64,000 nucleotides of DNA, taken from positions 1 to 64,000 of the IMG/VR virus record IMGVR_UViG_3300013109_000495, one strand, 5' to 3'. The translations under genes and the position numbers were made by a program. Positions 1 through 64,000 of the stretch are shown here, one piece after another (within the stretch, counting starts at the first letter, position 1; each line of letters begins with the position of its first letter). The notes under the pieces were generated by a model. It was not told the origin of the DNA, made no database searches, and saw only the letters and a program-made list of their open reading frames with translations. This stretch comes from a virus.

Positions 1-3000
1 CTGTCCTTTCTTATGTAATATTTTAACTTGCGTTCCATCTGCTGGTGGAGAACTTAATATTATTCCAGCATTACAAGTATATTCATTAATGTCATCTCCG
101 GTAAACCCGCAAACAAACAGTTGGCTACCGTCATTGTTAAAACAGAAGCCTCTTGGGTTTGCTTCTTCAGTAAGTGTACTAAAAGACGTATTTTCGTAAG
201 ATGCTGTTGAAATATCAAATGCTGTTATTAATGTATATTGAAATATTGTTGGAGCACCAGTTCCATTTAAAACATACATTTTAGTTCCAGTATTATTAAA
301 TTGTACTGCTGATGGTTTTCCGGCTTGAGCACTGACACTGAAATTTTGAGAATATGTTGCTGTCGAAACATCAAAACCTGTACTTAATGTATATTCATTT
401 ATATCATCACCTGCCCAACCAGTAACAAACATCTTAGTTCCGTCATTATTAAATGCTAGACCATACGGTAGAAGTTCTTGAGACGCTACACTAAAACTAT
501 GTGTAAAGGAAGCCGTTGAAAGATTGAAGCTTGTACTTAATGCATATTCATCAACTTTATCTTGTCCTTGACCTAACACAAACAGTTTTGTTCCGTCTGT
601 ATTAAATTCTATACTATTGGCCGCATCATCTCCTTGCGTAGCAGATACAACACCAATATCTAAAAGACGAACATAAGTTATTGTTGAAACGTCAAAGGCC
701 GTTGATGCTGAATATTCATAAACACTATCGTTTGCTCTACCTAACATAAACATTTTAGTTCCGTCATTGTTCCACTTAACATCTCTTACATCGTTATCAG
801 TAGAATTTAAAGAAGTTGAGGCTCTAACAAAAGTTGCTGATGAAATATTTGTAAATCCACCTATTGAATAGTTAATAGTTGAGCCGTCCTCGCTAGTCAA
901 CAACAATCGTTGGCCACCAATGAATATGTCTAATTGACTAGCTGAGGTTAAGGCTTGTGTTGTCGTAAAACCGACTGTACTACCGTCACCTGTGTGGGTA
1001 TCAGTATATACTGTGTCAGCATAAGGGATAGTTTGAATTCCAGAGGCGTCTACGACTTCCACTCCTGAACTATGCTCCTTAATTCCTGTTCCTAAAGTAC
1101 CTCTTCTTAATTGAGATAATGTATCTCCATTTTTAACAAAGTATTCTATTCTTTCTTTGTCAACAAAGATAACTCCTGGCGTTGTTCCAGTTACTTCAGG
1201 TAATTTTGTTCCATCTTTAACTTGAATAGTTGATGATTCTGGTGTGATATCATTTGCTATTTCAGTTGTACTTGTTTTTGAAATACGTTTATAGAATGTT
1301 CTATTCAACATATCTTTAAATATTCTAAATCCTGTTGCTCCAACAGCCGATCCTAATGCAAAATATAATACATCTAATCTATCAGATGCTGTTATTGTTT
1401 TGCCTACTACTGTAACTATATTTCCTGTTAATGTATAATCATGATCTTTTATTAATTGTGTTCCATTTAACCAAACAGTTGTATATCCAGCATTTAATGG
1501 ATCAAATCTTAATGCAAATATTCCAGTTGATCTTCCTTCTAAAACTTCTCTTCTTAGTTTTGTACCAAGTGCATTATTAAATGTTGTAACTGTTATAACA
1601 TCACTTGATGACAAACTGTAAGGACTTGTTATTCTACTTGGAATTAAAATTATATCATTTCCTTCATTGTAATAATGATTATCAACTAATGTTGATATTG
1701 CAATTACATCTGTTACTGTTGGTGCTGTTACCATTGAAATTGTTTGTGCACCAATGTTAACTGTGTAATCAGTGTTTAATAATTTTTGTACTCCATTTAC
1801 AAATACTTGTACATCTGATTCAGCTGAAATTGTTTTTGACGGATCAACTGTTGAATCATCTTCTAAACCTGTTACTACACCGTAGTTGTATGTACTACCG
1901 TCACCTAAATAATATGTATTGTCGGGACCTCTTAACATTTTTCCATTAACTTCAACTAGTGTTAATCCTGAATATGGACCAATTGCTCCTGGTGGATATG
2001 TTAAAGTATGCCTAGTTGTTGATCCATCATATGTAATTGTACCTGACATAATTTGAGCATACGCTCTTGTTGCTGATGTTTGATTAAATCCTGCAACTTG
2101 AACATAAGCATTTGCCGCCGGAGCAGAATCAAATGTAACAATAATTGATTTTGCTAATGATGTTGTTGTGTATGCTGTTGTTGGTACACCATTAATTGTA
2201 ATATAAATTTGTGAATTACTAGAATCTAAATTAAAGTTTTCTCTTGTTGATGTTGTGTATGCAACTGTACTACCATCTCCTGTGTACGTATCTAATACTC
2301 TATAATTTTCTCCTGATATTGCAAACGTCCTAATTGAAATAATAGAATTATTTGCTGGTGCTGAACCAAATGTAACTGTTTTATTTGCTACATTAATTGT
2401 ATAATCTGTTGTAATTTTTTTAGTTACTCCATCAACTGATACAATAACTGATGCTAATGTTCCTGGATACTCTCCTGTTGAAAACGCTGTTGTTGATCCG
2501 TTACCTGTATAATTTTTTGTTGTAATAAATGGCGCACCTGATTCTGGTGATGTATAAACTTTTATATCTACTGTATCAAACATTTGTCCAGGTACTGCTT
2601 CTTCTGGAGCATAACTTGTATCTGGTGAAACAAATTCATCTCCTTCTAATAAAATATCTGATGGTGATGTACCTAATGCTGAATTAAACAATCCACCTTT
2701 AACAATTGAATCTAATGTTCTATCATCAGTTGGTGTTAATACACCATCGTCATCAAATAGTATAAATTTAATCACAGCTCCGTCGGCTGGAGCAGAACTT
2801 AATGTAAATGTTGTTGTTGACCCATCCCCTCTGAAAACATCTGTTGTTAATGTTCCTGCAACATATATTTGATAAACTTCAGTTGTTGCTGGTGCTGTTG
2901 TAAATGTAAATGCAACTGTATTACCATCTCCATAAAATGTTTTAATTTTTGATGTACCATAATGATCCCACGCATAATCATACCAACCCGATTTATCCCA

Positions 3001-6000
3001 TCCTTGACCTTGTGTAAACAATAAGCCTGTAACCATTGTGCCACCATAATCTACTCCAGTCATTAATTGTGATAATTCATTTCCTGGCATTCCTGACGCT
3101 GGTGTATAAAACCCTTTTGTTCTATCCGCCGCACTTAATCCTGTTTCGTCTCCATATACTTTGTATACATTTCCATCGTTGTCATCAAAATCTGTTGTTG
3201 CAGTAAAAGCCGATGTTGCTTTATACAATTGATTTTTATATCTAATTAAATCTCCATATGCATAACTGGATAATGCTGTCCAATCTTGTACTCGTGATGT
3301 AGATGATATTCTATCAAATTTAACTGTTGTACTAAAATCTCTTACAAGATCATTTCCTAAATTTGCATATGCTTTAGCTTGATCTGTAGGATTTGTACCA
3401 TCCACTAAACCACCTGAAATTATTACTGTTGGTGTTGATGTATAATTTGCTCCAATTCCGGTTACTGTAATTGCTGACACCGACCCATTCTTAACAATTG
3501 CCGTGGCAGTTGCCGCAGTTGTGTCGGGTGTTGTATACATTTTATACGTTGCTGATTTTATTAATTGTGCATATGTTACATACGAAGTTGGTTGATAAAA
3601 CGTGCCCGAATAACTGTCAAATGTAAATTGTCTTGACGTTCCTGTTCCACCATTTTGTGTATCAGCAATATTAGATTGTAATTCTGTTGTATAAAGTGGA
3701 TAATAATATCCCAATGATCCTGCACTTGCACCTGATGCCGCTGTATCATAAATTTGGAACGGTCCTGTACTGCCTGTGGTTCCACCTAATATTGTTACTG
3801 TTGGAACTGCTGTATATCCTGAACCTCCGTTAGTTACAGTAATTGAAGCAACGTGTTTTTTATAATATTCACTCCAAAATTTATGAGGATATTCAGTTTG
3901 TTTAGTAGCATCACCTAGTACATTTAAATTTCTTATTGTTCCGGTTGTTGCATCATAAAAAGGAGGATTATCAAAATCAGTATTAATTCCATCTTCAGTA
4001 TCTGTACCTGTATAACCTAATTTGTATTCTCTCAATTTTGTATGGAAAGGTTTAACTTCATTTATATAAGATTCAATCCAAGCATCTGTTCCTGTTGTAT
4101 AAGTTTTTCGTTGATCTAAAGTTCTTACAGAATTTCTTGCATTAATAAAAGATGTTTTAAACATCCAATCTACATAAGTTTGTTCTGACAATACTCGTTT
4201 TAATCCAATAAAAAATAATGTATTGTATTCTACTGCTAATTCATTTATAAACAAATCATCTCTTAATGCTGTTAATATTTTTCTAGTTTCTATTGCAGGT
4301 TCTTGATCAAAGAAGTTATCATCAAAATTATCTGCATCTGCAAATCCTGTTGCATCTTGCGTATAATCATAAAGTTTTGTTGATAATCTAAGTGTACCAT
4401 TTTCTGTTGCAACATTTTCCCACCCAGTACTGGTTTTCATGAATATTTTCCAACCACCGGTATCTGCGGATGTAACTTTTACGTGTTTACCTGTTGCTAA
4501 AGTTAATGCGTCTAATTCATATTGATACGTTACTTGCTTATCTATTGATGTATTTTCATCATGAACCATAGTGCCTGTCGTTTTATACCAATCAATGTAA
4601 GACCAATAATTTTTTGTATTAAATGTTTGTACTTTGGTTCGTGACCATGTTGATCCATCCCATTTATATATTGACCAATAGCCATTTACTGTTTCGTCTG
4701 CTTCAACAAGATAATTTAAAGTACCACTTAAATCTCTTGTATCAATATATGTTAGTTCAGCATATGTGGCAACTTTAGCGTCCCATTCTAAACTTTCAGC
4801 TGTTGGTTCTGGATCTTCTGAATTTAAATTATCTAAATTTATTGTTCCCGAAAGTTCATTAACTTTTAAAATTGAATTAGCATAATCTATTATTTCTTTT
4901 AATGCATTAAATCTATTAACATACCAAGATTGTCGTGGTCTTATATTATTTCCATATTTTTCATTTACAGGTAAATTTATATCCGGTACAATATCTCCTA
5001 TTAAATTTGAACCTATTAATGAATCCCACCAACGTGTTTCTATTTGTGTTCCTGGACGATAAAATTTATCTCCTTCACGTACTAATTTCCATATTGAATG
5101 TGCTCCTCCTTCAAATGTATTTGTTCTTGTGTCAACATTTAAAATAACTTCATCATTTGAAAGATCTTGTTTTGCACCAAATACTAACATTTTGTTTACA
5201 TCAGTAATTGAATAATGTCTAATATCTGAATTTAAAGGATTCAAAATTATATTGCTTATATAAGAAGCAGTATTTTTTCTTACAACTACTGAATTTGTTG
5301 GCATTGATTGTTTATTTCTTACCCAATAATAATAATAATTTACAAAACCATCGAGTGCTGAATTATATATTTGTTTAACGGTGTAATGTGAATTGTCTGG
5401 ATGTAACGGTATTCCTGATATACCTTGTGAGGATCCTGGTGTTGTTCCTGCTAAATCATTCCACTCATGTGGCAACATTGTTGATTCGGTCCATTCATAA
5501 ATGTCAATCGAAGATCCCGGAAATACTTTACCCCAGTTATTAATTTTAAATTCTTGATCTCCTTGTTCATACCATAACCATTTAACTTTAGATAAATCCC
5601 ACCATATTTCTCCAATATGGTCTTCGGCCCATGCAACTTTTTCTTTAGGATTTGTACCAGCATTATATGACGCTGGATCCCAAGTAGTTTTAATATTAAT
5701 TTCTCTATCTGCTATTCCTAAAATTCTTCCTTTAACTGGATCATATAAATCAAAATAATTTAAAATTTGTTTACTATTTTTATTAAAATGAAAAACCTGT
5801 CCTAATTTATTAATGTCTATTAATGCAGTTTCTGATGAAATTTCTTTCCAAGCGTATGTGTCATTAGTTGTTAAGTCAAAACAAGTAACTGTTCCGTCAT
5901 TACTAACCATTGAACTTCCGTCTGCAGATGTGTTACCTTCATCTTCTGGTGCACCAACAAAAACTGTTTGATCAATAACACAAACACCTCTACCAAAATC

Positions 6001-9000
6001 ATCATTTGCTGATACACTTGTTGTAACTAATATATCATCTATTACAAATTTTGTATTATACATAGTAGCGGTATATGCCGCACCTGATCCTAAATTTTCA
6101 TCAATAAATCTTGTATCTTGTAAATCAAATGTTGTTTCTCCCAAATCAAATTTTTGTTCTCTATGATTTGACATTTTTTCTGCACCAATTACTAATCTTG
6201 TTCCTGTATCGTTTATATCTACTGTACTACCAAATTTTGAATTAGTTTGTTCGTCTGGTGCTTTTATAGTTTGTTGCAAAGTATATGTGTTTGTAGATCC
6301 GTCTGCATTCCATTTATAATAATAGATAGCACCTACATCTGCTTGGCTACTATCATCAAATCCTGGAGCACCAACTACTAAAACTGTGCCATCTTTAGTC
6401 ATTGTTAATGACTCTCCAAATTGAGTATTCAACGAAGAACCGTCTGCTGTTGTACCTGTCAATGTTTGTGCAAGAGCAAATGAATGACTTGTACTATCAT
6501 CACTTGATTGTGATATTCTTGTATAAATTTCTACTTTTCCTGCCTGCCCTGGTGCTTTAGAACTAACAGCAAGTATATCACCATTATCATTTGCTTGTAG
6601 TCGATGACCAAATCTTTTATTCTCACCTGGGTCAGAAGATGTTATTGTTAAATTTTGTGTCCATGTATCATATGTTGATAAATCTTCTCCTATACCCCAT
6701 TCATACATATAAACTGCACCTGCATTTGTACCTACTCCTGGTGCTGAAACAAATAGATATTTTACTGGTGTGCTTCTTACTGAACTTGCTCCTGGTTCAC
6801 AAATTTTATGTGCCCAGCCAAAGTTTTGCGATGCCGCATCAGTTGGTGGTAATTTTGTAACTAATGGATCATATTTGAAGGTTGATGTATTCCATAAAAA
6901 TATTTTAATTAAACCTGCATCTGAAAATCTTGTACTTCCGTCTGAACCAAGAGAATTGGCATAAGGTCCACCTGCTACAACAAAGTTTTCGTCGGTACTC
7001 ATTGATAATGAACTACCTAATCTACTTGTATTATCACTACCAGAAGTTGTTGTTACAGCTGATTGTGTTAAAAATGTTGTTCCTGCTGTACTTTCTCTTC
7101 TAAATAAAAAGTGTACTGTACCTTGGCCTTTTGTTGGCGATGATATAATAACTGATCGACCATCATTCCTTGCTACTATTTGATATCCAAAATCTTGTTC
7201 TGCTGTTGTGTCTGGTGAAAGCATTCTAATTTGCGTGTATGGATCTTGCTTTTCATAAACACGCCACAATCCAGATGCATCTGCATCTGCAAAAACTTTA
7301 TCACCTTCTTTTGATATACTATCATTTAAATCATTATAAACATTATAAGATAACACATCATTAACATTGTCCATTGATGCTAATCTTACAGATATAAATT
7401 TGTAAATATTACCATATGAATCTGCTGTTGACCCATCTTCTAATGGTGTGAAGGTTGAAATTTCAGAAATAGTGTCTGTATAATCTACAATCACAGTTTT
7501 ATGAGTTGGTGCCGACTGAACAGTATAAACTCCATTTAATTCTACAGTTTTAGAATTTGTTATTGCAAAATAATCTGCCATTGTTGTTGAACTGCCTGCT
7601 ACTAGATCATGTGAACTGGTAAATGTAATTTCTAATTGTGTATTACCATTAATTGGTTTTAATTGTGCAATTTTATATCCTGACAACGTTAAACGAAATA
7701 CGTCCCAATCGTTATTAGTTTTATTTGCTACCCAAATTAAATCATTTGAGCTAGTTAAGGTAAGATCCAACTCTAAAAGATCTTCTATGTTATATGCTGT
7801 ACGTTGTACTTGATTTAATTGTGGATAACCTGCATTTGGAAGAACTTGTACTGTATCTCTATCTACCCCTTCTGTAGCATAACTATATCTTGAAAACGTT
7901 GTACTGGCTATATATTCAACTGGCTTACTATATAAATTATTTTTATCAACATAAACAGATCTAGCATACTGTTGTGTCTCATTTGACGTATCAAATAATT
8001 CAATACTTTGTGAATTCGCTGTAAACTCGTCATCATCTAACACAATTTGAATACTTTCTTTTAAATCTGTGTTTCCAATTTTACCTGTACGAATCATCCA
8101 TTCTGGATATAAATCTAAAGATATATTTTGTCCTTCGTATTTTGCTTTTAATAACTTATCAATAGCATTTTGCGTACCTTTTTCTTGAATATATCCTTGA
8201 TAAAATTTATATTGTGAAATATCATTAACAAAAAGATTTTCTAAGTAATCTCTTGATTGGTATCCAATTAAATGTTGTGCCAATCCTTGCTGTGATTCAT
8301 CAAAATTATTTGATTCTAAACTATAAAAATCATTAAACCGTGAAATTTTATAATCAAAATTTGGAATTAATTGTAATTTAGGCTTTTCCGATTTTTGTAT
8401 CCAACTTTCATTAACAAAAGTCGTGCTTGAATTATGATTTATTTTTGCAACATAAAATTTTCCTTGATACTCTACTGTGTCACCAATTTTATAATCTGTA
8501 TTTTTTAACCAATATGTTACCTGTGCCGCATCAAACATAAACCCTGGAGCATGATAATCACCAGTCCAGTTGCTTGTTTTCCATCCTACTAATTTTAATC
8601 TTGCTTGACGATATCCAGTATATGGTTCATATATAATATCAGAGAACACTGTTGTATTATCAAACAATAATATATGTTCTTTTTGAACTGTGTTTAATGC
8701 TATATTATAAAGTCCAATATCAGGATCTTTAATCGAAATTTCAAAATTCTTCCCTAACCTTTTAGTACTAACATTTACAATATCAATTTTTCTTCCACCT
8801 GCATCTAACAAAGAATAATCTCCTGCTAGGTTTTTTAATTTTCCAACAATTGAATTCTCTGTGTTAAGCTGAAATCCGTTTGCTCCTGGAGATATTGTAA
8901 TTGCTGAACCCGGTGCCCAAGGTTGCGTTGTCCAAAATAAAAATTCTTTAACTGACAATCTCCAATTTAATACTTCTTTTATTTCATTTGAAAATTTATC

Positions 9001-12000
9001 ATAAACAAAACCTTTAGATTCTAACCATTTTCCATATCCCATTAAAAAATCTACAACTTGTTGAATTGTATCAAATACATGACCATATGGAATAACTTGT
9101 GTTGTTGTTTGATAATTCTGATAAATTATTGCTTCTGCATCTGATACAATAACTTTTTGACCTGTTATGCTTTTTATAGGATAATAAAAATTAAAATATG
9201 GTTTTGTAGTAGAATATCCTAATACTTTCCACCCACCTAATAATGTTGATCCATCAATTGATGTGTCTGTATTCTTTTCAATTAACACTCCTGAATAATT
9301 AAAACTGTTTACAGGATTTGACGTTCTAAATAATATTTTATAGTTTTCATCTGGTATAAATTTAGAACCTGATGTTGATCCTGGTGAAACTGAATCAGTT
9401 AAAACTTTTATATTTTCTTTATCAGTAAAGCCACCTAACTTATAAGCTAATTGAATATCTAATTGTTTTAATTTATTATAAAAGAAAGTTAATGGATCTA
9501 GATTTTTAAATATTAAATAATTTACTACAAATGGTTGATATCCCGCTGTTGTATATCTTGTTACAACTCCTGTTTGAATATTTGTAGAAGTTTCTAAATG
9601 ATAGTTTGCTGTACTTAATTGTTGTATAATATTTGTATCTTTACTAATTAAATTATTTGAAATATTTTTAGTTAATCTACTATTATCAAAAAATAAATTA
9701 AAAAATTTCGCTGGTTTAGTAAGAGCCAATGTTTTTATTACAGAAAAAGGATATGCACTTGATCTTCTCCAACTAGTTTCTGCTGGACCTTGGTCTCCAA
9801 ACTTCCATGCTTGGTTTCTGTTTGGCACATCAAATGTATTAATTAATTTTGCGGCGATCGGATCTAATAAATTTCCTGACGTATCTACTGGAATATATGA
9901 TGCAATACTTGATTTACCATATCTACCTAAATGCCCTGCAACTGCGTCCCATAGTATTGTGTTACCTGATGTATATGGTGCCAAACCATATGTACTTTCC
10001 CAAGTACTAGGTTTTTCTGAATATCCTAATATCTCCCACGGTCTTATATGTGGACTATCTGTATCATAAAAATATTTGTATATGCCTCTCCAGTGGCCTG
10101 GCAATTTAGCATCGTTTATTCTATCTGTTGATGCTGAATAATTATATGTAAACGGTGATCCTTCAACAAACGTTGTATTATTAATATATTGCACACCATT
10201 TCTGCCTGCCCATATATAAAAATCCGAACCCATTACATCATTTATTTCTGTTAATGTATATTCTGTTGACTTAAATGCTGACGGAACAACATCACCTATA
10301 TCTAATAATGTAGAATCATATTGTGTTTTAATATTATTATAAATTCTTTTTTCAAGTTCTAATATTAAATTGTCTCTTTCGTCTCCGTATGCTTTAATAA
10401 ATGAACCGTCGTGTTTTCTAATCATAGTTTGACTTATAAGATAAGTGTCGTCTGTAAATAATTCGGGTTTAAATTTTGGATACAATCCTAATTTAGTTGG
10501 TGTTGGAGGAATAAAACTTCCAGTTGTATCACTGTAATCTCTAATTTTAATAATATCTCCTGCAACAAGTGTAGATATGATATTAATACTATCATCGGTT
10601 GTACTAACAGTATATTCTGTACCTAAAATCAACTGTACATCATTTTTATAAACATATACCGCTCTATTATTTGTTTCAGTCATTGTATGCACTGAATCAA
10701 TTGCATATTCAGTTTCAGATGCATCTTGTACAGTATAAGTTCTTAATGAATAATTTTCTCCTACTCCAATCATATCTTCATAAAAGAAAGGAAATGTTGA
10801 CCCACGTCCTTGATTTATTGCTATAATGATTTCATCAACTCTATCCGCGGCAATCCCTTCATATGCTGTACCAAGTCCATATGTTAAAAATGAATTATAA
10901 AATTTTTCATACTCTTGATTACAATAATCTATTGCAATTAATACATTTGCTTCTTGGTCTATTAATCCAAATACAGCAGGTAATAATGTTCCTTCGTGCT
11001 GAACTATTAATCCTCCATTCAACGTTGCATCAGGATTATCTCTGAGCGATGAAGAACCTGGTATACTTCCTGTTATATCTGTATTCTTATCAAAAATATC
11101 TTTTACGTGTCCAAGTATCTGTCCATATGTAAATGTACCTTTTTGTATATTCAATGGATTAACAGATAAATTTTCTGGTATTTGGTATATACCTTTATTT
11201 GAAACTTTTTTAGTTGCTGAATATCCTACTAATTTAATTTGATCATCTACTTTTAATTCTTTTACAAATTGAATATATTTGTTTACTGTTCCATTAACTA
11301 TTGTATAATCTGTTGTTAAATTTTTTCTTATACCATTTACAGTTACTGAAATTTCTAAATCAGTAAGAGAAATAGAATTTTTATAAAAATCAATTTGAAA
11401 CAATTGTTTTTCTGTTTTGTCTACTATAAATGTTCTAACTACTCGTTGTTTACTTTCGTTGGTTCTTTTTACCCAAGCACTTTTTGAATTATGTGTTGTT
11501 AGACTAGTAGTATAATGCAAATGACCTTCAGAAAGATTTTTAGTTATAATATTATTATCCGTTCTATATGTAAATGTTCCTGCTGTATGATCTGATTCAA
11601 AAACTATATCACCAATATTATTAATTGTATTATATTTTACTTTTATACCTAATACTGTATCTGTAGTTGCTGTTGTTGACGTTTTATAAGCAAAAACATT
11701 TGCTCCACTAAAAGTCGAATTTGGATACGTTGTTGTATCATCAAATGATATATGATCATTATCCCACATACCAAACAGCGGTGCTTGATTTACTTTAATT
11801 TTTGTCTGCCCTGTTTTCCAAGTAGTTGTTGACTTATCATAATAATAAGTTTTACCTTGGTTTGCTGTTCCAAATTCAATAAAAATTGATTCGTTATCTG
11901 CAGGTACGGCATCTGTAGCTTCGGTAAGATTAATTACTGACGTTGAGTCTCCGGCTTGTACAAAATTAATTACGTAAATTTTATTTTTTACAAGTGTATC

Positions 12001-13503
12001 GGTGTCTGCAGAAAATACTACTCTCATTCCATCTGCTACTGCTAATCCATCTATAATATAACCTGTTTGTGCAACTACATTAGAAAATGCATCAGTTGTA
12101 ACTGTGTCAAATAATGTTACAGATGTTTTTGCCACAGTACCATGATTATATAAAGCAAGTCCCGAATCAAATTCTATAATTGGCCTTTTAGCTCTATCAG
12201 TTTCTAATAAATTAGGTGTATAACCATTAGCATCTGCTGTTTCGTCAATTACAGATTTATGAAACCATCTATTATATCTTGACCAAGCATTTTGGTCTCT
12301 TGAATCTCTTTTAATTGTAATATAATCTTTTGTTTCCGGACGATAAAATGCTTTTGCATAAGGTCTAGAATCATACGCAATACTATCAAATAAAATAGTT
12401 GTTTCTGTAGCATATGATTCGGGAGTTATTAAATCTTCTATATTTGTAAATGTAATTGAATCTCCAACTCCTTCAACATAATATTCTTTACCTGCATATG
12501 TGCTATCAGTAACATTAGATTCAAATTTAATTTTCATTCCATTTGATAAATTTAATGTTCTTAACGCATAATTTTTTGTACCTAAAATATCATTAGCAAC
12601 GTCAATTTTTGTTGTTGAACTTATCGTTCCAACAGTAAAAATTCCATACATACTATCATGATTGCCACATTGATAATAAAGTACATCTGGTGCCGTAGTT
12701 GGTACTGTAAAAGTAACTATACCCGAATCTGTTGCTGGGTTTATTACACCTGTTGTATATAAAGTAGAAGTTGATCCATCTTCTGCAACACCTTGACGAT
12801 ATGGTTCTGTCATTATATGGAATGGATGGCCTTTTGCGTCTACTTTAAATTTATAAGTATTACCTCTATATAATTTTATTTGAGGATTTCTTTCACTTTC
12901 TTTTGTTCCAAACTTCCATGCTCTTGTCGTACTTCCATCATCTGGCCATGCTGTTACATCAATTTCAACTAACGCCGTTGGTCCTACTGAATCTAATGTT
13001 ATAGAATTTGGACCTTCGGGCAACCAATAATATTCTCTATAATTGATTAACTTATCTAAATCAATGGCCGGGTTCCAAGAGTATATAACTTCTTTGTTTA
13101 GTCTATCATGATTATCTACATTACCTCCAAAATATTTTATTTGATTAATATAATCATCATAGGTACCTGAAAATTTTACTTGGTCTTCTGGATTAACTGA
13201 TGTTGTGTCTTTATCTGTGTAAGTTACTGCAGGCTCTAATTGATATGCCATTCTATCTCTATTAGTTGCAGACAGATATGTGTCAGTTATTTGTCTTGTA
13301 TAAGCATCTTGTCTACCAATATATCCATCTAATCTTTGTAATGCACCTTTTTGAATTAATGGATCAATAGTACTTGATAAAAATCTTGTGTTGCTATCTG
13401 TTCTATAGAATACAGGTAAGTGTGCGATTGATCTGCGTAACTCAATTCCATCTTGAGTTACAACTTCTTGAACTGATTGTGAATTGGTTGCTTTATCTAC
13501 CAT
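1..13503 (-). CDS. Giant virion structural protein, 3' end outside window
   Basis: The frame opens at the ATG at 13503 and stays open to the window edge, giving at least 4501 codons; the C-terminus is missing. The start overlaps the gp6 stop (TAATG), so it is the last known gene of the baseplate operon and is probably a baseplate-attached fibre or appendage. Residues about 215-290 resemble a cupredoxin fold with H226/H229 and C279-x2-H282-x2-M285. Residues about 2100-2430 hold several FG-GAP-like blade motifs (FG..v....dG..l.vGAP). Many copies of a 'GDGST..F' beta module follow at about 3400-4150. From about 4220 to the edge there are roughly 49-residue propeller-type repeats (F..DGTKMFV.G...D.INEYTLST). 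No catalytic domain is evident. The protein is structural by context; host binding is inferred. Confidence 0.82.
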   Translation of the reverse strand, partial: MVDKATNSQSVQEVVTQDGIELRRSIAHLPVFYRTDSNTRFLSSTIDPLIQKGALQRLDGYIGRQDAYTRQITDTYLSATNRDRMAYQLEPAVTYTDKDTTSVNPEDQVKFSGTYDDYINQIKYFGGNVDNHDRLNKEVIYSWNPAIDLDKLINYREYYWLPEGPNSITLDSVGPTALVEIDVTAWPDDGSTTRAWKFGTKESERNPQIKLYRGNTYKFKVDAKGHPFHIMTEPYRQGVAEDGSTSTLYTTGVINPATDSGIVTFTVPTTAPDVLYYQCGNHDSMYGIFTVGTISSTTKIDVANDILGTKNYALRTLNLSNGMKIKFESNVTDSTYAGKEYYVEGVGDSITFTNIEDLITPESYATETTILFDSIAYDSRPYAKAFYRPETKDYITIKRDSRDQNAWSRYNRWFHKSVIDETADANGYTPNLLETDRAKRPIIEFDSGLALYNHGTVAKTSVTLFDTVTTDAFSNVVAQTGYIIDGLAVADGMRVVFSADTDTLVKNKIYVINFVQAGDSTSVINLTEATDAVPADNESIFIEFGTANQGKTYYYDKSTTTWKTGQTKIKVNQAPLFGMWDNDHISFDDTTTYPNSTFSGANVFAYKTSTTATTDTVLGIKVKYNTINNIGDIVFESDHTAGTFTYRTDNNIITKNLSEGHLHYTTSLTTHNSKSAWVKRTNESKQRVVRTFIVDKTEKQLFQIDFYKNSISLTDLEISVTVNGIRKNLTTDYTIVNGTVNKYIQFVKELKVDDQIKLVGYSATKKVSNKGIYQIPENLSVNPLNIQKGTFTYGQILGHVKDIFDKNTDITGSIPGSSSLRDNPDATLNGGLIVQHEGTLLPAVFGLIDQEANVLIAIDYCNQEYEKFYNSFLTYGLGTAYEGIAADRVDEIIIAINQGRGSTFPFFYEDMIGVGENYSLRTYTVQDASETEYAIDSVHTMTETNNRAVYVYKNDVQLILGTEYTVSTTDDSINIISTLVAGDIIKIRDYSDTTGSFIPPTPTKLGLYPKFKPELFTDDTYLISQTMIRKHDGSFIKAYGDERDNLILELEKRIYNNIKTQYDSTLLDIGDVVPSAFKSTEYTLTEINDVMGSDFYIWAGRNGVQYINNTTFVEGSPFTYNYSASTDRINDAKLPGHWRGIYKYFYDTDSPHIRPWEILGYSEKPSTWESTYGLAPYTSGNTILWDAVAGHLGRYGKSSIASYIPVDTSGNLLDPIAAKLINTFDVPNRNQAWKFGDQGPAETSWRRSSAYPFSVIKTLALTKPAKFFNLFFDNSRLTKNISNNLISKDTNIIQQLSTANYHLETSTNIQTGVVTRYTTAGYQPFVVNYLIFKNLDPLTFFYNKLKQLDIQLAYKLGGFTDKENIKVLTDSVSPGSTSGSKFIPDENYKILFRTSNPVNSFNYSGVLIEKNTDTSIDGSTLLGGWKVLGYSTTKPYFNFYYPIKSITGQKVIVSDAEAIIYQNYQTTTQVIPYGHVFDTIQQVVDFLMGYGKWLESKGFVYDKFSNEIKEVLNWRLSVKEFLFWTTQPWAPGSAITISPGANGFQLNTENSIVGKLKNLAGDYSLLDAGGRKIDIVNVSTKRLGKNFEISIKDPDIGLYNIALNTVQKEHILLFDNTTVFSDIIYEPYTGYRQARLKLVGWKTSNWTGDYHAPGFMFDAAQVTYWLKNTDYKIGDTVEYQGKFYVAKINHNSSTTFVNESWIQKSEKPKLQLIPNFDYKISRFNDFYSLESNNFDESQQGLAQHLIGYQSRDYLENLFVNDISQYKFYQGYIQEKGTQNAIDKLLKAKYEGQNISLDLYPEWMIRTGKIGNTDLKESIQIVLDDDEFTANSQSIELFDTSNETQQYARSVYVDKNNLYSKPVEYIASTTFSRYSYATEGVDRDTVQVLPNAGYPQLNQVQRTAYNIEDLLELDLTLTSSNDLIWVANKTNNDWDVFRLTLSGYKIAQLKPINGNTQLEITFTSSHDLVAGSSTTMADYFAITNSKTVELNGVYTVQSAPTHKTVIVDYTDTISEISTFTPLEDGSTADSYGNIYKFISVRLASMDNVNDVLSYNVYNDLNDSISKEGDKVFADADASGLWRVYEKQDPYTQIRMLSPDTTAEQDFGYQIVARNDGRSVIISSPTKGQGTVHFLFRRESTAGTTFLTQSAVTTTSGSDNTSRLGSSLSMSTDENFVVAGGPYANSLGSDGSTRFSDAGLIKIFLWNTSTFKYDPLVTKLPPTDAASQNFGWAHKICEPGASSVRSTPVKYLFVSAPGVGTNAGAVYMYEWGIGEDLSTYDTWTQNLTITSSDPGENKRFGHRLQANDNGDILAVSSKAPGQAGKVEIYTRISQSSDDSTSHSFALAQTLTGTTADGSSLNTQFGESLTMTKDGTVLVVGAPGFDDSSQADVGAIYYYKWNADGSTNTYTLQQTIKAPDEQTNSKFGSTVDINDTGTRLVIGAEKMSNHREQKFDLGETTFDLQDTRFIDENLGSGAAYTATMYNTKFVIDDILVTTSVSANDDFGRGVCVIDQTVFVGAPEDEGNTSADGSSMVSNDGTVTCFDLTTNDTYAWKEISSETALIDINKLGQVFHFNKNSKQILNYFDLYDPVKGRILGIADREINIKTTWDPASYNAGTNPKEKVAWAEDHIGEIWWDLSKVKWLWYEQGDQEFKINNWGKVFPGSSIDIYEWTESTMLPHEWNDLAGTTPGSSQGISGIPLHPDNSHYTVKQIYNSALDGFVNYYYYWVRNKQSMPTNSVVVRKNTASYISNIILNPLNSDIRHYSITDVNKMLVFGAKQDLSNDEVILNVDTRTNTFEGGAHSIWKLVREGDKFYRPGTQIETRWWDSLIGSNLIGDIVPDINLPVNEKYGNNIRPRQSWYVNRFNALKEIIDYANSILKVNELSGTINLDNLNSEDPEPTAESLEWDAKVATYAELTYIDTRDLSGTLNYLVEADETVNGYWSIYKWDGSTWSRTKVQTFNTKNYWSYIDWYKTTGTMVHDENTSIDKQVTYQYELDALTLATGKHVKVTSADTGGWKIFMKTSTGWENVATENGTLRLSTKLYDYTQDATGFADADNFDDNFFDQEPAIETRKILTALRDDLFINELAVEYNTLFFIGLKRVLSEQTYVDWMFKTSFINARNSVRTLDQRKTYTTGTDAWIESYINEVKPFHTKLREYKLGYTGTDTEDGINTDFDNPPFYDATTGTIRNLNVLGDATKQTEYPHKFWSEYYKKHVASITVTNGGSGYTAVPTVTILGGTTGSTGPFQIYDTAASGASAGSLGYYYPLYTTELQSNIADTQNGGTGTSRQFTFDSYSGTFYQPTSYVTYAQLIKSATYKMYTTPDTTAATATAIVKNGSVSAITVTGIGANYTSTPTVIISGGLVDGTNPTDQAKAYANLGNDLVRDFSTTVKFDRISSTSRVQDWTALSSYAYGDLIRYKNQLYKATSAFTATTDFDDNDGNVYKVYGDETGLSAADRTKGFYTPASGMPGNELSQLMTGVDYGGTMVTGLLFTQGQGWDKSGWYDYAWDHYGTSKIKTFYGDGNTVAFTFTTAPATTEVYQIYVAGTLTTDVFRGDGSTTTFTLSSAPADGAVIKFILFDDDGVLTPTDDRTLDSIVKGGLFNSALGTSPSDILLEGDEFVSPDTSYAPEEAVPGQMFDTVDIKVYTSPESGAPFITTKNYTGNGSTTAFSTGEYPGTLASVIVSVDGVTKKITTDYTINVANKTVTFGSAPANNSIISIRTFAISGENYRVLDTYTGDGSTVAYTTSTRENFNLDSSNSQIYITINGVPTTAYTTTSLAKSIIVTFDSAPAANAYVQVAGFNQTSATRAYAQIMSGTITYDGSTTRHTLTYPPGAIGPYSGLTLVEVNGKMLRGPDNTYYLGDGSTYNYGVVTGLEDDSTVDPSKTISAESDVQVFVNGVQKLLNTDYTVNIGAQTISMVTAPTVTDVIAISTLVDNHYYNEGNDIILIPSRITSPYSLSSSDVITVTTFNNALGTKLRREVLEGRSTGIFALRFDPLNAGYTTVWLNGTQLIKDHDYTLTGNIVTVVGKTITASDRLDVLYFALGSAVGATGFRIFKDMLNRTFYKRISKTSTTEIANDITPESSTIQVKDGTKLPEVTGTTPGVIFVDKERIEYFVKNGDTLSQLRRGTLGTGIKEHSSGVEVVDASGIQTIPYADTVYTDTHTGDGSTVGFTTTQALTSASQLDIFIGGQRLLLTSEDGSTINYSIGGFTNISSATFVRASTSLNSTDNDVRDVKWNNDGTKMFMLGRANDSVYEYSASTAFDVSTITYVRLLDIGVVSATQGDDAANSIEFNTDGTKLFVLGQGQDKVDEYALSTSFNLSTASFTHSFSVASQELLPYGLAFNNDGTKMFVTGWAGDDINEYTLSTGFDVSTATYSQNFSVSAQAGKPSAVQFNNTGTKMYVLNGTGAPTIFQYTLITAFDISTASYENTSFSTLTEEANPRGFCFNNDGSQLFVCGFTGDDINEYTCNAGIILSSPPADGTQVKILHKKGQ

Positions 13504-16500
13504 TAGTATCCTGCTCCACTACTGCCGGTGGATGCTCCCGATCCTGCTGTTGTAGTGGTGCCTGATACTGCTGAAGATGTTGATGTTGTAGTTGTTGTGG
13601 AAGTTGACGTTACTACTGTACCCGATGCTAATAACTGATTGGCACCTAATGCACTTATAATTGTAACATCATCAACGGTGGCCCCACTGATAAAAATTTC
13701 GTCTGCCGCACAAGCAACCTGGAACAACGATCCAAAAACTTGTCCTGATTGATTTGGCACAATGACTACTGTTAATAAGTCTGGTGCTAGTTCATTATGT
13801 ATATAAGCGGCTAATTCTGTAAAATAAAATGTGTCTCCAAAATCCCAATTGTCTAATGCAAAAAATTCATTTATTGCTAATATTACTCTCGTTTGGATAA
13901 CTGCATTTGTAACATTGGTATTTTGATTTTTTACAACTTTAAATGTTGCTTGTAATTCTTCATCTGCACTTGTACCAAATAATATTTTATATTTTACAGG
14001 ATGATATATTATTTGATCGGACATTGATTTTAATGGGTTAAGTATACCTGAATAATTTATTCTTAATTGATCTGAAGTACTTGCCACTGGTCTAGCTCCG
14101 CCATCTTGTAACCATATTCTATACAAGTTATCATACGATCTTTCTAACATATACACATCAACAATATTTGATACTGAAGGATCTATTCTAGTTTCTTGTC
14201 CTGCATTATGCTTATATTGAAAGGTTAAAGACGATCTTCCACGTCTTCCATAATAATCTGTTGTTGTTGTTAATGTATTTGTTGAAGAACTATATTTTTT
14301 AACTACGTTTTCTGCATCATCATAAAAATAAAATAATTGTTCATCAGCATATGTTGTACTTGATAATGTTATATCTGTTTCATTTTTTGACACAACAAAA
14401 TTTGTTGCGGCATAAGGTTTATATCTTGAAATATTATCATATGAAATGTATTTTTGATAAAATATAAATTTAGCTGTTGGATTTGTATCTGGTTCTACTA
14501 CTATATCAAATATATCTGGATTATCTACAATACCATCATCATCGTCGTCATAAAAACCAACTTTTACTTTTCGATTATCTTGAAATCCATCTGCTTCAGT
14601 TACTGTATCAACCACTTGCCAATTAATCGGATATCCAATTGAATTTCCTGTTGAAACAATTGAATTTGTTTTTAAAATTTTAATTGTATCTTTTACAGAT
14701 TTTCCTGTTTTATAATCATAAATTTTTTCTTGTACATCATAGTGAAATTTGTTTTGTCCTTCTGATTCAAAAATATAATCTAAACTTCTGTACGTTACTG
14801 TATAAGTGTTACCATCGTTTGTAAATTTAAACCACCAACTTGCATCTAAATTTGTACCTGTAGTTGATCCTGTATTAGATAAACTGAATACTGAACTTGC
14901 AGATATATTTGTTGACGTTATTACTTTCCATACCTCATTATCAACATCATATCTCAATCCAAATTCTTCATATGCTTCAGTTCGATCAATTATATCAGTT
15001 TTTAATGTGTTACTAAATGTTGTAGTAAATGCAGGAATTATAGCATTTAATACAGAACCATTAGGAATAATATCATTAAGTGTGATTGGTCCTACTCCTG
15101 TTTCTAAATTACCTAATCCTCCATTAGCACCATCACCTTCAACTGCACCAAGTTTTACCCAACTTCTATCTTCGGCATTATCGGTTCCTGCTGTTACTAA
15201 AGAATTGTTTAAAAATTCTCTTGTATCTGGGGATGTAAATTTTATTATTGACCCAACTGTTGCATATTTTAAATTAGACGTTGCATATGTTCCAGTAACT
15301 AAAGGTCCTACACCGTTAAAATATCCTGTATTAGTATTAGTTCCAGTTGTAGTTGAAACCCATGTTGCTGTTAAAGAACTTAAATCTTTTGTTCCATATT
15401 TCAAATAATAAAAATGTCTTGCATATGCATTTTTTAATTTTGCTTCTACAAATGAATTTATTGTACTTAAAATTGTTTGACGATTTGTAAAAGTAAAAGT
15501 AAAAGTGTTTATTTTTTCTTCTCTATAAAGTATTCCGTCATCTGCAAATACAGATACATTTGAATACGCTCCGGTAGGATCTAAAATTTCTTTTGCTCTG
15601 GATATTCCTGATGCCGCTCTATTTACTGATCTTACTTTTATAATTTCTTGTGATGCTGACAAAGGCATAACTTGATAATCTTCTGCTGTTATCATTCTAT
15701 TTTGTGCATAATAAACCTGTGGTGCTTTTTCTCTAATTGATGCATTTGATTCAGTTGCTGATGCATTATACACACTTGCTTTTAAACTCATTGTTAATGT
15801 AAGAGTTTGCTGTGCTCCGTTGGCATCTACATAAGGAATTCCTACTTGAATATTTTGCATTTCGGTTGGTTGAATAGAAAAGGTAGCATTATCACTAACT
15901 CTAAAATATGTTCTAAATGCTCCTATTGGTAAGTTAGAAAAATTTCCATCGCCAAATACAAGATCTATTGCGTCATTATTTTTTGTTACTACATTGTAAA
16001 TATTTCTTTCTGCTTTTGATAACGAATTATATATTGCATTATTTCCTGTTAATGACGGAACTTTTTTCCATTCTTCAAAAATTTGACCGAACTGATCTAA
16101 TTTATACAACCAAACATCACTATTATTAATGTTAGCAGTGTTAATTGATTGCACATAATTTGTAGTACTTTGACTTACTGTAAATTCAGTTTGGTGCATT
16201 AATCCTTGTTTAAATAAAAGAAAAAATCCTGTATTATTAGATGTGTCACCTGATCCATCTGTTCTGTATGTAAAAGTAAGACCTGATCCTGGAAGAGGAT
16301 CTTGTTCGTATATTGATTCTGAATTTTCTATTGTTGATGGTACTATCTCAAACCCTCGACTTACTCCTCCTATACTTTTTCTAAAAGTAAAAATTGGTAA
16401 GTCTAATTGATTTGTACTTAAAGTGTAAACTTCTGTTTTAATTCCGCCAACTGTTCCGGACTCTCTTGGTTTTCCAATACGTTGTCCTGCTGTATTGGCC

Positions 16501-16985
16501 GCATTAAGTATAGAAGTAAATTGTTCTCTATAATTTGAATTGGCACTATCATTCCATATTACAGTTGCATTTGCAAGATTTGATCCTGTTGAATCAATAA
16601 CATCTTGCGTTGTTGATATTGAATCAACTTTAAGTAATCCTGTAGCTGGTTTATTTCTTTTAGCATTATAATTAATTAATCTTGCTAGTGTTAATACCGA
16701 ATTTCGTCTTTCTGCTGTTTCTAAAAAATTTTCTCTGGCATTTAAATCAACTCTAAAAGATAAAGCCTGAGCAATATAGGCAATTAAATCAATAAGTGCT
16801 ACATACTCTGAACTTTCTACAAAGTCATTAAAGTCATCTGGATAATTTTCTCGTAGATATGCCACCATTGTTCTACGAAGTGTTTCGAAATCATATGATT
16901 TAAAGTCTGCTTGTTGGAAAGATTGATAGATCTTTCTCCAATCTTCTGCAACTAATAATCTATTTTGTCGTTCTGTTGTGGCCAT
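13503..16985 (-). CDS. 6: Baseplate wedge protein gp6
   Basis: This 1160-residue protein lies directly after gp25 on the minus strand, the usual order in T4-like marine phages. The N-terminal 100 residues (WRKIYQSFQQADFKSYDF, then FVESSEYVALIDLIAYIAQ) are typical of the gp6/baseplate_J-like wedge family. gp6 forms the ring of the baseplate wedges with gp53 and gp25. It is much longer than T4 gp6 (660 residues), with an extended middle and a Ser/Thr/Gly-rich C-terminal tail of about 35 residues. Its stop overlaps the start of the giant protein (TAATG), suggesting translational coupling. A TATAAATA late promoter lies 17-24 nt upstream of the ATG in the 44-nt gap after gp25. Confidence 0.88.
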   Translation of the reverse strand: MATTERQNRLLVAEDWRKIYQSFQQADFKSYDFETLRRTMVAYLRENYPDDFNDFVESSEYVALIDLIAYIAQALSFRVDLNARENFLETAERRNSVLTLARLINYNAKRNKPATGLLKVDSISTTQDVIDSTGSNLANATVIWNDSANSNYREQFTSILNAANTAGQRIGKPRESGTVGGIKTEVYTLSTNQLDLPIFTFRKSIGGVSRGFEIVPSTIENSESIYEQDPLPGSGLTFTYRTDGSGDTSNNTGFFLLFKQGLMHQTEFTVSQSTTNYVQSINTANINNSDVWLYKLDQFGQIFEEWKKVPSLTGNNAIYNSLSKAERNIYNVVTKNNDAIDLVFGDGNFSNLPIGAFRTYFRVSDNATFSIQPTEMQNIQVGIPYVDANGAQQTLTLTMSLKASVYNASATESNASIREKAPQVYYAQNRMITAEDYQVMPLSASQEIIKVRSVNRAASGISRAKEILDPTGAYSNVSVFADDGILYREEKINTFTFTFTNRQTILSTINSFVEAKLKNAYARHFYYLKYGTKDLSSLTATWVSTTTGTNTNTGYFNGVGPLVTGTYATSNLKYATVGSIIKFTSPDTREFLNNSLVTAGTDNAEDRSWVKLGAVEGDGANGGLGNLETGVGPITLNDIIPNGSVLNAIIPAFTTTFSNTLKTDIIDRTEAYEEFGLRYDVDNEVWKVITSTNISASSVFSLSNTGSTTGTNLDASWWFKFTNDGNTYTVTYRSLDYIFESEGQNKFHYDVQEKIYDYKTGKSVKDTIKILKTNSIVSTGNSIGYPINWQVVDTVTEADGFQDNRKVKVGFYDDDDDGIVDNPDIFDIVVEPDTNPTAKFIFYQKYISYDNISRYKPYAATNFVVSKNETDITLSSTTYADEQLFYFYDDAENVVKKYSSSTNTLTTTTDYYGRRGRSSLTFQYKHNAGQETRIDPSVSNIVDVYMLERSYDNLYRIWLQDGGARPVASTSDQLRINYSGILNPLKSMSDQIIYHPVKYKILFGTSADEELQATFKVVKNQNTNVTNAVIQTRVILAINEFFALDNWDFGDTFYFTELAAYIHNELAPDLLTVVIVPNQSGQVFGSLFQVACAADEIFISGATVDDVTIISALGANQLLASGTVVTSTSTTTTTSTSSAVSGTTTTAGSGASTGSSGAGY

Positions 16986-17001
16986 AATGCGTTTACTTCA
17001 A

Positions 17002-17009
17002 TATTTATA
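17002..17009 (-). promoter_or_regulatory. T4-type late promoter octamer TATAAATA for gp6
   Basis: A perfect TATAAATA on the minus strand lies in the gap between gp25 and gp6. If it occupies about -13 to -6, transcription starts near 16996, giving a leader of about 11 nt before the gp6 ATG with no clear Shine-Dalgarno sequence. Confidence 0.65.
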
Positions 17010-17029
17010 GCATTAATTATATGCATATA

Positions 17030-17419
17030 TTAAGATAAGCGTAATAATGAATTTTCATCGAATTCGAATCTTAATTTTTCAGTAATGTTTAATGGTACGT
17101 ATGTAATTGTAGCCTGTATAGCAATACCATGTTCTGCTTCAGCTAACAATATTTCTTCAGTGCTTATACGTGGATCAGCATTTAAATTTGCTGTTACATC
17201 ATCTACTATTGCTTTTTTAAGCGGTTCTGTTAACGGTTCAAATATACAATCATAGATTATTGTACCAAATTCTGGATTTTCTACTCTTTCACCTTTTCTT
17301 ACAGATAAACGATTAATTAAATCTTGTTTTGCACATTCAAAATCATAAAGTTTAAAGTTCTTTTTATCTGCACGAGAACTAAAACCTTTAAATGTTATAC
17401 TTTTATCTCCATATGCCAT
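17030..17419 (-). CDS. 25: Baseplate wedge protein gp25
   Basis: This 129-residue protein matches the size and pattern of the gp25 family. The core 'RKGERVENPEFGT' followed by 'EPLTEPLKKAIVDDV' is the conserved gp25-like (lysozyme-like fold) signature that caps the baseplate wedge and helps initiate sheath assembly. Its start overlaps the gp5 stop by one base (TAATG), so the two are probably translated in a coupled way. It sits between gp5 and gp6 as in related phages. Confidence 0.92.
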   Translation of the reverse strand: MAYGDKSITFKGFSSRADKKNFKLYDFECAKQDLINRLSVRKGERVENPEFGTIIYDCIFEPLTEPLKKAIVDDVTANLNADPRISTEEILLAEAEHGIAIQATITYVPLNITEKLRFEFDENSLLRLS

Positions 17420-20067
17420 TAATGTAATCTCCTAAATTCTACGTCTACTTTACTATAATCTACTATATAAAAACCTGTATCTGTCATTTCTTTTGCCCAT
17501 GGAACTTCTTGTGCTATTACACCTTGATACATTCCATCTAAGTGTTTATATTTAAATGAATAAATGTTGGTACCTAACTGTGACTTACCAATTAATTGTA
17601 TATCTTCTTTTAACCGTACATCACTAAAAAATTTCGTTATATGACCTATACCTGCTGATGCCCAATTTCCTACTTTAGCAAAATTAGTCGCTATCTTAGC
17701 CATAAAAGCTCCTTGTACAGGAGTTCCGGTACCATGTAACGATTTTCCTATATAACCTGATCTTCCTATTCCAAATTTTTGAGCTAACGAAGTTATTTGT
17801 GTTACTCCTGTAATATTTCCTGCCATAACATTTTTATAAACGTTTGTCACAGCACCAGCATCTTTGAAAATTGAACCAACTGATGACGCTGAAATTACTC
17901 CTGTTATTTTGTCATTAACTATATTAGTCACGTATGATGTAGCTAAAGATTTTGCATTATCTTTTACGTATTGTAGCTCGTTTATTTTGCCGTGTACTGA
18001 TTGTCCTATTGAAAACAATTGTCCAGTTTGATTAACAAATATATTATCTTTAAATAAATTTGTTGCTTTACCAGATACTGATTCAATAACTTGATTTGTT
18101 AAAGTATTTGTAAAATTATTTTTAATAGTATTTTTAGTATCACTTAATGAGAAATTTTGAATTTTATTAGATATACTTTTTGCCGTGTCCCAACGATCTC
18201 CAGTTTGACTTACAACATTAAAAGTTTTGTCATATTTTGTTCCGTAAGTTTCTAATAATTGTTTAGCTTTTTTAACACTAGTTGAATTTCCCATTTCTTT
18301 TTTTAAATATCTTTCTGCGTCTGCCTGCCATTGTCCTAATCTAATAGATTCTATACTTGAAGTTCTATTTCTTTGTTCTACAAATTCTACTGTTCCTGGT
18401 GTTGAACTTAATCTAGACCACATTTTTGTATCCATTTTGTCATCATCTATTTGAGACGGTACTACTCCTTGACTTGAAAATCCAGAAAATCTTGGCATTG
18501 GTTCATGTGTAACAAGTCTATGTACAGTAGTTTTTGTTTTTCTTGTAAAAGATTGTAAAGGTTCTAAACCTTTCTTAGACAATTCAACATCACCTTCTTC
18601 TCTTGGCAACATTCCTGTTTGTTCTTTACTCAACCAAGTTGGTCCCCAAGATGAACTTGCACCTATTGAATTAAGGTGTACTTGTGATCCTGCTAAATGA
18701 ACTGGGCCGCCTGCGCCATGTAATTGCTGATTGTCTGAATATGATAGAATTCCTGACTTACCATATGTCATAACAGGACCTTGTTGTGAAGATGTAAAAA
18801 CTCCTTTATCTCCCATATGCATCTGATAATCTGCAGATGTAATAATTTGTCCAGGAGATGCTGGAATTTTTACATCACCTTTGGCTTTATGTCCTTTTGT
18901 AACTGCAATATCGGTATCTTTATAAAGTACTTCATCCGTTCCTGTGGCCGCCATTCTAATTTCATTTCCAGCACTCATATTAATATTTGCATCACTATGT
19001 AAATTAAAATCACCTTCTGTTCTTAAATTAATTCCTCCAACACCAGAATAAACGTCAATTCTACCTTCTTTGTTCATTTCAATCCAAGCATTACCTGAAC
19101 CATTAGCAATATAAACAACACCATCGGTGTCGTGCATTAAAAGTTGATGTCCTGATGCTGTTCTTAATCTTACTAATTGATTATCTCCGGCGGCATCTCC
19201 GTCATCCATTGTAAAAACATGACCGGGATCTCTATCTGTTGGAATATATGCAGACCGACTTTCTTCAGTAACTAATATTGGTAATTTCCTACTGTCTGCT
19301 CTAATTCTACCTGGTGTGTTTATTCCAAATACTGCACTAGGAGCCTCTCTTTGTGCTGATGATGATGTTGTACCTCTAATACTATCTTGTACTAAACCTT
19401 GTTTCTTTAATAGTTCTGCACTTCTATCATTGACTGGTAATGTATAAGTGCTATAAGTTCCAATTTTTGCATTTGTATACATTACTCTATTAACTTCTCC
19501 GGCTGGTACATAATTTGTACCATAATCTTGTTTGGCTTCTTTTTTTGTTATTATATTTCGTCCTGCAGTTTTTTCTTGTACTCCTGTTTCAGGATTCAAT
19601 ATAAGACCACTCCCTGTTTCTTCTGCTCCTGATTGTTCTGATGCCGCTAAACCCGGAACTTGATGGTTTGTTTGTGGTTGTTGTACACACCCTATCCAAT
19701 ATGCATTTTCTTCTGTTTGGATTCCTTGTGCAAATATCACCATTACTGCTGTATCAATATCAGGTGGTACTGCCCACATACCATAAGAGTGAGAATTTGT
19801 TTTATAATCATATGCATTTGTTGAACTAACTGCCTGTGGACTTTTAGAACCATAAAAAGGTGAAAGATAGCTACACCACATTAACTGACTAAAAATTGGA
19901 TCGTCTGTACCAGTTCTTGCAGGAATATTCACACCTAATCTACCCATTTTTAATGGATCGTCGTTGCTTTTTACTATCCCTATATACGGTCCAGGACTTC
20001 GTTCGACATATGACTTTAAGTCAGTTTTTTGATTTATACTAGATACGTCACCTCTATGATCTGTCAT
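17419..20067 (-). CDS. 5: Baseplate hub / central spike protein gp5 with C-terminal chaperone-like domain, no lysozyme domain seen
   Basis: 882 residues. The N-terminal part (about 20-130, 'GPYIGIVKSNDDPLKMGRL' to 'PPDIDTAVMVIFAQG') is the gp5/VgrG-type OB-fold. Residues about 295-400 carry spike-like repeats (GRIDVYSGVGGINLRTEG, NINMSAGNEIRM) expected for the beta-helical needle. A long Ser/Asn-rich region follows. The last 68 residues start with SDVRLKEDI at about 815 and contain a G-V-I-A-Q-E-V segment, the pattern of the short intramolecular-chaperone (peptidase S74-like) domain found at the end of many phage fibres. I see no T4-type lysozyme domain between OB fold and needle. It lies 3 nt after the hub gene. 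Confidence 0.85.
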   Translation of the reverse strand: MTDHRGDVSSINQKTDLKSYVERSPGPYIGIVKSNDDPLKMGRLGVNIPARTGTDDPIFSQLMWCSYLSPFYGSKSPQAVSSTNAYDYKTNSHSYGMWAVPPDIDTAVMVIFAQGIQTEENAYWIGCVQQPQTNHQVPGLAASEQSGAEETGSGLILNPETGVQEKTAGRNIITKKEAKQDYGTNYVPAGEVNRVMYTNAKIGTYSTYTLPVNDRSAELLKKQGLVQDSIRGTTSSSAQREAPSAVFGINTPGRIRADSRKLPILVTEESRSAYIPTDRDPGHVFTMDDGDAAGDNQLVRLRTASGHQLLMHDTDGVVYIANGSGNAWIEMNKEGRIDVYSGVGGINLRTEGDFNLHSDANINMSAGNEIRMAATGTDEVLYKDTDIAVTKGHKAKGDVKIPASPGQIITSADYQMHMGDKGVFTSSQQGPVMTYGKSGILSYSDNQQLHGAGGPVHLAGSQVHLNSIGASSSWGPTWLSKEQTGMLPREEGDVELSKKGLEPLQSFTRKTKTTVHRLVTHEPMPRFSGFSSQGVVPSQIDDDKMDTKMWSRLSSTPGTVEFVEQRNRTSSIESIRLGQWQADAERYLKKEMGNSTSVKKAKQLLETYGTKYDKTFNVVSQTGDRWDTAKSISNKIQNFSLSDTKNTIKNNFTNTLTNQVIESVSGKATNLFKDNIFVNQTGQLFSIGQSVHGKINELQYVKDNAKSLATSYVTNIVNDKITGVISASSVGSIFKDAGAVTNVYKNVMAGNITGVTQITSLAQKFGIGRSGYIGKSLHGTGTPVQGAFMAKIATNFAKVGNWASAGIGHITKFFSDVRLKEDIQLIGKSQLGTNIYSFKYKHLDGMYQGVIAQEVPWAKEMTDTGFYIVDYSKVDVEFRRLH

Positions 20068-20070
20068 TTT

Positions 20071-22398
20071 CTATGGCACAGCGATTGCATCACTATGAAC
20101 ACCTCCTTGATTATTATCGTCTCTCTCAAGAAGAGATCCGTCTTTACCTATATCAAACTGTTTCGGAGGAGAACCAATTCCTTGTTGATTATTCAACCTT
20201 ACAAGATATAATACTTGTGTAAATTTTCCTGAATCCATTTTACTTTCTACTTTAGCAATTTGATACACTCCAGAAAACCATAAATTTGAATCTGCTGATA
20301 ATTTTCCGTCCATTGTATCAAACATAGTACCTTGCTGTTCAATTATATCAGCTGGCATTCTATAATTAAGATGTAACAATGGCATTGCATTATCTAAATT
20401 AAAACAATTTAATGTGTGATTCCATGCACCATCTGCCATCTGGCCTGGTTTTCTTGTTTCAACTGTTCCGTCAATAGTAACATACATATCTTGTGCAATA
20501 TAACTAGGATCTCCTAAAATTTCCATTTCTATTTTCATCATATCTGCATTTGGATTTATAAGATAATCAAAAAATTCAGTTACCTTTATCTTTTCTGGAT
20601 CTTCTATATCCACTTGACTTTTTGAACCTATTATTGATGGATACGATCTTAATTGTGCAATTTCTGGTTGTGGTTCTGTTCCTATAATTTTTCTAAATAT
20701 TTTCGTCCATTTTTTTATTATTTCCTGTGCTTTGTTCCCGGTGTTTCCAGCTATTACTGTATTTCTATGATAATATCCAACTTTGTAATTAAGCCGTAAA
20801 TTCATTATATCAATATTTTCTCCAGTATAGATATAATTGTATCGTTTTTTAACTTGCTTTATCCAATCAACTTTTCCTATACTCATACCTGGTACTAATA
20901 ATTTTAAAATATGAAATTTGTATGGAATAACTTTGAATATAATAATTTTAGGATACATTTTAGTTATTGGGTCTACACCTTTTCCTTTTTCCAAATCTGT
21001 ATGTACACTGGTTATTATTTTAAACCAAGGAATCATATGATTACGTTCAATTATTTCATTTAACTCTTCTTCATTCTCTTTATTCCAAGGTACATTAGAT
21101 TGAACTTCCGATTTACTCCATCTACCTCTATCATTTTCGTTTAATATCTGGGAGCCTGTTAAAAATTCTAACCAAAAATCTTTTATTAAATCTTTAAAAT
21201 AAGGAGTTGCCATCATTGCATCTTCAATAATTTTCATTATTGATGTATTAGCATTTACTGATGTTTTTGGAATTTTTCCTCCTATGCTTACCATTCTTTG
21301 GAAACCGGTTTCTTGCTTGTTACCTCGATTAACGCCTACTGGATGTGATGATTTTTTTGTAACCATTGTTGATAATGATGCCACATCTGCATCTAAAGCC
21401 AACGCGGCTAATTTTTCATCAAATACTATTTTATATTTGTCTTCATATCCTTTTGTTCTAGCTCCTTGTTTGACTTCGTCTTCCATTTGTTTTTCCATTT
21501 TTTCTGAAAACTCGTCTCCCCATTCTTTTAAAGTACCTTTTTGTAATGTAAATGATGTTCTTACAAATTGAAATCTATCCATCATGGCAAATTCTGCATG
21601 AGTTGCCGCTAATACTTGATATACTGCTCCGCCTTCGTTTACTTCAAATTCTACACGTGTAATTACTATTGGAATTTTTCTTACTAAACTATCCTCTTTA
21701 TTTTCTATTTCACCATTCTCAGTAAATCCTCTCCATTCTATCGTTAATAAAAAAGGTGCATCTTGATAATCCATATATCCACTTTCATATGCGGCCGCCC
21801 GAACTTTTTCTATAAATGTCACACTGTAAGGTTCATGCAATTCAAGATCCATTTTTGTAAAACTCATTGTATTTCTTTCTGCATTGGGAGAAACTGTAGA
21901 AGTAATGTTAACGTTCTCAAAAAATATATCATGATTTCTATACAATATAGATTGTGATCCGGCGATATCACCAAACCCTTTTTTCTCCTTTTCCATAGTA
22001 GTTGCATATATGTCAATACCTTTTTTTCCTTTTGTAGAAAACGGGTCTAATCCTGCTGTAGGATTATCTGGACCGATACCTGAACTACGTGCAATTATAT
22101 TATGCACAGGTTTAGTAAGATATTCTATTGGATTTCTTAATTCGTGTTCTGTTAATGCTGAAAGTGTAAACAAAGTACTATAACTAGCAAATTTATGTAA
22201 AGGATTTATATCATCAAAATTTGTTTTTCGATTAATATGTTTTTCTATAGTTTTTCCTTTTGATGGCGATGCTCCATTTACGTTATTTGAAAATTTATAA
22301 TTCTTCCACCATTTTCGTGCTCTATCTATTTTTTGTTTGTATGCTAATGCATTTGATTTCTTTTTAAGTATGTTATGAGCTTTTTTTTGAATAGCCAT
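20071..22398 (-). CDS. Putative baseplate hub protein (gp27-type position)
   Basis: 775 residues, located between gp53 and gp5, where T4-like marine phages keep a large hub component. The N-terminus is strongly basic (residues 1-60). A structural core follows with 'VTFIEKVRAAAYESGYMDY', then a middle helical stretch, and a later block with 'KVIPYKFHILKLLVPG' and 'YIYTGENIDIMNLRLNYKVGYYH', a pattern I associate with cyanophage hub proteins that hold the gp5 spike. Its length is about twice T4 gp27, so it may combine gp27 with another hub function. The hub assignment rests on position and weak motif similarity. The stop-to-start spacing to gp5 is 3 nt. Confidence 0.55.
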   Translation of the reverse strand: MAIQKKAHNILKKKSNALAYKQKIDRARKWWKNYKFSNNVNGASPSKGKTIEKHINRKTNFDDINPLHKFASYSTLFTLSALTEHELRNPIEYLTKPVHNIIARSSGIGPDNPTAGLDPFSTKGKKGIDIYATTMEKEKKGFGDIAGSQSILYRNHDIFFENVNITSTVSPNAERNTMSFTKMDLELHEPYSVTFIEKVRAAAYESGYMDYQDAPFLLTIEWRGFTENGEIENKEDSLVRKIPIVITRVEFEVNEGGAVYQVLAATHAEFAMMDRFQFVRTSFTLQKGTLKEWGDEFSEKMEKQMEDEVKQGARTKGYEDKYKIVFDEKLAALALDADVASLSTMVTKKSSHPVGVNRGNKQETGFQRMVSIGGKIPKTSVNANTSIMKIIEDAMMATPYFKDLIKDFWLEFLTGSQILNENDRGRWSKSEVQSNVPWNKENEEELNEIIERNHMIPWFKIITSVHTDLEKGKGVDPITKMYPKIIIFKVIPYKFHILKLLVPGMSIGKVDWIKQVKKRYNYIYTGENIDIMNLRLNYKVGYYHRNTVIAGNTGNKAQEIIKKWTKIFRKIIGTEPQPEIAQLRSYPSIIGSKSQVDIEDPEKIKVTEFFDYLINPNADMMKIEMEILGDPSYIAQDMYVTIDGTVETRKPGQMADGAWNHTLNCFNLDNAMPLLHLNYRMPADIIEQQGTMFDTMDGKLSADSNLWFSGVYQIAKVESKMDSGKFTQVLYLVRLNNQQGIGSPPKQFDIGKDGSLLERDDNNQGGVHSDAIAVP

Positions 22399-22401
22399 GT
22401 A

Positions 22402-22701
22402 TTAAACTCCTAAATCAGTTTGTACATTAGACTTTTTAGGTAACTGTATCGTAACTCCTGGCTTAAAATCATATATAGGATCTTCTATTTCATTAGGATT
22501 TCTTTGTGCAAATACCCACCATAGTCGAGGTGATCCATACAAATCAAATGCTAACAAATCTGGACGATATGCATAAGTTCTTTCTATTGTATAAGATTCA
22601 TCATCTAATTCTGCTGTTATTGGTCTTGGTACTAAAATATCAAGTGCTGTATTGCTTTGTGTTGTAGCAAAATATGGTGACGTAGATGAATATTTGGTCA
22701 T
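22402..22701 (-). CDS. 53: Baseplate wedge protein gp53
   Basis: 99 residues. The motif 'YGSPRLWWVFAQRNPNEIEDPIYDF' spans residues 55-80 in part and is diagnostic for gp53, which carries a LysM-like fold and locks neighbouring wedges together around the hub. Residue composition and length agree with marine T4-like gp53, shorter than T4 gp53 (196). Its start overlaps the stop of the upstream gp48-like gene (TAATG), and it is followed 3 nt later by the hub gene, so it belongs to the same late operon. Confidence 0.9.
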   Translation of the reverse strand: MTKYSSTSPYFATTQSNTALDILVPRPITAELDDESYTIERTYAYRPDLLAFDLYGSPRLWWVFAQRNPNEIEDPIYDFKPGVTIQLPKKSNVQTDLGV

Positions 22702-23552
22702 TAAATAAATCCTATTTGATTTTTGCCTCTCAACTTACCGGCCGCAAAATCTTTAAGTGAAAAGTTTTTAATACTTTCTCTAGAGTAAACTGGTGTTACT
22801 AATACTGAAATATTAGATATTGTTGGTGCCCACGTTTGATCTAATTTATTAGGATCAAATACTTTTTCGTCAGTATGTATATTTGTTGATTTTGAATATA
22901 GTGGACTATGTGGTTGAAATTTTTGATCTTGTTGTGTTGAAATATAATCTATACCTGATCTTAATTCAACGTTAAATGTGTTCACAATAACTGGTGTATT
23001 TTGAAACATATGATCACCATATCCATTTAAATGTAATATTGGTGGTGGATTACCTTTTAAACTTGATGTATCTTCTTTTCCAAAAAACATTTTAGTCACG
23101 GTTCTTAAAAAATTAACTACTGCTACCCAATATAAAGCATCTTGTTGATTCTGTACAGGAAACTCACCAATAATGTTCATTTGATCTACTTGTGAATTTT
23201 GGTATGCTTGAAATGGATAATTGCTATGTGTTTGTGCTAATGCGTTATAACTTGCAGTATGCTGTATCATCATTGATGGTGTAAGTGGCCAAAAAAATCC
23301 ACCTAAATCATGTAATGGTGCAAGTCGATTATTACCTAACTTTTGTTCATTGAAAAAAAAGTCTTTTAGTGGACCTGTTTGTGGTATTGTAAGACGAACT
23401 CTCCAGTCTCTTTCATCTTGTCTACCTGACCATGCGGCAGTGGCTCGTCTGATATGATCATGTCTTCCAATCCCAGAACCAAATAATCTACCTAATGTTC
23501 TATTCCAGACTGTTCCGCCTGCTTTACCCAATGCTTCTATAACTTTTGCCAT
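22701..23552 (-). CDS. 48: Baseplate tail-tube cap/initiator (gp48-like)
   Basis: 283 residues, first gene of the minus-strand baseplate operon. The segment 'MMIQHTASYNALAQTHSNYPFQAY' (about 94-117) and 'GEFPVQNQQDALYWVAVVNFLR' (about 129-150) match the tube-like fold of gp48/gp54 proteins, which sit on the hub and start tail-tube polymerisation. gp54 cannot be ruled out because the two families are related. A TATAAATA octamer lies about 50 nt upstream, and an AAGGAAA ribosome-binding site lies in the leader. Confidence 0.68.
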   Translation of the reverse strand: MAKVIEALGKAGGTVWNRTLGRLFGSGIGRHDHIRRATAAWSGRQDERDWRVRLTIPQTGPLKDFFFNEQKLGNNRLAPLHDLGGFFWPLTPSMMIQHTASYNALAQTHSNYPFQAYQNSQVDQMNIIGEFPVQNQQDALYWVAVVNFLRTVTKMFFGKEDTSSLKGNPPPILHLNGYGDHMFQNTPVIVNTFNVELRSGIDYISTQQDQKFQPHSPLYSKSTNIHTDEKVFDPNKLDQTWAPTISNISVLVTPVYSRESIKNFSLKDFAAGKLRGKNQIGFI

Positions 23553-23595
23553 TTTTCCGTTGTGTTTCCTTGTTAAATTTCGTATACTAAAACAA

Positions 23596-23603
23596 TATTT
23601 ATA
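23596..23603 (-). promoter_or_regulatory. T4-type late promoter octamer for the baseplate operon
   Basis: A perfect TATAAATA on the minus strand, 43-51 nt upstream of the gp48-like start. It would give a leader of about 38 nt that includes an AAGGAAA ribosome-binding site, so this operon head has a conventional leader, unlike several other late genes here. Confidence 0.68.
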
Positions 23604-23685
23604 GGCATCATTAAAGGCGCACTTAACTACTCATACGGCACACTTCAACAGACCTGTTTGTGGTCATCAGCAAAGATAAATTATT

Positions 23686-24666
23686 ATGAAACGAGTGAAA
23701 TATTTAAATAACCGAGATCTGTTGGCCCAAATACACGCCAGCAAAAATACATTTTGTTCTTATGTTACAGATGAGGACTCACAATACGATATAATTGTAC
23801 CTGATCTTAAAAAAATTAATTCTATCGCAATAGCAAAAGCAAGAAAAAACAAAAGTAAAAGATTAACACAAGAAGCATGGCAACAAGCTAAAGATAGCGG
23901 ACTTAAAAAAATTAAATTAAGTGACTACACTGTAAACACTCGTAAAATTGATAAAACTAGTTTAGTATTTAGAGTTATGACATTTGGTCATGTTCCTTTA
24001 GATCCTACTAGAAAGAAAAATCCTAAACAAGAATCTGATCATCATCAAAAAGTAAATTTTCCTCCGTTCCTTCATTATCGTCTTGATAATAAAGGTAAAC
24101 CAAAATGCGTAGGTAAATCACATTGGATTGGTGGATTAGAAAACGGACATTTTGATTGCAATCATGGAAAAATTACAAACAGTCTAGCAATGATGTTTAT
24201 GAAACTTTGCGAAAGATATGGTACTAGAGCAAACTGGAGAGGATATACCTACAATGATGAAATGCAATCACAAGCATTGATGCAATTATCACAAATTGGT
24301 TTACAGTTTGATGAAAGCAAATCAGAAAATCCATTTGCATATTATACAGCGGCAATTACAAATTCATTTACAAGAATATTAAACATTGAAAAGAAAAACC
24401 AAAATATACGTGACGACATTCTTGAGCAACATCATATGACGCCTTCGTCTACTCGACAAAATATTAATACATCTAATACAATGGCTTATAAAAAACATAT
24501 AACAACTGCACACGGACCGGTTAAAACTGTAAACAAAACTGGAATAATGAAATTAAACAAATTAATGCGTAAAAAAGGAGAATTAACACTTAAAGATTTT
24601 GATTCAGTAGGATACAAAAAAATAGATATGAGTAAACATAAACCACCAATAAAGAAAAAATACTAA
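23686..24666 (+). CDS. 55: Putative late-transcription sigma factor (gp55-like)
   Basis: 326 residues. Residues about 180-245 contain 'RYGTRANWRGYTYNDEM', then 'ENPFAYYTAAITNSFTRI' followed by IEKKNQ, which resembles the conserved core of marine T4-like gp55 (a region-2-like helix pair that recognises the late promoter -10 octamer). The protein is longer than T4 gp55 (185), with a basic N-terminal extension and a basic tail. It heads a plus-strand cluster with gp47 and gp46, a common position for gp55 in T4-like phages. Many TATAAATA octamers in the window make a gp55-type factor expected. The identification rests on one block of similarity, so it is moderate. Confidence 0.58.
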   Translation: MKRVKYLNNRDLLAQIHASKNTFCSYVTDEDSQYDIIVPDLKKINSIAIAKARKNKSKRLTQEAWQQAKDSGLKKIKLSDYTVNTRKIDKTSLVFRVMTFGHVPLDPTRKKNPKQESDHHQKVNFPPFLHYRLDNKGKPKCVGKSHWIGGLENGHFDCNHGKITNSLAMMFMKLCERYGTRANWRGYTYNDEMQSQALMQLSQIGLQFDESKSENPFAYYTAAITNSFTRILNIEKKNQNIRDDILEQHHMTPSSTRQNINTSNTMAYKKHITTAHGPVKTVNKTGIMKLNKLMRKKGELTLKDFDSVGYKKIDMSKHKPPIKKKY

Positions 24667-24761
24667 TGAAATTTTTTAAAAAAATAAAAGAATATCTATG
24701 TAAAATATACAATAAATGTATCGATTGGTATTATTTAAAAATTTGGAGTAAATTTAAATGA
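24666..24761 (+). CDS. Small basic peptide, coupled at both ends
   Basis: 31 codons (MKFFKKIKEYLCKIYNKC...). Its ATG overlaps the stop of the gp55-like gene (TAATG), and its TGA overlaps the gp47 ATG (ATGA), so it exactly fills the gap. The peptide is rich in Lys, Ile, Tyr and Trp with two Cys. No function is recognised. Its reading frame may mainly serve to carry ribosomes into gp47, whose GGAG ribosome-binding site lies inside it. Confidence 0.5.
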   Translation: MKFFKKIKEYLCKIYNKCIDWYYLKIWSKFK

Positions 24762-25780
24762 CATTTTTTAATAAGGTGGCTTGTTTTACAGATATACACT
24801 TTGGATTAAAAGGTAATTCACGTGTACACAATGATGATTGTGAAGCATTTATTTATTGGTTTATTCAACAAGCTAAAGCACACAATTGTGAAACGTGTAT
24901 ATTTCTAGGTGACTGGCATCATCATAGATCTGCAACTAACGTTTCAACAATGAATTATACAGTATCTAATGTTGAACGATTAGCAAAAGCATTTAAAAAC
25001 TTTTATTTTATAAATGGTAATCATGATTTATTTTATAGAGATAAAAGAGAAATTAATTCAGTAGAATATATTAGAAATATTCCTAATGTCCATATAGTAA
25101 ACGAATGGATTGTAAAAGAAGATATTGCAATTATTCCATGGATAGTACAAGACGAATGGAAAAAAATTCAAACAATGCAAAAAAAATATATATTTGGACA
25201 CTTTGAACTTCCATATTTTAAAATGAACGCAATGGTAGATATGCCCGACATTGGCACAATTAAAACCGAACACTTTGCTAATTGTGAAAAAGTATTTTCA
25301 GGACACTTCCATAAAAGACAGTACAACAAAAATGTAACTTACATTGGTAATACGTTTCCACACAATTACGCAGATGCTTGGGATGATGAACGTGGTATGA
25401 TGATACTAGAATGGGGTGGAGAACCAAAATATATTAATTGGCCAGATATGCCAAGATATAGAACAATTAAAATATCTGAACTCCTTGCTGATCCTGACAC
25501 TGTATTAAAACCAAAAATGTATGTAAGAGTTACATTAGATATTAAAATATCTTACGAAGAAGCAAACTTTATACGAGAAACGTTTATAGACAAGTATGAA
25601 TTAAGAGAATTACAATTAATACCAGAACAAATCGACAGGGCACAACAACCTTTGGTACAAGTACAAAAATTTGATTCAGTTGATCAAATTGTGTTAAAAC
25701 AATTAGAAGGTGTTGATTCCGAAACATATGACAAATCAATTTTAATGGCAATTTATAATAATTTAGATGTTAATAATTAA
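24758..25780 (+). CDS. 47: Recombination endonuclease subunit gp47 (Mre11/SbcD-like)
   Basis: 340 residues with the metallophosphoesterase motif series: D12-x-H14 (TDIHFG), GDWHHH at about 51-56, GNHD at 87-90, and a late GHFHKR. These residues bind two metal ions in Mre11-type nucleases. gp47 works with gp46 as the phage counterpart of SbcCD/Rad50-Mre11, resecting DNA ends for recombination-dependent replication and degrading host DNA. The gene overlaps gp46 by 14 nt and follows a coupled 31-residue peptide. A GGAG site about 12 nt upstream supports the start. Confidence 0.93.
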   Translation: MTFFNKVACFTDIHFGLKGNSRVHNDDCEAFIYWFIQQAKAHNCETCIFLGDWHHHRSATNVSTMNYTVSNVERLAKAFKNFYFINGNHDLFYRDKREINSVEYIRNIPNVHIVNEWIVKEDIAIIPWIVQDEWKKIQTMQKKYIFGHFELPYFKMNAMVDMPDIGTIKTEHFANCEKVFSGHFHKRQYNKNVTYIGNTFPHNYADAWDDERGMMILEWGGEPKYINWPDMPRYRTIKISELLADPDTVLKPKMYVRVTLDIKISYEEANFIRETFIDKYELRELQLIPEQIDRAQQPLVQVQKFDSVDQIVLKQLEGVDSETYDKSILMAIYNNLDVNN

Positions 25781-27542
25781 AGATCTTACAGTAAAAAATT
25801 TCATGAGCGTGGGTAATGCTATCCAGGCAATAAAATTTGATAACAAACACTTGATTCTAGTACTTGGTGAAAACATGGATTTGGGTGGCGACGATGCTGG
25901 TGCAAGAAACGGTACTGGTAAAACTACAATTATTAATGCATTATCTTATGTATTTTTTGGTGAAGCACTAACTCATATTAAAAGAGACAATCTTGTTAAT
26001 AAAACCAATAACAAAGATATGATGGTTTCTATAAACTTTGTAAAAAATAATGTAACCTATACAATTGAACGTGGACGAAAACCTCAAATATTAAAATTTT
26101 ATGCAAATAATATTGAACAAAATGTAGATTCAAACGAGGCACAAGGAGAAAATAAAGAAACACAAAAAGAAATAAACAGATTACTTGGTATGACTCATGC
26201 TATGTTTAAAAACATAATTGCGTTAAACACATATACACAACCATTTCTTGCAACTAAACAAGCAGAACAAAGAGAAATTATTGAACAATTGCTTGGTATA
26301 ACTTTATTAAGTCAAAAAGCTGACTTACTTAAAGAACAACAAAAAGCAACTAAAACAGAATTATCCGAAGAAAAAATTAAAATTGATTCGCAAATTGCAT
26401 CTAATGAAAAAATACAAGAATCAATTGAATCATTAAAAATAAGAAGTAATGCTTGGCAAACACAAAAAGAGGAAGATAAAACAGGTTTTTCAAAAGCAAT
26501 TGCAGAACTTGAAAAAGTTGATATTAATAAAGAACTAAATGCACACAAAAAACTTGCAAAACATACTGATGATGTAAAAACACTAAGAAGTTTGGAAAAA
26601 GAAAAAGCATATCATGAAGATTCTTTAACTAAAGCACAAACACAAGTTGAAAAAACTGAAAAGGACATTGAATTTGCCAACGATGCTAAATGTCCAACGT
26701 GTGGACAAGATCTACGTGATGACAAACACAAACATTTAGTAAATGAACTAAATTCTACACTAACTGAATCAAAACAATATGCGGAAAAACTAAAAAGTGA
26801 TCTTGTAAATGTGCAACAAAATGTTACTGCAATAGGAGATCTTGGTATTATACCTGACACATATTACGACACCATTGATGAAGCATATAATCATAAAAGT
26901 TCTTTATCAGATTTAAAAAGACAACTAAAACAAACAGAAACTAAACACGATCCTTACGAAGAACAAATTATTGAATTAAACAAAAGTGCTATTCAGAAAA
27001 TTAGTTATGTAAAAGTAAACGAAATGGAAGACTTATATAAACACCAAGACTTTTTATATAAATTGTTAACTGCAAAAGATTCGTTTATAAGAACAAGAAT
27101 TATTGAACAAAACTTAACTTATTTGAACCAACGATTAGCATATTATTTAGGACAGGTAAGATTACCACATACAGTTACTTTCCAAAGTGACTTAACTGTA
27201 CAAATAGAAGAATTAGGTAGAGAATTAGACTTTGACAATTTAAGTAGAGGCGAAAGAAACAGATTAATATTAAGTTTAAGTTGGGCATTTAGAGATGTTT
27301 GGGAAAGCCTTTATCAACAGATCAACTTATTGTTTATTGACGAACTTGTAGACGCCGGTATGGATATATCTGGTGTTGAATCAGCCATGGCAGTATTAAA
27401 AGACATGAGCAGAACACAACAAAAGAATATTTTCTTAATATCTCATAAAGATGAACTGATTTCTAGGGTAGATTCAGTACTAAAAGTGGTAAAAGAAAAT
27501 GGTTTTACCAGTTATGCTAATGATGTTGAAATAATTGTTTAG
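25767..27542 (+). CDS. 46: Recombination endonuclease subunit gp46 (Rad50/SbcC-like ATPase)
   Basis: 591 residues. Walker A is GARNGTGKTT at about 45-54. The central region is a long coiled coil, broken by a zinc-hook CPTC at about 308-314. Near the C-terminus are the ABC signature NLSRGERNR (about 490) and Walker B LLFIDELVD (about 521). This is the full Rad50-type domain order and the usual gp46 length. It forms a complex with gp47, which ends inside its first codons. No start other than the overlapping ATG fits better. Confidence 0.94.
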   Translation: MLIIKDLTVKNFMSVGNAIQAIKFDNKHLILVLGENMDLGGDDAGARNGTGKTTIINALSYVFFGEALTHIKRDNLVNKTNNKDMMVSINFVKNNVTYTIERGRKPQILKFYANNIEQNVDSNEAQGENKETQKEINRLLGMTHAMFKNIIALNTYTQPFLATKQAEQREIIEQLLGITLLSQKADLLKEQQKATKTELSEEKIKIDSQIASNEKIQESIESLKIRSNAWQTQKEEDKTGFSKAIAELEKVDINKELNAHKKLAKHTDDVKTLRSLEKEKAYHEDSLTKAQTQVEKTEKDIEFANDAKCPTCGQDLRDDKHKHLVNELNSTLTESKQYAEKLKSDLVNVQQNVTAIGDLGIIPDTYYDTIDEAYNHKSSLSDLKRQLKQTETKHDPYEEQIIELNKSAIQKISYVKVNEMEDLYKHQDFLYKLLTAKDSFIRTRIIEQNLTYLNQRLAYYLGQVRLPHTVTFQSDLTVQIEELGRELDFDNLSRGERNRLILSLSWAFRDVWESLYQQINLLFIDELVDAGMDISGVESAMAVLKDMSRTQQKNIFLISHKDELISRVDSVLKVVKENGFTSYANDVEIIV

Positions 27543-35221: not shown

Positions 35222-35327
35222 TCAAAATAGCGGTTTTTGTCAAATATAGGTACCTTTTTTCCATTGTTGAAGTAAATACAAACACTTATAAGCAAAAACT
35301 TGCCAATTAACAAGGAGCACGTGTAAT

Positions 35328-36368
35328 ATGACACAACCAACGAATAAGTTTGAACAGTTGTTAGAGCTTTTAATTAATGAAGAAAATGATAAAGCGGAAC
35401 AACTATTTCATGAAATAGTAGTAGAAAAGTCTAGAGACATCTACGAAGGTTTAGCAGATGAACAAACTGCTACAACAGAAACTAAAGACGAAGCTAAAGA
35501 CGAAGCTAAAGAAGACGACAAGAAAGACGAATCAGTAGTTAAAGAAACTGAAAAGTCTGACGAAAAAGCAGAAGACAAAAAAGAAGAAGCGGTTAAAGAA
35601 ACTGAAGGCGAAACAGTTGAAGATAAAGACATAAAAGACGAAGGTGTCTTTACTAAACCAGCACCAACACAAGTTGCACCTCAAAAGTCTGACGAAGAAT
35701 CAATTGAAGAAATTGGTGGCGATGCTACTGACGAATTAATTAAAGATATCACAGGCGATGAAGAAGGTGAAGCAGATGCGGCGGCTGACGAATTAGGTCA
35801 GGACATGGGCGCGGATGCTGAAAACGGTGAAAACGGTGAAGATGGATCTGTAGAAGACAGAGTTGTCGATTTAGAAGATGCTTTAGATGAACTAAAAGCG
35901 GAATTTGAAGCGATGCTGGCGGCACAAAATGGAGATGGAGAAGCAGAAGAAGAATCTGCAGTACCATCAACAGCGGCACCAGTTATTCCAGCAGAAACAA
36001 AACCAGAATTGTCTAGATTTGAAGGCAAAGACGCTAAAGAAGATAAGAAAGACGCTAAAGAAGAAAAGAAAGAAACTGTGAAAGAATATAAAAATCCAGT
36101 TAAAGCGGATATGAGCGGCGGAGACGACAAATCAGCAAAATCACCAGTAAACACAAAAGTTAAAAGTGCAGGTGGCACAACGGCTAATATAGCAAAAGGT
36201 GGAGGAGACGAAAAAGGTCGTCCGGCACCAACTGCAGAAAAAATAGCTAGTAGCTTTGAGAATACTGGAGGAAAAGCAAAATCAACTTCTTTCAAAAAGA
36301 AAGAAACAGCTGATCTTAAAGATGGTTCTGACAAATCTGCAAAATCTCCAGTTAACACAAAAGCGTAA
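35328..36368 (+). CDS. Acidic low-complexity protein, putative prohead core component
   Basis: 346 residues dominated by Glu, Lys, Asp and Ala. Residues 50-110 are nearly pure E/K/D repeats. The motif DKSAKSPVNTK occurs twice (about 265-275 and at the very C-terminus), a small internal duplication. There is an AAGGAGCACG ribosome-binding site upstream. It sits between portal and protease, where T4 has the prohead core genes 67 and 68. Charged disordered proteins are typical of prohead cores removed by gp21, so this role is inferred from position and composition. Confidence 0.55.
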   Translation: MTQPTNKFEQLLELLINEENDKAEQLFHEIVVEKSRDIYEGLADEQTATTETKDEAKDEAKEDDKKDESVVKETEKSDEKAEDKKEEAVKETEGETVEDKDIKDEGVFTKPAPTQVAPQKSDEESIEEIGGDATDELIKDITGDEEGEADAAADELGQDMGADAENGENGEDGSVEDRVVDLEDALDELKAEFEAMLAAQNGDGEAEEESAVPSTAAPVIPAETKPELSRFEGKDAKEDKKDAKEEKKETVKEYKNPVKADMSGGDDKSAKSPVNTKVKSAGGTTANIAKGGGDEKGRPAPTAEKIASSFENTGGKAKSTSFKKKETADLKDGSDKSAKSPVNTKA

Positions 36369-36393
36369 CTGTTAGATTTAAGGAATTATCAGT

Positions 36394-37023
36394 ATGTCAC
36401 TTTATCTTAGAGAACATTTAACCTATGATCAGGCTCGAATACAGGTCTTGCACGAAGGCAACCAAGGCAAGGATTTATTCATGAAGGGAATCTGTATTCA
36501 AGGCGGCATTAAAAATGCCAATGAAAGAGTTTATCCTGTGCAAGAAATTGCAAAGGCAACTAAAACTCTTAATGATCAGATTAGTTCAGGTTATAGTGTA
36601 CTTGGAGAAGTAGATCATCCAGATGATTTAAAAATTAATTTGGACCGTGTGTCCCATATGTTAACAGAAATGTGGATGGACGGACCAAATGGATATGGTA
36701 AAATGAAAATTTTACCGACACCGATGGGCCAACTTGTCAAAACTATGTTGGAATCAGGAGTAAAACTAGGCGTCAGTTCTCGTGGCTCTGGTAATATATC
36801 AGAGTACGGTAACGGCGAAGTTTCAGACTTCGAAATCATAACAGTTGATGTTGTGGCCCAACCTTCGGCACCGGGTGCTTACCCAACGCCAATATATGAA
36901 CATCTTTTGAATACAAAAGGTGGATTAAAGGCGAAAGGTCTGGCCGCTGAAGTTAGAAATGACACAAGAGCACAAAAATACCTAAATGAGGTATTAACTA
37001 ACATAATAAAGGACCTAAAATAA
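36394..37023 (+). CDS. 21: Prohead core protease gp21
   Basis: 209 residues. 'SVLGEVDHPDDLKINLDRVSHM' carries the catalytic His region (about 69-90), and 'LGVSSRGSGNI' (about 126-136) holds the nucleophilic Ser of the herpesvirus-assemblin-like protease fold used by T4 gp21. It cleaves scaffold and capsid proteins during head maturation. The gene overlaps gp22 by one base (TAATG), and gp23 follows, the canonical order. The length agrees with T4 gp21 (212). Confidence 0.93.
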   Translation: MSLYLREHLTYDQARIQVLHEGNQGKDLFMKGICIQGGIKNANERVYPVQEIAKATKTLNDQISSGYSVLGEVDHPDDLKINLDRVSHMLTEMWMDGPNGYGKMKILPTPMGQLVKTMLESGVKLGVSSRGSGNISEYGNGEVSDFEIITVDVVAQPSAPGAYPTPIYEHLLNTKGGLKAKGLAAEVRNDTRAQKYLNEVLTNIIKDLK

Positions 37024-38090
37024 TGTTTGATATATCAAAACTAGCTGAATCAGGAGCAATTTCGGAAGATGTGCAAAAAAGCATCCAAGAAGCTTGGGAT
37101 TCAAAAGTTAAAGAAAACAAAGAAACTGTAGGTGCTGAGTTAAGAGAAGAATTTGCTAAAAGATACGAGCATGACAAAGGAAACATGATCGAAGCAATCG
37201 ATAAAATGATGACTGAAAAGTTATCTGAAGAAATTAGCAAATTTATCGAAGATAGAAAAGCACTAGCACAGGAAAAAATATCCTACAAAGAAAACGTAGG
37301 CAAACATTCAGCGAAACTTCAAGAATTTATAATGAAGAAACTTGCTGAAGAGTTAAAAGAACTACATAGCGACCGTAAAGGTGTTCATGAAAACTTTAGT
37401 AAATTAGAAGAGTTCGTTGTAAACGCACTTGCTAAGGAAATTAAAGAATTCCATGAAGACAAGAAAGGCGTTGTGGAAACGAAAGTTAAATTAGTAGCCG
37501 AAGCTAAAGCACAAATGGCTAAACTAAAAGAAGCTTTCATACAAAAATCTGCTAAAGTTGTAGAATCTGCAGTTAATAAAAAACTTGCTGAAGAATTAAG
37601 CACGTTGAAAGACGATATTACTACTGCAAGAACTGTAAACTTTGGCAAAAAAATATTCGAAGCGTTTGCTTCTGAGTATCAGAACTCATATTTAAATGAG
37701 AAATCTGAAACTGCGAAGCTATTAAAGATAGTTGATGAAACTACTCTTAAGTTAAAAGACGCTGAGAAGGCCGTCAATGAAAAAGACGCGGTGATTGAGT
37801 CGAAGAATGCTGAGTCCAAAAGACAAGCAGACTTGATGGAACGCAAGGAAACGATGGCTGAATTGCTCAAACCATTGAGCAAACAAAAGGGTGAAGTAAT
37901 GAGTCAACTGTTAGAATCAGTTCAAACAGCGAACCTTCAAACTTCATTCGACAAGTATCTACCTCACGTGATGAACGATAAACCAATAGCGACTATCAAA
38001 ACTGCAAAAGTTATGACAGAAGCAAAAGGTGAAAGATCACAAAGGGAAGATGCAGACTTAACAGATATTCGTAAATTAGCGGGTATTTAA
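37023..38090 (+). CDS. 22: Prohead scaffold protein gp22
   Basis: 355 residues, almost entirely helical and rich in Lys/Glu/Ala (for example 'LAEELKELHSDRKGVHENF' and the similar 'LAKEIKEFHEDKKGVVET', an internal repeat at about 105-160). This is the expected composition of the gp22 scaffold, which is degraded by gp21. It starts on the gp21 stop and ends 27 nt before gp23. The C-terminal 'REDADLTDIRKLAGI' resembles the capsid-binding end of marine gp22 proteins. Confidence 0.87.
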   Translation: MFDISKLAESGAISEDVQKSIQEAWDSKVKENKETVGAELREEFAKRYEHDKGNMIEAIDKMMTEKLSEEISKFIEDRKALAQEKISYKENVGKHSAKLQEFIMKKLAEELKELHSDRKGVHENFSKLEEFVVNALAKEIKEFHEDKKGVVETKVKLVAEAKAQMAKLKEAFIQKSAKVVESAVNKKLAEELSTLKDDITTARTVNFGKKIFEAFASEYQNSYLNEKSETAKLLKIVDETTLKLKDAEKAVNEKDAVIESKNAESKRQADLMERKETMAELLKPLSKQKGEVMSQLLESVQTANLQTSFDKYLPHVMNDKPIATIKTAKVMTEAKGERSQREDADLTDIRKLAGI

Positions 38091-38117
38091 CTATAAACTA
38101 AAAGGGGAAAGATACAA

Positions 38118-39287
38118 ATGTCAGAAATATTTGAATCTAAATGGGGTGAAACTAAATCAGCCCTAACTGAAGGTTTAGAAGGCAACAAGAAAAAAGTGAT
38201 GGGTGTCATTTTAGAAAATACTAAAAGATACTTGTCAGAACAAGCTACTGCAGGTGCTACATCTGCCGGTAACGTTGCTACACTAAACAGAGTGATTCTT
38301 CCAGTAATTAGACGGGTTATGCCGACTGTTATAGCTAACGAAATCGTTGGTGTACAGCCGATGACTGGTCCAGTTGGACAGATTCACACCTTGAGAATAA
38401 GATATGCAGATGCGGCAGGCGGAACAACGGCTGGCGAAGAAGCATTATCACCTTTCAAAATTGCGAGAGCATACTCTGGTAATGAAACTGAAGCTACACC
38501 TAAAGCGGCAACAACAGCGTCGAAAGAAGGTACAGCTGGTAACAGACTATCAATCCAGATCTTGAAACAACCGGTTGAAGCTAAATCTAGAAAACTATCA
38601 GCTAGATGGACGTTTGAAGCGGCTCAAGATGCTCAAGCACAACAAGGTATAGACGTAGAAGCAGAAATAATGGCGGCTTTGGCTCAAGAAATTACAGCTG
38701 AAATCGACCAAGAAGTTATTGGATCATTAAGAACATTGGCTGGAACAGCCGCTGAAACTTATGACCAATCAGCTGTTTCTGGTACTGCAACTTTTGTTGG
38801 TGACGAACACGCGGCTTTGGCTGTGTTAATCAACAGAGTGGCAAACTTAATTGCAACAAGAACACGTAGAGGAGCTGGAAACTGGTCAGTAGTTTCTCCA
38901 ACTGCTTTAACGATTCTTCAATCTGCAACAACATCAGCATTTGCTAGATCAACTGAAGGTACTTTCGAAGCACCTACTAACACAAAATTTGTTGGTACGT
39001 TAAACGCTTCAATGAGAGTATACGTTGACGCATATGCAGTTGATGGTACATCAGTACTAGTTGGCTATAAAGGAGCAAGTGAGGCAGACGCACCAGCGTT
39101 CTATTGTCCTTACATTCCTTTAATGTCTTCAGGAGTTGTACTTGATCCAGCTACTTTCGAACCAGTTGTTGGCTTTTTAACAAGATATGGATATGTAGAG
39201 TTAACAAACACTGCATCTTCACTTGGTAATGCGGCTGACTACGTAGGTTTAGTAGCGATCACTTCAGCAAACTTAAAATTTAAGTAA
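38118..39287 (+). CDS. 23: Major capsid protein gp23
   Basis: 389 residues, HK97 fold. 'VATLNRVILPVIRRVMPTVIANEIVGVQPMTGPVGQ' is matched in part around residues 52-88, the classic gp23 core, and 'EAEIMAALAQEITAEIDQEVI' and 'PYIPLMSSGVVLDPATFEP' are further gp23 blocks. A likely gp21 cleavage lies after LSE41 (YLSE|QATAG), as in marine relatives. The protein is short compared with T4 (521), so a large part of the insertion domain may be missing. It has a strong AGGGGAAAG ribosome-binding site and a UUCG terminator after it. Confidence 0.95.
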   Translation: MSEIFESKWGETKSALTEGLEGNKKKVMGVILENTKRYLSEQATAGATSAGNVATLNRVILPVIRRVMPTVIANEIVGVQPMTGPVGQIHTLRIRYADAAGGTTAGEEALSPFKIARAYSGNETEATPKAATTASKEGTAGNRLSIQILKQPVEAKSRKLSARWTFEAAQDAQAQQGIDVEAEIMAALAQEITAEIDQEVIGSLRTLAGTAAETYDQSAVSGTATFVGDEHAALAVLINRVANLIATRTRRGAGNWSVVSPTALTILQSATTSAFARSTEGTFEAPTNTKFVGTLNASMRVYVDAYAVDGTSVLVGYKGASEADAPAFYCPYIPLMSSGVVLDPATFEPVVGFLTRYGYVELTNTASSLGNAADYVGLVAITSANLKFK

Positions 39288-39317
39288 TCTTTTTATAGAT
39301 TATTTTGAATCTTAGAG

Positions 39318-39345
39318 AAAGGCGGCTTCGGTCGCCTTTTTCTTT
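39318..39345 (+). terminator. Rho-independent terminator after gp23
   Basis: AAAGGCGGC-UUCG-GTCGCCTTT hairpin with a UUCG tetraloop followed by a T-rich run. It closes the head operon. Confidence 0.85.
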
Positions 39346-39361
39346 GGCCGAATTTTCAGAC

Positions 39362-39369
39362 TTTAAATA
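39362..39369 (+). promoter_or_regulatory. Late-promoter-like octamer TTTAAATA
   Basis: The octamer overlaps the first possible ATG (39369) of the sulfotransferase gene. With -13 at 39362, transcription would start at 39375, exactly on the next in-frame ATG. Confidence 0.45.
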
Positions 39370-39950
39370 TGAATATGCGATATTGTTTTCATCATATACC
39401 AAAAACAGGTGGCAGTACATTAAAAGCAAGATTAAATCATCGAGCATCAATTGGACAAATAGATAAATTTTCATATGCAATAGGACATAATATAAGTGTA
39501 TCCACACCTGGTAAGCACTATACATTATTAAGAAATCCTTTACACAGAGATATATCACATTTCAATTATGATTTTAATAAAAAAGAAAGCATAGCAAACA
39601 CATTTGAAGAAAGTTGTAATAAAATGCATGGCAATTTTATGGTACTTTGGTTATATTCAAACTATCTAAAACAGTCAACTAACATACCAATTGAAGAAAA
39701 ATATAAACAAGTACAAACAATACTAAAAAATAATTTTTTAAAAATTTTTAATGCTGATAAATTTGAAAACTCATGGAAAGAAATTACAAAAATATTAAAC
39801 ATCGATGTTGAACCAAGACTAAATTCCAATATATCTAATATAGATTATAACAAAATTGCAAAATATGAAAATTTATCTAACAAATTTAAAAAATGGCACA
39901 AACAATATAACCAGTATGATTATCTTCTTCATGAAGAATTTTGTATGTAG
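39369..39950 (+). CDS. Sulfotransferase family protein
   Basis: 193 residues. 'FHHIPKTGGSTL' (about 7-18) is the 5'-phosphosulfate-binding loop of PAPS-dependent sulfotransferases, and 'YTLLRNPLHRDISHF' (about 55-69) matches the 3'-phosphate-binding Arg/Ser block. The rest is Lys/Asn-rich and less conserved. The ATG at 39375 is a better start than 39369 because the late-promoter octamer overlaps the first one. It is a stand-alone gene between the gp23 terminator and a small membrane gene. Modification of a host or virion surface sugar is inferred; the substrate is unknown. Confidence 0.75.
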   Translation: MNMRYCFHHIPKTGGSTLKARLNHRASIGQIDKFSYAIGHNISVSTPGKHYTLLRNPLHRDISHFNYDFNKKESIANTFEESCNKMHGNFMVLWLYSNYLKQSTNIPIEEKYKQVQTILKNNFLKIFNADKFENSWKEITKILNIDVEPRLNSNISNIDYNKIAKYENLSNKFKKWHKQYNQYDYLLHEEFCM

Positions 39951-40069
39951 TTAAAGATTTTTTTCACTTCGAACGACTTACAATCCAAATAGCGTAATAT
40001 AACTTTAACAATTGTCTTTCTAAATAATTCTAAGATTCGATAGAATCTTATTATCAAGGGAGGTCCAAT

Positions 40070-40303
40070 ATGGATATCATGGTAAAGGTAAAAGGATGGG
40101 CAAAAGGATTAGCTGATGTAGGCGTAAGTCTAATAGCATTAGGAATCGTTTTAGAAATTCTTTTTAATGGTCAAGGTGTTCCGTTCTGGCCACATATTTC
40201 TGTAATAGGAAATGTTCAGGGCGTACTTGCTGGCTTTTCAGATCAAGGTTTGGTCGGATTAGTAGCAATTTGGATTTTATATCATATCTACAATCGAAAA
40301 TAA
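40070..40303 (+). CDS. Small membrane protein, unknown function
   Basis: 77 residues with two hydrophobic segments: 'LADVGVSLIALGIVLEILF' (about 14-32) and 'GLVGLVAIWILYHIY' (about 60-74). The N-terminus is basic and amphipathic. There is a strong AGGGAGG site before the ATG and a terminator immediately after the gene, so it is a single-gene unit. Similar small proteins occur near capsid genes in marine T4-like phages. A holin-like or other membrane role is possible but not shown. Confidence 0.65.
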   Translation: MDIMVKVKGWAKGLADVGVSLIALGIVLEILFNGQGVPFWPHISVIGNVQGVLAGFSDQGLVGLVAIWILYHIYNRK

Positions 40304-40334
40304 TATAATAATCTAGAAATACGTTAACCTCAGA

Positions 40335-40380
40335 GAGTGGTGTAACTACTTTTAATTTTACACCACTCTTTTTTTATTTT
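40335..40380 (+). terminator. Strong Rho-independent terminator
   Basis: An 11-bp perfect stem GAGTGGTGTAA/TTACACCACTC (40335-40345 and 40358-40368) followed by a T-rich run. It separates the small membrane gene from the fibre cluster. Confidence 0.88.
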
Positions 40381-40384
40381 TTTT

Positions 40385-40392
40385 CATAAATA
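40385..40392 (+). promoter_or_regulatory. Late promoter octamer CATAAATA
   Basis: It lies directly after the terminator. Predicted transcription starts near 40398, just before the structured leader of the gene at 40491. Confidence 0.6.
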
Positions 40393-40405
40393 TATACAGT
40401 TCAAA

Positions 40406-40475
40406 CAGAGCTCCACTCAAGTGGAGACTTATGCGGAATTAACCGCGTAGCGAGTAGAACTCGCATTAGGCTCTG
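40406..40475 (+). promoter_or_regulatory. Four-way-junction structured 5' leader
   Basis: A closing stem CAGAG/CTCTG (40406-40410 with 40471-40475) encloses three hairpins: CTCCAC-UCAA-GTGGAG (40411-40426), GCGG-AATTAA-CCGC (40433-40446) and GCGAGT/ACTCGC (40450-40464). The ribosome-binding site AGGAG (40479-40483) follows 3 nt after the closing stem. Every arm pairs perfectly, which is unlikely by chance in AT-rich DNA. It may be a translational control element or a 5' stability cap. No known riboswitch class is recognised. Confidence 0.65.
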
Positions 40476-40490
40476 AACAGGAGAAAACAA

Positions 40491-40907
40491 ATGGGAAGAC
40501 CAATCAAAAAAAGTAAATTTGTATCAAGTTTTGGTGGCACAACAGCGGCTAAAATTGCAGTAACTGGATATCGACCAAGTGGTGGATCTTTAGTTAGCTC
40601 ATCTATTGCATACATTGTATCTCAAAGAGGATCTAAATTATTCAAGATTCACTTAGAAGATTCAACTGAAGCAATTTATGAATTAAAAGCAGTAGCACCA
40701 GCATCGTTGGCAAATACATCCAACCAATTTTGTGTACAAATTACGCTAGATGACTCAACTGTGGCTTATGTAGAGAAATTCTACAATAACACAGTTCACT
40801 ATGTTACGGCGGCAGGCGCGGCTGGAACAGTTCCTTACACATTAGGAACTGATATCTCTGGCTCAATTGCGGCAGGTAAAGGTAATATAGACATAGTATC
40901 TGAGTAA
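40491..40907 (+). CDS. Small virion-associated protein, unknown function
   Basis: 138 residues, no membrane segment. The basic N-terminus MGRPIKKSKF is followed by a beta-rich, Ser/Thr/Ala-rich body ('LFKIHLEDSTEAIYEL', 'CVQITLDDSTVAYVEKFYN'). It is the first gene of the accessory structural cluster, has its own late promoter, a structured leader, an AGGAG site and a terminator, so it is probably made in quantity late in infection. Decoration of head or tail is plausible, but no family is recognised with certainty. Confidence 0.6.
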   Translation: MGRPIKKSKFVSSFGGTTAAKIAVTGYRPSGGSLVSSSIAYIVSQRGSKLFKIHLEDSTEAIYELKAVAPASLANTSNQFCVQITLDDSTVAYVEKFYNNTVHYVTAAGAAGTVPYTLGTDISGSIAAGKGNIDIVSE

Positions 40908-40938
40908 TAGTCACTAGACACGTGCTTATAAGAATATT

Positions 40939-40965
40939 GGGGGAGTTTAGGCTCCCCCTTTCTTT
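40939..40965 (+). terminator. Rho-independent terminator
   Basis: GGGGGAG/CTCCCCC stem (40939-40945 and 40952-40958) followed by TTTCTTT. The next late promoter starts 2 nt later. Confidence 0.85.
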
Positions 40966-40966
40966 A

Positions 40967-40974
40967 TATAAATA
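40967..40974 (+). promoter_or_regulatory. Late promoter octamer TATAAATA
   Basis: A perfect octamer 16 nt before the ATG at 40983. The predicted start site (about 40980) leaves a leader of about 3 nt. Confidence 0.65.
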
Positions 40975-40982
40975 ATACTAAC

Positions 40983-41696
40983 ATGGCAAAAACTTTACGT
41001 ACATCAGGTGATTACACCATTAAAACTGGCACAGGTGCTAGTGGGTCAAATTACGTTAATCTTGACTCAAGTAATACAAGAGTTATGGGTAATTTAATTG
41101 TTGATGGTACACGAACTGAATTGAATACATCAACTTTAAGCGTTGAAGATTCCTCATTACTTTTAAACAGAAATGCCTCAGGTGCTGATATTGACTCTGG
41201 TGTAATGATAGAGCGAGATGGTTCTAATAATGCGGCATTCTACTGGAACGAAGGTGATGATACTTGGAGAGCAGTTACAACTTCGTCAGGACCAACAGCA
41301 ACAGCAATTGCCGATACAGCATTAGCAAAAATTCAGGTGGCGGAACCAGCGGCAAATTCAGATGCGGCTACAAAAAATTATGTAGATACCACAGCTAGTG
41401 GAGCCATATTATCAGGTTCAACAAACAATCAGGTTACAACTGTAACAGGTGCGAATGCTATAACTGGTGAAGCAAATTTAACATTTGACGGAACAACTTT
41501 AGGGGTAACAGGTGTTATTGATGCTGATTATGTAAGAATTTTTGATAATGAAATTACAACAAATGCCACAGATGCCAATTTAGAAATTTCAGCTAATGGC
41601 TCTGGAAATGTGGTAATTAATGGCATCAATTTTTTGACATCTGGAGAAATGATAAGTAAGAGTAAGGCTACGGCATTAGCGATAGCATTAGGATAA
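40983..41696 (+). CDS. Modular fibre/appendage protein
   Basis: 237 residues. 'MGNLIVDGTRTELNTSTLSVED' at about 35-56 is nearly identical to a segment of the 336-residue protein at 50668, showing a shared module. 'SGVMIERDGSNNAAFYWNEGDDTW' is shared in style with the 983-residue protein. 'AEPAANSDAATKNYVDTT' is a tail-fibre neck-like segment that often precedes repeats. No chaperone or receptor domain is visible. It has a near-leaderless late promoter, and the next gene follows after 5 nt. Confidence 0.66.
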   Translation: MAKTLRTSGDYTIKTGTGASGSNYVNLDSSNTRVMGNLIVDGTRTELNTSTLSVEDSSLLLNRNASGADIDSGVMIERDGSNNAAFYWNEGDDTWRAVTTSSGPTATAIADTALAKIQVAEPAANSDAATKNYVDTTASGAILSGSTNNQVTTVTGANAITGEANLTFDGTTLGVTGVIDADYVRIFDNEITTNATDANLEISANGSGNVVINGINFLTSGEMISKSKATALAIALG

Positions 41697-41701
41697 AAAG
41701 T

Positions 41702-42019
41702 ATGGCAATAACAAATTTTCAAGTAGGAACCAGCGTTACAGCGGCTTTCACTGCTTCGGCGGCAGGAGGAACTGCGATTACAGTAATTTATATTACTAAT
41801 AAAACTGACGGTGACGGAACAGTAGACGTTTACGTTACTCCAACTGGTGTATCAGCTACTGCAAATCATTTAGTATATTCACAATTAACTATTAAAGCTA
41901 GAGACACTTACATACTTGATACAGAAAAAATGATTTTAGAAAATGGTGCAAAAATTTGGATTGCGGCACCAGATTCGGCGGCACAATTCAACGCAACAAT
42001 CTCAACTATAGAGTTATAA
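41702..42019 (+). CDS. Small structural protein, unknown function
   Basis: 105 residues, beta-rich and Ala/Thr-rich ('TAITVIYITNKTDGDGTVDVYV'). It has no transmembrane segment or catalytic motif. It is packed 5 nt after the preceding fibre gene and 4 nt before the next, so it is part of an appendage operon. A small jellyroll or fibre-associated protein is a reasonable guess from composition only. Confidence 0.6.
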   Translation: MAITNFQVGTSVTAAFTASAAGGTAITVIYITNKTDGDGTVDVYVTPTGVSATANHLVYSQLTIKARDTYILDTEKMILENGAKIWIAAPDSAAQFNATISTIEL

Positions 42020-42023
42020 TACC

Positions 42024-42491
42024 ATGGGTAGGTTTGCTAAAAATCCAGTAATAGGCGACAATGCTGTTGGAGTTACTATTCCAAATGTAACAACTACACA
42101 AAGACCTGCAGGTGTTAATGGACAATTAGTTTACAACACAACAACATCAACATATCAATCTTATATTGGTTCAGCATGGTACAATATGTCAACTGCGGCT
42201 GGCGAAAAAACAATTACAATAGATAAATTTCAAGGTGACGGAACAACTGTAACTTTTGGTGCAGGAGCAGGTAATACATTAGACGGATCTACTGGAGCAA
42301 GTTTTACTCAAACTGTAAATAATGCAACAGATATTGTGGTTTTTGTTGGAGGTGTTTATCAAGTACCGACAACAAACTATACAGTATCAGGACAACAAAT
42401 AACTTTTGGTTCTGCTCCACCGGCAAACGATGGTGCAACAAATGGTCATATAATTTCTATTATCCACGGATTACACAAATTAGGCGAGTAA
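42024..42491 (+). CDS. Small fibre-module protein
   Basis: 155 residues. 'TTQRPAGVNGQLVYNTTTSTYQSY' (about 29-52) is the 'TAQRP..G..RYNTTT' module repeated in three larger proteins of this cluster. The C-terminal half 'GDGTTVTFGAG' to 'VDGVYQ...NYTVSGQQITFGSAPP' is the beta module also present in the proteins at 46935 and 48940 and in the giant protein. It thus consists of two recurrent modules without the long N-terminal anchor. It is 1 nt upstream of the methyltransferase gene. Confidence 0.66.
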   Translation: MGRFAKNPVIGDNAVGVTIPNVTTTQRPAGVNGQLVYNTTTSTYQSYIGSAWYNMSTAAGEKTITIDKFQGDGTTVTFGAGAGNTLDGSTGASFTQTVNNATDIVVFVGGVYQVPTTNYTVSGQQITFGSAPPANDGATNGHIISIIHGLHKLGE

Positions 42492-42492
42492 T

Positions 42493-43050
42493 ATGCCTAC
42501 ATTTCCTAACGGGCATTTCAATTGGCTTTGGCCTTACGTATCAACACAAACATTAAGAACTGCAATAGACATAGGCGGCCACTTAGGAAACTGGACATTA
42601 AATTGGCACCATAGAGTAAAAAAAATTGAAATATTTGAACCTAATCCCGATGTACTACCTAAACTCAAAAAAAATACTAATACATTAAAAAATTGCACTG
42701 TACATGAAGTTGCTTTAGGTGATACTCCTGGAAAAGTTTCTATGCAATATGAAACTCATCTAGGCACCTACCATATAAAAGATCATAATGGTTCTATTAA
42801 TTTACAAACACTTGACAGTTATAATTTTCAAAACGTAGATATTATAAAAATAGATGTTGAAGGATTTGAAGTACCTGTGTTGGAAGGTGCAAAAGAAACA
42901 ATTCTTTCTAACAAACCATGGATACAGATTGAAGCAAATCATACTGGAGAACGTTACGGTAGACCTAAAAAGAAAATACTTGAAAAGTTAACGGAATTTG
43001 GAATGAAACGAATTGCTAAAGAGTGGCCTGATCAAATTTGGAAATTTTAA
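42493..43050 (+). CDS. FkbM-family methyltransferase
   Basis: 185 residues. 'AIDIGGHLGNWT' (24-35) is the SAM-binding glycine loop, 'IEIFEPNPDVLPKLKKN' gives the acidic residue after strand 2, and 'DIIKIDVEGFEVPVLEGA' (about 116-133) is the hallmark FkbM motif. FkbM enzymes O-methylate sugars and related hydroxyl groups. It is located inside the fibre cluster, so methylation of a glycan or a virion protein sugar is plausible. It converges with a minus-strand structural gene 3 nt away. Confidence 0.85.
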   Translation: MPTFPNGHFNWLWPYVSTQTLRTAIDIGGHLGNWTLNWHHRVKKIEIFEPNPDVLPKLKKNTNTLKNCTVHEVALGDTPGKVSMQYETHLGTYHIKDHNGSINLQTLDSYNFQNVDIIKIDVEGFEVPVLEGAKETILSNKPWIQIEANHTGERYGRPKKKILEKLTEFGMKRIAKEWPDQIWKF

Positions 43051-43053
43051 ATT

Positions 43054-43920
43054 TTATTGAATAATTCCAAAAGGACGCCAGTTACCTGGTTTTCCACCAT
43101 TAACACATACCCAACCAACTGGTTTATTAATTGAGGGCTTTTCATTCCACACAATTGATCCTGTGTTCCAACGACCTTCGCGAGGATGTTTCTCTCCTGC
43201 GGCAAATGTTCTTTCAGCAAATTTAATATTGCCATCAACTTCTAATGCTTCTCCTGGATATTTGACACCAACACCAAGTTGACCATACACAGATAATTTA
43301 ACAGGCTTACCTGTTTCTGATCCAACTACTACATCACCATTAGCACGACAAGTTAATCTTGGCGTAAAATCTGTACCAATAGCAAATGCAACGTGAGTAT
43401 GTGTTCCAACAAATGCATTCGCTTCTTGCATAGTTGTAAGAATTTCATAACCACCTGAATTTACTGAAAAGTCTGCCGATGGTGCAGTTGTGTTTACTCC
43501 TACTCTTCCATCTGCAACATATAAAACATTTCTTACTTGTAAATTTTTAAGTATACCTAACTCTTGCAAATAACTTTTTCTAACAGATTTTCCTAACGAT
43601 TCTTTCCAAATTACTTCATTATGATTAACCATAATTGCATCTTGTACATTTAATTTTGGAACTGATGCTTGTACATATTGTAAATTTTCTACCTTTACTG
43701 TACCTTTAATGTGTAAATCTTTTGCAACTTCAACATAGTCGTCTTTAACTATAATTTGTGTTTCATTTGATTCATCTTTAATACCTGTTGATGTAAAGTT
43801 TGTAATTGTTCCCCCATCAATAACATCACCTGATACAGAATTTTTTTTGAAATCAACTTGTGATACTCTTACCGTAGATTCAGAAACTTTTTCAATTTTA
43901 TTAAGGGGTAATAGTGTCAT
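43054..43920 (-). CDS. Tail-fibre-like structural protein
   Basis: 288 residues. Blocks 'VGVNTTAPSADFSVNSGG', 'THTHVAFAIGTDFTPRL' and 'GKPVKLSVYGQLGVGVKYPGEALEVDGNI' are typical of phage fibres that use 'G(I/V)GT..P...L.V.G' repeats. The C-terminal 50 residues are Trp/Gly-rich ('GSIVWNEKPSINKPVGW', 'GNWRPFG'), resembling a small receptor-tip or cap domain. It is the only minus-strand fibre gene in the cluster, has its own late promoter octamer 16 nt upstream, and is convergent with the FkbM gene. Confidence 0.66.
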   Translation of the reverse strand: MTLLPLNKIEKVSESTVRVSQVDFKKNSVSGDVIDGGTITNFTSTGIKDESNETQIIVKDDYVEVAKDLHIKGTVKVENLQYVQASVPKLNVQDAIMVNHNEVIWKESLGKSVRKSYLQELGILKNLQVRNVLYVADGRVGVNTTAPSADFSVNSGGYEILTTMQEANAFVGTHTHVAFAIGTDFTPRLTCRANGDVVVGSETGKPVKLSVYGQLGVGVKYPGEALEVDGNIKFAERTFAAGEKHPREGRWNTGSIVWNEKPSINKPVGWVCVNGGKPGNWRPFGIIQ

Positions 43921-43928
43921 ATAATGAT

Positions 43929-43936
43929 TATTTAGT
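43929..43936 (-). promoter_or_regulatory. Late promoter octamer ACTAAATA
   Basis: Minus-strand octamer 16 nt from the ATG at 43920. The predicted message has a leader of only about 3 nt. Confidence 0.5.
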
Positions 43937-43962
43937 GCGGGTTATCTACCGTACGAATAATT

Positions 43963-43970
43963 GGTAAATA
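43963..43970 (+). promoter_or_regulatory. Late-promoter-like octamer GGTAAATA
   Basis: Plus-strand octamer 21 nt before the ATG at 43984, giving a leader of about 8 nt without a Shine-Dalgarno sequence. It is divergent from the octamer at 43929. Confidence 0.4.
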
Positions 43971-43983
43971 TTGATGTAGTATT

Positions 43984-46935
43984 ATGGCAATAACAAAGAT
44001 AGCAGGAGAATTATTAGAATCTAATCTAATCCGTTCTACGGATCTAACATTTAATACAGATTTATTAGTGGTAGATGTAGCTAACGGTAGGATTGGTATA
44101 GGTACGGCTAGTCCTGGTAATTTTAAATTAGACGTTACTGGTAATGCTAGAATCACAGGTGACCTTACAGTTGAAGGTACAACAACCACAGTAGACTCAC
44201 AAAATTTATCTATAGAAGACAACATGATTGTCTTAAACAGTTCAGGATCAATAGGACATAATTCAGGAGTAATGATTAACAGAGGTGGAGCAGGCAATAA
44301 TGCAGTAATGTATTGGGATGAATCTATAGACAAATTTAAATTTGGAACAACAACAGCTGATGGTTCTACAACAGACGATTTTGCATCAGCACTAGCAAAA
44401 TTACAAATTGGTGAACCAGCGGCAGATTCAGATGCATCAACTAAAAAATATGTAGATGATTCAATTACAACAGTAAGTTCATCTATACCATCATCGGGTG
44501 GAGCTTTAACTTTAGGCCTACCAACAGATTCAAGTTTTGGTGATGGCTCATTTACACTTAACAATGCTGGTACAGTTGTAGATGCAATTGATGATTTAAA
44601 TGAAGTAACAGAAAATATTAGATTAAATTATTATGTAAAAAGTGTAACGTTTACAGCAGATACAACAGCGGCTGGTTCAGGTACAACAATAACATTAACA
44701 ATTTCAACAGTAGGTGGAGGTGCAGACAGATATACAATTACTTGGGGTGACGGAAATACAACAACAGGTACATCTGATTCAACACCATCTCACACTTATA
44801 CAGCAACTGGTACCATGTCGGTTACTGTAAAAGCATATGCCAACGGTGCAGTAACAGATTCATCAGGATCACACGCATCATCTACAAGATCAAATTATAT
44901 TACAATTTACACAGCAACACCTGTTGTAGATTTTGAATTATATGATGTTAGTTCAGGTGGTTCAGCATTAACCGGAAACAATTTATGGGTAGTTGAAGGA
45001 CAAACAAGATACATGAAAAATTTAACAACAAATACTTTAGCAGGTGCGGCCACAGTAGCATACGATATGACATGGGGTGACGGTACTGCAGATGAAACTA
45101 TTGGAGACGGTGCAGTTGCAGGTGGATCGCAAGAAGATAGTGGAACATATCTATCACATACTTGGGGAGCAGGTACACATAGCAGTACAGGACAAGACAC
45201 ATTAATATTAGAATTAGATACACACAGTACAGCCAATCCAGCAGATATTCCAGCAACAGAAACAAAATCTAACTTTTTAAAAGTTTATGATGACGCTCCT
45301 TCGGCGCCAAATCATTTAGGTTCAAAAACAATAGCCATGAACGCAACAACAGGAACAAGTCCAAAACTTTGTTCTGGATTTAGTGAAAACGTATCAGGCT
45401 CTCCAACTTATTCAGCAGGAGATTCTGTTAACAGAATTACAACAGTTGATCCTGTTAGAACTGCATCACAATCAACTTATTGTTACAATGCCGCGGCCGG
45501 CACATTAACAGCATACGTAAACGGAAGTGCTGATGGAGCCATTTCATTAGGTGCTGGTGACCAAAGTGGTACAGCAACAAGTTTAACAATAGAATCAGAA
45601 AGTGATTATAATTTATTAGATGCAACAGGAGCCGCTACTTCTTTTGCAACAAGCATTTATTATCCAAATCTTTATAGTGGATTTAAAGCTATTGTTAGTA
45701 AAGCAACAAGCGGAATTAGTACAGGTGTAAACAGTTTTCAATTACAACACACATTAGGTAATACAAACGTTTTAGAATTTGTAAAAGATAATGTAACTGC
45801 AACACCTACTTCATCAATTGGAACCGTTTCACAAAGTGCGGCAGGAAATTTAAAATATGTTTCTGGAATCCCATATTACAATGATGGTTCACCTAGTTTA
45901 TCGGTAGCAGGATCAACAATTACAAACTTTACAGGACAATGTTATCAAGACACATCGTCACCAGTTGAAATAGATCCAGGTACTAACTTAGAAAGTACAT
46001 CTGGACACGTTATTGCCAATTTAGATTTTACATATGCAACTATTGGTGACGGTTCAACTACTGTTCCAGCAGTAAATCTTGGAGTAGGTAGTGCATACAC
46101 ACTTGCCACTCTTACAGTACCTCTTTTAAGTACTCAAAGACGTTCAATTCAACAAATTAAAATGAGAGCAAAGAACTGTAATGGAAATGGTTCTTATTCA
46201 GAAAGTTCAACAAAAATTCAAATGTATAGCAATACCCGTTTAGCACTAGACAACGAAAGTGCTGAAGGTTCACAAGCGGGAGTTATAGCAGTATCAGATT
46301 CTTTAGGGGCAACGTTTGATGACGATGCCGTTAGAATTGCAGGGTTCGGTGCCTTGTCAAGTGACAATCCATCACTATTTGATTCATCTAATGCCAATTA
46401 CTACACAGATTCAGCATGGTCTGGAGCGGTTACTGTGGCGGGCACCAACGAAGCAATATCAAGATTTGGAACAATTAAACACTTTACAACAGATTTAAGT
46501 AGTGGTTATCTTCCAGCCGGACCGGACTTAAATACCGGCAGGTCAGGAGCTCAGTATTATACTTTTGCATTTAGACGAGCAACAGTTTCACAATTTTCAA
46601 TTACAATGTCAGGCAAAGTATCTGGTATGTGGATTAATCTTCCAGGTGCTTCAACTGACACAACAGCATCTCCAACTAATGGTTGGTTAGATTGTTCAAC
46701 ACAATACAATGGTTCTGGAGTTCCAGGAACAGGTGTAGGAGGAAACGGAAGTGCTGGAGTGGCAAAAACAGGTGGCGATAGAGTAGTTGATAATACAACT
46801 TATTCATCAGAACAATTTACATTTACACTTGGTACAGAAAGTATGTCTAATTCAACAGGTAACAATTGTTTAGTAAGAATTTTATTAAATTCTGGCGATA
46901 GCATAACAGCATTGTCAGTAGGAGTAGCAGAATAA
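43984..46935 (+). CDS. Large modular fibre/appendage protein with PKD-like domains
   Basis: 983 residues. The N-terminal 45 residues (MAITKIAGELLESNLIRST..., then 'RIGIGTASPG') are shared with the proteins at 48940 and 51831 and probably anchor all three to the same virion site. Residues about 50-150 are the 'DLTVEGTTTTVDSQNLSIED' and 'SGVMINRGG' module. Two PKD-like domains lie at about 245-295 (TITWGDGNTTTG, HTYTATG) and 355-410 (DMTWGDGT, SHTWG). The remaining 550 residues are beta-rich and without recognised family. The next gene overlaps its stop (TAATG). Receptor or polysaccharide binding is inferred from PKD domains. Confidence 0.7.
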   Translation: MAITKIAGELLESNLIRSTDLTFNTDLLVVDVANGRIGIGTASPGNFKLDVTGNARITGDLTVEGTTTTVDSQNLSIEDNMIVLNSSGSIGHNSGVMINRGGAGNNAVMYWDESIDKFKFGTTTADGSTTDDFASALAKLQIGEPAADSDASTKKYVDDSITTVSSSIPSSGGALTLGLPTDSSFGDGSFTLNNAGTVVDAIDDLNEVTENIRLNYYVKSVTFTADTTAAGSGTTITLTISTVGGGADRYTITWGDGNTTTGTSDSTPSHTYTATGTMSVTVKAYANGAVTDSSGSHASSTRSNYITIYTATPVVDFELYDVSSGGSALTGNNLWVVEGQTRYMKNLTTNTLAGAATVAYDMTWGDGTADETIGDGAVAGGSQEDSGTYLSHTWGAGTHSSTGQDTLILELDTHSTANPADIPATETKSNFLKVYDDAPSAPNHLGSKTIAMNATTGTSPKLCSGFSENVSGSPTYSAGDSVNRITTVDPVRTASQSTYCYNAAAGTLTAYVNGSADGAISLGAGDQSGTATSLTIESESDYNLLDATGAATSFATSIYYPNLYSGFKAIVSKATSGISTGVNSFQLQHTLGNTNVLEFVKDNVTATPTSSIGTVSQSAAGNLKYVSGIPYYNDGSPSLSVAGSTITNFTGQCYQDTSSPVEIDPGTNLESTSGHVIANLDFTYATIGDGSTTVPAVNLGVGSAYTLATLTVPLLSTQRRSIQQIKMRAKNCNGNGSYSESSTKIQMYSNTRLALDNESAEGSQAGVIAVSDSLGATFDDDAVRIAGFGALSSDNPSLFDSSNANYYTDSAWSGAVTVAGTNEAISRFGTIKHFTTDLSSGYLPAGPDLNTGRSGAQYYTFAFRRATVSQFSITMSGKVSGMWINLPGASTDTTASPTNGWLDCSTQYNGSGVPGTGVGGNGSAGVAKTGGDRVVDNTTYSSEQFTFTLGTESMSNSTGNNCLVRILLNSGDSITALSVGVAE

Positions 46936-47963
46936 TGGCAATAACAGACGCAAAAAAAGTAGATTATCTTTGGAAGAAATTAGGTTATGGTACAACTAAA
47001 ACTGACACCAATGCTAATAAGGCGGCACCTAATGAAGCCATTGCATCTCCATTATTATTAAGAGGTGATAAAGTTTGGAACCAAGCAAACGGAATTCCAA
47101 CAACAATGCCAGGATCAAGTGCAGATGTTGTAACAGTTTATCCTACAGGTACTCCAACTGAAGCAACAGAAGATAATACAGCAACAGCAAGTAGATCATG
47201 GAAAACAAATTTAACAGATTGGATTCCACCAGAATTTGGTGCAACATATGGAGTTATAGTTTATATTCACACATCATCTGATGCGGGTAATGCCGCTTCG
47301 GGTGGAACTAGAGTATTTGCCGCAGGTTCAGGTAACAATGATGAATTCTTTTTTGATTATCAATCTGGTGTATTGCACTTTATCGGTACTAACTTACCTA
47401 ACGGTGTTTCGTTTTCAGGCAAATCAGTTTATGTTTCTGGTGCAAGATATACAGGAACAATTGGTGTTGCAAGTTTAAAAGCAGATACAGGTAATTTTAC
47501 ACTTTCAGGATCTACAATAAACCAAGATGTTACAAATGCTGATTTTACATTAGGTACATCAGGTACAGGAAAATATCTATTCAGCTCTGATACTGGTATT
47601 GTTTTACCTACAGGTACTACTGCACAACGTCCAACAGCTGAACAAGGTGTAATGAGATTCAATACTACAACTGGAAAATATGAAGTATCTCAAGATGGTT
47701 CTACTTGGACAAATTTAAAAACAGATCAAACTGAACAAGATATTACAAAAGATGTAATAACTGGCGATGGCTCAACTACTAGTTTCGCAACAATGACTAA
47801 ATCGCCTGCAGATGCTAAAAATATTATTGTCTATATGGATGGTGTAATGCAAGAAGCCACACAAAATTATACTATAAGTGGTAACACTCTTACATTTGGT
47901 GAAGCACCACACGCCTCAGCACGAATAGTTGTAATGCATGGATTTGCAGAAGAACCTGTTTAA
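46935..47963 (+). CDS. Virion structural protein, fibre cluster
   Basis: 342 residues. The N-terminus 'KVDYLWKKLGYGTTKTDTNANK' and 'NEAIASPLLLRGDKVW' form a pattern I recognise from marine T4-like structural proteins. 'LPTGTTAQRPTAEQGVMRFN' (about 224-243) and the C-terminal 'GDGSTTSFATMTKSPADAKNI' to 'YTISGNTLTFGEAPH' are modules shared with neighbours. Its start overlaps the previous stop by one base. The middle (90-180) forms a distinct beta domain. Exact position in the particle is unknown. Confidence 0.68.
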   Translation: MAITDAKKVDYLWKKLGYGTTKTDTNANKAAPNEAIASPLLLRGDKVWNQANGIPTTMPGSSADVVTVYPTGTPTEATEDNTATASRSWKTNLTDWIPPEFGATYGVIVYIHTSSDAGNAASGGTRVFAAGSGNNDEFFFDYQSGVLHFIGTNLPNGVSFSGKSVYVSGARYTGTIGVASLKADTGNFTLSGSTINQDVTNADFTLGTSGTGKYLFSSDTGIVLPTGTTAQRPTAEQGVMRFNTTTGKYEVSQDGSTWTNLKTDQTEQDITKDVITGDGSTTSFATMTKSPADAKNIIVYMDGVMQEATQNYTISGNTLTFGEAPHASARIVVMHGFAEEPV

Positions 47964-48325
47964 TCTATTGTAACACCAGTTGATGTATAAACAACATTAA
48001 AATTTTGTAATTGTCCAGTAATAATATTCATTATATCTAATTCTGCAACAATTTCCCACTCAAATTCGGGTTGCCTTATAATAAAATCATAAACATCTTG
48101 ACCTGATTCAAACCAAAGTCTAATACCTGTCATTGAATGATTATTATCAATATAAAAAGATTTACGACAAACAATTTTTAATACGTTCGAAACTTTTTCT
48201 CTAAAACGATTCATTTGTTCTACAAGATCTGGACGTTCTGTTAACGTTTCTACTGAACGATTACGACATATAGCCGGCCATCTTAATTTTAAACTATATT
48301 TGTAAAATTTATTTTCTGGCATCAA
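47960..48325 (-). CDS. Protein of unknown function
   Basis: 121 residues, with a basic N-terminal part 'KYSLKLRWPAICRNRSVETL' and a C-terminal part rich in Ile/Phe/Asn. It overlaps the upstream minus-strand gene by 17 nt, so both are probably co-transcribed from the octamer at 48855. Its end is convergent and overlaps the preceding plus-strand gene by 4 nt. No motif or membrane segment is recognised. Confidence 0.6.
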   Translation of the reverse strand: MMPENKFYKYSLKLRWPAICRNRSVETLTERPDLVEQMNRFREKVSNVLKIVCRKSFYIDNNHSMTGIRLWFESGQDVYDFIIRQPEFEWEIVAELDIMNIITGQLQNFNVVYTSTGVTID

Positions 48326-48845
48326 TTACTTCCTGATATTTTATATACGTATCACAAAAACAATTGTCTAACTCATCTAATTTCTTTATACGTGGACTAC
48401 AAATATTTGCAAATCTTATGTCTGGATTGGATATTATAATACTTTTTAATCTTGTAAGTTCTATTGGATTATTCAAATCATAACCTAATAAAAATATAAC
48501 TTTTGGTTTAAGATATACTGCTAACATTAATGATAAGCATTGTGGAGTACAATTATTGGGATTAATTTCTAATGTTTTTATACCAGGAAACTCGGGTAAA
48601 CAAGTTACTTCATTAAAAAATATATATTTCTTAAACAGCTCTTCTGGAACAAGTATGTTAGTACCTTGAAAATTAGCCGAATTTAACATATCTTGTAAAA
48701 TTGTCTCTGAATTACAGGTTGCATATGCAAAATTAATACTTTTATTACTATTAGCTGATGCTATTACAGGGCCTATATGCATGGATTCATGCAAATCAAA
48801 GCCAATTGGCAGATTTCCAACGATTGTTACGTAATTATTTTTCAT
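48309..48845 (-). CDS. Protein of unknown function, related to the Rossmann-like protein at 34595
   Basis: 178 residues. 'CTPQCLSLMLAVYLKPKVIFLLGYDLNN' (about 98-125, quoted in part) resembles 'LRLACEKKFKTIYLLGFD' of the MptE/DUF115-like protein at 34595-35221. The N-terminus 'YVTIVGNLPIGFDL' could be the nucleotide-loop remnant. Thus it may be a diverged relative with unknown substrate. A TTAAATAC octamer lies 17 nt upstream. It is followed by an overlapping gene on the same strand. Confidence 0.55.
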   Translation of the reverse strand: MKNNYVTIVGNLPIGFDLHESMHIGPVIASANSNKSINFAYATCNSETILQDMLNSANFQGTNILVPEELFKKYIFFNEVTCLPEFPGIKTLEINPNNCTPQCLSLMLAVYLKPKVIFLLGYDLNNPIELTRLKSIIISNPDIRFANICSPRIKKLDELDNCFCDTYIKYQEVIDARK

Positions 48846-48854
48846 TATGTTAAG

Positions 48855-48862
48855 GTATTTAA
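48855..48862 (-). promoter_or_regulatory. Late-promoter-like octamer TTAAATAC
   Basis: Minus-strand octamer 17 nt from the ATG at 48845, predicting a leader of about 4 nt. The same octamer precedes the genes at 34313 and 60598. Confidence 0.45.
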
Positions 48863-48884
48863 CGACACGATTATAGACAAATCA

Positions 48885-48892
48885 AATAAATA
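48885..48892 (+). promoter_or_regulatory. Late promoter octamer AATAAATA
   Basis: It lies 55 nt before the ATG at 48940. The leader of about 42 nt contains an AAGGGG ribosome-binding site. Confidence 0.55.
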
Positions 48893-48939
48893 TCAATAGT
48901 TTTGCAAAAACAATTATCGATAATTAAGGGGAAAACAAC

Positions 48940-50541
48940 ATGGCAATAGGAAGAATAACAGGGCAAATGCTTTCAGCTAACTTGGCACGGTCAGGTACTG
49001 ATTTAGCATTTGAAACAAATTTATTAGCCTTAGACGTCAGTAATAGTAGAGTTGGTATAGGAACAGCCAGTCCGGCAACTACATTACACATTTCGGCTAC
49101 AGACGCAGTTAGAATAGCATCAGGTACAACAGCACAAAGACCTGGTTCACCAGCACACGGTGATCTAAGATACAACTCAACACTTGCAACAATTGAAGGA
49201 TATTCAAACAGTGCTTGGGCTAACTTGGCATCTGGTTCAACAATTCAAGATGCTGACGAAGACACAAAAATACAAGTTGAAGAAAGTTCAGACGAAGATT
49301 TAATCAGAATGGATATAGCAGGTTCTGAAATTTTACAAGTAGGCGCTTCTGGTTTAACATTCACAGCAGGTGGAGTTGTAGGTAACTTAACAGTTTCAGG
49401 TAACTTAACAGTTTCAGGAACTACATCAACACTTTCAACTACAAACACAGTTATCGCAGATAACATTATAGAATTAAACACCGGTATATCAGCTAGTACA
49501 AACGACGCAGGTATTATCGTAGAACGTGGTTCTACAGGTGATAATGCGACATTGACTTGGGATGAATCAGCAGACCAGTGGGTAGTTGGAACAACAACTG
49601 CCACAGGTGCAGATAAATCAGGTGGAATATCAGTAACAACAGGAAATATGTTATTGACTAACACTGGTGGAGCAAGTTGGACAACGGCTTGTGTATTCAA
49701 TGATGCATCAAGTAACGATTTAGACTTTAGAATGGAAAGTGCGGCAAACACACACGCTTTCTTTTTAGATGGATCAGCAAATGCAATTGGTATTAACAAC
49801 AGTGCACCAGTTTATGAATTGGATGGCGGTGGTTCTACTAACGCATGGAGATTCCCAGTAGGTAATACTTCACAAAGACCAACAGGTGCAACAGGTGTTA
49901 TAAGATTTAACAGTGAAACTGGAGCATACGAAGGTTGCACAGACGGATCAACATACGTATCACTAGCAACATCTAGTTCTACAGCACCAACTATATCTAA
50001 AGTATCAGCAACTGGAGACGGATCAACAACAACATTCGCACTTTTTAGTACAGCGCCGGCGGCGGTGGCTAACGTGCTTGTGTTCATTGATAACGTTTAT
50101 CAAGAACCAACTGAAAACTATACAGTATCAAGCACAAATATAACATTTACTTCGGCTCCGCACAGTGCGGCTAGAATATTTGCTATAACTGGCTTTGACA
50201 ATACTGCATTAGTAACAGGTGGAATTGCTAGAACAGAAACAAGTTCAGTTAACTTTACATCATCTGCAACTAACATTTTAACATTTAACGGGTCAACTTA
50301 CAGGTCAGCAGAATTATTCATTACTTTGCAAGATTCTGCAAATACTGAATATGCTTGTATGAAAGCTAACGTGGCTCACAATGGTTCAACAGCATTCGGA
50401 AACGTATATGGTGTTGTAAACACTGGATCAAGTGATTTAGGAACACTTACATTTGTTTATAACTCGGGTACAGTTGAAATTAAAGCAGTATCAAGTGGTG
50501 GCGTAACAGCGGCTACTGTACAATACTCATTAATGGCGTAA
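48940..50541 (+). CDS. Modular fibre/appendage protein
   Basis: 533 residues. It starts with the shared anchor 'MAIGRITGQMLSANLARSG' and 'RVGIGTASPATTLHIS'. A direct duplication 'NLTVSGNLTVSGTTSTL' lies at about 148-164. Further modules are 'TAQRPGSPAHGDLRYNST' (about 65), a second 'TSQRPTGATGVIRFNSETG' (about 310), and 'GDGSTTTFALFSTAP' with 'YTVSSTNITFTSAPH'. The last 110 residues form one unit of the beta repeat that occurs six times in the 1106-residue protein at 51831. It has a late promoter, a conventional AAGGGG site and a terminator. Confidence 0.7.
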   Translation: MAIGRITGQMLSANLARSGTDLAFETNLLALDVSNSRVGIGTASPATTLHISATDAVRIASGTTAQRPGSPAHGDLRYNSTLATIEGYSNSAWANLASGSTIQDADEDTKIQVEESSDEDLIRMDIAGSEILQVGASGLTFTAGGVVGNLTVSGNLTVSGTTSTLSTTNTVIADNIIELNTGISASTNDAGIIVERGSTGDNATLTWDESADQWVVGTTTATGADKSGGISVTTGNMLLTNTGGASWTTACVFNDASSNDLDFRMESAANTHAFFLDGSANAIGINNSAPVYELDGGGSTNAWRFPVGNTSQRPTGATGVIRFNSETGAYEGCTDGSTYVSLATSSSTAPTISKVSATGDGSTTTFALFSTAPAAVANVLVFIDNVYQEPTENYTVSSTNITFTSAPHSAARIFAITGFDNTALVTGGIARTETSSVNFTSSATNILTFNGSTYRSAELFITLQDSANTEYACMKANVAHNGSTAFGNVYGVVNTGSSDLGTLTFVYNSGTVEIKAVSSGGVTAATVQYSLMA

Positions 50542-50576
50542 TTAGTATAGTATAATATAACCTTATAGATAATTTT

Positions 50577-50618
50577 AAACGCTCTAACGATAAATATTGT
50601 TGTTAGAGCGTTTTTTTT
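50577..50618 (+). terminator. Rho-independent terminator with a late promoter in its loop
   Basis: A perfect 12-bp stem AAACGCTCTAAC/GTTAGAGCGTTT (50577-50588 and 50602-50613) followed by a T run to 50618. The 13-nt loop contains GATAAATA. Confidence 0.88.
50589..50596 (+). promoter_or_regulatory. Late promoter octamer GATAAATA inside terminator loop
   Basis: It has the same form as the GATAAATA before the gene at 51831. The predicted start near 50602 lies at the 3' arm of the hairpin, giving a leader of about 66 nt to the gene at 50668, with a GGGAGAA ribosome-binding site. Confidence 0.5.
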
Positions 50619-50667
50619 ACGACTAAAATCTCTAACACTTTAATAATATCATGCGGGAGAATGAACC

Positions 50668-51678
50668 ATGACAACACGTAACTTTAGAGTTAACACTGGA
50701 TTAGAAGTAGGTGATATAGTAATATCAGCTAGTGCTAATACCATTACTGGCGGATCAACAGCGGCACCTAGTGCTGACGGTCAGTTTGCCAATAAAAAAT
50801 ATGTTGATGACGGTCTAGCAGGCCTTTCACAGACATCGATTAGTTCAGGAACAACTAACATAACTGTGGCTTCAACAACTGCAACTACTACAATTAGTGG
50901 TAGTGCGGCCTTAACAATTGACGGTACTAATACAAGAGTACACGGTAACTTAATTGTTGACGGTACAAGAACTGAGTTGAACACATCAACACTATCAGTT
51001 GAAGATAATATCATTGAAGTAAACAGAGGAATATCATCTAATAGTGGTATGCCAACTTACTCAGGTATTAAAGTAAACAGAGGCGAAACATCAACAGCAA
51101 CAGAAGAAGATTTATTCTGGGTATGGGATGAAGCATTTGCAGATGACGGTACAACTACTTACGGTAACGCAGGTGGTGCCTTTACAGCATTGAGATCTGC
51201 TACGGCGGCTCCAACAGCAACAGAGGCTAATTTAGTCGATATACGATGTAACGTAATACACGCGACATCAACTTCGGCTCAATACGCGGACGTTGCCGAG
51301 CGTTTCGAAGCAGACGCTCCTATGGCAGAAGGTGCAGTAGTAGAAATCGGTGGTGGAGAAGAAATCACCGAAGTATCAACTGAACTTTCAGAAAATGTTT
51401 TTGGTGTAATTTCAACTAAACCAGCATATGCCATGAACGCAGGTGCAGGTAACAGTGATTCACATCCGTTTGTTGCAATGACAGGAAGAAGTCCTGTTAG
51501 AGTAACAGGTCTTGTTGAAAAAGGACAAAGACTAGTTTCCAGTTCAATTAAAGGTACTGCAAGAGCAGTAGCTAATGGTGAAACAATTACTCCTTTCCAT
51601 GTAATCGGAAGAGCTTTAGAAAGCAAATCTGATGCAGGTATTGGATTGGTAAATTGTGCAGTGAGAACTAACAACTAA
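50668..51678 (+). CDS. Fibre protein with C-terminal autoproteolysis/chaperone-like domain
   Basis: 336 residues. 'VHGNLIVDGTRTELNTSTL' (about 90-108) is the module shared with the protein at 40983. The C-terminal 130 residues begin with 'SAQYADVAERFEADAPM' and include 'VFGVISTKPAYAMN' and 'HPFVAMTGRSPVRVTG', the pattern of the C-terminal 'peptidase G2/YADVAE' type domain found on many phage fibres and thought to assist trimerisation, sometimes with self-cleavage. No catalytic residue can be assigned by eye. It is bracketed by terminators, so it is a single-gene late unit. Confidence 0.72.
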   Translation: MTTRNFRVNTGLEVGDIVISASANTITGGSTAAPSADGQFANKKYVDDGLAGLSQTSISSGTTNITVASTTATTTISGSAALTIDGTNTRVHGNLIVDGTRTELNTSTLSVEDNIIEVNRGISSNSGMPTYSGIKVNRGETSTATEEDLFWVWDEAFADDGTTTYGNAGGAFTALRSATAAPTATEANLVDIRCNVIHATSTSAQYADVAERFEADAPMAEGAVVEIGGGEEITEVSTELSENVFGVISTKPAYAMNAGAGNSDSHPFVAMTGRSPVRVTGLVEKGQRLVSSSIKGTARAVANGETITPFHVIGRALESKSDAGIGLVNCAVRTNN

Positions 51679-51705
51679 TAAATACTAATACTTTTTAGTA
51701 AAATT

Positions 51706-51736
51706 AAAGGCGGTCTTCGGATCGCCTTTTTTTTAT
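51706..51736 (+). terminator. Rho-independent terminator with UUCG loop
   Basis: AAAGGCGGTC-UUCG-GATCGCCTTT hairpin followed by a run of T. It is similar in sequence to the gp23 terminator at 39318. Confidence 0.88.
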
Positions 51737-51739
51737 CCC

Positions 51740-51747
51740 GATAAATA
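51740..51747 (+). promoter_or_regulatory. Late promoter octamer GATAAATA with structured leader
   Basis: It begins a few bases after the terminator. The leader of about 78 nt to 51831 can fold into CAGTC/GACTG (51761-51784) and GTGTAA/TTACAC (51786-51804) hairpins and contains an AAAGGAG ribosome-binding site. Confidence 0.55.
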
Positions 51748-51830
51748 CAATTACTGCTGTCAGTCGGCAATGTAAACGAGACTGTGTGTAATGTATTGTT
51801 ACACTAACATATTAAAGGAGACCTAGAGTT

Positions 51831-54800
51831 ATGGCTATAGGCCGTATATCTGGATCAGTACTAAAGTCTAACCTTACAAGGAATGGTACCGATCTGGCTT
51901 TTGAAACAAATCTACTTTATCTTGACGTCACGAATAATCGTGTAGGTATAGGTACTTCTTCCCCATCAACAACATTAGACATAAACGGAACAGTAAACGC
52001 AACAACAGTAACAGCAGGCACACTAACAGCTTCTGGTACAGGTACGGATGCATTATTAACATTAACTACTACAGAAGCAAGTGCATCAGCAAGTCCAATT
52101 ATAGCATTAAAAAGAAATAGCGGAAGTCCAGCAGGCTCAGACAATTTAGGAACAATAAAATTTTTAGGTGAAAATGCGGCTGATCAAGAAGTTGAGTATG
52201 GAAATATAACCTCTAAAATTTTTAGTACAACTGACGGATCTGAAGCTGGAAAAATACAAGTTCAGGTAATGAGCTCTGGTGCTCTTACAAATTCTATGCG
52301 TTTTGAACCAGAAGGAATATTTTTAAACACATCAAACACTATTATTTTTGAAGGTGCAACTGCTGACAATTACGAAACTACATTAACAGTTGTAGACCCA
52401 ACTGCAGATAGAACAGTATCTTTACCCAATGCAACAGGTACAGTTGCGGTTTATGCCAGCGACGGAAGTAATGGACAAGTATTACAAACTGATGGAAGTG
52501 GAACATTATCATTTGCAGAAGCAGGTGGTGGTGGCGGTGGAAACAACACAGCAGTAAAACAATTTAATTATTATAAACTTACAACAACATCAGCAGTTAT
52601 AGATGAATTTGATATAGGAGAATTTAGAGGTGCTGTTTATGATATAGGTATAGAAGAAACTACTAATAATTTTATTGGACACGTAAAAGTTTCTGTTGTA
52701 CATAATGACTCAACTCCTTATGTTACAGTATATAATGTTAACGAAGACAGTACAAGAATAGTAGATTTTACTGTGGCAATATCAGGAGATATGTTACAAT
52801 TATCTGCGGCAACTAATAGTTCTTCACACACAAATTTAAGAATACACAGAATTGCATTAGGAGACCATCATGAGACAGTTGCAAATACAAACTCAAAAAT
52901 TATTGCAACAAGTACAGCAATAGGTTCTACTGCAACTACATTAGATCAATTTACAAAAACAGATATACAAGGTGCAAAATATATTATATTAATAAAAGAT
53001 TCAACACAAGGTGACTACCAAATTTCAGAAATGAGTATGACTCATAATGGAACAACAGTTTTCTTTGATGATTATGCAAAAGTATCAACTAGAAGTGCTT
53101 ATGGATATACTTTTACAGCAACAATTTCATCAGCAACAGTAACATTATCAGGAGCATCAACAGTTGGTACAACTGGTACTGCAATATTATATAGACAAGA
53201 TTTAGGATCTAAAACAAAATTAGGCGAAGTAGATAATCATTTATACGGTAAAAAAAGTGATATGGATTCTACTGTTGAAACAGTAGATTCATTTGATGTA
53301 TTCAAATACAAAACTGCAAGATATTTTATAAATGTAGGAAATTCTGGAAGTACTGAATATCAGAATTCTGAGATTGTTATGACTGTTAATGCGGCAGGTA
53401 CTGATACAACAATATCTGAAAGTGTAATATACACAGGAAATAATACTCTTACAACATTTTCAGCAGATGTTTCTGGAGGCAAAGCAAGATTAAGAGCATC
53501 TAGTTCTACTAATAGTGTAATTTATTTTGCAAGATTAGGAATGGAAGCCGATAATATTTACAGAGCAAACGCACAAACATCAGATGATTTATATATTACA
53601 CACAATAATATTAATTTAACAGCTGAAATGCTTGACTTATCTGGCGCTACAGGATCATTAAAACTACCTTCTGGTACAACTGCACAACGTTCAACAGGTG
53701 CCGTTGGTATGTTAAGATATAACACAACAACAAGTACGTACGAAAGATATGACACTAGTGGTTGGACAGCAATTACAACAACTTCTTCAACTTCAGATTT
53801 AAGTGATACAACAACAGGAAATAAAACTTCTGTTGGTACATCTGCAACAAACATTGATACATTTGCTTCAAGTTCTTTTGATTCAGCATTTTATCTTGCA
53901 GTAACAAGAGACGAAATTAATGATGAAACTGCCACAGATCAAATAAGTTTAGTACACAATAATACAACGGCATTTGTTGCATCTGGTGGTGGTGTGCGAT
54001 CAGGAGATAATGATCATATAACATATACAGCAGACATTAGTGCTAGTACAGTAAGATTAAGAGGTACAGGTTCAAGTGATGTAAACTCTATAAAATATTT
54101 TAGAATTGCGATGGGTGACAGTACAAGTGCTACGTCATCAGGTAACACTGCAATTGTATTAAACACAGATGTTGATAGTGCTGTAGAAAATATAGATACA
54201 TGGGCTCATGCTTCTTACAGAGGTGCAAAATATTATATTAGTGCAAACAATTCATCAAAAACTGAATTACAAAATATAGAATGTTCAGTTGTTCACAACG
54301 GAACAACCGCCTTTATTGCAACATACAACGACGTATACACTGGTAATAATGCCTTGATAACATTGACAGCAGATATTAGTGGAAGTGATGTAAGATTACG
54401 TGCAACAGGAAATGAACCAAATACTGCTGTTAAGATGTTTAGAATTTTATTAGGAGATTCAGAATCAGACACAACTGGTGACAACACAAAAGTTGTTGGT
54501 GCAGTAACAGTATCATCATCTGCAACAGCAATAGATACTTTCTCAAGTGATTCATACACCGGTTCTCACTATGTTGTAGTTGGTTACAACTCAAGTGAGT
54601 CTGGTACACCAGCATCTGTTTCAGAAGTATATGTAGTACACGACGGAACAACTGCTTACGTAAGTTCAGGACCAATTGTATCATCAAAAGGCACAGACCA
54701 ATTAACATTTACAGCGGCATTATCAGGTACAACTGTAACATTAAACGCATTGAGTACAAGTGGAGGTTCTACAACTGTTAATGCTTTTAGAACACATATA

Positions 54801-55151
54801 AAAAGAGAAGCGGCAGGAGCCTCAACATCATTACAAGTTTTAACAAGTAATGATCAAACAATTTCTGGTGTAAAAACATTTTCGAGTGCTCTTACTATGA
54901 CAGTAGGAAGTGATCCATCAACTGTGGCAAACAATGCTCACATATATGCTAAAGACGATACGGCAAGTGCTGAAGTATATGTAAGAGACGAAGCAGGTAA
55001 CGTTACAAAACTTTCACCGCACAATAAACAAGGTGAATGGGAATATTTCTCAAGAAATACAATAACAGGTAAAACTGTTAGAGTTAATATGGAAGAAATG
55101 ATTAAAGATATTGAAAAATTAACAGGTAAAAAATATATTAAGGAGGAATAA
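51831..55151 (+). CDS. Long repeat-built fibre protein
   Basis: 1106 residues. Anchor 'MAIGRISGSVLKSNLTRNG' with 'RVGIGTSSPSTTLDING' at 1-52. 'VDPTADRTVSLPNATGTV' (about 187-204) is a common fibre segment. A glycine hinge (GGGGGG, about 231-237) precedes six tandem beta repeats of roughly 110 residues starting near 245, 356, 465, 663, 778 and 893, each with 'D.F....Y..A.Y.' and 'V.HN.T.A.' signatures. They are interrupted at about 610-655 by a 'LPSGTTAQRSTGAVGMLRYNT' module. The last 100 residues ('AHIYAKDDTASAEVYVRDE', 'LSPHNKQGEWEYFSRN') are a common marine phage fibre end. The next gene overlaps its stop. Confidence 0.74.
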   Translation: MAIGRISGSVLKSNLTRNGTDLAFETNLLYLDVTNNRVGIGTSSPSTTLDINGTVNATTVTAGTLTASGTGTDALLTLTTTEASASASPIIALKRNSGSPAGSDNLGTIKFLGENAADQEVEYGNITSKIFSTTDGSEAGKIQVQVMSSGALTNSMRFEPEGIFLNTSNTIIFEGATADNYETTLTVVDPTADRTVSLPNATGTVAVYASDGSNGQVLQTDGSGTLSFAEAGGGGGGNNTAVKQFNYYKLTTTSAVIDEFDIGEFRGAVYDIGIEETTNNFIGHVKVSVVHNDSTPYVTVYNVNEDSTRIVDFTVAISGDMLQLSAATNSSSHTNLRIHRIALGDHHETVANTNSKIIATSTAIGSTATTLDQFTKTDIQGAKYIILIKDSTQGDYQISEMSMTHNGTTVFFDDYAKVSTRSAYGYTFTATISSATVTLSGASTVGTTGTAILYRQDLGSKTKLGEVDNHLYGKKSDMDSTVETVDSFDVFKYKTARYFINVGNSGSTEYQNSEIVMTVNAAGTDTTISESVIYTGNNTLTTFSADVSGGKARLRASSSTNSVIYFARLGMEADNIYRANAQTSDDLYITHNNINLTAEMLDLSGATGSLKLPSGTTAQRSTGAVGMLRYNTTTSTYERYDTSGWTAITTTSSTSDLSDTTTGNKTSVGTSATNIDTFASSSFDSAFYLAVTRDEINDETATDQISLVHNNTTAFVASGGGVRSGDNDHITYTADISASTVRLRGTGSSDVNSIKYFRIAMGDSTSATSSGNTAIVLNTDVDSAVENIDTWAHASYRGAKYYISANNSSKTELQNIECSVVHNGTTAFIATYNDVYTGNNALITLTADISGSDVRLRATGNEPNTAVKMFRILLGDSESDTTGDNTKVVGAVTVSSSATAIDTFSSDSYTGSHYVVVGYNSSESGTPASVSEVYVVHDGTTAYVSSGPIVSSKGTDQLTFTAALSGTTVTLNALSTSGGSTTVNAFRTHIKREAAGASTSLQVLTSNDQTISGVKTFSSALTMTVGSDPSTVANNAHIYAKDDTASAEVYVRDEAGNVTKLSPHNKQGEWEYFSRNTITGKTVRVNMEEMIKDIEKLTGKKYIKEE

Positions 55152-55786
55152 TGCCAAAACGATATAGTTTAATGAAAGTAGAAGACGAAGATACTGAGGG
55201 TAAAACAGTAACGGATAAAGATCCTGACTTTCACAAAAAACAAATATTTCATAAAGTACAAATTAAAAATCGTTCTACTAGTGAAAATGCATTATTACTT
55301 TCTACAATTGACGATGGATCAGCAAGTGGTCCTTTACTTACATTAGAAAGATTTTCCGACAGTCCAGCAAAAAGTGATATATTAGGAAAAATACAATTTA
55401 AAGGTAAAAATTCAGAGGGCACTTTAATACGTTATGCAAGTATTGATACTAAAATTAGAGATCCAAATGTTGGTACAGACGATTCTGCTTTACAGTTTAC
55501 TGTAAGAGTTGGTGGACAACATAAGTCAATGTTAATTGTACAAAACGATGGAGTACTTGTTCACGTAGATAAACCGTTAATGTTACAGGCACAAGGTTAT
55601 AAAAAAATTAGATTATTTGGTAGAAAGGCTACTGGAAGAAGAGATATTGATTTTCCAGATCAAGCCGGAACTGTAATGGTTAATGAATCAGGAAAAGTTA
55701 TGGCAACCGACTTACCAACAAGCGATCCTAACAACGAAGGTCAACTCTGGAACGATAGCGGCACAGTAAAAATTAGTGCAGGGTAA
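55151..55786 (+). CDS. Fibre-associated structural protein
   Basis: 211 residues, starting on the stop of the long fibre gene (TAATG). 'LLTLERFSDSPAKSDILGKIQFKG' in part resembles 'IIALKRNSGSPAGSDNLGTIKFLG' in the N-terminal region of its upstream neighbour, so the two share a module. 'GRRDIDFPDQAGTVMVNESGK' is another recurrent fibre pattern. It is probably a partner or distal segment of the same fibre. Confidence 0.64.
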   Translation: MPKRYSLMKVEDEDTEGKTVTDKDPDFHKKQIFHKVQIKNRSTSENALLLSTIDDGSASGPLLTLERFSDSPAKSDILGKIQFKGKNSEGTLIRYASIDTKIRDPNVGTDDSALQFTVRVGGQHKSMLIVQNDGVLVHVDKPLMLQAQGYKKIRLFGRKATGRRDIDFPDQAGTVMVNESGKVMATDLPTSDPNNEGQLWNDSGTVKISAG

Positions 55787-55788
55787 TT

Positions 55789-55854
55789 ATGCGTTGGGTT
55801 TATTTTTTATTAGTATTGTTTGTTATTATGGCAGTCACTTTTGCTAACATTTAA
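55789..55854 (+). CDS. Tiny membrane peptide
   Basis: 21 codons (MRWVYFLLVLFVIMAVTFANI), essentially one hydrophobic helix with a basic N-terminus, starting 2 nt after the preceding stop. Its stop overlaps that of a second tiny membrane frame on the minus strand. Too short for family assignment; it could be spurious. Confidence 0.35.
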   Translation: MRWVYFLLVLFVIMAVTFANI

Positions 55855-55934
55855 ATAGCATTTCCGTAGAAAGATAAAACAACCATAGCAATTATAAAAA
55901 GTGCCATTAAAAAAATAACTAATTTTCTTATCAT
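55851..55934 (-). CDS. Tiny membrane peptide, coupled to the SGNH-like gene
   Basis: 27 codons (MIRKLVIFLMALFIIAMVVL, then SFYGNAI). The ATG overlaps the stop of the upstream minus-strand gene (ATGA), which suggests translational coupling. It consists of one hydrophobic helix with a positive N-terminus. A single-span phage membrane peptide is plausible. Confidence 0.42.
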   Translation of the reverse strand: MIRKLVIFLMALFIIAMVVLSFYGNAI

Positions 55935-56695
55935 TGAATCGACTTTACTATTTTACACATATCTTCATTAAATTTTTTATCAATAACGTGACCTTGTACA
56001 CCTTTTGTATAATTGTTTAAGAAATTATTAAAATTATTAATTAAAACTTTGTCTTTTATTGATTTGGGTATTAAATTTTTATTGTCAAAAATAAAATAAT
56101 CATTAATATTATTTTTCACAGACAAATAATGTAATTTTTCAACAATTTTTTTGTAATGTTTTTCTAAATAATTTTCTTTAACAATTAACTTTTTATATCT
56201 TTTTTTAATTAGATCTATTTCTTTTTGATAAAAATTTTTACTAAACATAAAATTACTGTTACGTTCAATATCTGTAGGAAGTACATTAATTCTACCATAT
56301 TTTTTATTAAATTTTAAAAACATTCTACTAAAAGTAGGCAACTGATGAATAACAAGCAATTTAGGTAATGTGTTCTGTTTCAAAAAATTTGAATATGATA
56401 ATAACGATCTACCTACTGATGCTCCGATTACTGACAAATTTATTACAGGTATTCCTGTTTGTTTTTGAAGCAGTGCAGGCCAACTACTTTCTCTTTCTTC
56501 TTCATGCCATTTTTTGTTGGCTGTATCGTGTAAATCTTTGAAGTTAATTTTTCCTAATGAAAAATTATTTTTGTACCATTTTAAAATTTCAAATTGACGT
56601 TGTTTATCGTTTTTAAAAATACCCAACAAGTGGTCGTTCATTTCACAACCTGTTGAATGGGAGCAACCAGTTACAACAATTTTTTCATATGGCAT
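55931..56695 (-). CDS. SGNH/GDSL-like hydrolase-type protein
   Basis: 254 residues. 'IVVTGCSHSTGCEM' at about 6-19 is a variant of the GDS nucleophile block with Ser (GCSHS). 'SWPALLQKQTGIPVINLSVIGASVGR' (about 72-97, quoted in part) resembles the second block with Gly and Asn candidates. The C-terminal 'GVQGHVIDKKFNEDM' supplies a possible Asp/His region, but a clear D-x-x-H is not seen. It is AT- and Lys-rich. Such genes occur in marine phages with unknown substrates, perhaps acyl groups on surface glycans. It is followed by a coupled membrane peptide. Confidence 0.5.
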   Translation of the reverse strand: MPYEKIVVTGCSHSTGCEMNDHLLGIFKNDKQRQFEILKWYKNNFSLGKINFKDLHDTANKKWHEEERESSWPALLQKQTGIPVINLSVIGASVGRSLLSYSNFLKQNTLPKLLVIHQLPTFSRMFLKFNKKYGRINVLPTDIERNSNFMFSKNFYQKEIDLIKKRYKKLIVKENYLEKHYKKIVEKLHYLSVKNNINDYFIFDNKNLIPKSIKDKVLINNFNNFLNNYTKGVQGHVIDKKFNEDMCKIVKSIQ

Positions 56696-56696
56696 T

Positions 56697-57125
56697 TTAA
56701 GTTATTAAATCTAAAATAGTTTGGAGTTTACCTTTAATTGCTTTATTATTGAGCGTATTTCGTAACCCTGCGTGTAAATTTTTTGGCCAACACTCAAAAT
56801 TACACCAACAATATCCTGAATGCTCTTTATTTAATTTTGCTACAAATTCATTTTCAACTGCAATAAGATATGTATTAAAATAAAACTGTTGATCATTTGA
56901 TGTAAACAATTCTAATGGAATTACTTTTTTAAATGTAGGTGGGTGACCAATTTCTTCTGTAATTTCTCTTTTTAAACCTTCAAATGCAGATTCAGTATAA
57001 CGTGCTCGTCCACCAACTAAACCCCACATACCCCTAGTTTTAAAATCGGTTCTTTGTAATAAAAGAAAACGTTTAGTTGACGTTGCATAGAATAACGCAC
57101 CTGAACAAATAATATTCTTTTCCAT
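56697..57125 (-). CDS. Nudix hydrolase
   Basis: 142 residues with a complete Nudix box: G39-x5-E45-x7-R53-E54-I-T-E57-E58-I-G60. Nudix enzymes hydrolyse nucleoside diphosphate-linked compounds. 'FLLLQRTDFKTRGMWGLVGG' is the typical lead-in strand. It lies 1 nt before the SGNH-like gene on the same strand, with 'TATAATAA' just upstream of its ATG, which could be either a sigma-70 -10 element or a late octamer variant. The substrate is unknown; a role in nucleotide clean-up or sugar nucleotide turnover is inferred. Confidence 0.88.
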   Translation of the reverse strand: MEKNIICSGALFYATSTKRFLLLQRTDFKTRGMWGLVGGRARYTESAFEGLKREITEEIGHPPTFKKVIPLELFTSNDQQFYFNTYLIAVENEFVAKLNKEHSGYCWCNFECWPKNLHAGLRNTLNNKAIKGKLQTILDLIT

Positions 57126-57155
57126 AACTTATTATAACAATTTAACTTAAATTAA

Positions 57156-58601
57156 TCAAGGAGTTGTTGCATCTGCACTAGGATCATAACCAGTATTTCC
57201 GCCACCATCTATTATAATAGACCATTTACCAGCAGTATAAATTCCTTCATATGATTTTACCCATTCCGTACCATTAAAACGATATTGAATTCCGGTGTTT
57301 ACATTAGTAACATAATGTTGCGTTGAATCTGGATTTGATGAATCAAAAACTTTTAACCATTTGCTTTGAGAAGTATTATATTCAATAATATCACCTACTG
57401 AAGCAATTAATGTTCCCCAAGTTGAACTTTGTACTGTTGCAGTAGAGTCACCTATCTCATCTATAATTAAATATCTATCACCGTTTGCTGGAGTGGGTGG
57501 AGCAAATGTTGTAGGATTAATAATTTTTAAAACCGACGTTAATGTATTTGCAGGAATTGTATCAGTATCAATATTAAACAATAATATTGTATCGTCTAGT
57601 GTTGTAGTTGCAATAGTACCAATTATTTCACTTCCTGTAGGTAGTGTTAATCTTATTTGAGATAAACCATTTGTAACCGTACCATATTGATCTAACAAAA
57701 CTTTCCAGTTAACAGCAGGACCAAAAGTTTCAAATGGATCAAAATTTGTTGGGGCATTAGCACCTGAATAGTATCCATCTCCGCCCGATGTTACACTCGT
57801 ACCTGTACTTCCTAACAATCTTAATTGATTTCCAGTAACTAATAATCCATAATTGTTTGGTGTTATATAACTTTTTGAAATCATAGAACCATCGATTAAT
57901 CCTTTTACAATTCCGCCATCATCGTCATAAACGCTCATAATAATTTTTTGTATTACACCTAATTTTGATACTTTAACAGGTGGAGATAACCATATAGGAA
58001 TAGAAAATTGTAATGTTGCAATATCAATTTCAGTATCTGCGCCAATTGGAATTGTTCTTGAACTAAACGTTGTGCTTGTTAATTCAACATAACTTAAACT
58101 AGTCCAATCTATATAATTGTCTGTTTTTTGTATTTCAAAATCTGGATTAAAAAGATATAATATTTGTTCCATTATTTGTAATTTTTGATCTGTATTAGTT
58201 GTCCAAATATCTGCTGACACCTCTAATCTAAAAGGAGATGGCATTACTTTTTCAACTGTATAACCAGCACCTAATTGGTTATCATATTGTTTTGTAACTT
58301 CGTTATAATTTCGTTCTTTTAAATGTTGCTTTTGAATATGATAAGGATTTTGCATTCTATCTCTTTCATAATTTAATTCTCTTACATAACAAGCAATTCT
58401 TGGTGCATATTGTAATGCGTTTTCAGAATTATTTCTAATAATATTTGCAACTTGTCTAGTTGGATCTCCATATACAACCGGTACCGCTCTTAAAGTAACT
58501 GTATCATCTTTAGCTCTTCCTGTTTCCACCGAAAAATTACTCAAAATACGAATAAATTGAGTTATAAATTTTCTTATTTGTCCGTCGTAAAAATGTAACA
58601 T
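57156..58601 (-). CDS. 15: Tail sheath stabiliser/completion protein gp15
   Basis: 481 residues. The N-terminal 230 residues contain 'VPVVYGDPTRQVANIIRNNSEN', 'APRIACYVRELNYERDRM', 'GAGYTVEKVMPSPFRLEVSADIWTTNTDQ' and 'QTDNYIDWTSLSYVEL', in the order typical of marine T4-like gp15 (272 residues in T4). gp15 caps the tail tube and sheath and joins the tail to the head. The C-terminal 250 residues are an extension with 'NGDRYLIIDEIGDS' and 'TGIQYRFNGTEWVKSYEG', a beta module I have seen only in marine phage proteins. Its start overlaps the gp14 stop by one base. Confidence 0.78.
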   Translation of the reverse strand: MLHFYDGQIRKFITQFIRILSNFSVETGRAKDDTVTLRAVPVVYGDPTRQVANIIRNNSENALQYAPRIACYVRELNYERDRMQNPYHIQKQHLKERNYNEVTKQYDNQLGAGYTVEKVMPSPFRLEVSADIWTTNTDQKLQIMEQILYLFNPDFEIQKTDNYIDWTSLSYVELTSTTFSSRTIPIGADTEIDIATLQFSIPIWLSPPVKVSKLGVIQKIIMSVYDDDGGIVKGLIDGSMISKSYITPNNYGLLVTGNQLRLLGSTGTSVTSGGDGYYSGANAPTNFDPFETFGPAVNWKVLLDQYGTVTNGLSQIRLTLPTGSEIIGTIATTTLDDTILLFNIDTDTIPANTLTSVLKIINPTTFAPPTPANGDRYLIIDEIGDSTATVQSSTWGTLIASVGDIIEYNTSQSKWLKVFDSSNPDSTQHYVTNVNTGIQYRFNGTEWVKSYEGIYTAGKWSIIIDGGGNTGYDPSADATTP

Positions 58602-59761
58602 TAATTGTCAGCCTTTGGTTTTAATGCATCTGTTAATGATTGCCGCTGTTCTACTGTTAATCCATTTATTGTAGTTGAGCTTGACTGATTAACAAATTTA
58701 GTTTTCCAATTAGCTCTAGTATCTGTATTTGTTGTAGTTAACCTAACTGAATCTTCAATCTTAACCCATCTGATTCCGTCAAAACGAAATAATCTATTTG
58801 GTAAAAAGTCTGTTCTTAAAAAATAATCACCATCGGCATAATTGTCTGGAAATGCTGTTCCAAATCCTGCTGGATGTCCGTTTGGTGCAACACCATCACC
58901 TCCCACATAAAAACCATAATGTGAACCTGCAGGTGTATCTACTACTGCATTTATTGGTTTATCTGAGATTCTTTCTGTTGAATTTACATTATCGGTTCTA
59001 ACATTTCCTCGTTCATCAATTGGTGTAACATAATATTGTTTAAAATTAAATCCTGATTTAGGTGAATCTGCTTCTGCTTGTGCAACTATTTGATCACTAA
59101 TTTCTTTTTCTTTATTATATGTACTCATGTAACTTGCAAGAGAACCTGTATTAGTTGCATCACCAATTATATCTCTAAATTCTTGTGAATCTACTAACGT
59201 TTTCATTTTTAATCTTAATAAATGTGGCCACCAAGTTTGTGAAAATCCTTCTGCCGCTCTGTTTACATCTTCTATTACATAATATCTTTTTAATGCAATT
59301 GGAATAGATGCATCTAACGAAAAATCTTCTTTCATGTGTGGAAATTCAATAACATCACCTGACATTGGTTTTCTACCTATTCTTTCAACAACATCATTCA
59401 TATGCACAGTTAAAAATATAGTATCATTTTGTAAAAACATACCAAATTGTGAAAGATTAAAATCTATATCTTGCACATTATAAATTCCACGAAACGTATA
59501 GATATCTGATGAGTATTTTCTATCTCTATTTTCTAAAAATAATAAGTCTTGTATAGTAGTTTCGTTAATATTGCTCTGAGCACGTTGTGGTTGGGATGGT
59601 GATGGTGCACCATCTTTAGTCTCATCACTTTGATCATATGGTCCTAAATATTTGTGGAAATGTAAATCAGTGCCTCCAACCGTAAACATCTCTTTAATAG
59701 TACGATCAAAGAATTTATAATCATTTCCTTTTTCTGGTTTATATAGTGACAATCTTGGCAT
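58601..59761 (-). CDS. 14: Neck protein gp14
   Basis: 386 residues, T4 gp14 being 256. 'DLLFLENRDRKYSSDIYTFRG' (quoted), 'DFNLSQFGMFLQNDTIFLTVH' in part, 'MSGDVIEFPHMKEDF' and 'EGFSQTWWPHLLRLKMK' form the conserved core of marine gp14 homologues. gp13 and gp14 form the neck that closes the filled head and accepts the tail. Its C-terminal third has 'FPDNYADGDYFLRTDFLPNRLFRFDG', an extra domain. It is divergent from gp13 and preceded by a TATAAATA octamer only 15 nt from the ATG. Confidence 0.8.
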   Translation of the reverse strand: MPRLSLYKPEKGNDYKFFDRTIKEMFTVGGTDLHFHKYLGPYDQSDETKDGAPSPSQPQRAQSNINETTIQDLLFLENRDRKYSSDIYTFRGIYNVQDIDFNLSQFGMFLQNDTIFLTVHMNDVVERIGRKPMSGDVIEFPHMKEDFSLDASIPIALKRYYVIEDVNRAAEGFSQTWWPHLLRLKMKTLVDSQEFRDIIGDATNTGSLASYMSTYNKEKEISDQIVAQAEADSPKSGFNFKQYYVTPIDERGNVRTDNVNSTERISDKPINAVVDTPAGSHYGFYVGGDGVAPNGHPAGFGTAFPDNYADGDYFLRTDFLPNRLFRFDGIRWVKIEDSVRLTTTNTDTRANWKTKFVNQSSSTTINGLTVEQRQSLTDALKPKADN

Positions 59762-59768
59762 ATACCTA

Positions 59769-59776
59769 TATTTATA
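59769..59776 (-). promoter_or_regulatory. Late promoter octamer for gp14
   Basis: A perfect TATAAATA on the minus strand. Taking its first base as -13, transcription starts at about 59763, 2 nt before the gp14 ATG, so the message should be leaderless or nearly so. Confidence 0.65.
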
Positions 59777-59790
59777 GATAGTAAAAGAAC

Positions 59791-59798
59791 TATAAATA
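59791..59798 (+). promoter_or_regulatory. Late promoter octamer for gp13
   Basis: A perfect TATAAATA on the plus strand that overlaps the first possible gp13 ATG (59798). Taking its first base as -13, +1 is 59804, exactly the second in-frame ATG. Confidence 0.62.
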
Positions 59799-60565
59799 TG
59801 AGTATGTCAGAACTACAAACAGGTCAACAAGAAGTATTTGAGTACGTTAAAGCAAATCTCGGCGAGGGAATGATTGACGTTGAATTAGACCCTAAACACT
59901 ACCAAATAGCACTCGAAAGAGCAATTAATAGATATAGACAGCGTTCTTCAAACGCAGTTGAGGAATCTTATGCTTTTTTAGTACTTAAAGAAAATCAAAA
60001 TACTTACATTTTACCTGACGAAGTAATTAATGTTAGAAAATTATTTCGTAGAACGGTTGGCTCTCGTACAGAAGGTGGCGAAGGTGGAACACTTTTTGAA
60101 CCGTTTAATCTTGCATATACTAACACATACTTGTTAAGAGCGGGAGCAACTGGAGGTCTTGCAACTTACTATGCTTTTGCATCTTATCAAGAATTAATTG
60201 GAAAACTATTTGGAAGTTTTATTCAATTTCATTTTGACGTAGCAACTAAAAAACTTACAATTACACAAAGACCACGTGCAGATAACGAAAGTGTTTTAAT
60301 GCATACTGACAACTTTAGACCGGATATAACACTCTTTAAAGACATCTATTCAAAACCATGGATTAGAGATTACACACTAGCAATATGCAAAGTAATGTTA
60401 GGTGAAGCAAGAGGTAAATTTAATACTATTGCTGGTCCACAAGGTGGTACATCACTTAATGGTGCTGATCTAAAACAAGGCGGATTAGCTGATATGGAAA
60501 AACTTGACCAAGAAATTAACAATTTCGCAGAAGGTGGCACACCACATAGTTTTGTTATAGGTTAA
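59798..60565 (+). CDS. 13: Neck protein gp13
   Basis: 255 residues (T4 gp13 is 309). 'DVELDPKHYQIALERAINRYRQRSSN' (quoted in part, about 26-51), 'EESYAFLVLKENQNTYILPDEV' and 'IRDYTLAICKVMLGEARGKF' are the typical marine gp13 blocks. It forms the neck with gp14 and terminates DNA packaging. The start at 59804 (MSELQT) is favoured over 59798 because the late promoter octamer covers the first ATG. The divergent gp14 lies 36 nt away. Confidence 0.86.
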   Translation: MSMSELQTGQQEVFEYVKANLGEGMIDVELDPKHYQIALERAINRYRQRSSNAVEESYAFLVLKENQNTYILPDEVINVRKLFRRTVGSRTEGGEGGTLFEPFNLAYTNTYLLRAGATGGLATYYAFASYQELIGKLFGSFIQFHFDVATKKLTITQRPRADNESVLMHTDNFRPDITLFKDIYSKPWIRDYTLAICKVMLGEARGKFNTIAGPQGGTSLNGADLKQGGLADMEKLDQEINNFAEGGTPHSFVIG

Positions 60566-60582
60566 TTCATTATCAATTCATT

Positions 60583-60590
60583 TTAAATAC
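60583..60590 (+). promoter_or_regulatory. Late-promoter-like octamer TTAAATAC
   Basis: It lies 15 nt before the ATG at 60598, predicting a leader of about 2 nt. Identical to the octamers at 34301 and 48862 (minus). Confidence 0.45.
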
Positions 60591-60597
60591 CGATACT

Positions 60598-64000: not shown

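Follow-up and report, generated by a model that had tools for sequence, protein, structure and literature searches.

What is the folded leader that separates a late promoter from a small gene in the virus record IMGVR_UViG_3300013109_000495, and how might it act on that gene? We analysed positions 1-64,000 of this record (hereafter the window, 64,000 nucleotides; the full record is 121,819 bp); the record includes a T4-like head module with a gp21-type protease, a gene in scaffold position and gp23. A preliminary description of the DNA had placed here a late promoter, a compact fold and, 3 nt further on, a ribosome-binding site, and both the coordinates and this anatomy were confirmed in the window sequence, with the Shine-Dalgarno (SD) sequence AGGAG beginning 3 nt past stem P1 (Table 1). 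The parts make up a short self-contained unit (40334-40963) of terminator, late promoter, ~93-nt leader, SD, an open reading frame (ORF) of 138 aa and a second terminator, which is probably monocistronic. The first terminator insulates the leader-gene unit; it went unflagged by the terminator scan because its 12-nt loop exceeds the limit of the scan. In T4, the late promoter box precedes +1 by about one helical turn (PMC2988020), and the TATAAATA-like box of the window unit stands at that spacing from the predicted RNA start (~40397-40399). The upstream 77-aa ORF (40070-40303, +), membrane-protein-like and without a family match, has its own TAAATA box (40021) and a strong terminator at its end. 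Further along the window, a 193-aa ORF (39369-39950, +) carries the motif HIPKTGGST, typical of sulfotransferases when judged by eye, with no Pfam match at 0.01, and an FkbM-type methyltransferase (42493-43050, +; PF05050, E 6.6e-18) lies amid tail-fibre-like genes.

Table 1. Features of the leader-gene unit, in coordinates of the window (MFE, minimum free energy structure)
Feature	Position	Strand	Remarks
Intrinsic terminator of the upstream 77-aa gene	40334..40376	+	12-bp stem AGAGTGGTGTAA/TTACACCACTCT, then T run; sequence reading
T4-type late promoter box CATAAATA	40385-40392	+	T4 consensus TATAAATA; C at first position
5' leader	40398..40490	+	RF02980 freshwater-2 match 40411-40493
P1, 5' strand CAGAGC	40406-40411	+	Pairs with 40470-40475; 6 bp in MFE
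Hairpin H1, UCCAC/GUGGA	40412-40416/40421-40425 (element 40412..40425)	+	MFE; variable sequence, ends near conserved UUAUG
Hairpin P2, UAUGCGG/CCGCGUA	40430-40436/40443-40449	+	Covariation at pairs 5 and 6; UUAUG and CGUA almost invariant
Hairpin P3, GCGAG/CUCGC	40450-40454/40460-40464	+	Stem freely covarying; conserved loop hexamer UAGAAC 40455-40460
P1, 3' strand GCUCUG, alternatively anti-Shine-Dalgarno	40470..40475	+	CUCU pairs with GGAG
Shine-Dalgarno AGGAG	40479..40483	+	Sequence reading; ATG at 40491
138-aa MGRP-family (MGRPxxK...) protein	40491..40907	+	Beta-rich; ORF directly 3' of leader
Intrinsic terminator 3' of the 138-aa gene	40939..40963	+	Terminator scan

RNAfold assigned the leader an energy of -31.9 kcal/mol (z = -4.16); 200 dinucleotide shuffles averaged -19.1 +/- 3.1, and not one reached the stability of the leader. 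The predicted structure contains the three hairpins that had been proposed, although not all are perfect, P2 including a conserved U.G wobble and thus departing from strict Watson-Crick pairing; the closing stem is likewise present in the window, at 6 bp rather than the 5 bp claimed. H1 also reaches 6 bp if C40411-G40426 is counted, and a GUU 5' of P1 (40399-40401) is able to pair with AAC at 40476-40478.

When the whole window was compared by cmscan with the 4227 families of Rfam 15, the sole match above cutoff was this leader, which scored 74 bits against RF02980, "freshwater-2 RNA" (gathering cutoff, 49.9), over model positions 1-84 of 84 and up to the AUG of the 138-aa ORF. It is the only RF02980 copy in the 121.8-kb record. 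No known riboswitch class of Rfam 15 was matched in the window at its gathering score or at E <= 1, and the two matches below cutoff were chance ones, neither of them to a riboswitch; this bears out the earlier statement that the fold does not correspond to the glutamine, SAM, THF or preQ1 classes. What that statement missed is that the element, outside the named riboswitch classes as it is, had already been catalogued. The window leader has the same three consecutive hairpins as RF02980, with the fixed UUAUG...CGUA and UAGAAC also found in its 298 relatives, and the same SD-AUG end; it lies in cis just 5' of the SD and AUG, as does the element at 117 of the 120 listed loci. Unlike the Rfam model, which consists of three hairpins and the SD-AUG end, it has a 6-bp closing stem where the model is unpaired. 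The leader almost certainly belongs to RF02980, which Rfam holds as a cis-regulatory motif without an assigned function. The freshwater-2 motif reportedly comes from the survey of Weinberg et al. 2017. The literature that we searched, a set to which this founding survey did not belong, yielded no mention of freshwater-2 or RF02980 and no gene, promoter or phage context for it. The facts given below on its gene, promoter, copy number and clade-specific P1 appear to be additions to RF02980, some of which may be in the founding survey.

A gene-blind scan for P2 together with the loop of P3 gave at least 120 matches in IMG/VR, and further IMG/VR scans (for the loop plus SD, for the SD plus MGRP codons only, and for the protein) brought the total to 298 distinct parsed leaders, 297 of which have TAAATA upstream of the element. 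P2 takes the form UAUG-S-N-G/C-N'-S'-CGUA, the UUAUG and CGUA ends being required by the parser, and 297 of the 298 leaders keep both of its free pairs complementary, with exchanges C-G/G-C and G-C/A-U/U-A; additional exchanges at the P2 ends were seen by eye in three leaders outside the parser (L228, L244 and L267). Pairs 1-3 of P3 are complementary in 291/298, 296/298 and 281/297 leaders, respectively (94-99%), and use all Watson-Crick types. The loop of P3 reads NUAGAAC, the hexamer being UAGAAC in 262 leaders, GAGAAC in 28, UAAAAC in 7 and GAAAAC in 1 (n = 298). A resemblance of UAGAA to a T-loop was considered and dropped, since 28 leaders have G in its first position. MAFFT puts the gaps of P3 and H1 in the wrong places, so that RNAalifold recovered P2 alone from its alignment, and the leaders were therefore parsed directly. 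Across 115 aligned leaders, 97.5% of the P2 and P3 cells pair and 200 show double changes (shuffled controls, 42.8 +/- 9.7); pairing falls to 21-54% when the partner is slid by 1-3 columns. Conservation of pairing across homologues, on which the preliminary description had made its proposal depend, is thus seen as strong covariation in both P2 and P3. The folded core of the leader is real and conserved; that it is a chance fold without function has a negligible probability, being at odds with the folding energy of the window leader and refuted by covariation far above the shuffled and slid controls.

H1 varies in length and sequence. In most leaders its outer stem reaches exactly to UUAUG, and in 220 of 297 this stem begins 4-6 nt past TAAATA, where the RNA is expected to start. 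Matching of the ends of this outermost stem exceeds that in shuffled controls (258 against a mean of 190 and a maximum of 204). An outermost H1 stem, formed by 5' GUC with the GAC before UUAUG, is likely, and is graded so rather than proven because many leaders have just 2-3 bp. In one subgroup (L276, L008, L027 and L252) the P2 loops include GAC (AAUGACCC), the complement of the GUC at the 5' terminus, so that a pseudoknot or an alternative pairing of the H1 base may form. A transcript that begins at a stem recalls the papA-type 5'-stabilising stem-loops of bacterial mRNAs: RppH and RNase E depend on 5' ends being single-stranded, and a stem at the 5' end stabilises an mRNA (PMC3997798). The leader might accordingly be constitutive, its 5'-terminal structure shielding the first nucleotides of the mRNA from the two enzymes and raising and prolonging the output of an abundant late protein with no ligand involved. 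The placement and the matching ends of the outermost stem fit this explanation, as does an SD that is mostly free in about half of the leaders. It leaves unexplained, however, why the UAGAAC loop and the UUAUG/CGUA base are invariant, and also why the element is restricted to one gene while the major capsid gene is without it; papA-type stem-loops are not expected to have a fixed loop sequence or single-gene specificity, and pairing of the first nucleotides is only partial in the window leader. We regard a purely constitutive role, the chief alternative to the reading favoured below, as possible but unlikely.

The distance from the core to the SD ranges from 1-2 nt to ~20 nt, and the leaders split into long-tail and short-tail classes. 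Within the subgroup of the window, CAGAGC/GCUCUG is nearly invariant, and a sister group has 5' GUUCAA opposite UUGGAC in its place, with coordinated variants GUCAAA/UUUGGC (L386) and GUCAA/UUGGC (L076 and L117). Short-tail leaders have neither closing stem, so that P1 is missing in about half of the family. P1 was also considered as a family-wide covarying stem and rejected, the permutation value in the long-tail class being 9.77 against a shuffled mean of 9.48 (maximum, 10.38). The four-way junction of the preliminary description accordingly holds for the window clade but is not a feature of the family, sister clades having other pairs and short-tail leaders none; restricted to one clade and without covariation, it is a clade-specific embellishment. 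Long-tail leaders have a pyrimidine run (CUCCU or CUUCU; CUCU in the window) that can pair with AGGAG, and the SD is predicted to be least accessible in sister clade A2 (mean 0.08, 38 leaders), followed by the CUUCU group (0.43), the group of the window (0.60) and the short-tail leaders (0.63). For the window leader, the predicted energies are -32.0 kcal/mol with P1 closed and -29.5 kcal/mol for the anti-SD fold with the 5' strand blocked, a gap of 2.5 kcal/mol, and an exchange between P1 and anti-SD pairing is a possible switch.

That the geometry fits a translational operator or a riboswitch, as had been proposed, agrees with what we find: the leader that joins the late promoter to the small gene is cis-acting, structured and conserved. 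As a metabolite riboswitch, the three-hairpin core would bind a small molecule, an event relayed to the SD by P1 or by the anti-SD helix; the compact core with its fixed nucleotides, the position of P1 beside the SD, the alternative P1/anti-SD pairing of the window clade and the orphan status in Rfam are all compatible with such a device. The element is tied, however, to one non-metabolic phage gene family and not to a pathway, P1 is absent from so many leaders, and no known riboswitch model was matched, which together make a metabolite riboswitch improbable. The cyanophage glutamine (glnA) riboswitch is also a structured cis element of T4-like marine phages (PMC9964418), but the window leader does not match its model and has other conserved nucleotides.

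The coupling of the leader to one gene is nearly exclusive. Among the 120 matches listed from the gene-blind scan, 119 precede one protein family (117 ORFs start with MGRP and 2 are MARG relatives), as expected of an element of the autogenous-operator type; in the exception (L042), the leader stands ahead of a different protein, and an MGRP-family gene (MGRLNKKYF...) lies leaderless ~2 kb downstream on the same strand. Conversely, 192 of 200 MGRPx(N/K)K starts in the gene-anchored set have the core, including 65 of the 72 loci new in that scan, 36 of these with a P2 other than GCGG. Nearly all viral records scanned contain one copy of the leader, and two records with tandem gene copies contain two. 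Second or tandem MGRP copies occur at seven loci, with both copies leadered in L147 and L223 and the first copy only in L244, L261, L269, L277 and L298. No leader was found in Atu_ph07, in Phosso or on contig L343, and a very divergent copy in L244 falls below detection. On L343 (2990-3010), from a phage close to the window, the late promoter is followed directly by ATGGGAAGACC, with no leader or SD and an intact coding region; the deletion may be natural, or the assembly may be in error. Neither gp23 nor any other late gene of the window is preceded by the element, which is therefore unlike a general enhancer. Searches of INPHARED with the leader DNA gave chance matches only, and tblastn with the protein of the window gave no match; two other family members used as queries found Atu_ph07 and Phosso, whose gene is leaderless. 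The only GTDB match, L387, is a contig with leader and gene that was placed in a Rickettsiales MAG of marine origin (MED657); it likely belongs to a phage and gives a weak hint of an alphaproteobacterial host.

The 138-aa product had no match in Pfam and only borderline matches in PHROG. Its AlphaFold model is beta-rich (mean pLDDT 83.8, the first 20 residues being less certain), and a fold search of the PDB returned nothing significant (best Foldseek E, 0.09); the best VIA match, a weak one, was a tandem Tudor (Z 3.9, rmsd 2.9 over 64 residues). No recognised RNA-binding domain was found in the protein, the Tudor/KOW-like resemblance being weak (Z at most 3.9). Its relatives by fold are proteins of the jumbo phages Atu_ph07 and Yersinia fHe-Yen9-03/04, those of the latter annotated as possible surface proteins. 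Given the late promoter and the genome location, the protein is probably virion-associated; that its gene is highly regulated, as the preliminary description stated, is an inference.

Taken together, we tentatively favour, at somewhat less than an even chance, a translational operator whose sequence would be recognised by a protein, possibly the one that the gene encodes, over the constitutive leader and the riboswitch. The RNA would begin at the first hairpin or immediately 5' of it, from the T4-type late promoter; the fixed patches UUAUG/CGUA at the P2 base and UAGAAC in the P3 loop would form the recognition surface for the protein, the likeliest candidates being the product of the downstream gene or some other late protein of the phage; and binding beside the ribosome site would lower or time translation of the small late gene. 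In the window clade, GCUCUG could pair either with CAGAGC, leaving the SD free, or with the SD, masking it, as an added switch, for which the closeness of the two window folds and the predicted pairing of the SD in clade A2 speak. The patches are fixed beyond the needs of pairing while the proteins of the family diverge (~17-83% identity to that of the window), which argues for sequence recognition rather than mere stability, and the restriction to one gene points to a recognising factor specific to that gene. Against the operator count the lack of a recognised RNA-binding domain and of covariation support for P1. MGRP is also kept in the leaderless genes of Atu_ph07 and Phosso and in second tandem copies, so that leader binding does not explain this N-terminus, and such leaderless MGRP proteins count against autogeny; the leaderless L343 implies that the leader may be dispensable, unless an assembly error is responsible. 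The narrower proposal, that freshwater-2 is a phage-specific autogenous operator through which a late, probably virion protein would cap its own synthesis by way of UAGAAC and the P2 base, with a two-state switch in the window clade, is conceivable and, on our assessment, rather doubtful. The fixed sequences would suit any factor acting in trans, and the leader might work through a host or other phage factor (a ribosomal protein, a phage RNase or an antisense RNA) or as a stable small RNA, as the short unit bounded by a strong terminator and a late promoter could suggest; with no separate terminator within the leader and with the strict coupling to one gene, we consider this as improbable as a riboswitch.

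The MS2 coat protein, a virion protein, represses translation by way of an mRNA hairpin, its target being the replicase and not its own gene; that operator is a possible precedent for the putative one described here, with no relation in sequence. In T4, gp32, gp43 and RegA are precedents, and gp32 and gp43 act on their own mRNAs, an example of gene-specific autogenous control (PMC3014915). Like the gene 32 and gene 43 operators, the window element is a folded leader near the ribosome site of one gene of a T4-like phage (PMC3014915); unlike it, these serve replication proteins and consist of a pseudoknot or a single hairpin instead of three tandem hairpins, and in the window leader protein binding is putative.

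The near-exclusive link to one gene suggests dedicated on/off translational control of a small late gene. T4-like phages are very abundant in aquatic environments. To our knowledge, the translational control of their late structural genes has been little studied. Tying the orphan motif RF02980 to one late gene family and to a late promoter, usually in one copy per phage, turns it into the subject of a concrete hypothesis, namely that a phage protein, or another factor, may read the leader of the gene itself.

Follow-up and report, generated by a model that had tools for sequence, protein, structure and literature searches.

Probable divergent T4-type late promoters at predicted leaderless spacing between the neck genes of a marine phage

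Introduction

How are two virion genes transcribed and translated when they diverge from a gap of only 36 nt, and each strand of that gap carries a complete late-promoter octamer? The neck genes of the IMG/VR virus record IMGVR_UViG_3300013109_000495 raise this question. The initial annotation, made from the letters alone, read the gap as a pair of leaderless late promoters for gp13 and gp14, and here we follow this reading through the whole record, its relatives and several named phages.

The late transcription of phage T4 is textbook knowledge, and its messages carry Shine–Dalgarno (SD) leaders. The T4 late promoter is described as an 8-bp box whose first base lies at −13, roughly a helical turn ahead of the transcription start, with variation at −13 and no conserved −35 box (PMC2988020). 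This promoter class is already known, as are leaderless messages in bacteria and phages. Bacterial leaderless genes are reported to have a TA-like signal approximately 10–12 nt before the start (PMC3160421), 171 leaderless starts, all AUG, were mapped in Sinorhizobium meliloti (PMC3616915), and phage transcripts are often leaderless according to the AR9 paper (PMC5312081).

Materials and Methods

The record comprises 121,819 bases (121.8 kb), and the window, the whole stretch of DNA in which the neck pair was annotated, is its first 64,000. One ORF caller was used throughout, and d denotes the number of nucleotides between the core TAAATA and the start codon. The relatives of gp13 were the best 80 of at least 597 IMG/VR loci, two of which (L025 and L079) were left out because of too little upstream sequence; the 78 of 80 that remained represent 54 sequences distinct at the promoter and 60 distinct over a longer stretch. 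In the gene-by-gene comparison of relatives, which included the neck pair, counts refer to distinct upstream sequences per gene, and matches were dropped when they started after query residue 6, had <60 nt upstream or had no start codon nearby. Comparators were one or two stretches of 41–50 kb per named phage.

Results

The neck gap holds one perfect TATAAATA per strand

The gap measures 36 nt between the ORF starts called at 59761 (minus strand) and 59798 (plus strand). It carries one outward-facing TATAAATA per strand, at 59791–59798 (plus) for gp13 and at 59769–59776 (minus) for the gp14-like gene, exactly as the initial annotation had placed them to the base. A spacer of 14 nt (59777–59790) separates the octamers, leaving 18 nt between their TAAATA cores. 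Setting the octamer at −13 to −6 predicts that minus-strand transcription starts at 59763, 2 nt ahead of the ATG, and that plus-strand transcription starts at 59804, which is the A of the second gp13 ATG; the arithmetic of the initial annotation was thus correct on both strands. The initial annotation also stated that an SD sequence cannot fit, and an SD-like tetramer is absent at both starts. Its description of both messages as leaderless stands for gp13, which is predicted to be strictly leaderless, and needs adjustment for the gp14-like message, for which a leader of 2 nt is predicted here and mostly 3 nt among relatives.

The spacing between the two cores is 18 nt in 50 of the 54 distinct relatives and 19 nt in the other 4. 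Since the length of the spacer is fixed in spite of a mean identity of 57% among distinct relatives with equal-length spacers, its constancy hints that the geometry of the promoter pair may matter. On the minus strand, the core lies 8 nt from the ATG in 49/54 distinct relatives, 7 nt in 3/54 and 6 nt in 2/54, and in a second set of relatives the gp14-like core was at d = 5–8 in all 53 distinct upstream sequences.

The second ATG of gp13 is the probable start codon

The gp13 gene, a head–tail adaptor Ad2 (phrog_211, E = 1.9e-31), is placed here at 59804–60565 on the plus strand, the ORF having been called from 59798. Its first ATG (59798–59800) overlaps the octamer and, on this prediction, precedes the 5′ end of the message; the second (59804–59806) would be both the +1 and the true start codon. 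The plus-strand TAAATA core and the second ATG are invariant in 60/60 distinct sequences, with the spacer free to vary, and the core is exactly d = 5 from the second ATG in 54/54 distinct relatives; these relatives are one clade, and the counts are not independent. The first ATG is replaced by ATC, ACG or ATA in 9/54 distinct relatives (11/78 loci). Because the core and the second ATG are constant and the first ATG and spacer are variable, it is very probable that translation of gp13 begins at 59804, and the earlier view that the ATG at 59798 is a part of the promoter agrees with its loss in these relatives. The start codon was ATG in 54/54 gp13 and 53/53 gp14-like relatives, and an SD-like tetramer was found in 0/54 and 0/53 of them, respectively.

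The gp14-like gene is named by position

The ORF at 58601–59761 (minus strand) encodes a virion structural protein (phrog_11591, E = 6.3e-85), for which no Pfam match was found. Comparison with the known gp14 profile by hhalign gave a probability of 1.9% with E = 0.026, in an alignment that is colinear over 106 columns, so that the name gp14 given by the initial annotation is not established. The assignment is plausible from position, as the ORF adjoins a tail sheath stabiliser of the gp15 type at 57156–58601 (minus strand; PF16724, E = 2.6e-27), the second gene after the minus-strand promoter.

Placement of the core before start codons in the record

The number of octamers was rejected as evidence because it is below chance, with 7 copies of TATAAATA in the window vs. 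12.3 in shuffles and thus no enrichment; the signal lies in their placement. All 9 copies in the whole record are noncoding (9/9) vs. 0.4 expected by length, and 42/116 TAAATA cores are noncoding vs. 5.1 expected, at a noncoding share of 4.4% by our own ORF calls; this length-based expectation is somewhat low, noncoding DNA probably being richer in A and T. Each of the 9 copies faces a start on the same strand, and the leaders predicted for them measure 0, 1, 2, 2, 3, 11, 38, 38, and 58 nt. TAAATA ends 5–8 nt before the first ATG of 16/123 called genes, compared with a mean of 1.1 and a maximum of 5 after 300 rounds of dinucleotide shuffling of the upstream regions, a control that allows for the A/T richness. 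The mirror motif ATAAAT was dropped as a control because it is contained in TATAAATA.

The record has 33 motif-bearing starts, and 19 of these are at d = 5–8 (binomial 1.7e-12), with 6 at 5, 4 at 6, 4 at 7, and 5 at 8; the other 14 are distributed over 9–45, and none of the 33 is at d = 0–4. The same lower limit of d = 5 was observed in every gene set of relatives examined, and this edge matches the rule described for T4, with the octamer read from −13 (PMC2988020). An SD-like tetramer was present in 1/19 near-promoter genes (d = 5–8) vs. 44/104 others (Fisher p = 0.0015), and in 39/90 motif-less genes of the record. Among the near-promoter genes are gp13, the gp14-like gene, a gene resembling a tail tube gene (66029), the terminase (71228), the virion structural proteins at 68794, 72836, and 100301, and genes without assigned function. 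Intrinsic terminators occur just upstream of 3/16 near promoters examined (39375, 40983, and 66029), where readthrough is unlikely as the terminator directly precedes the promoter; the near-promoter genes 68234, 68794, 71228, and 72836 closely trail same-strand genes, and readthrough is also possible there. Judged by these placements, the predicted leaderless spacing is a genome-wide pattern, of which the gp13/gp14-like pair is one case.

Several further near promoters lie in the window. A late octamer at 40967–40974 (plus) directly follows an intrinsic terminator and stands 8 nt from the ATG at 40983; among 17 distinct relatives of this gene (from all 66), the core was at d = 7 in 3, at 9–10 in 4 and at 20–24 in 4, and 6 had no core, so that the near spacing is poorly kept at this gene. 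The core search also found the octamer-like GTTAAATA at 34300–34307 (plus), 5 nt before the ATG at 34313, and ACTAAATA at 43929–43936 (minus), 8 nt before the ATG at 43920. The double-ATG design of gp13, an overlapping ATG followed by an ATG at d = 5, is repeated twice with TTTAAATA, at 39362–39369 (plus, after a terminator; first ATG 39369, second 39375) and, from the core search, at 28301–28308 (minus; first ATG 28301). Another TTTAAATA at 60582–60589 (plus) is 8 nt before the ATG at 60598, and its core is within d = 5–8, at 8 nt, in 5/5 distinct relatives. Exact copies of TATAAATA with longer predicted leaders are at 17002–17009 (minus; 11 nt before ATG 16985), 23596–23603 (minus; an ordinary 38-nt leader before ATG 23552), 30318–30325 (plus; 58 nt before ATG 30389), and 30351–30358 (minus; 38 nt before ATG 30307).

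Some other features were observed in passing. Divergent TAAATA pairs also occur at 43929–43970 of the window, between the starts 43920 and 43984 and with a spacer of 30 nt, and at 111295–111325 of the record, with a spacer of 19 nt. The gene at 27849–28301 (minus), which has a double-ATG late core, encodes a protein of 150 aa with matches to profiles of phage NAD synthetase and of homing endonucleases. An ORF of at least 4501 codons at 1–13503 (minus) runs off the left end of the window and probably encodes a giant structural protein.

Placement in relatives at other late genes

The core was at d = 5–8 in 61/61 distinct relatives of the terminase (from the best 80 of at least 600), 55/55 of the 72836 gene, 25/25 of the 66029 gene (from the best 80 of 385), 28/29 of the 68794 gene, and 51/59 of the 68234 gene, the remaining 8 of which had no core. 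On the same contigs, the sheath gene had an SD site in 36/36 cases, with the core at d = 29–41 in 32 and absent in 4, and the 76944 gene had no core and an SD site in 20/20. The phage thus appears to use both modes, as all but one of the near-promoter genes lack an SD-like site and the sheath and 76944 genes have one.

Tail tube 1 (65331) is a real complication. In 21 distinct relatives, its core was at d = 10–16 in 18, including 13 at d = 10, and an SD-like site was found in 21/21; in most relatives displayed, GGAG follows directly after the core (65315–65331 in the record). By the T4 rule this GGAG would be at −5 to −2, outside the message, so either the message of tail tube 1 would come from readthrough, or the +1 would differ there.

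Late sigma factor and host clues

A gp55-type late sigma factor, which probably recognises the late promoters, is encoded at 23686–24666 (plus strand; phrog_12791, E = 1.8e-81; phrog_234, E = 2.6e-24). The sigma gene was not found in 9 other contigs of relatives, all of which are fragments, and a search for the clamp phrog_223 gave no match in the 121.8-kb record, itself a fragment; the control matched nowhere either. The protein bS21, a candidate aid to leaderless initiation, had no match in the record, and HTVC008M has a bS21 copy according to its annotation only. In the host search by tRNA-Asp, a 56-nt stretch matched nothing in the genome collection. A 37-nt exact stretch of the phage tRNA-Asp (114429–114504 of the record) occurs in only 4 contigs, all Patescibacteria, which was considered too weak to name a host.

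Comparison with named phages

The proportion of motif-bearing starts at d = 5–8 was 0/14 in T4, 0/6 in Syn9, 0/12 in P-SSM2, 0/4 in phiM12, 0/9 in PA5oct, 0/12 in CBB, 0/10 in Atu_ph07, and 0/9 in Phosso, or 0/76 over these eight phages of known host, the closest named relatives included. It was 10/22 in HTVC008M, 6/29 in Mosig, and 3/27 in Melnitz, with the near starts of HTVC008M and Mosig mostly at d of exactly 5. HTVC008M, which has genes with TATAAATAGNNNNATG, is a cultured stand-in; the divergent late octamers at its gp2/gp4 (18922–18937 of the stretch examined) stand back to back, 4 nt separating their cores, each of which has d = 5. HTVC008M and Mosig, which are Pelagibacter phages, belong to a different family (Kyanoviridae) and have largely different genes.

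In the T4 late region (49 kb), 13 of the 14 motif-bearing starts, none of which is at d = 5–8, have an SD-like site. T4 also has a divergent late pair, gp4/gp53 (3321–3400 of the stretch examined), crossed in a 47-nt gap so that, by eye, each of its messages keeps an SD leader. In Atu_ph07, Phosso, and PA5oct, inspection by eye placed the same core farther upstream of the gp13 and gp14-like genes, with an SD site in between; from this arrangement, either the marine lineage lost the leader or the others gained it. The jumbo phage CBB is reported to have a late ATAAATA motif before structural genes and a gp55-like sigma factor, and its authors state that they found no gp33 or gp45 (PMC5259590). 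It has a homologous gp13 and gp14-like genes, with 0/12 motif-bearing starts at d = 5–8 in 50 kb, and leaderless messages have 0 occurrences in the CBB paper (PMC5259590).

Discussion

In this study, we consider it highly probable that the two neck octamers act as late promoters of the T4 type, diverging from each other at a spacing that would leave the messages leaderless or nearly so, and that gp13 starts from its second ATG. They resemble T4 late promoters in the octamer TATAAATA, in the late virion genes that they precede and in the gp55-type sigma factor encoded in the record; however, the usual T4 layout, with an SD leader between promoter and start, is not found at the neck pair. The octamers, their spacings and conservation, the sigma gene and the lack of SD sites can be read from the DNA directly, and from them we infer the exact +1 and leaderless translation. 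In the model that we favour, host RNA polymerase with the phage gp55-type sigma factor would use both promoters, which in the marine lineage would have been shifted onto the start codon. Transcription of gp13 would begin at the A of its second ATG, the ATG at 59798 being a by-product of the promoter sequence, and the gp14-like gene would be transcribed from a point 2 nt ahead of its ATG; both messages would be translated without an SD sequence, via direct recognition of the 5′-terminal AUG. The same arrangement would hold at many other late genes, both here and in the relatives, with the sheath gene and tail tube 1 keeping SD leaders. RNA polymerase covers roughly 70–80 bp. As the predicted neck starts are 41 bp apart, two polymerases could presumably not occupy the pair simultaneously.

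The same rule has been applied to cellular genomes, where a message was taken to be leaderless when a −10 element lay roughly 10 nt ahead of its start codon (PMC3160421). The cases described there involve host sigma-70-type signals, whereas here a phage late sigma factor and virion genes would be concerned.

Other explanations were weighed against this reading. Real promoters that initiate a few bases ahead of the start position used in T4, giving leaders of about 5–10 nt and perhaps use of the first gp13 ATG, would retain in the message the GGAG that follows the tail tube 1 core in most relatives displayed and that the T4 rule loses. We regard this as improbable nevertheless, since the first gp13 ATG is missing in 9/54 distinct relatives and the second is invariant, the sharp cut-off at d = 5, seen across the record and all gene sets of relatives, fits the T4 start, and a start upstream of −5 would fall inside or beside the octamer. 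It is more doubtful still that the octamers are not working promoters and that transcripts begin further upstream, with SD-independent translation of leadered messages. Many genes lack an SD site anyway (39/90 motif-less genes have an SD-like tetramer), and readthrough from neighbours is possible at some near-promoter genes, but at the neck a start upstream of the gap would sit within the opposite gene, three other promoters come straight after intrinsic terminators, and the octamer cores are invariant next to a variable spacer.

A further notion, that TAAATA at 5–8 nt from the ATG is no promoter and serves translation as an A/T-rich ribosome-binding element, draws on a spacing like that of an SD site. 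This is hardly credible, because the sheath core on the same contigs is 29–41 nt upstream (32/36) of genes that all have an SD site (36/36), the core is farther upstream in T4 and other named phages, and it fits the T4 late octamer in a phage with a gp55-type sigma factor.

What appears to be new, as judged by sequence comparison, is that T4-type late promoters occur systematically, in two groups of marine phages, at a spacing that predicts leaderless messages; in the open-access literature, searched through titles and the beginnings of abstracts, no report of leaderless late messages in T4-like phages was found. For cyanophage Syn9, a single-base map of transcripts reportedly exists. The shift likely arose twice, in the marine jumbo-type clade and in the Pelagibacter phages, as the other sampled Kyanoviridae (Syn9 and P-SSM2) and the named jumbo relatives are without it. 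More broadly, we propose as a tentative idea, to which we give slightly less than even credence, that within the T4 superfamily, phages of the open ocean brought their late promoters up to the start codons on two or more separate occasions, with the result that many of their virion mRNAs lack a leader and late infection depends on leaderless initiation, and that the neck pair is a mutually exclusive, coupled bidirectional unit by virtue of its fixed 18-nt core distance. This idea can be tested now, because HTVC008M and Mosig have cultured hosts.

Late-promoter prediction is reported to have been unsuccessful in pelagimyophages (PMC7029224), and promoters that abut the start codon would be one possible reason. 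For annotation, the pattern would supply a start-codon rule, namely the ATG 5–8 nt after TAAATA. If the proposal is true, a late promoter that fixes the start codon couples the transcription start to the translation start, which suggests that the hosts of these phages can translate leaderless messages well late in infection.
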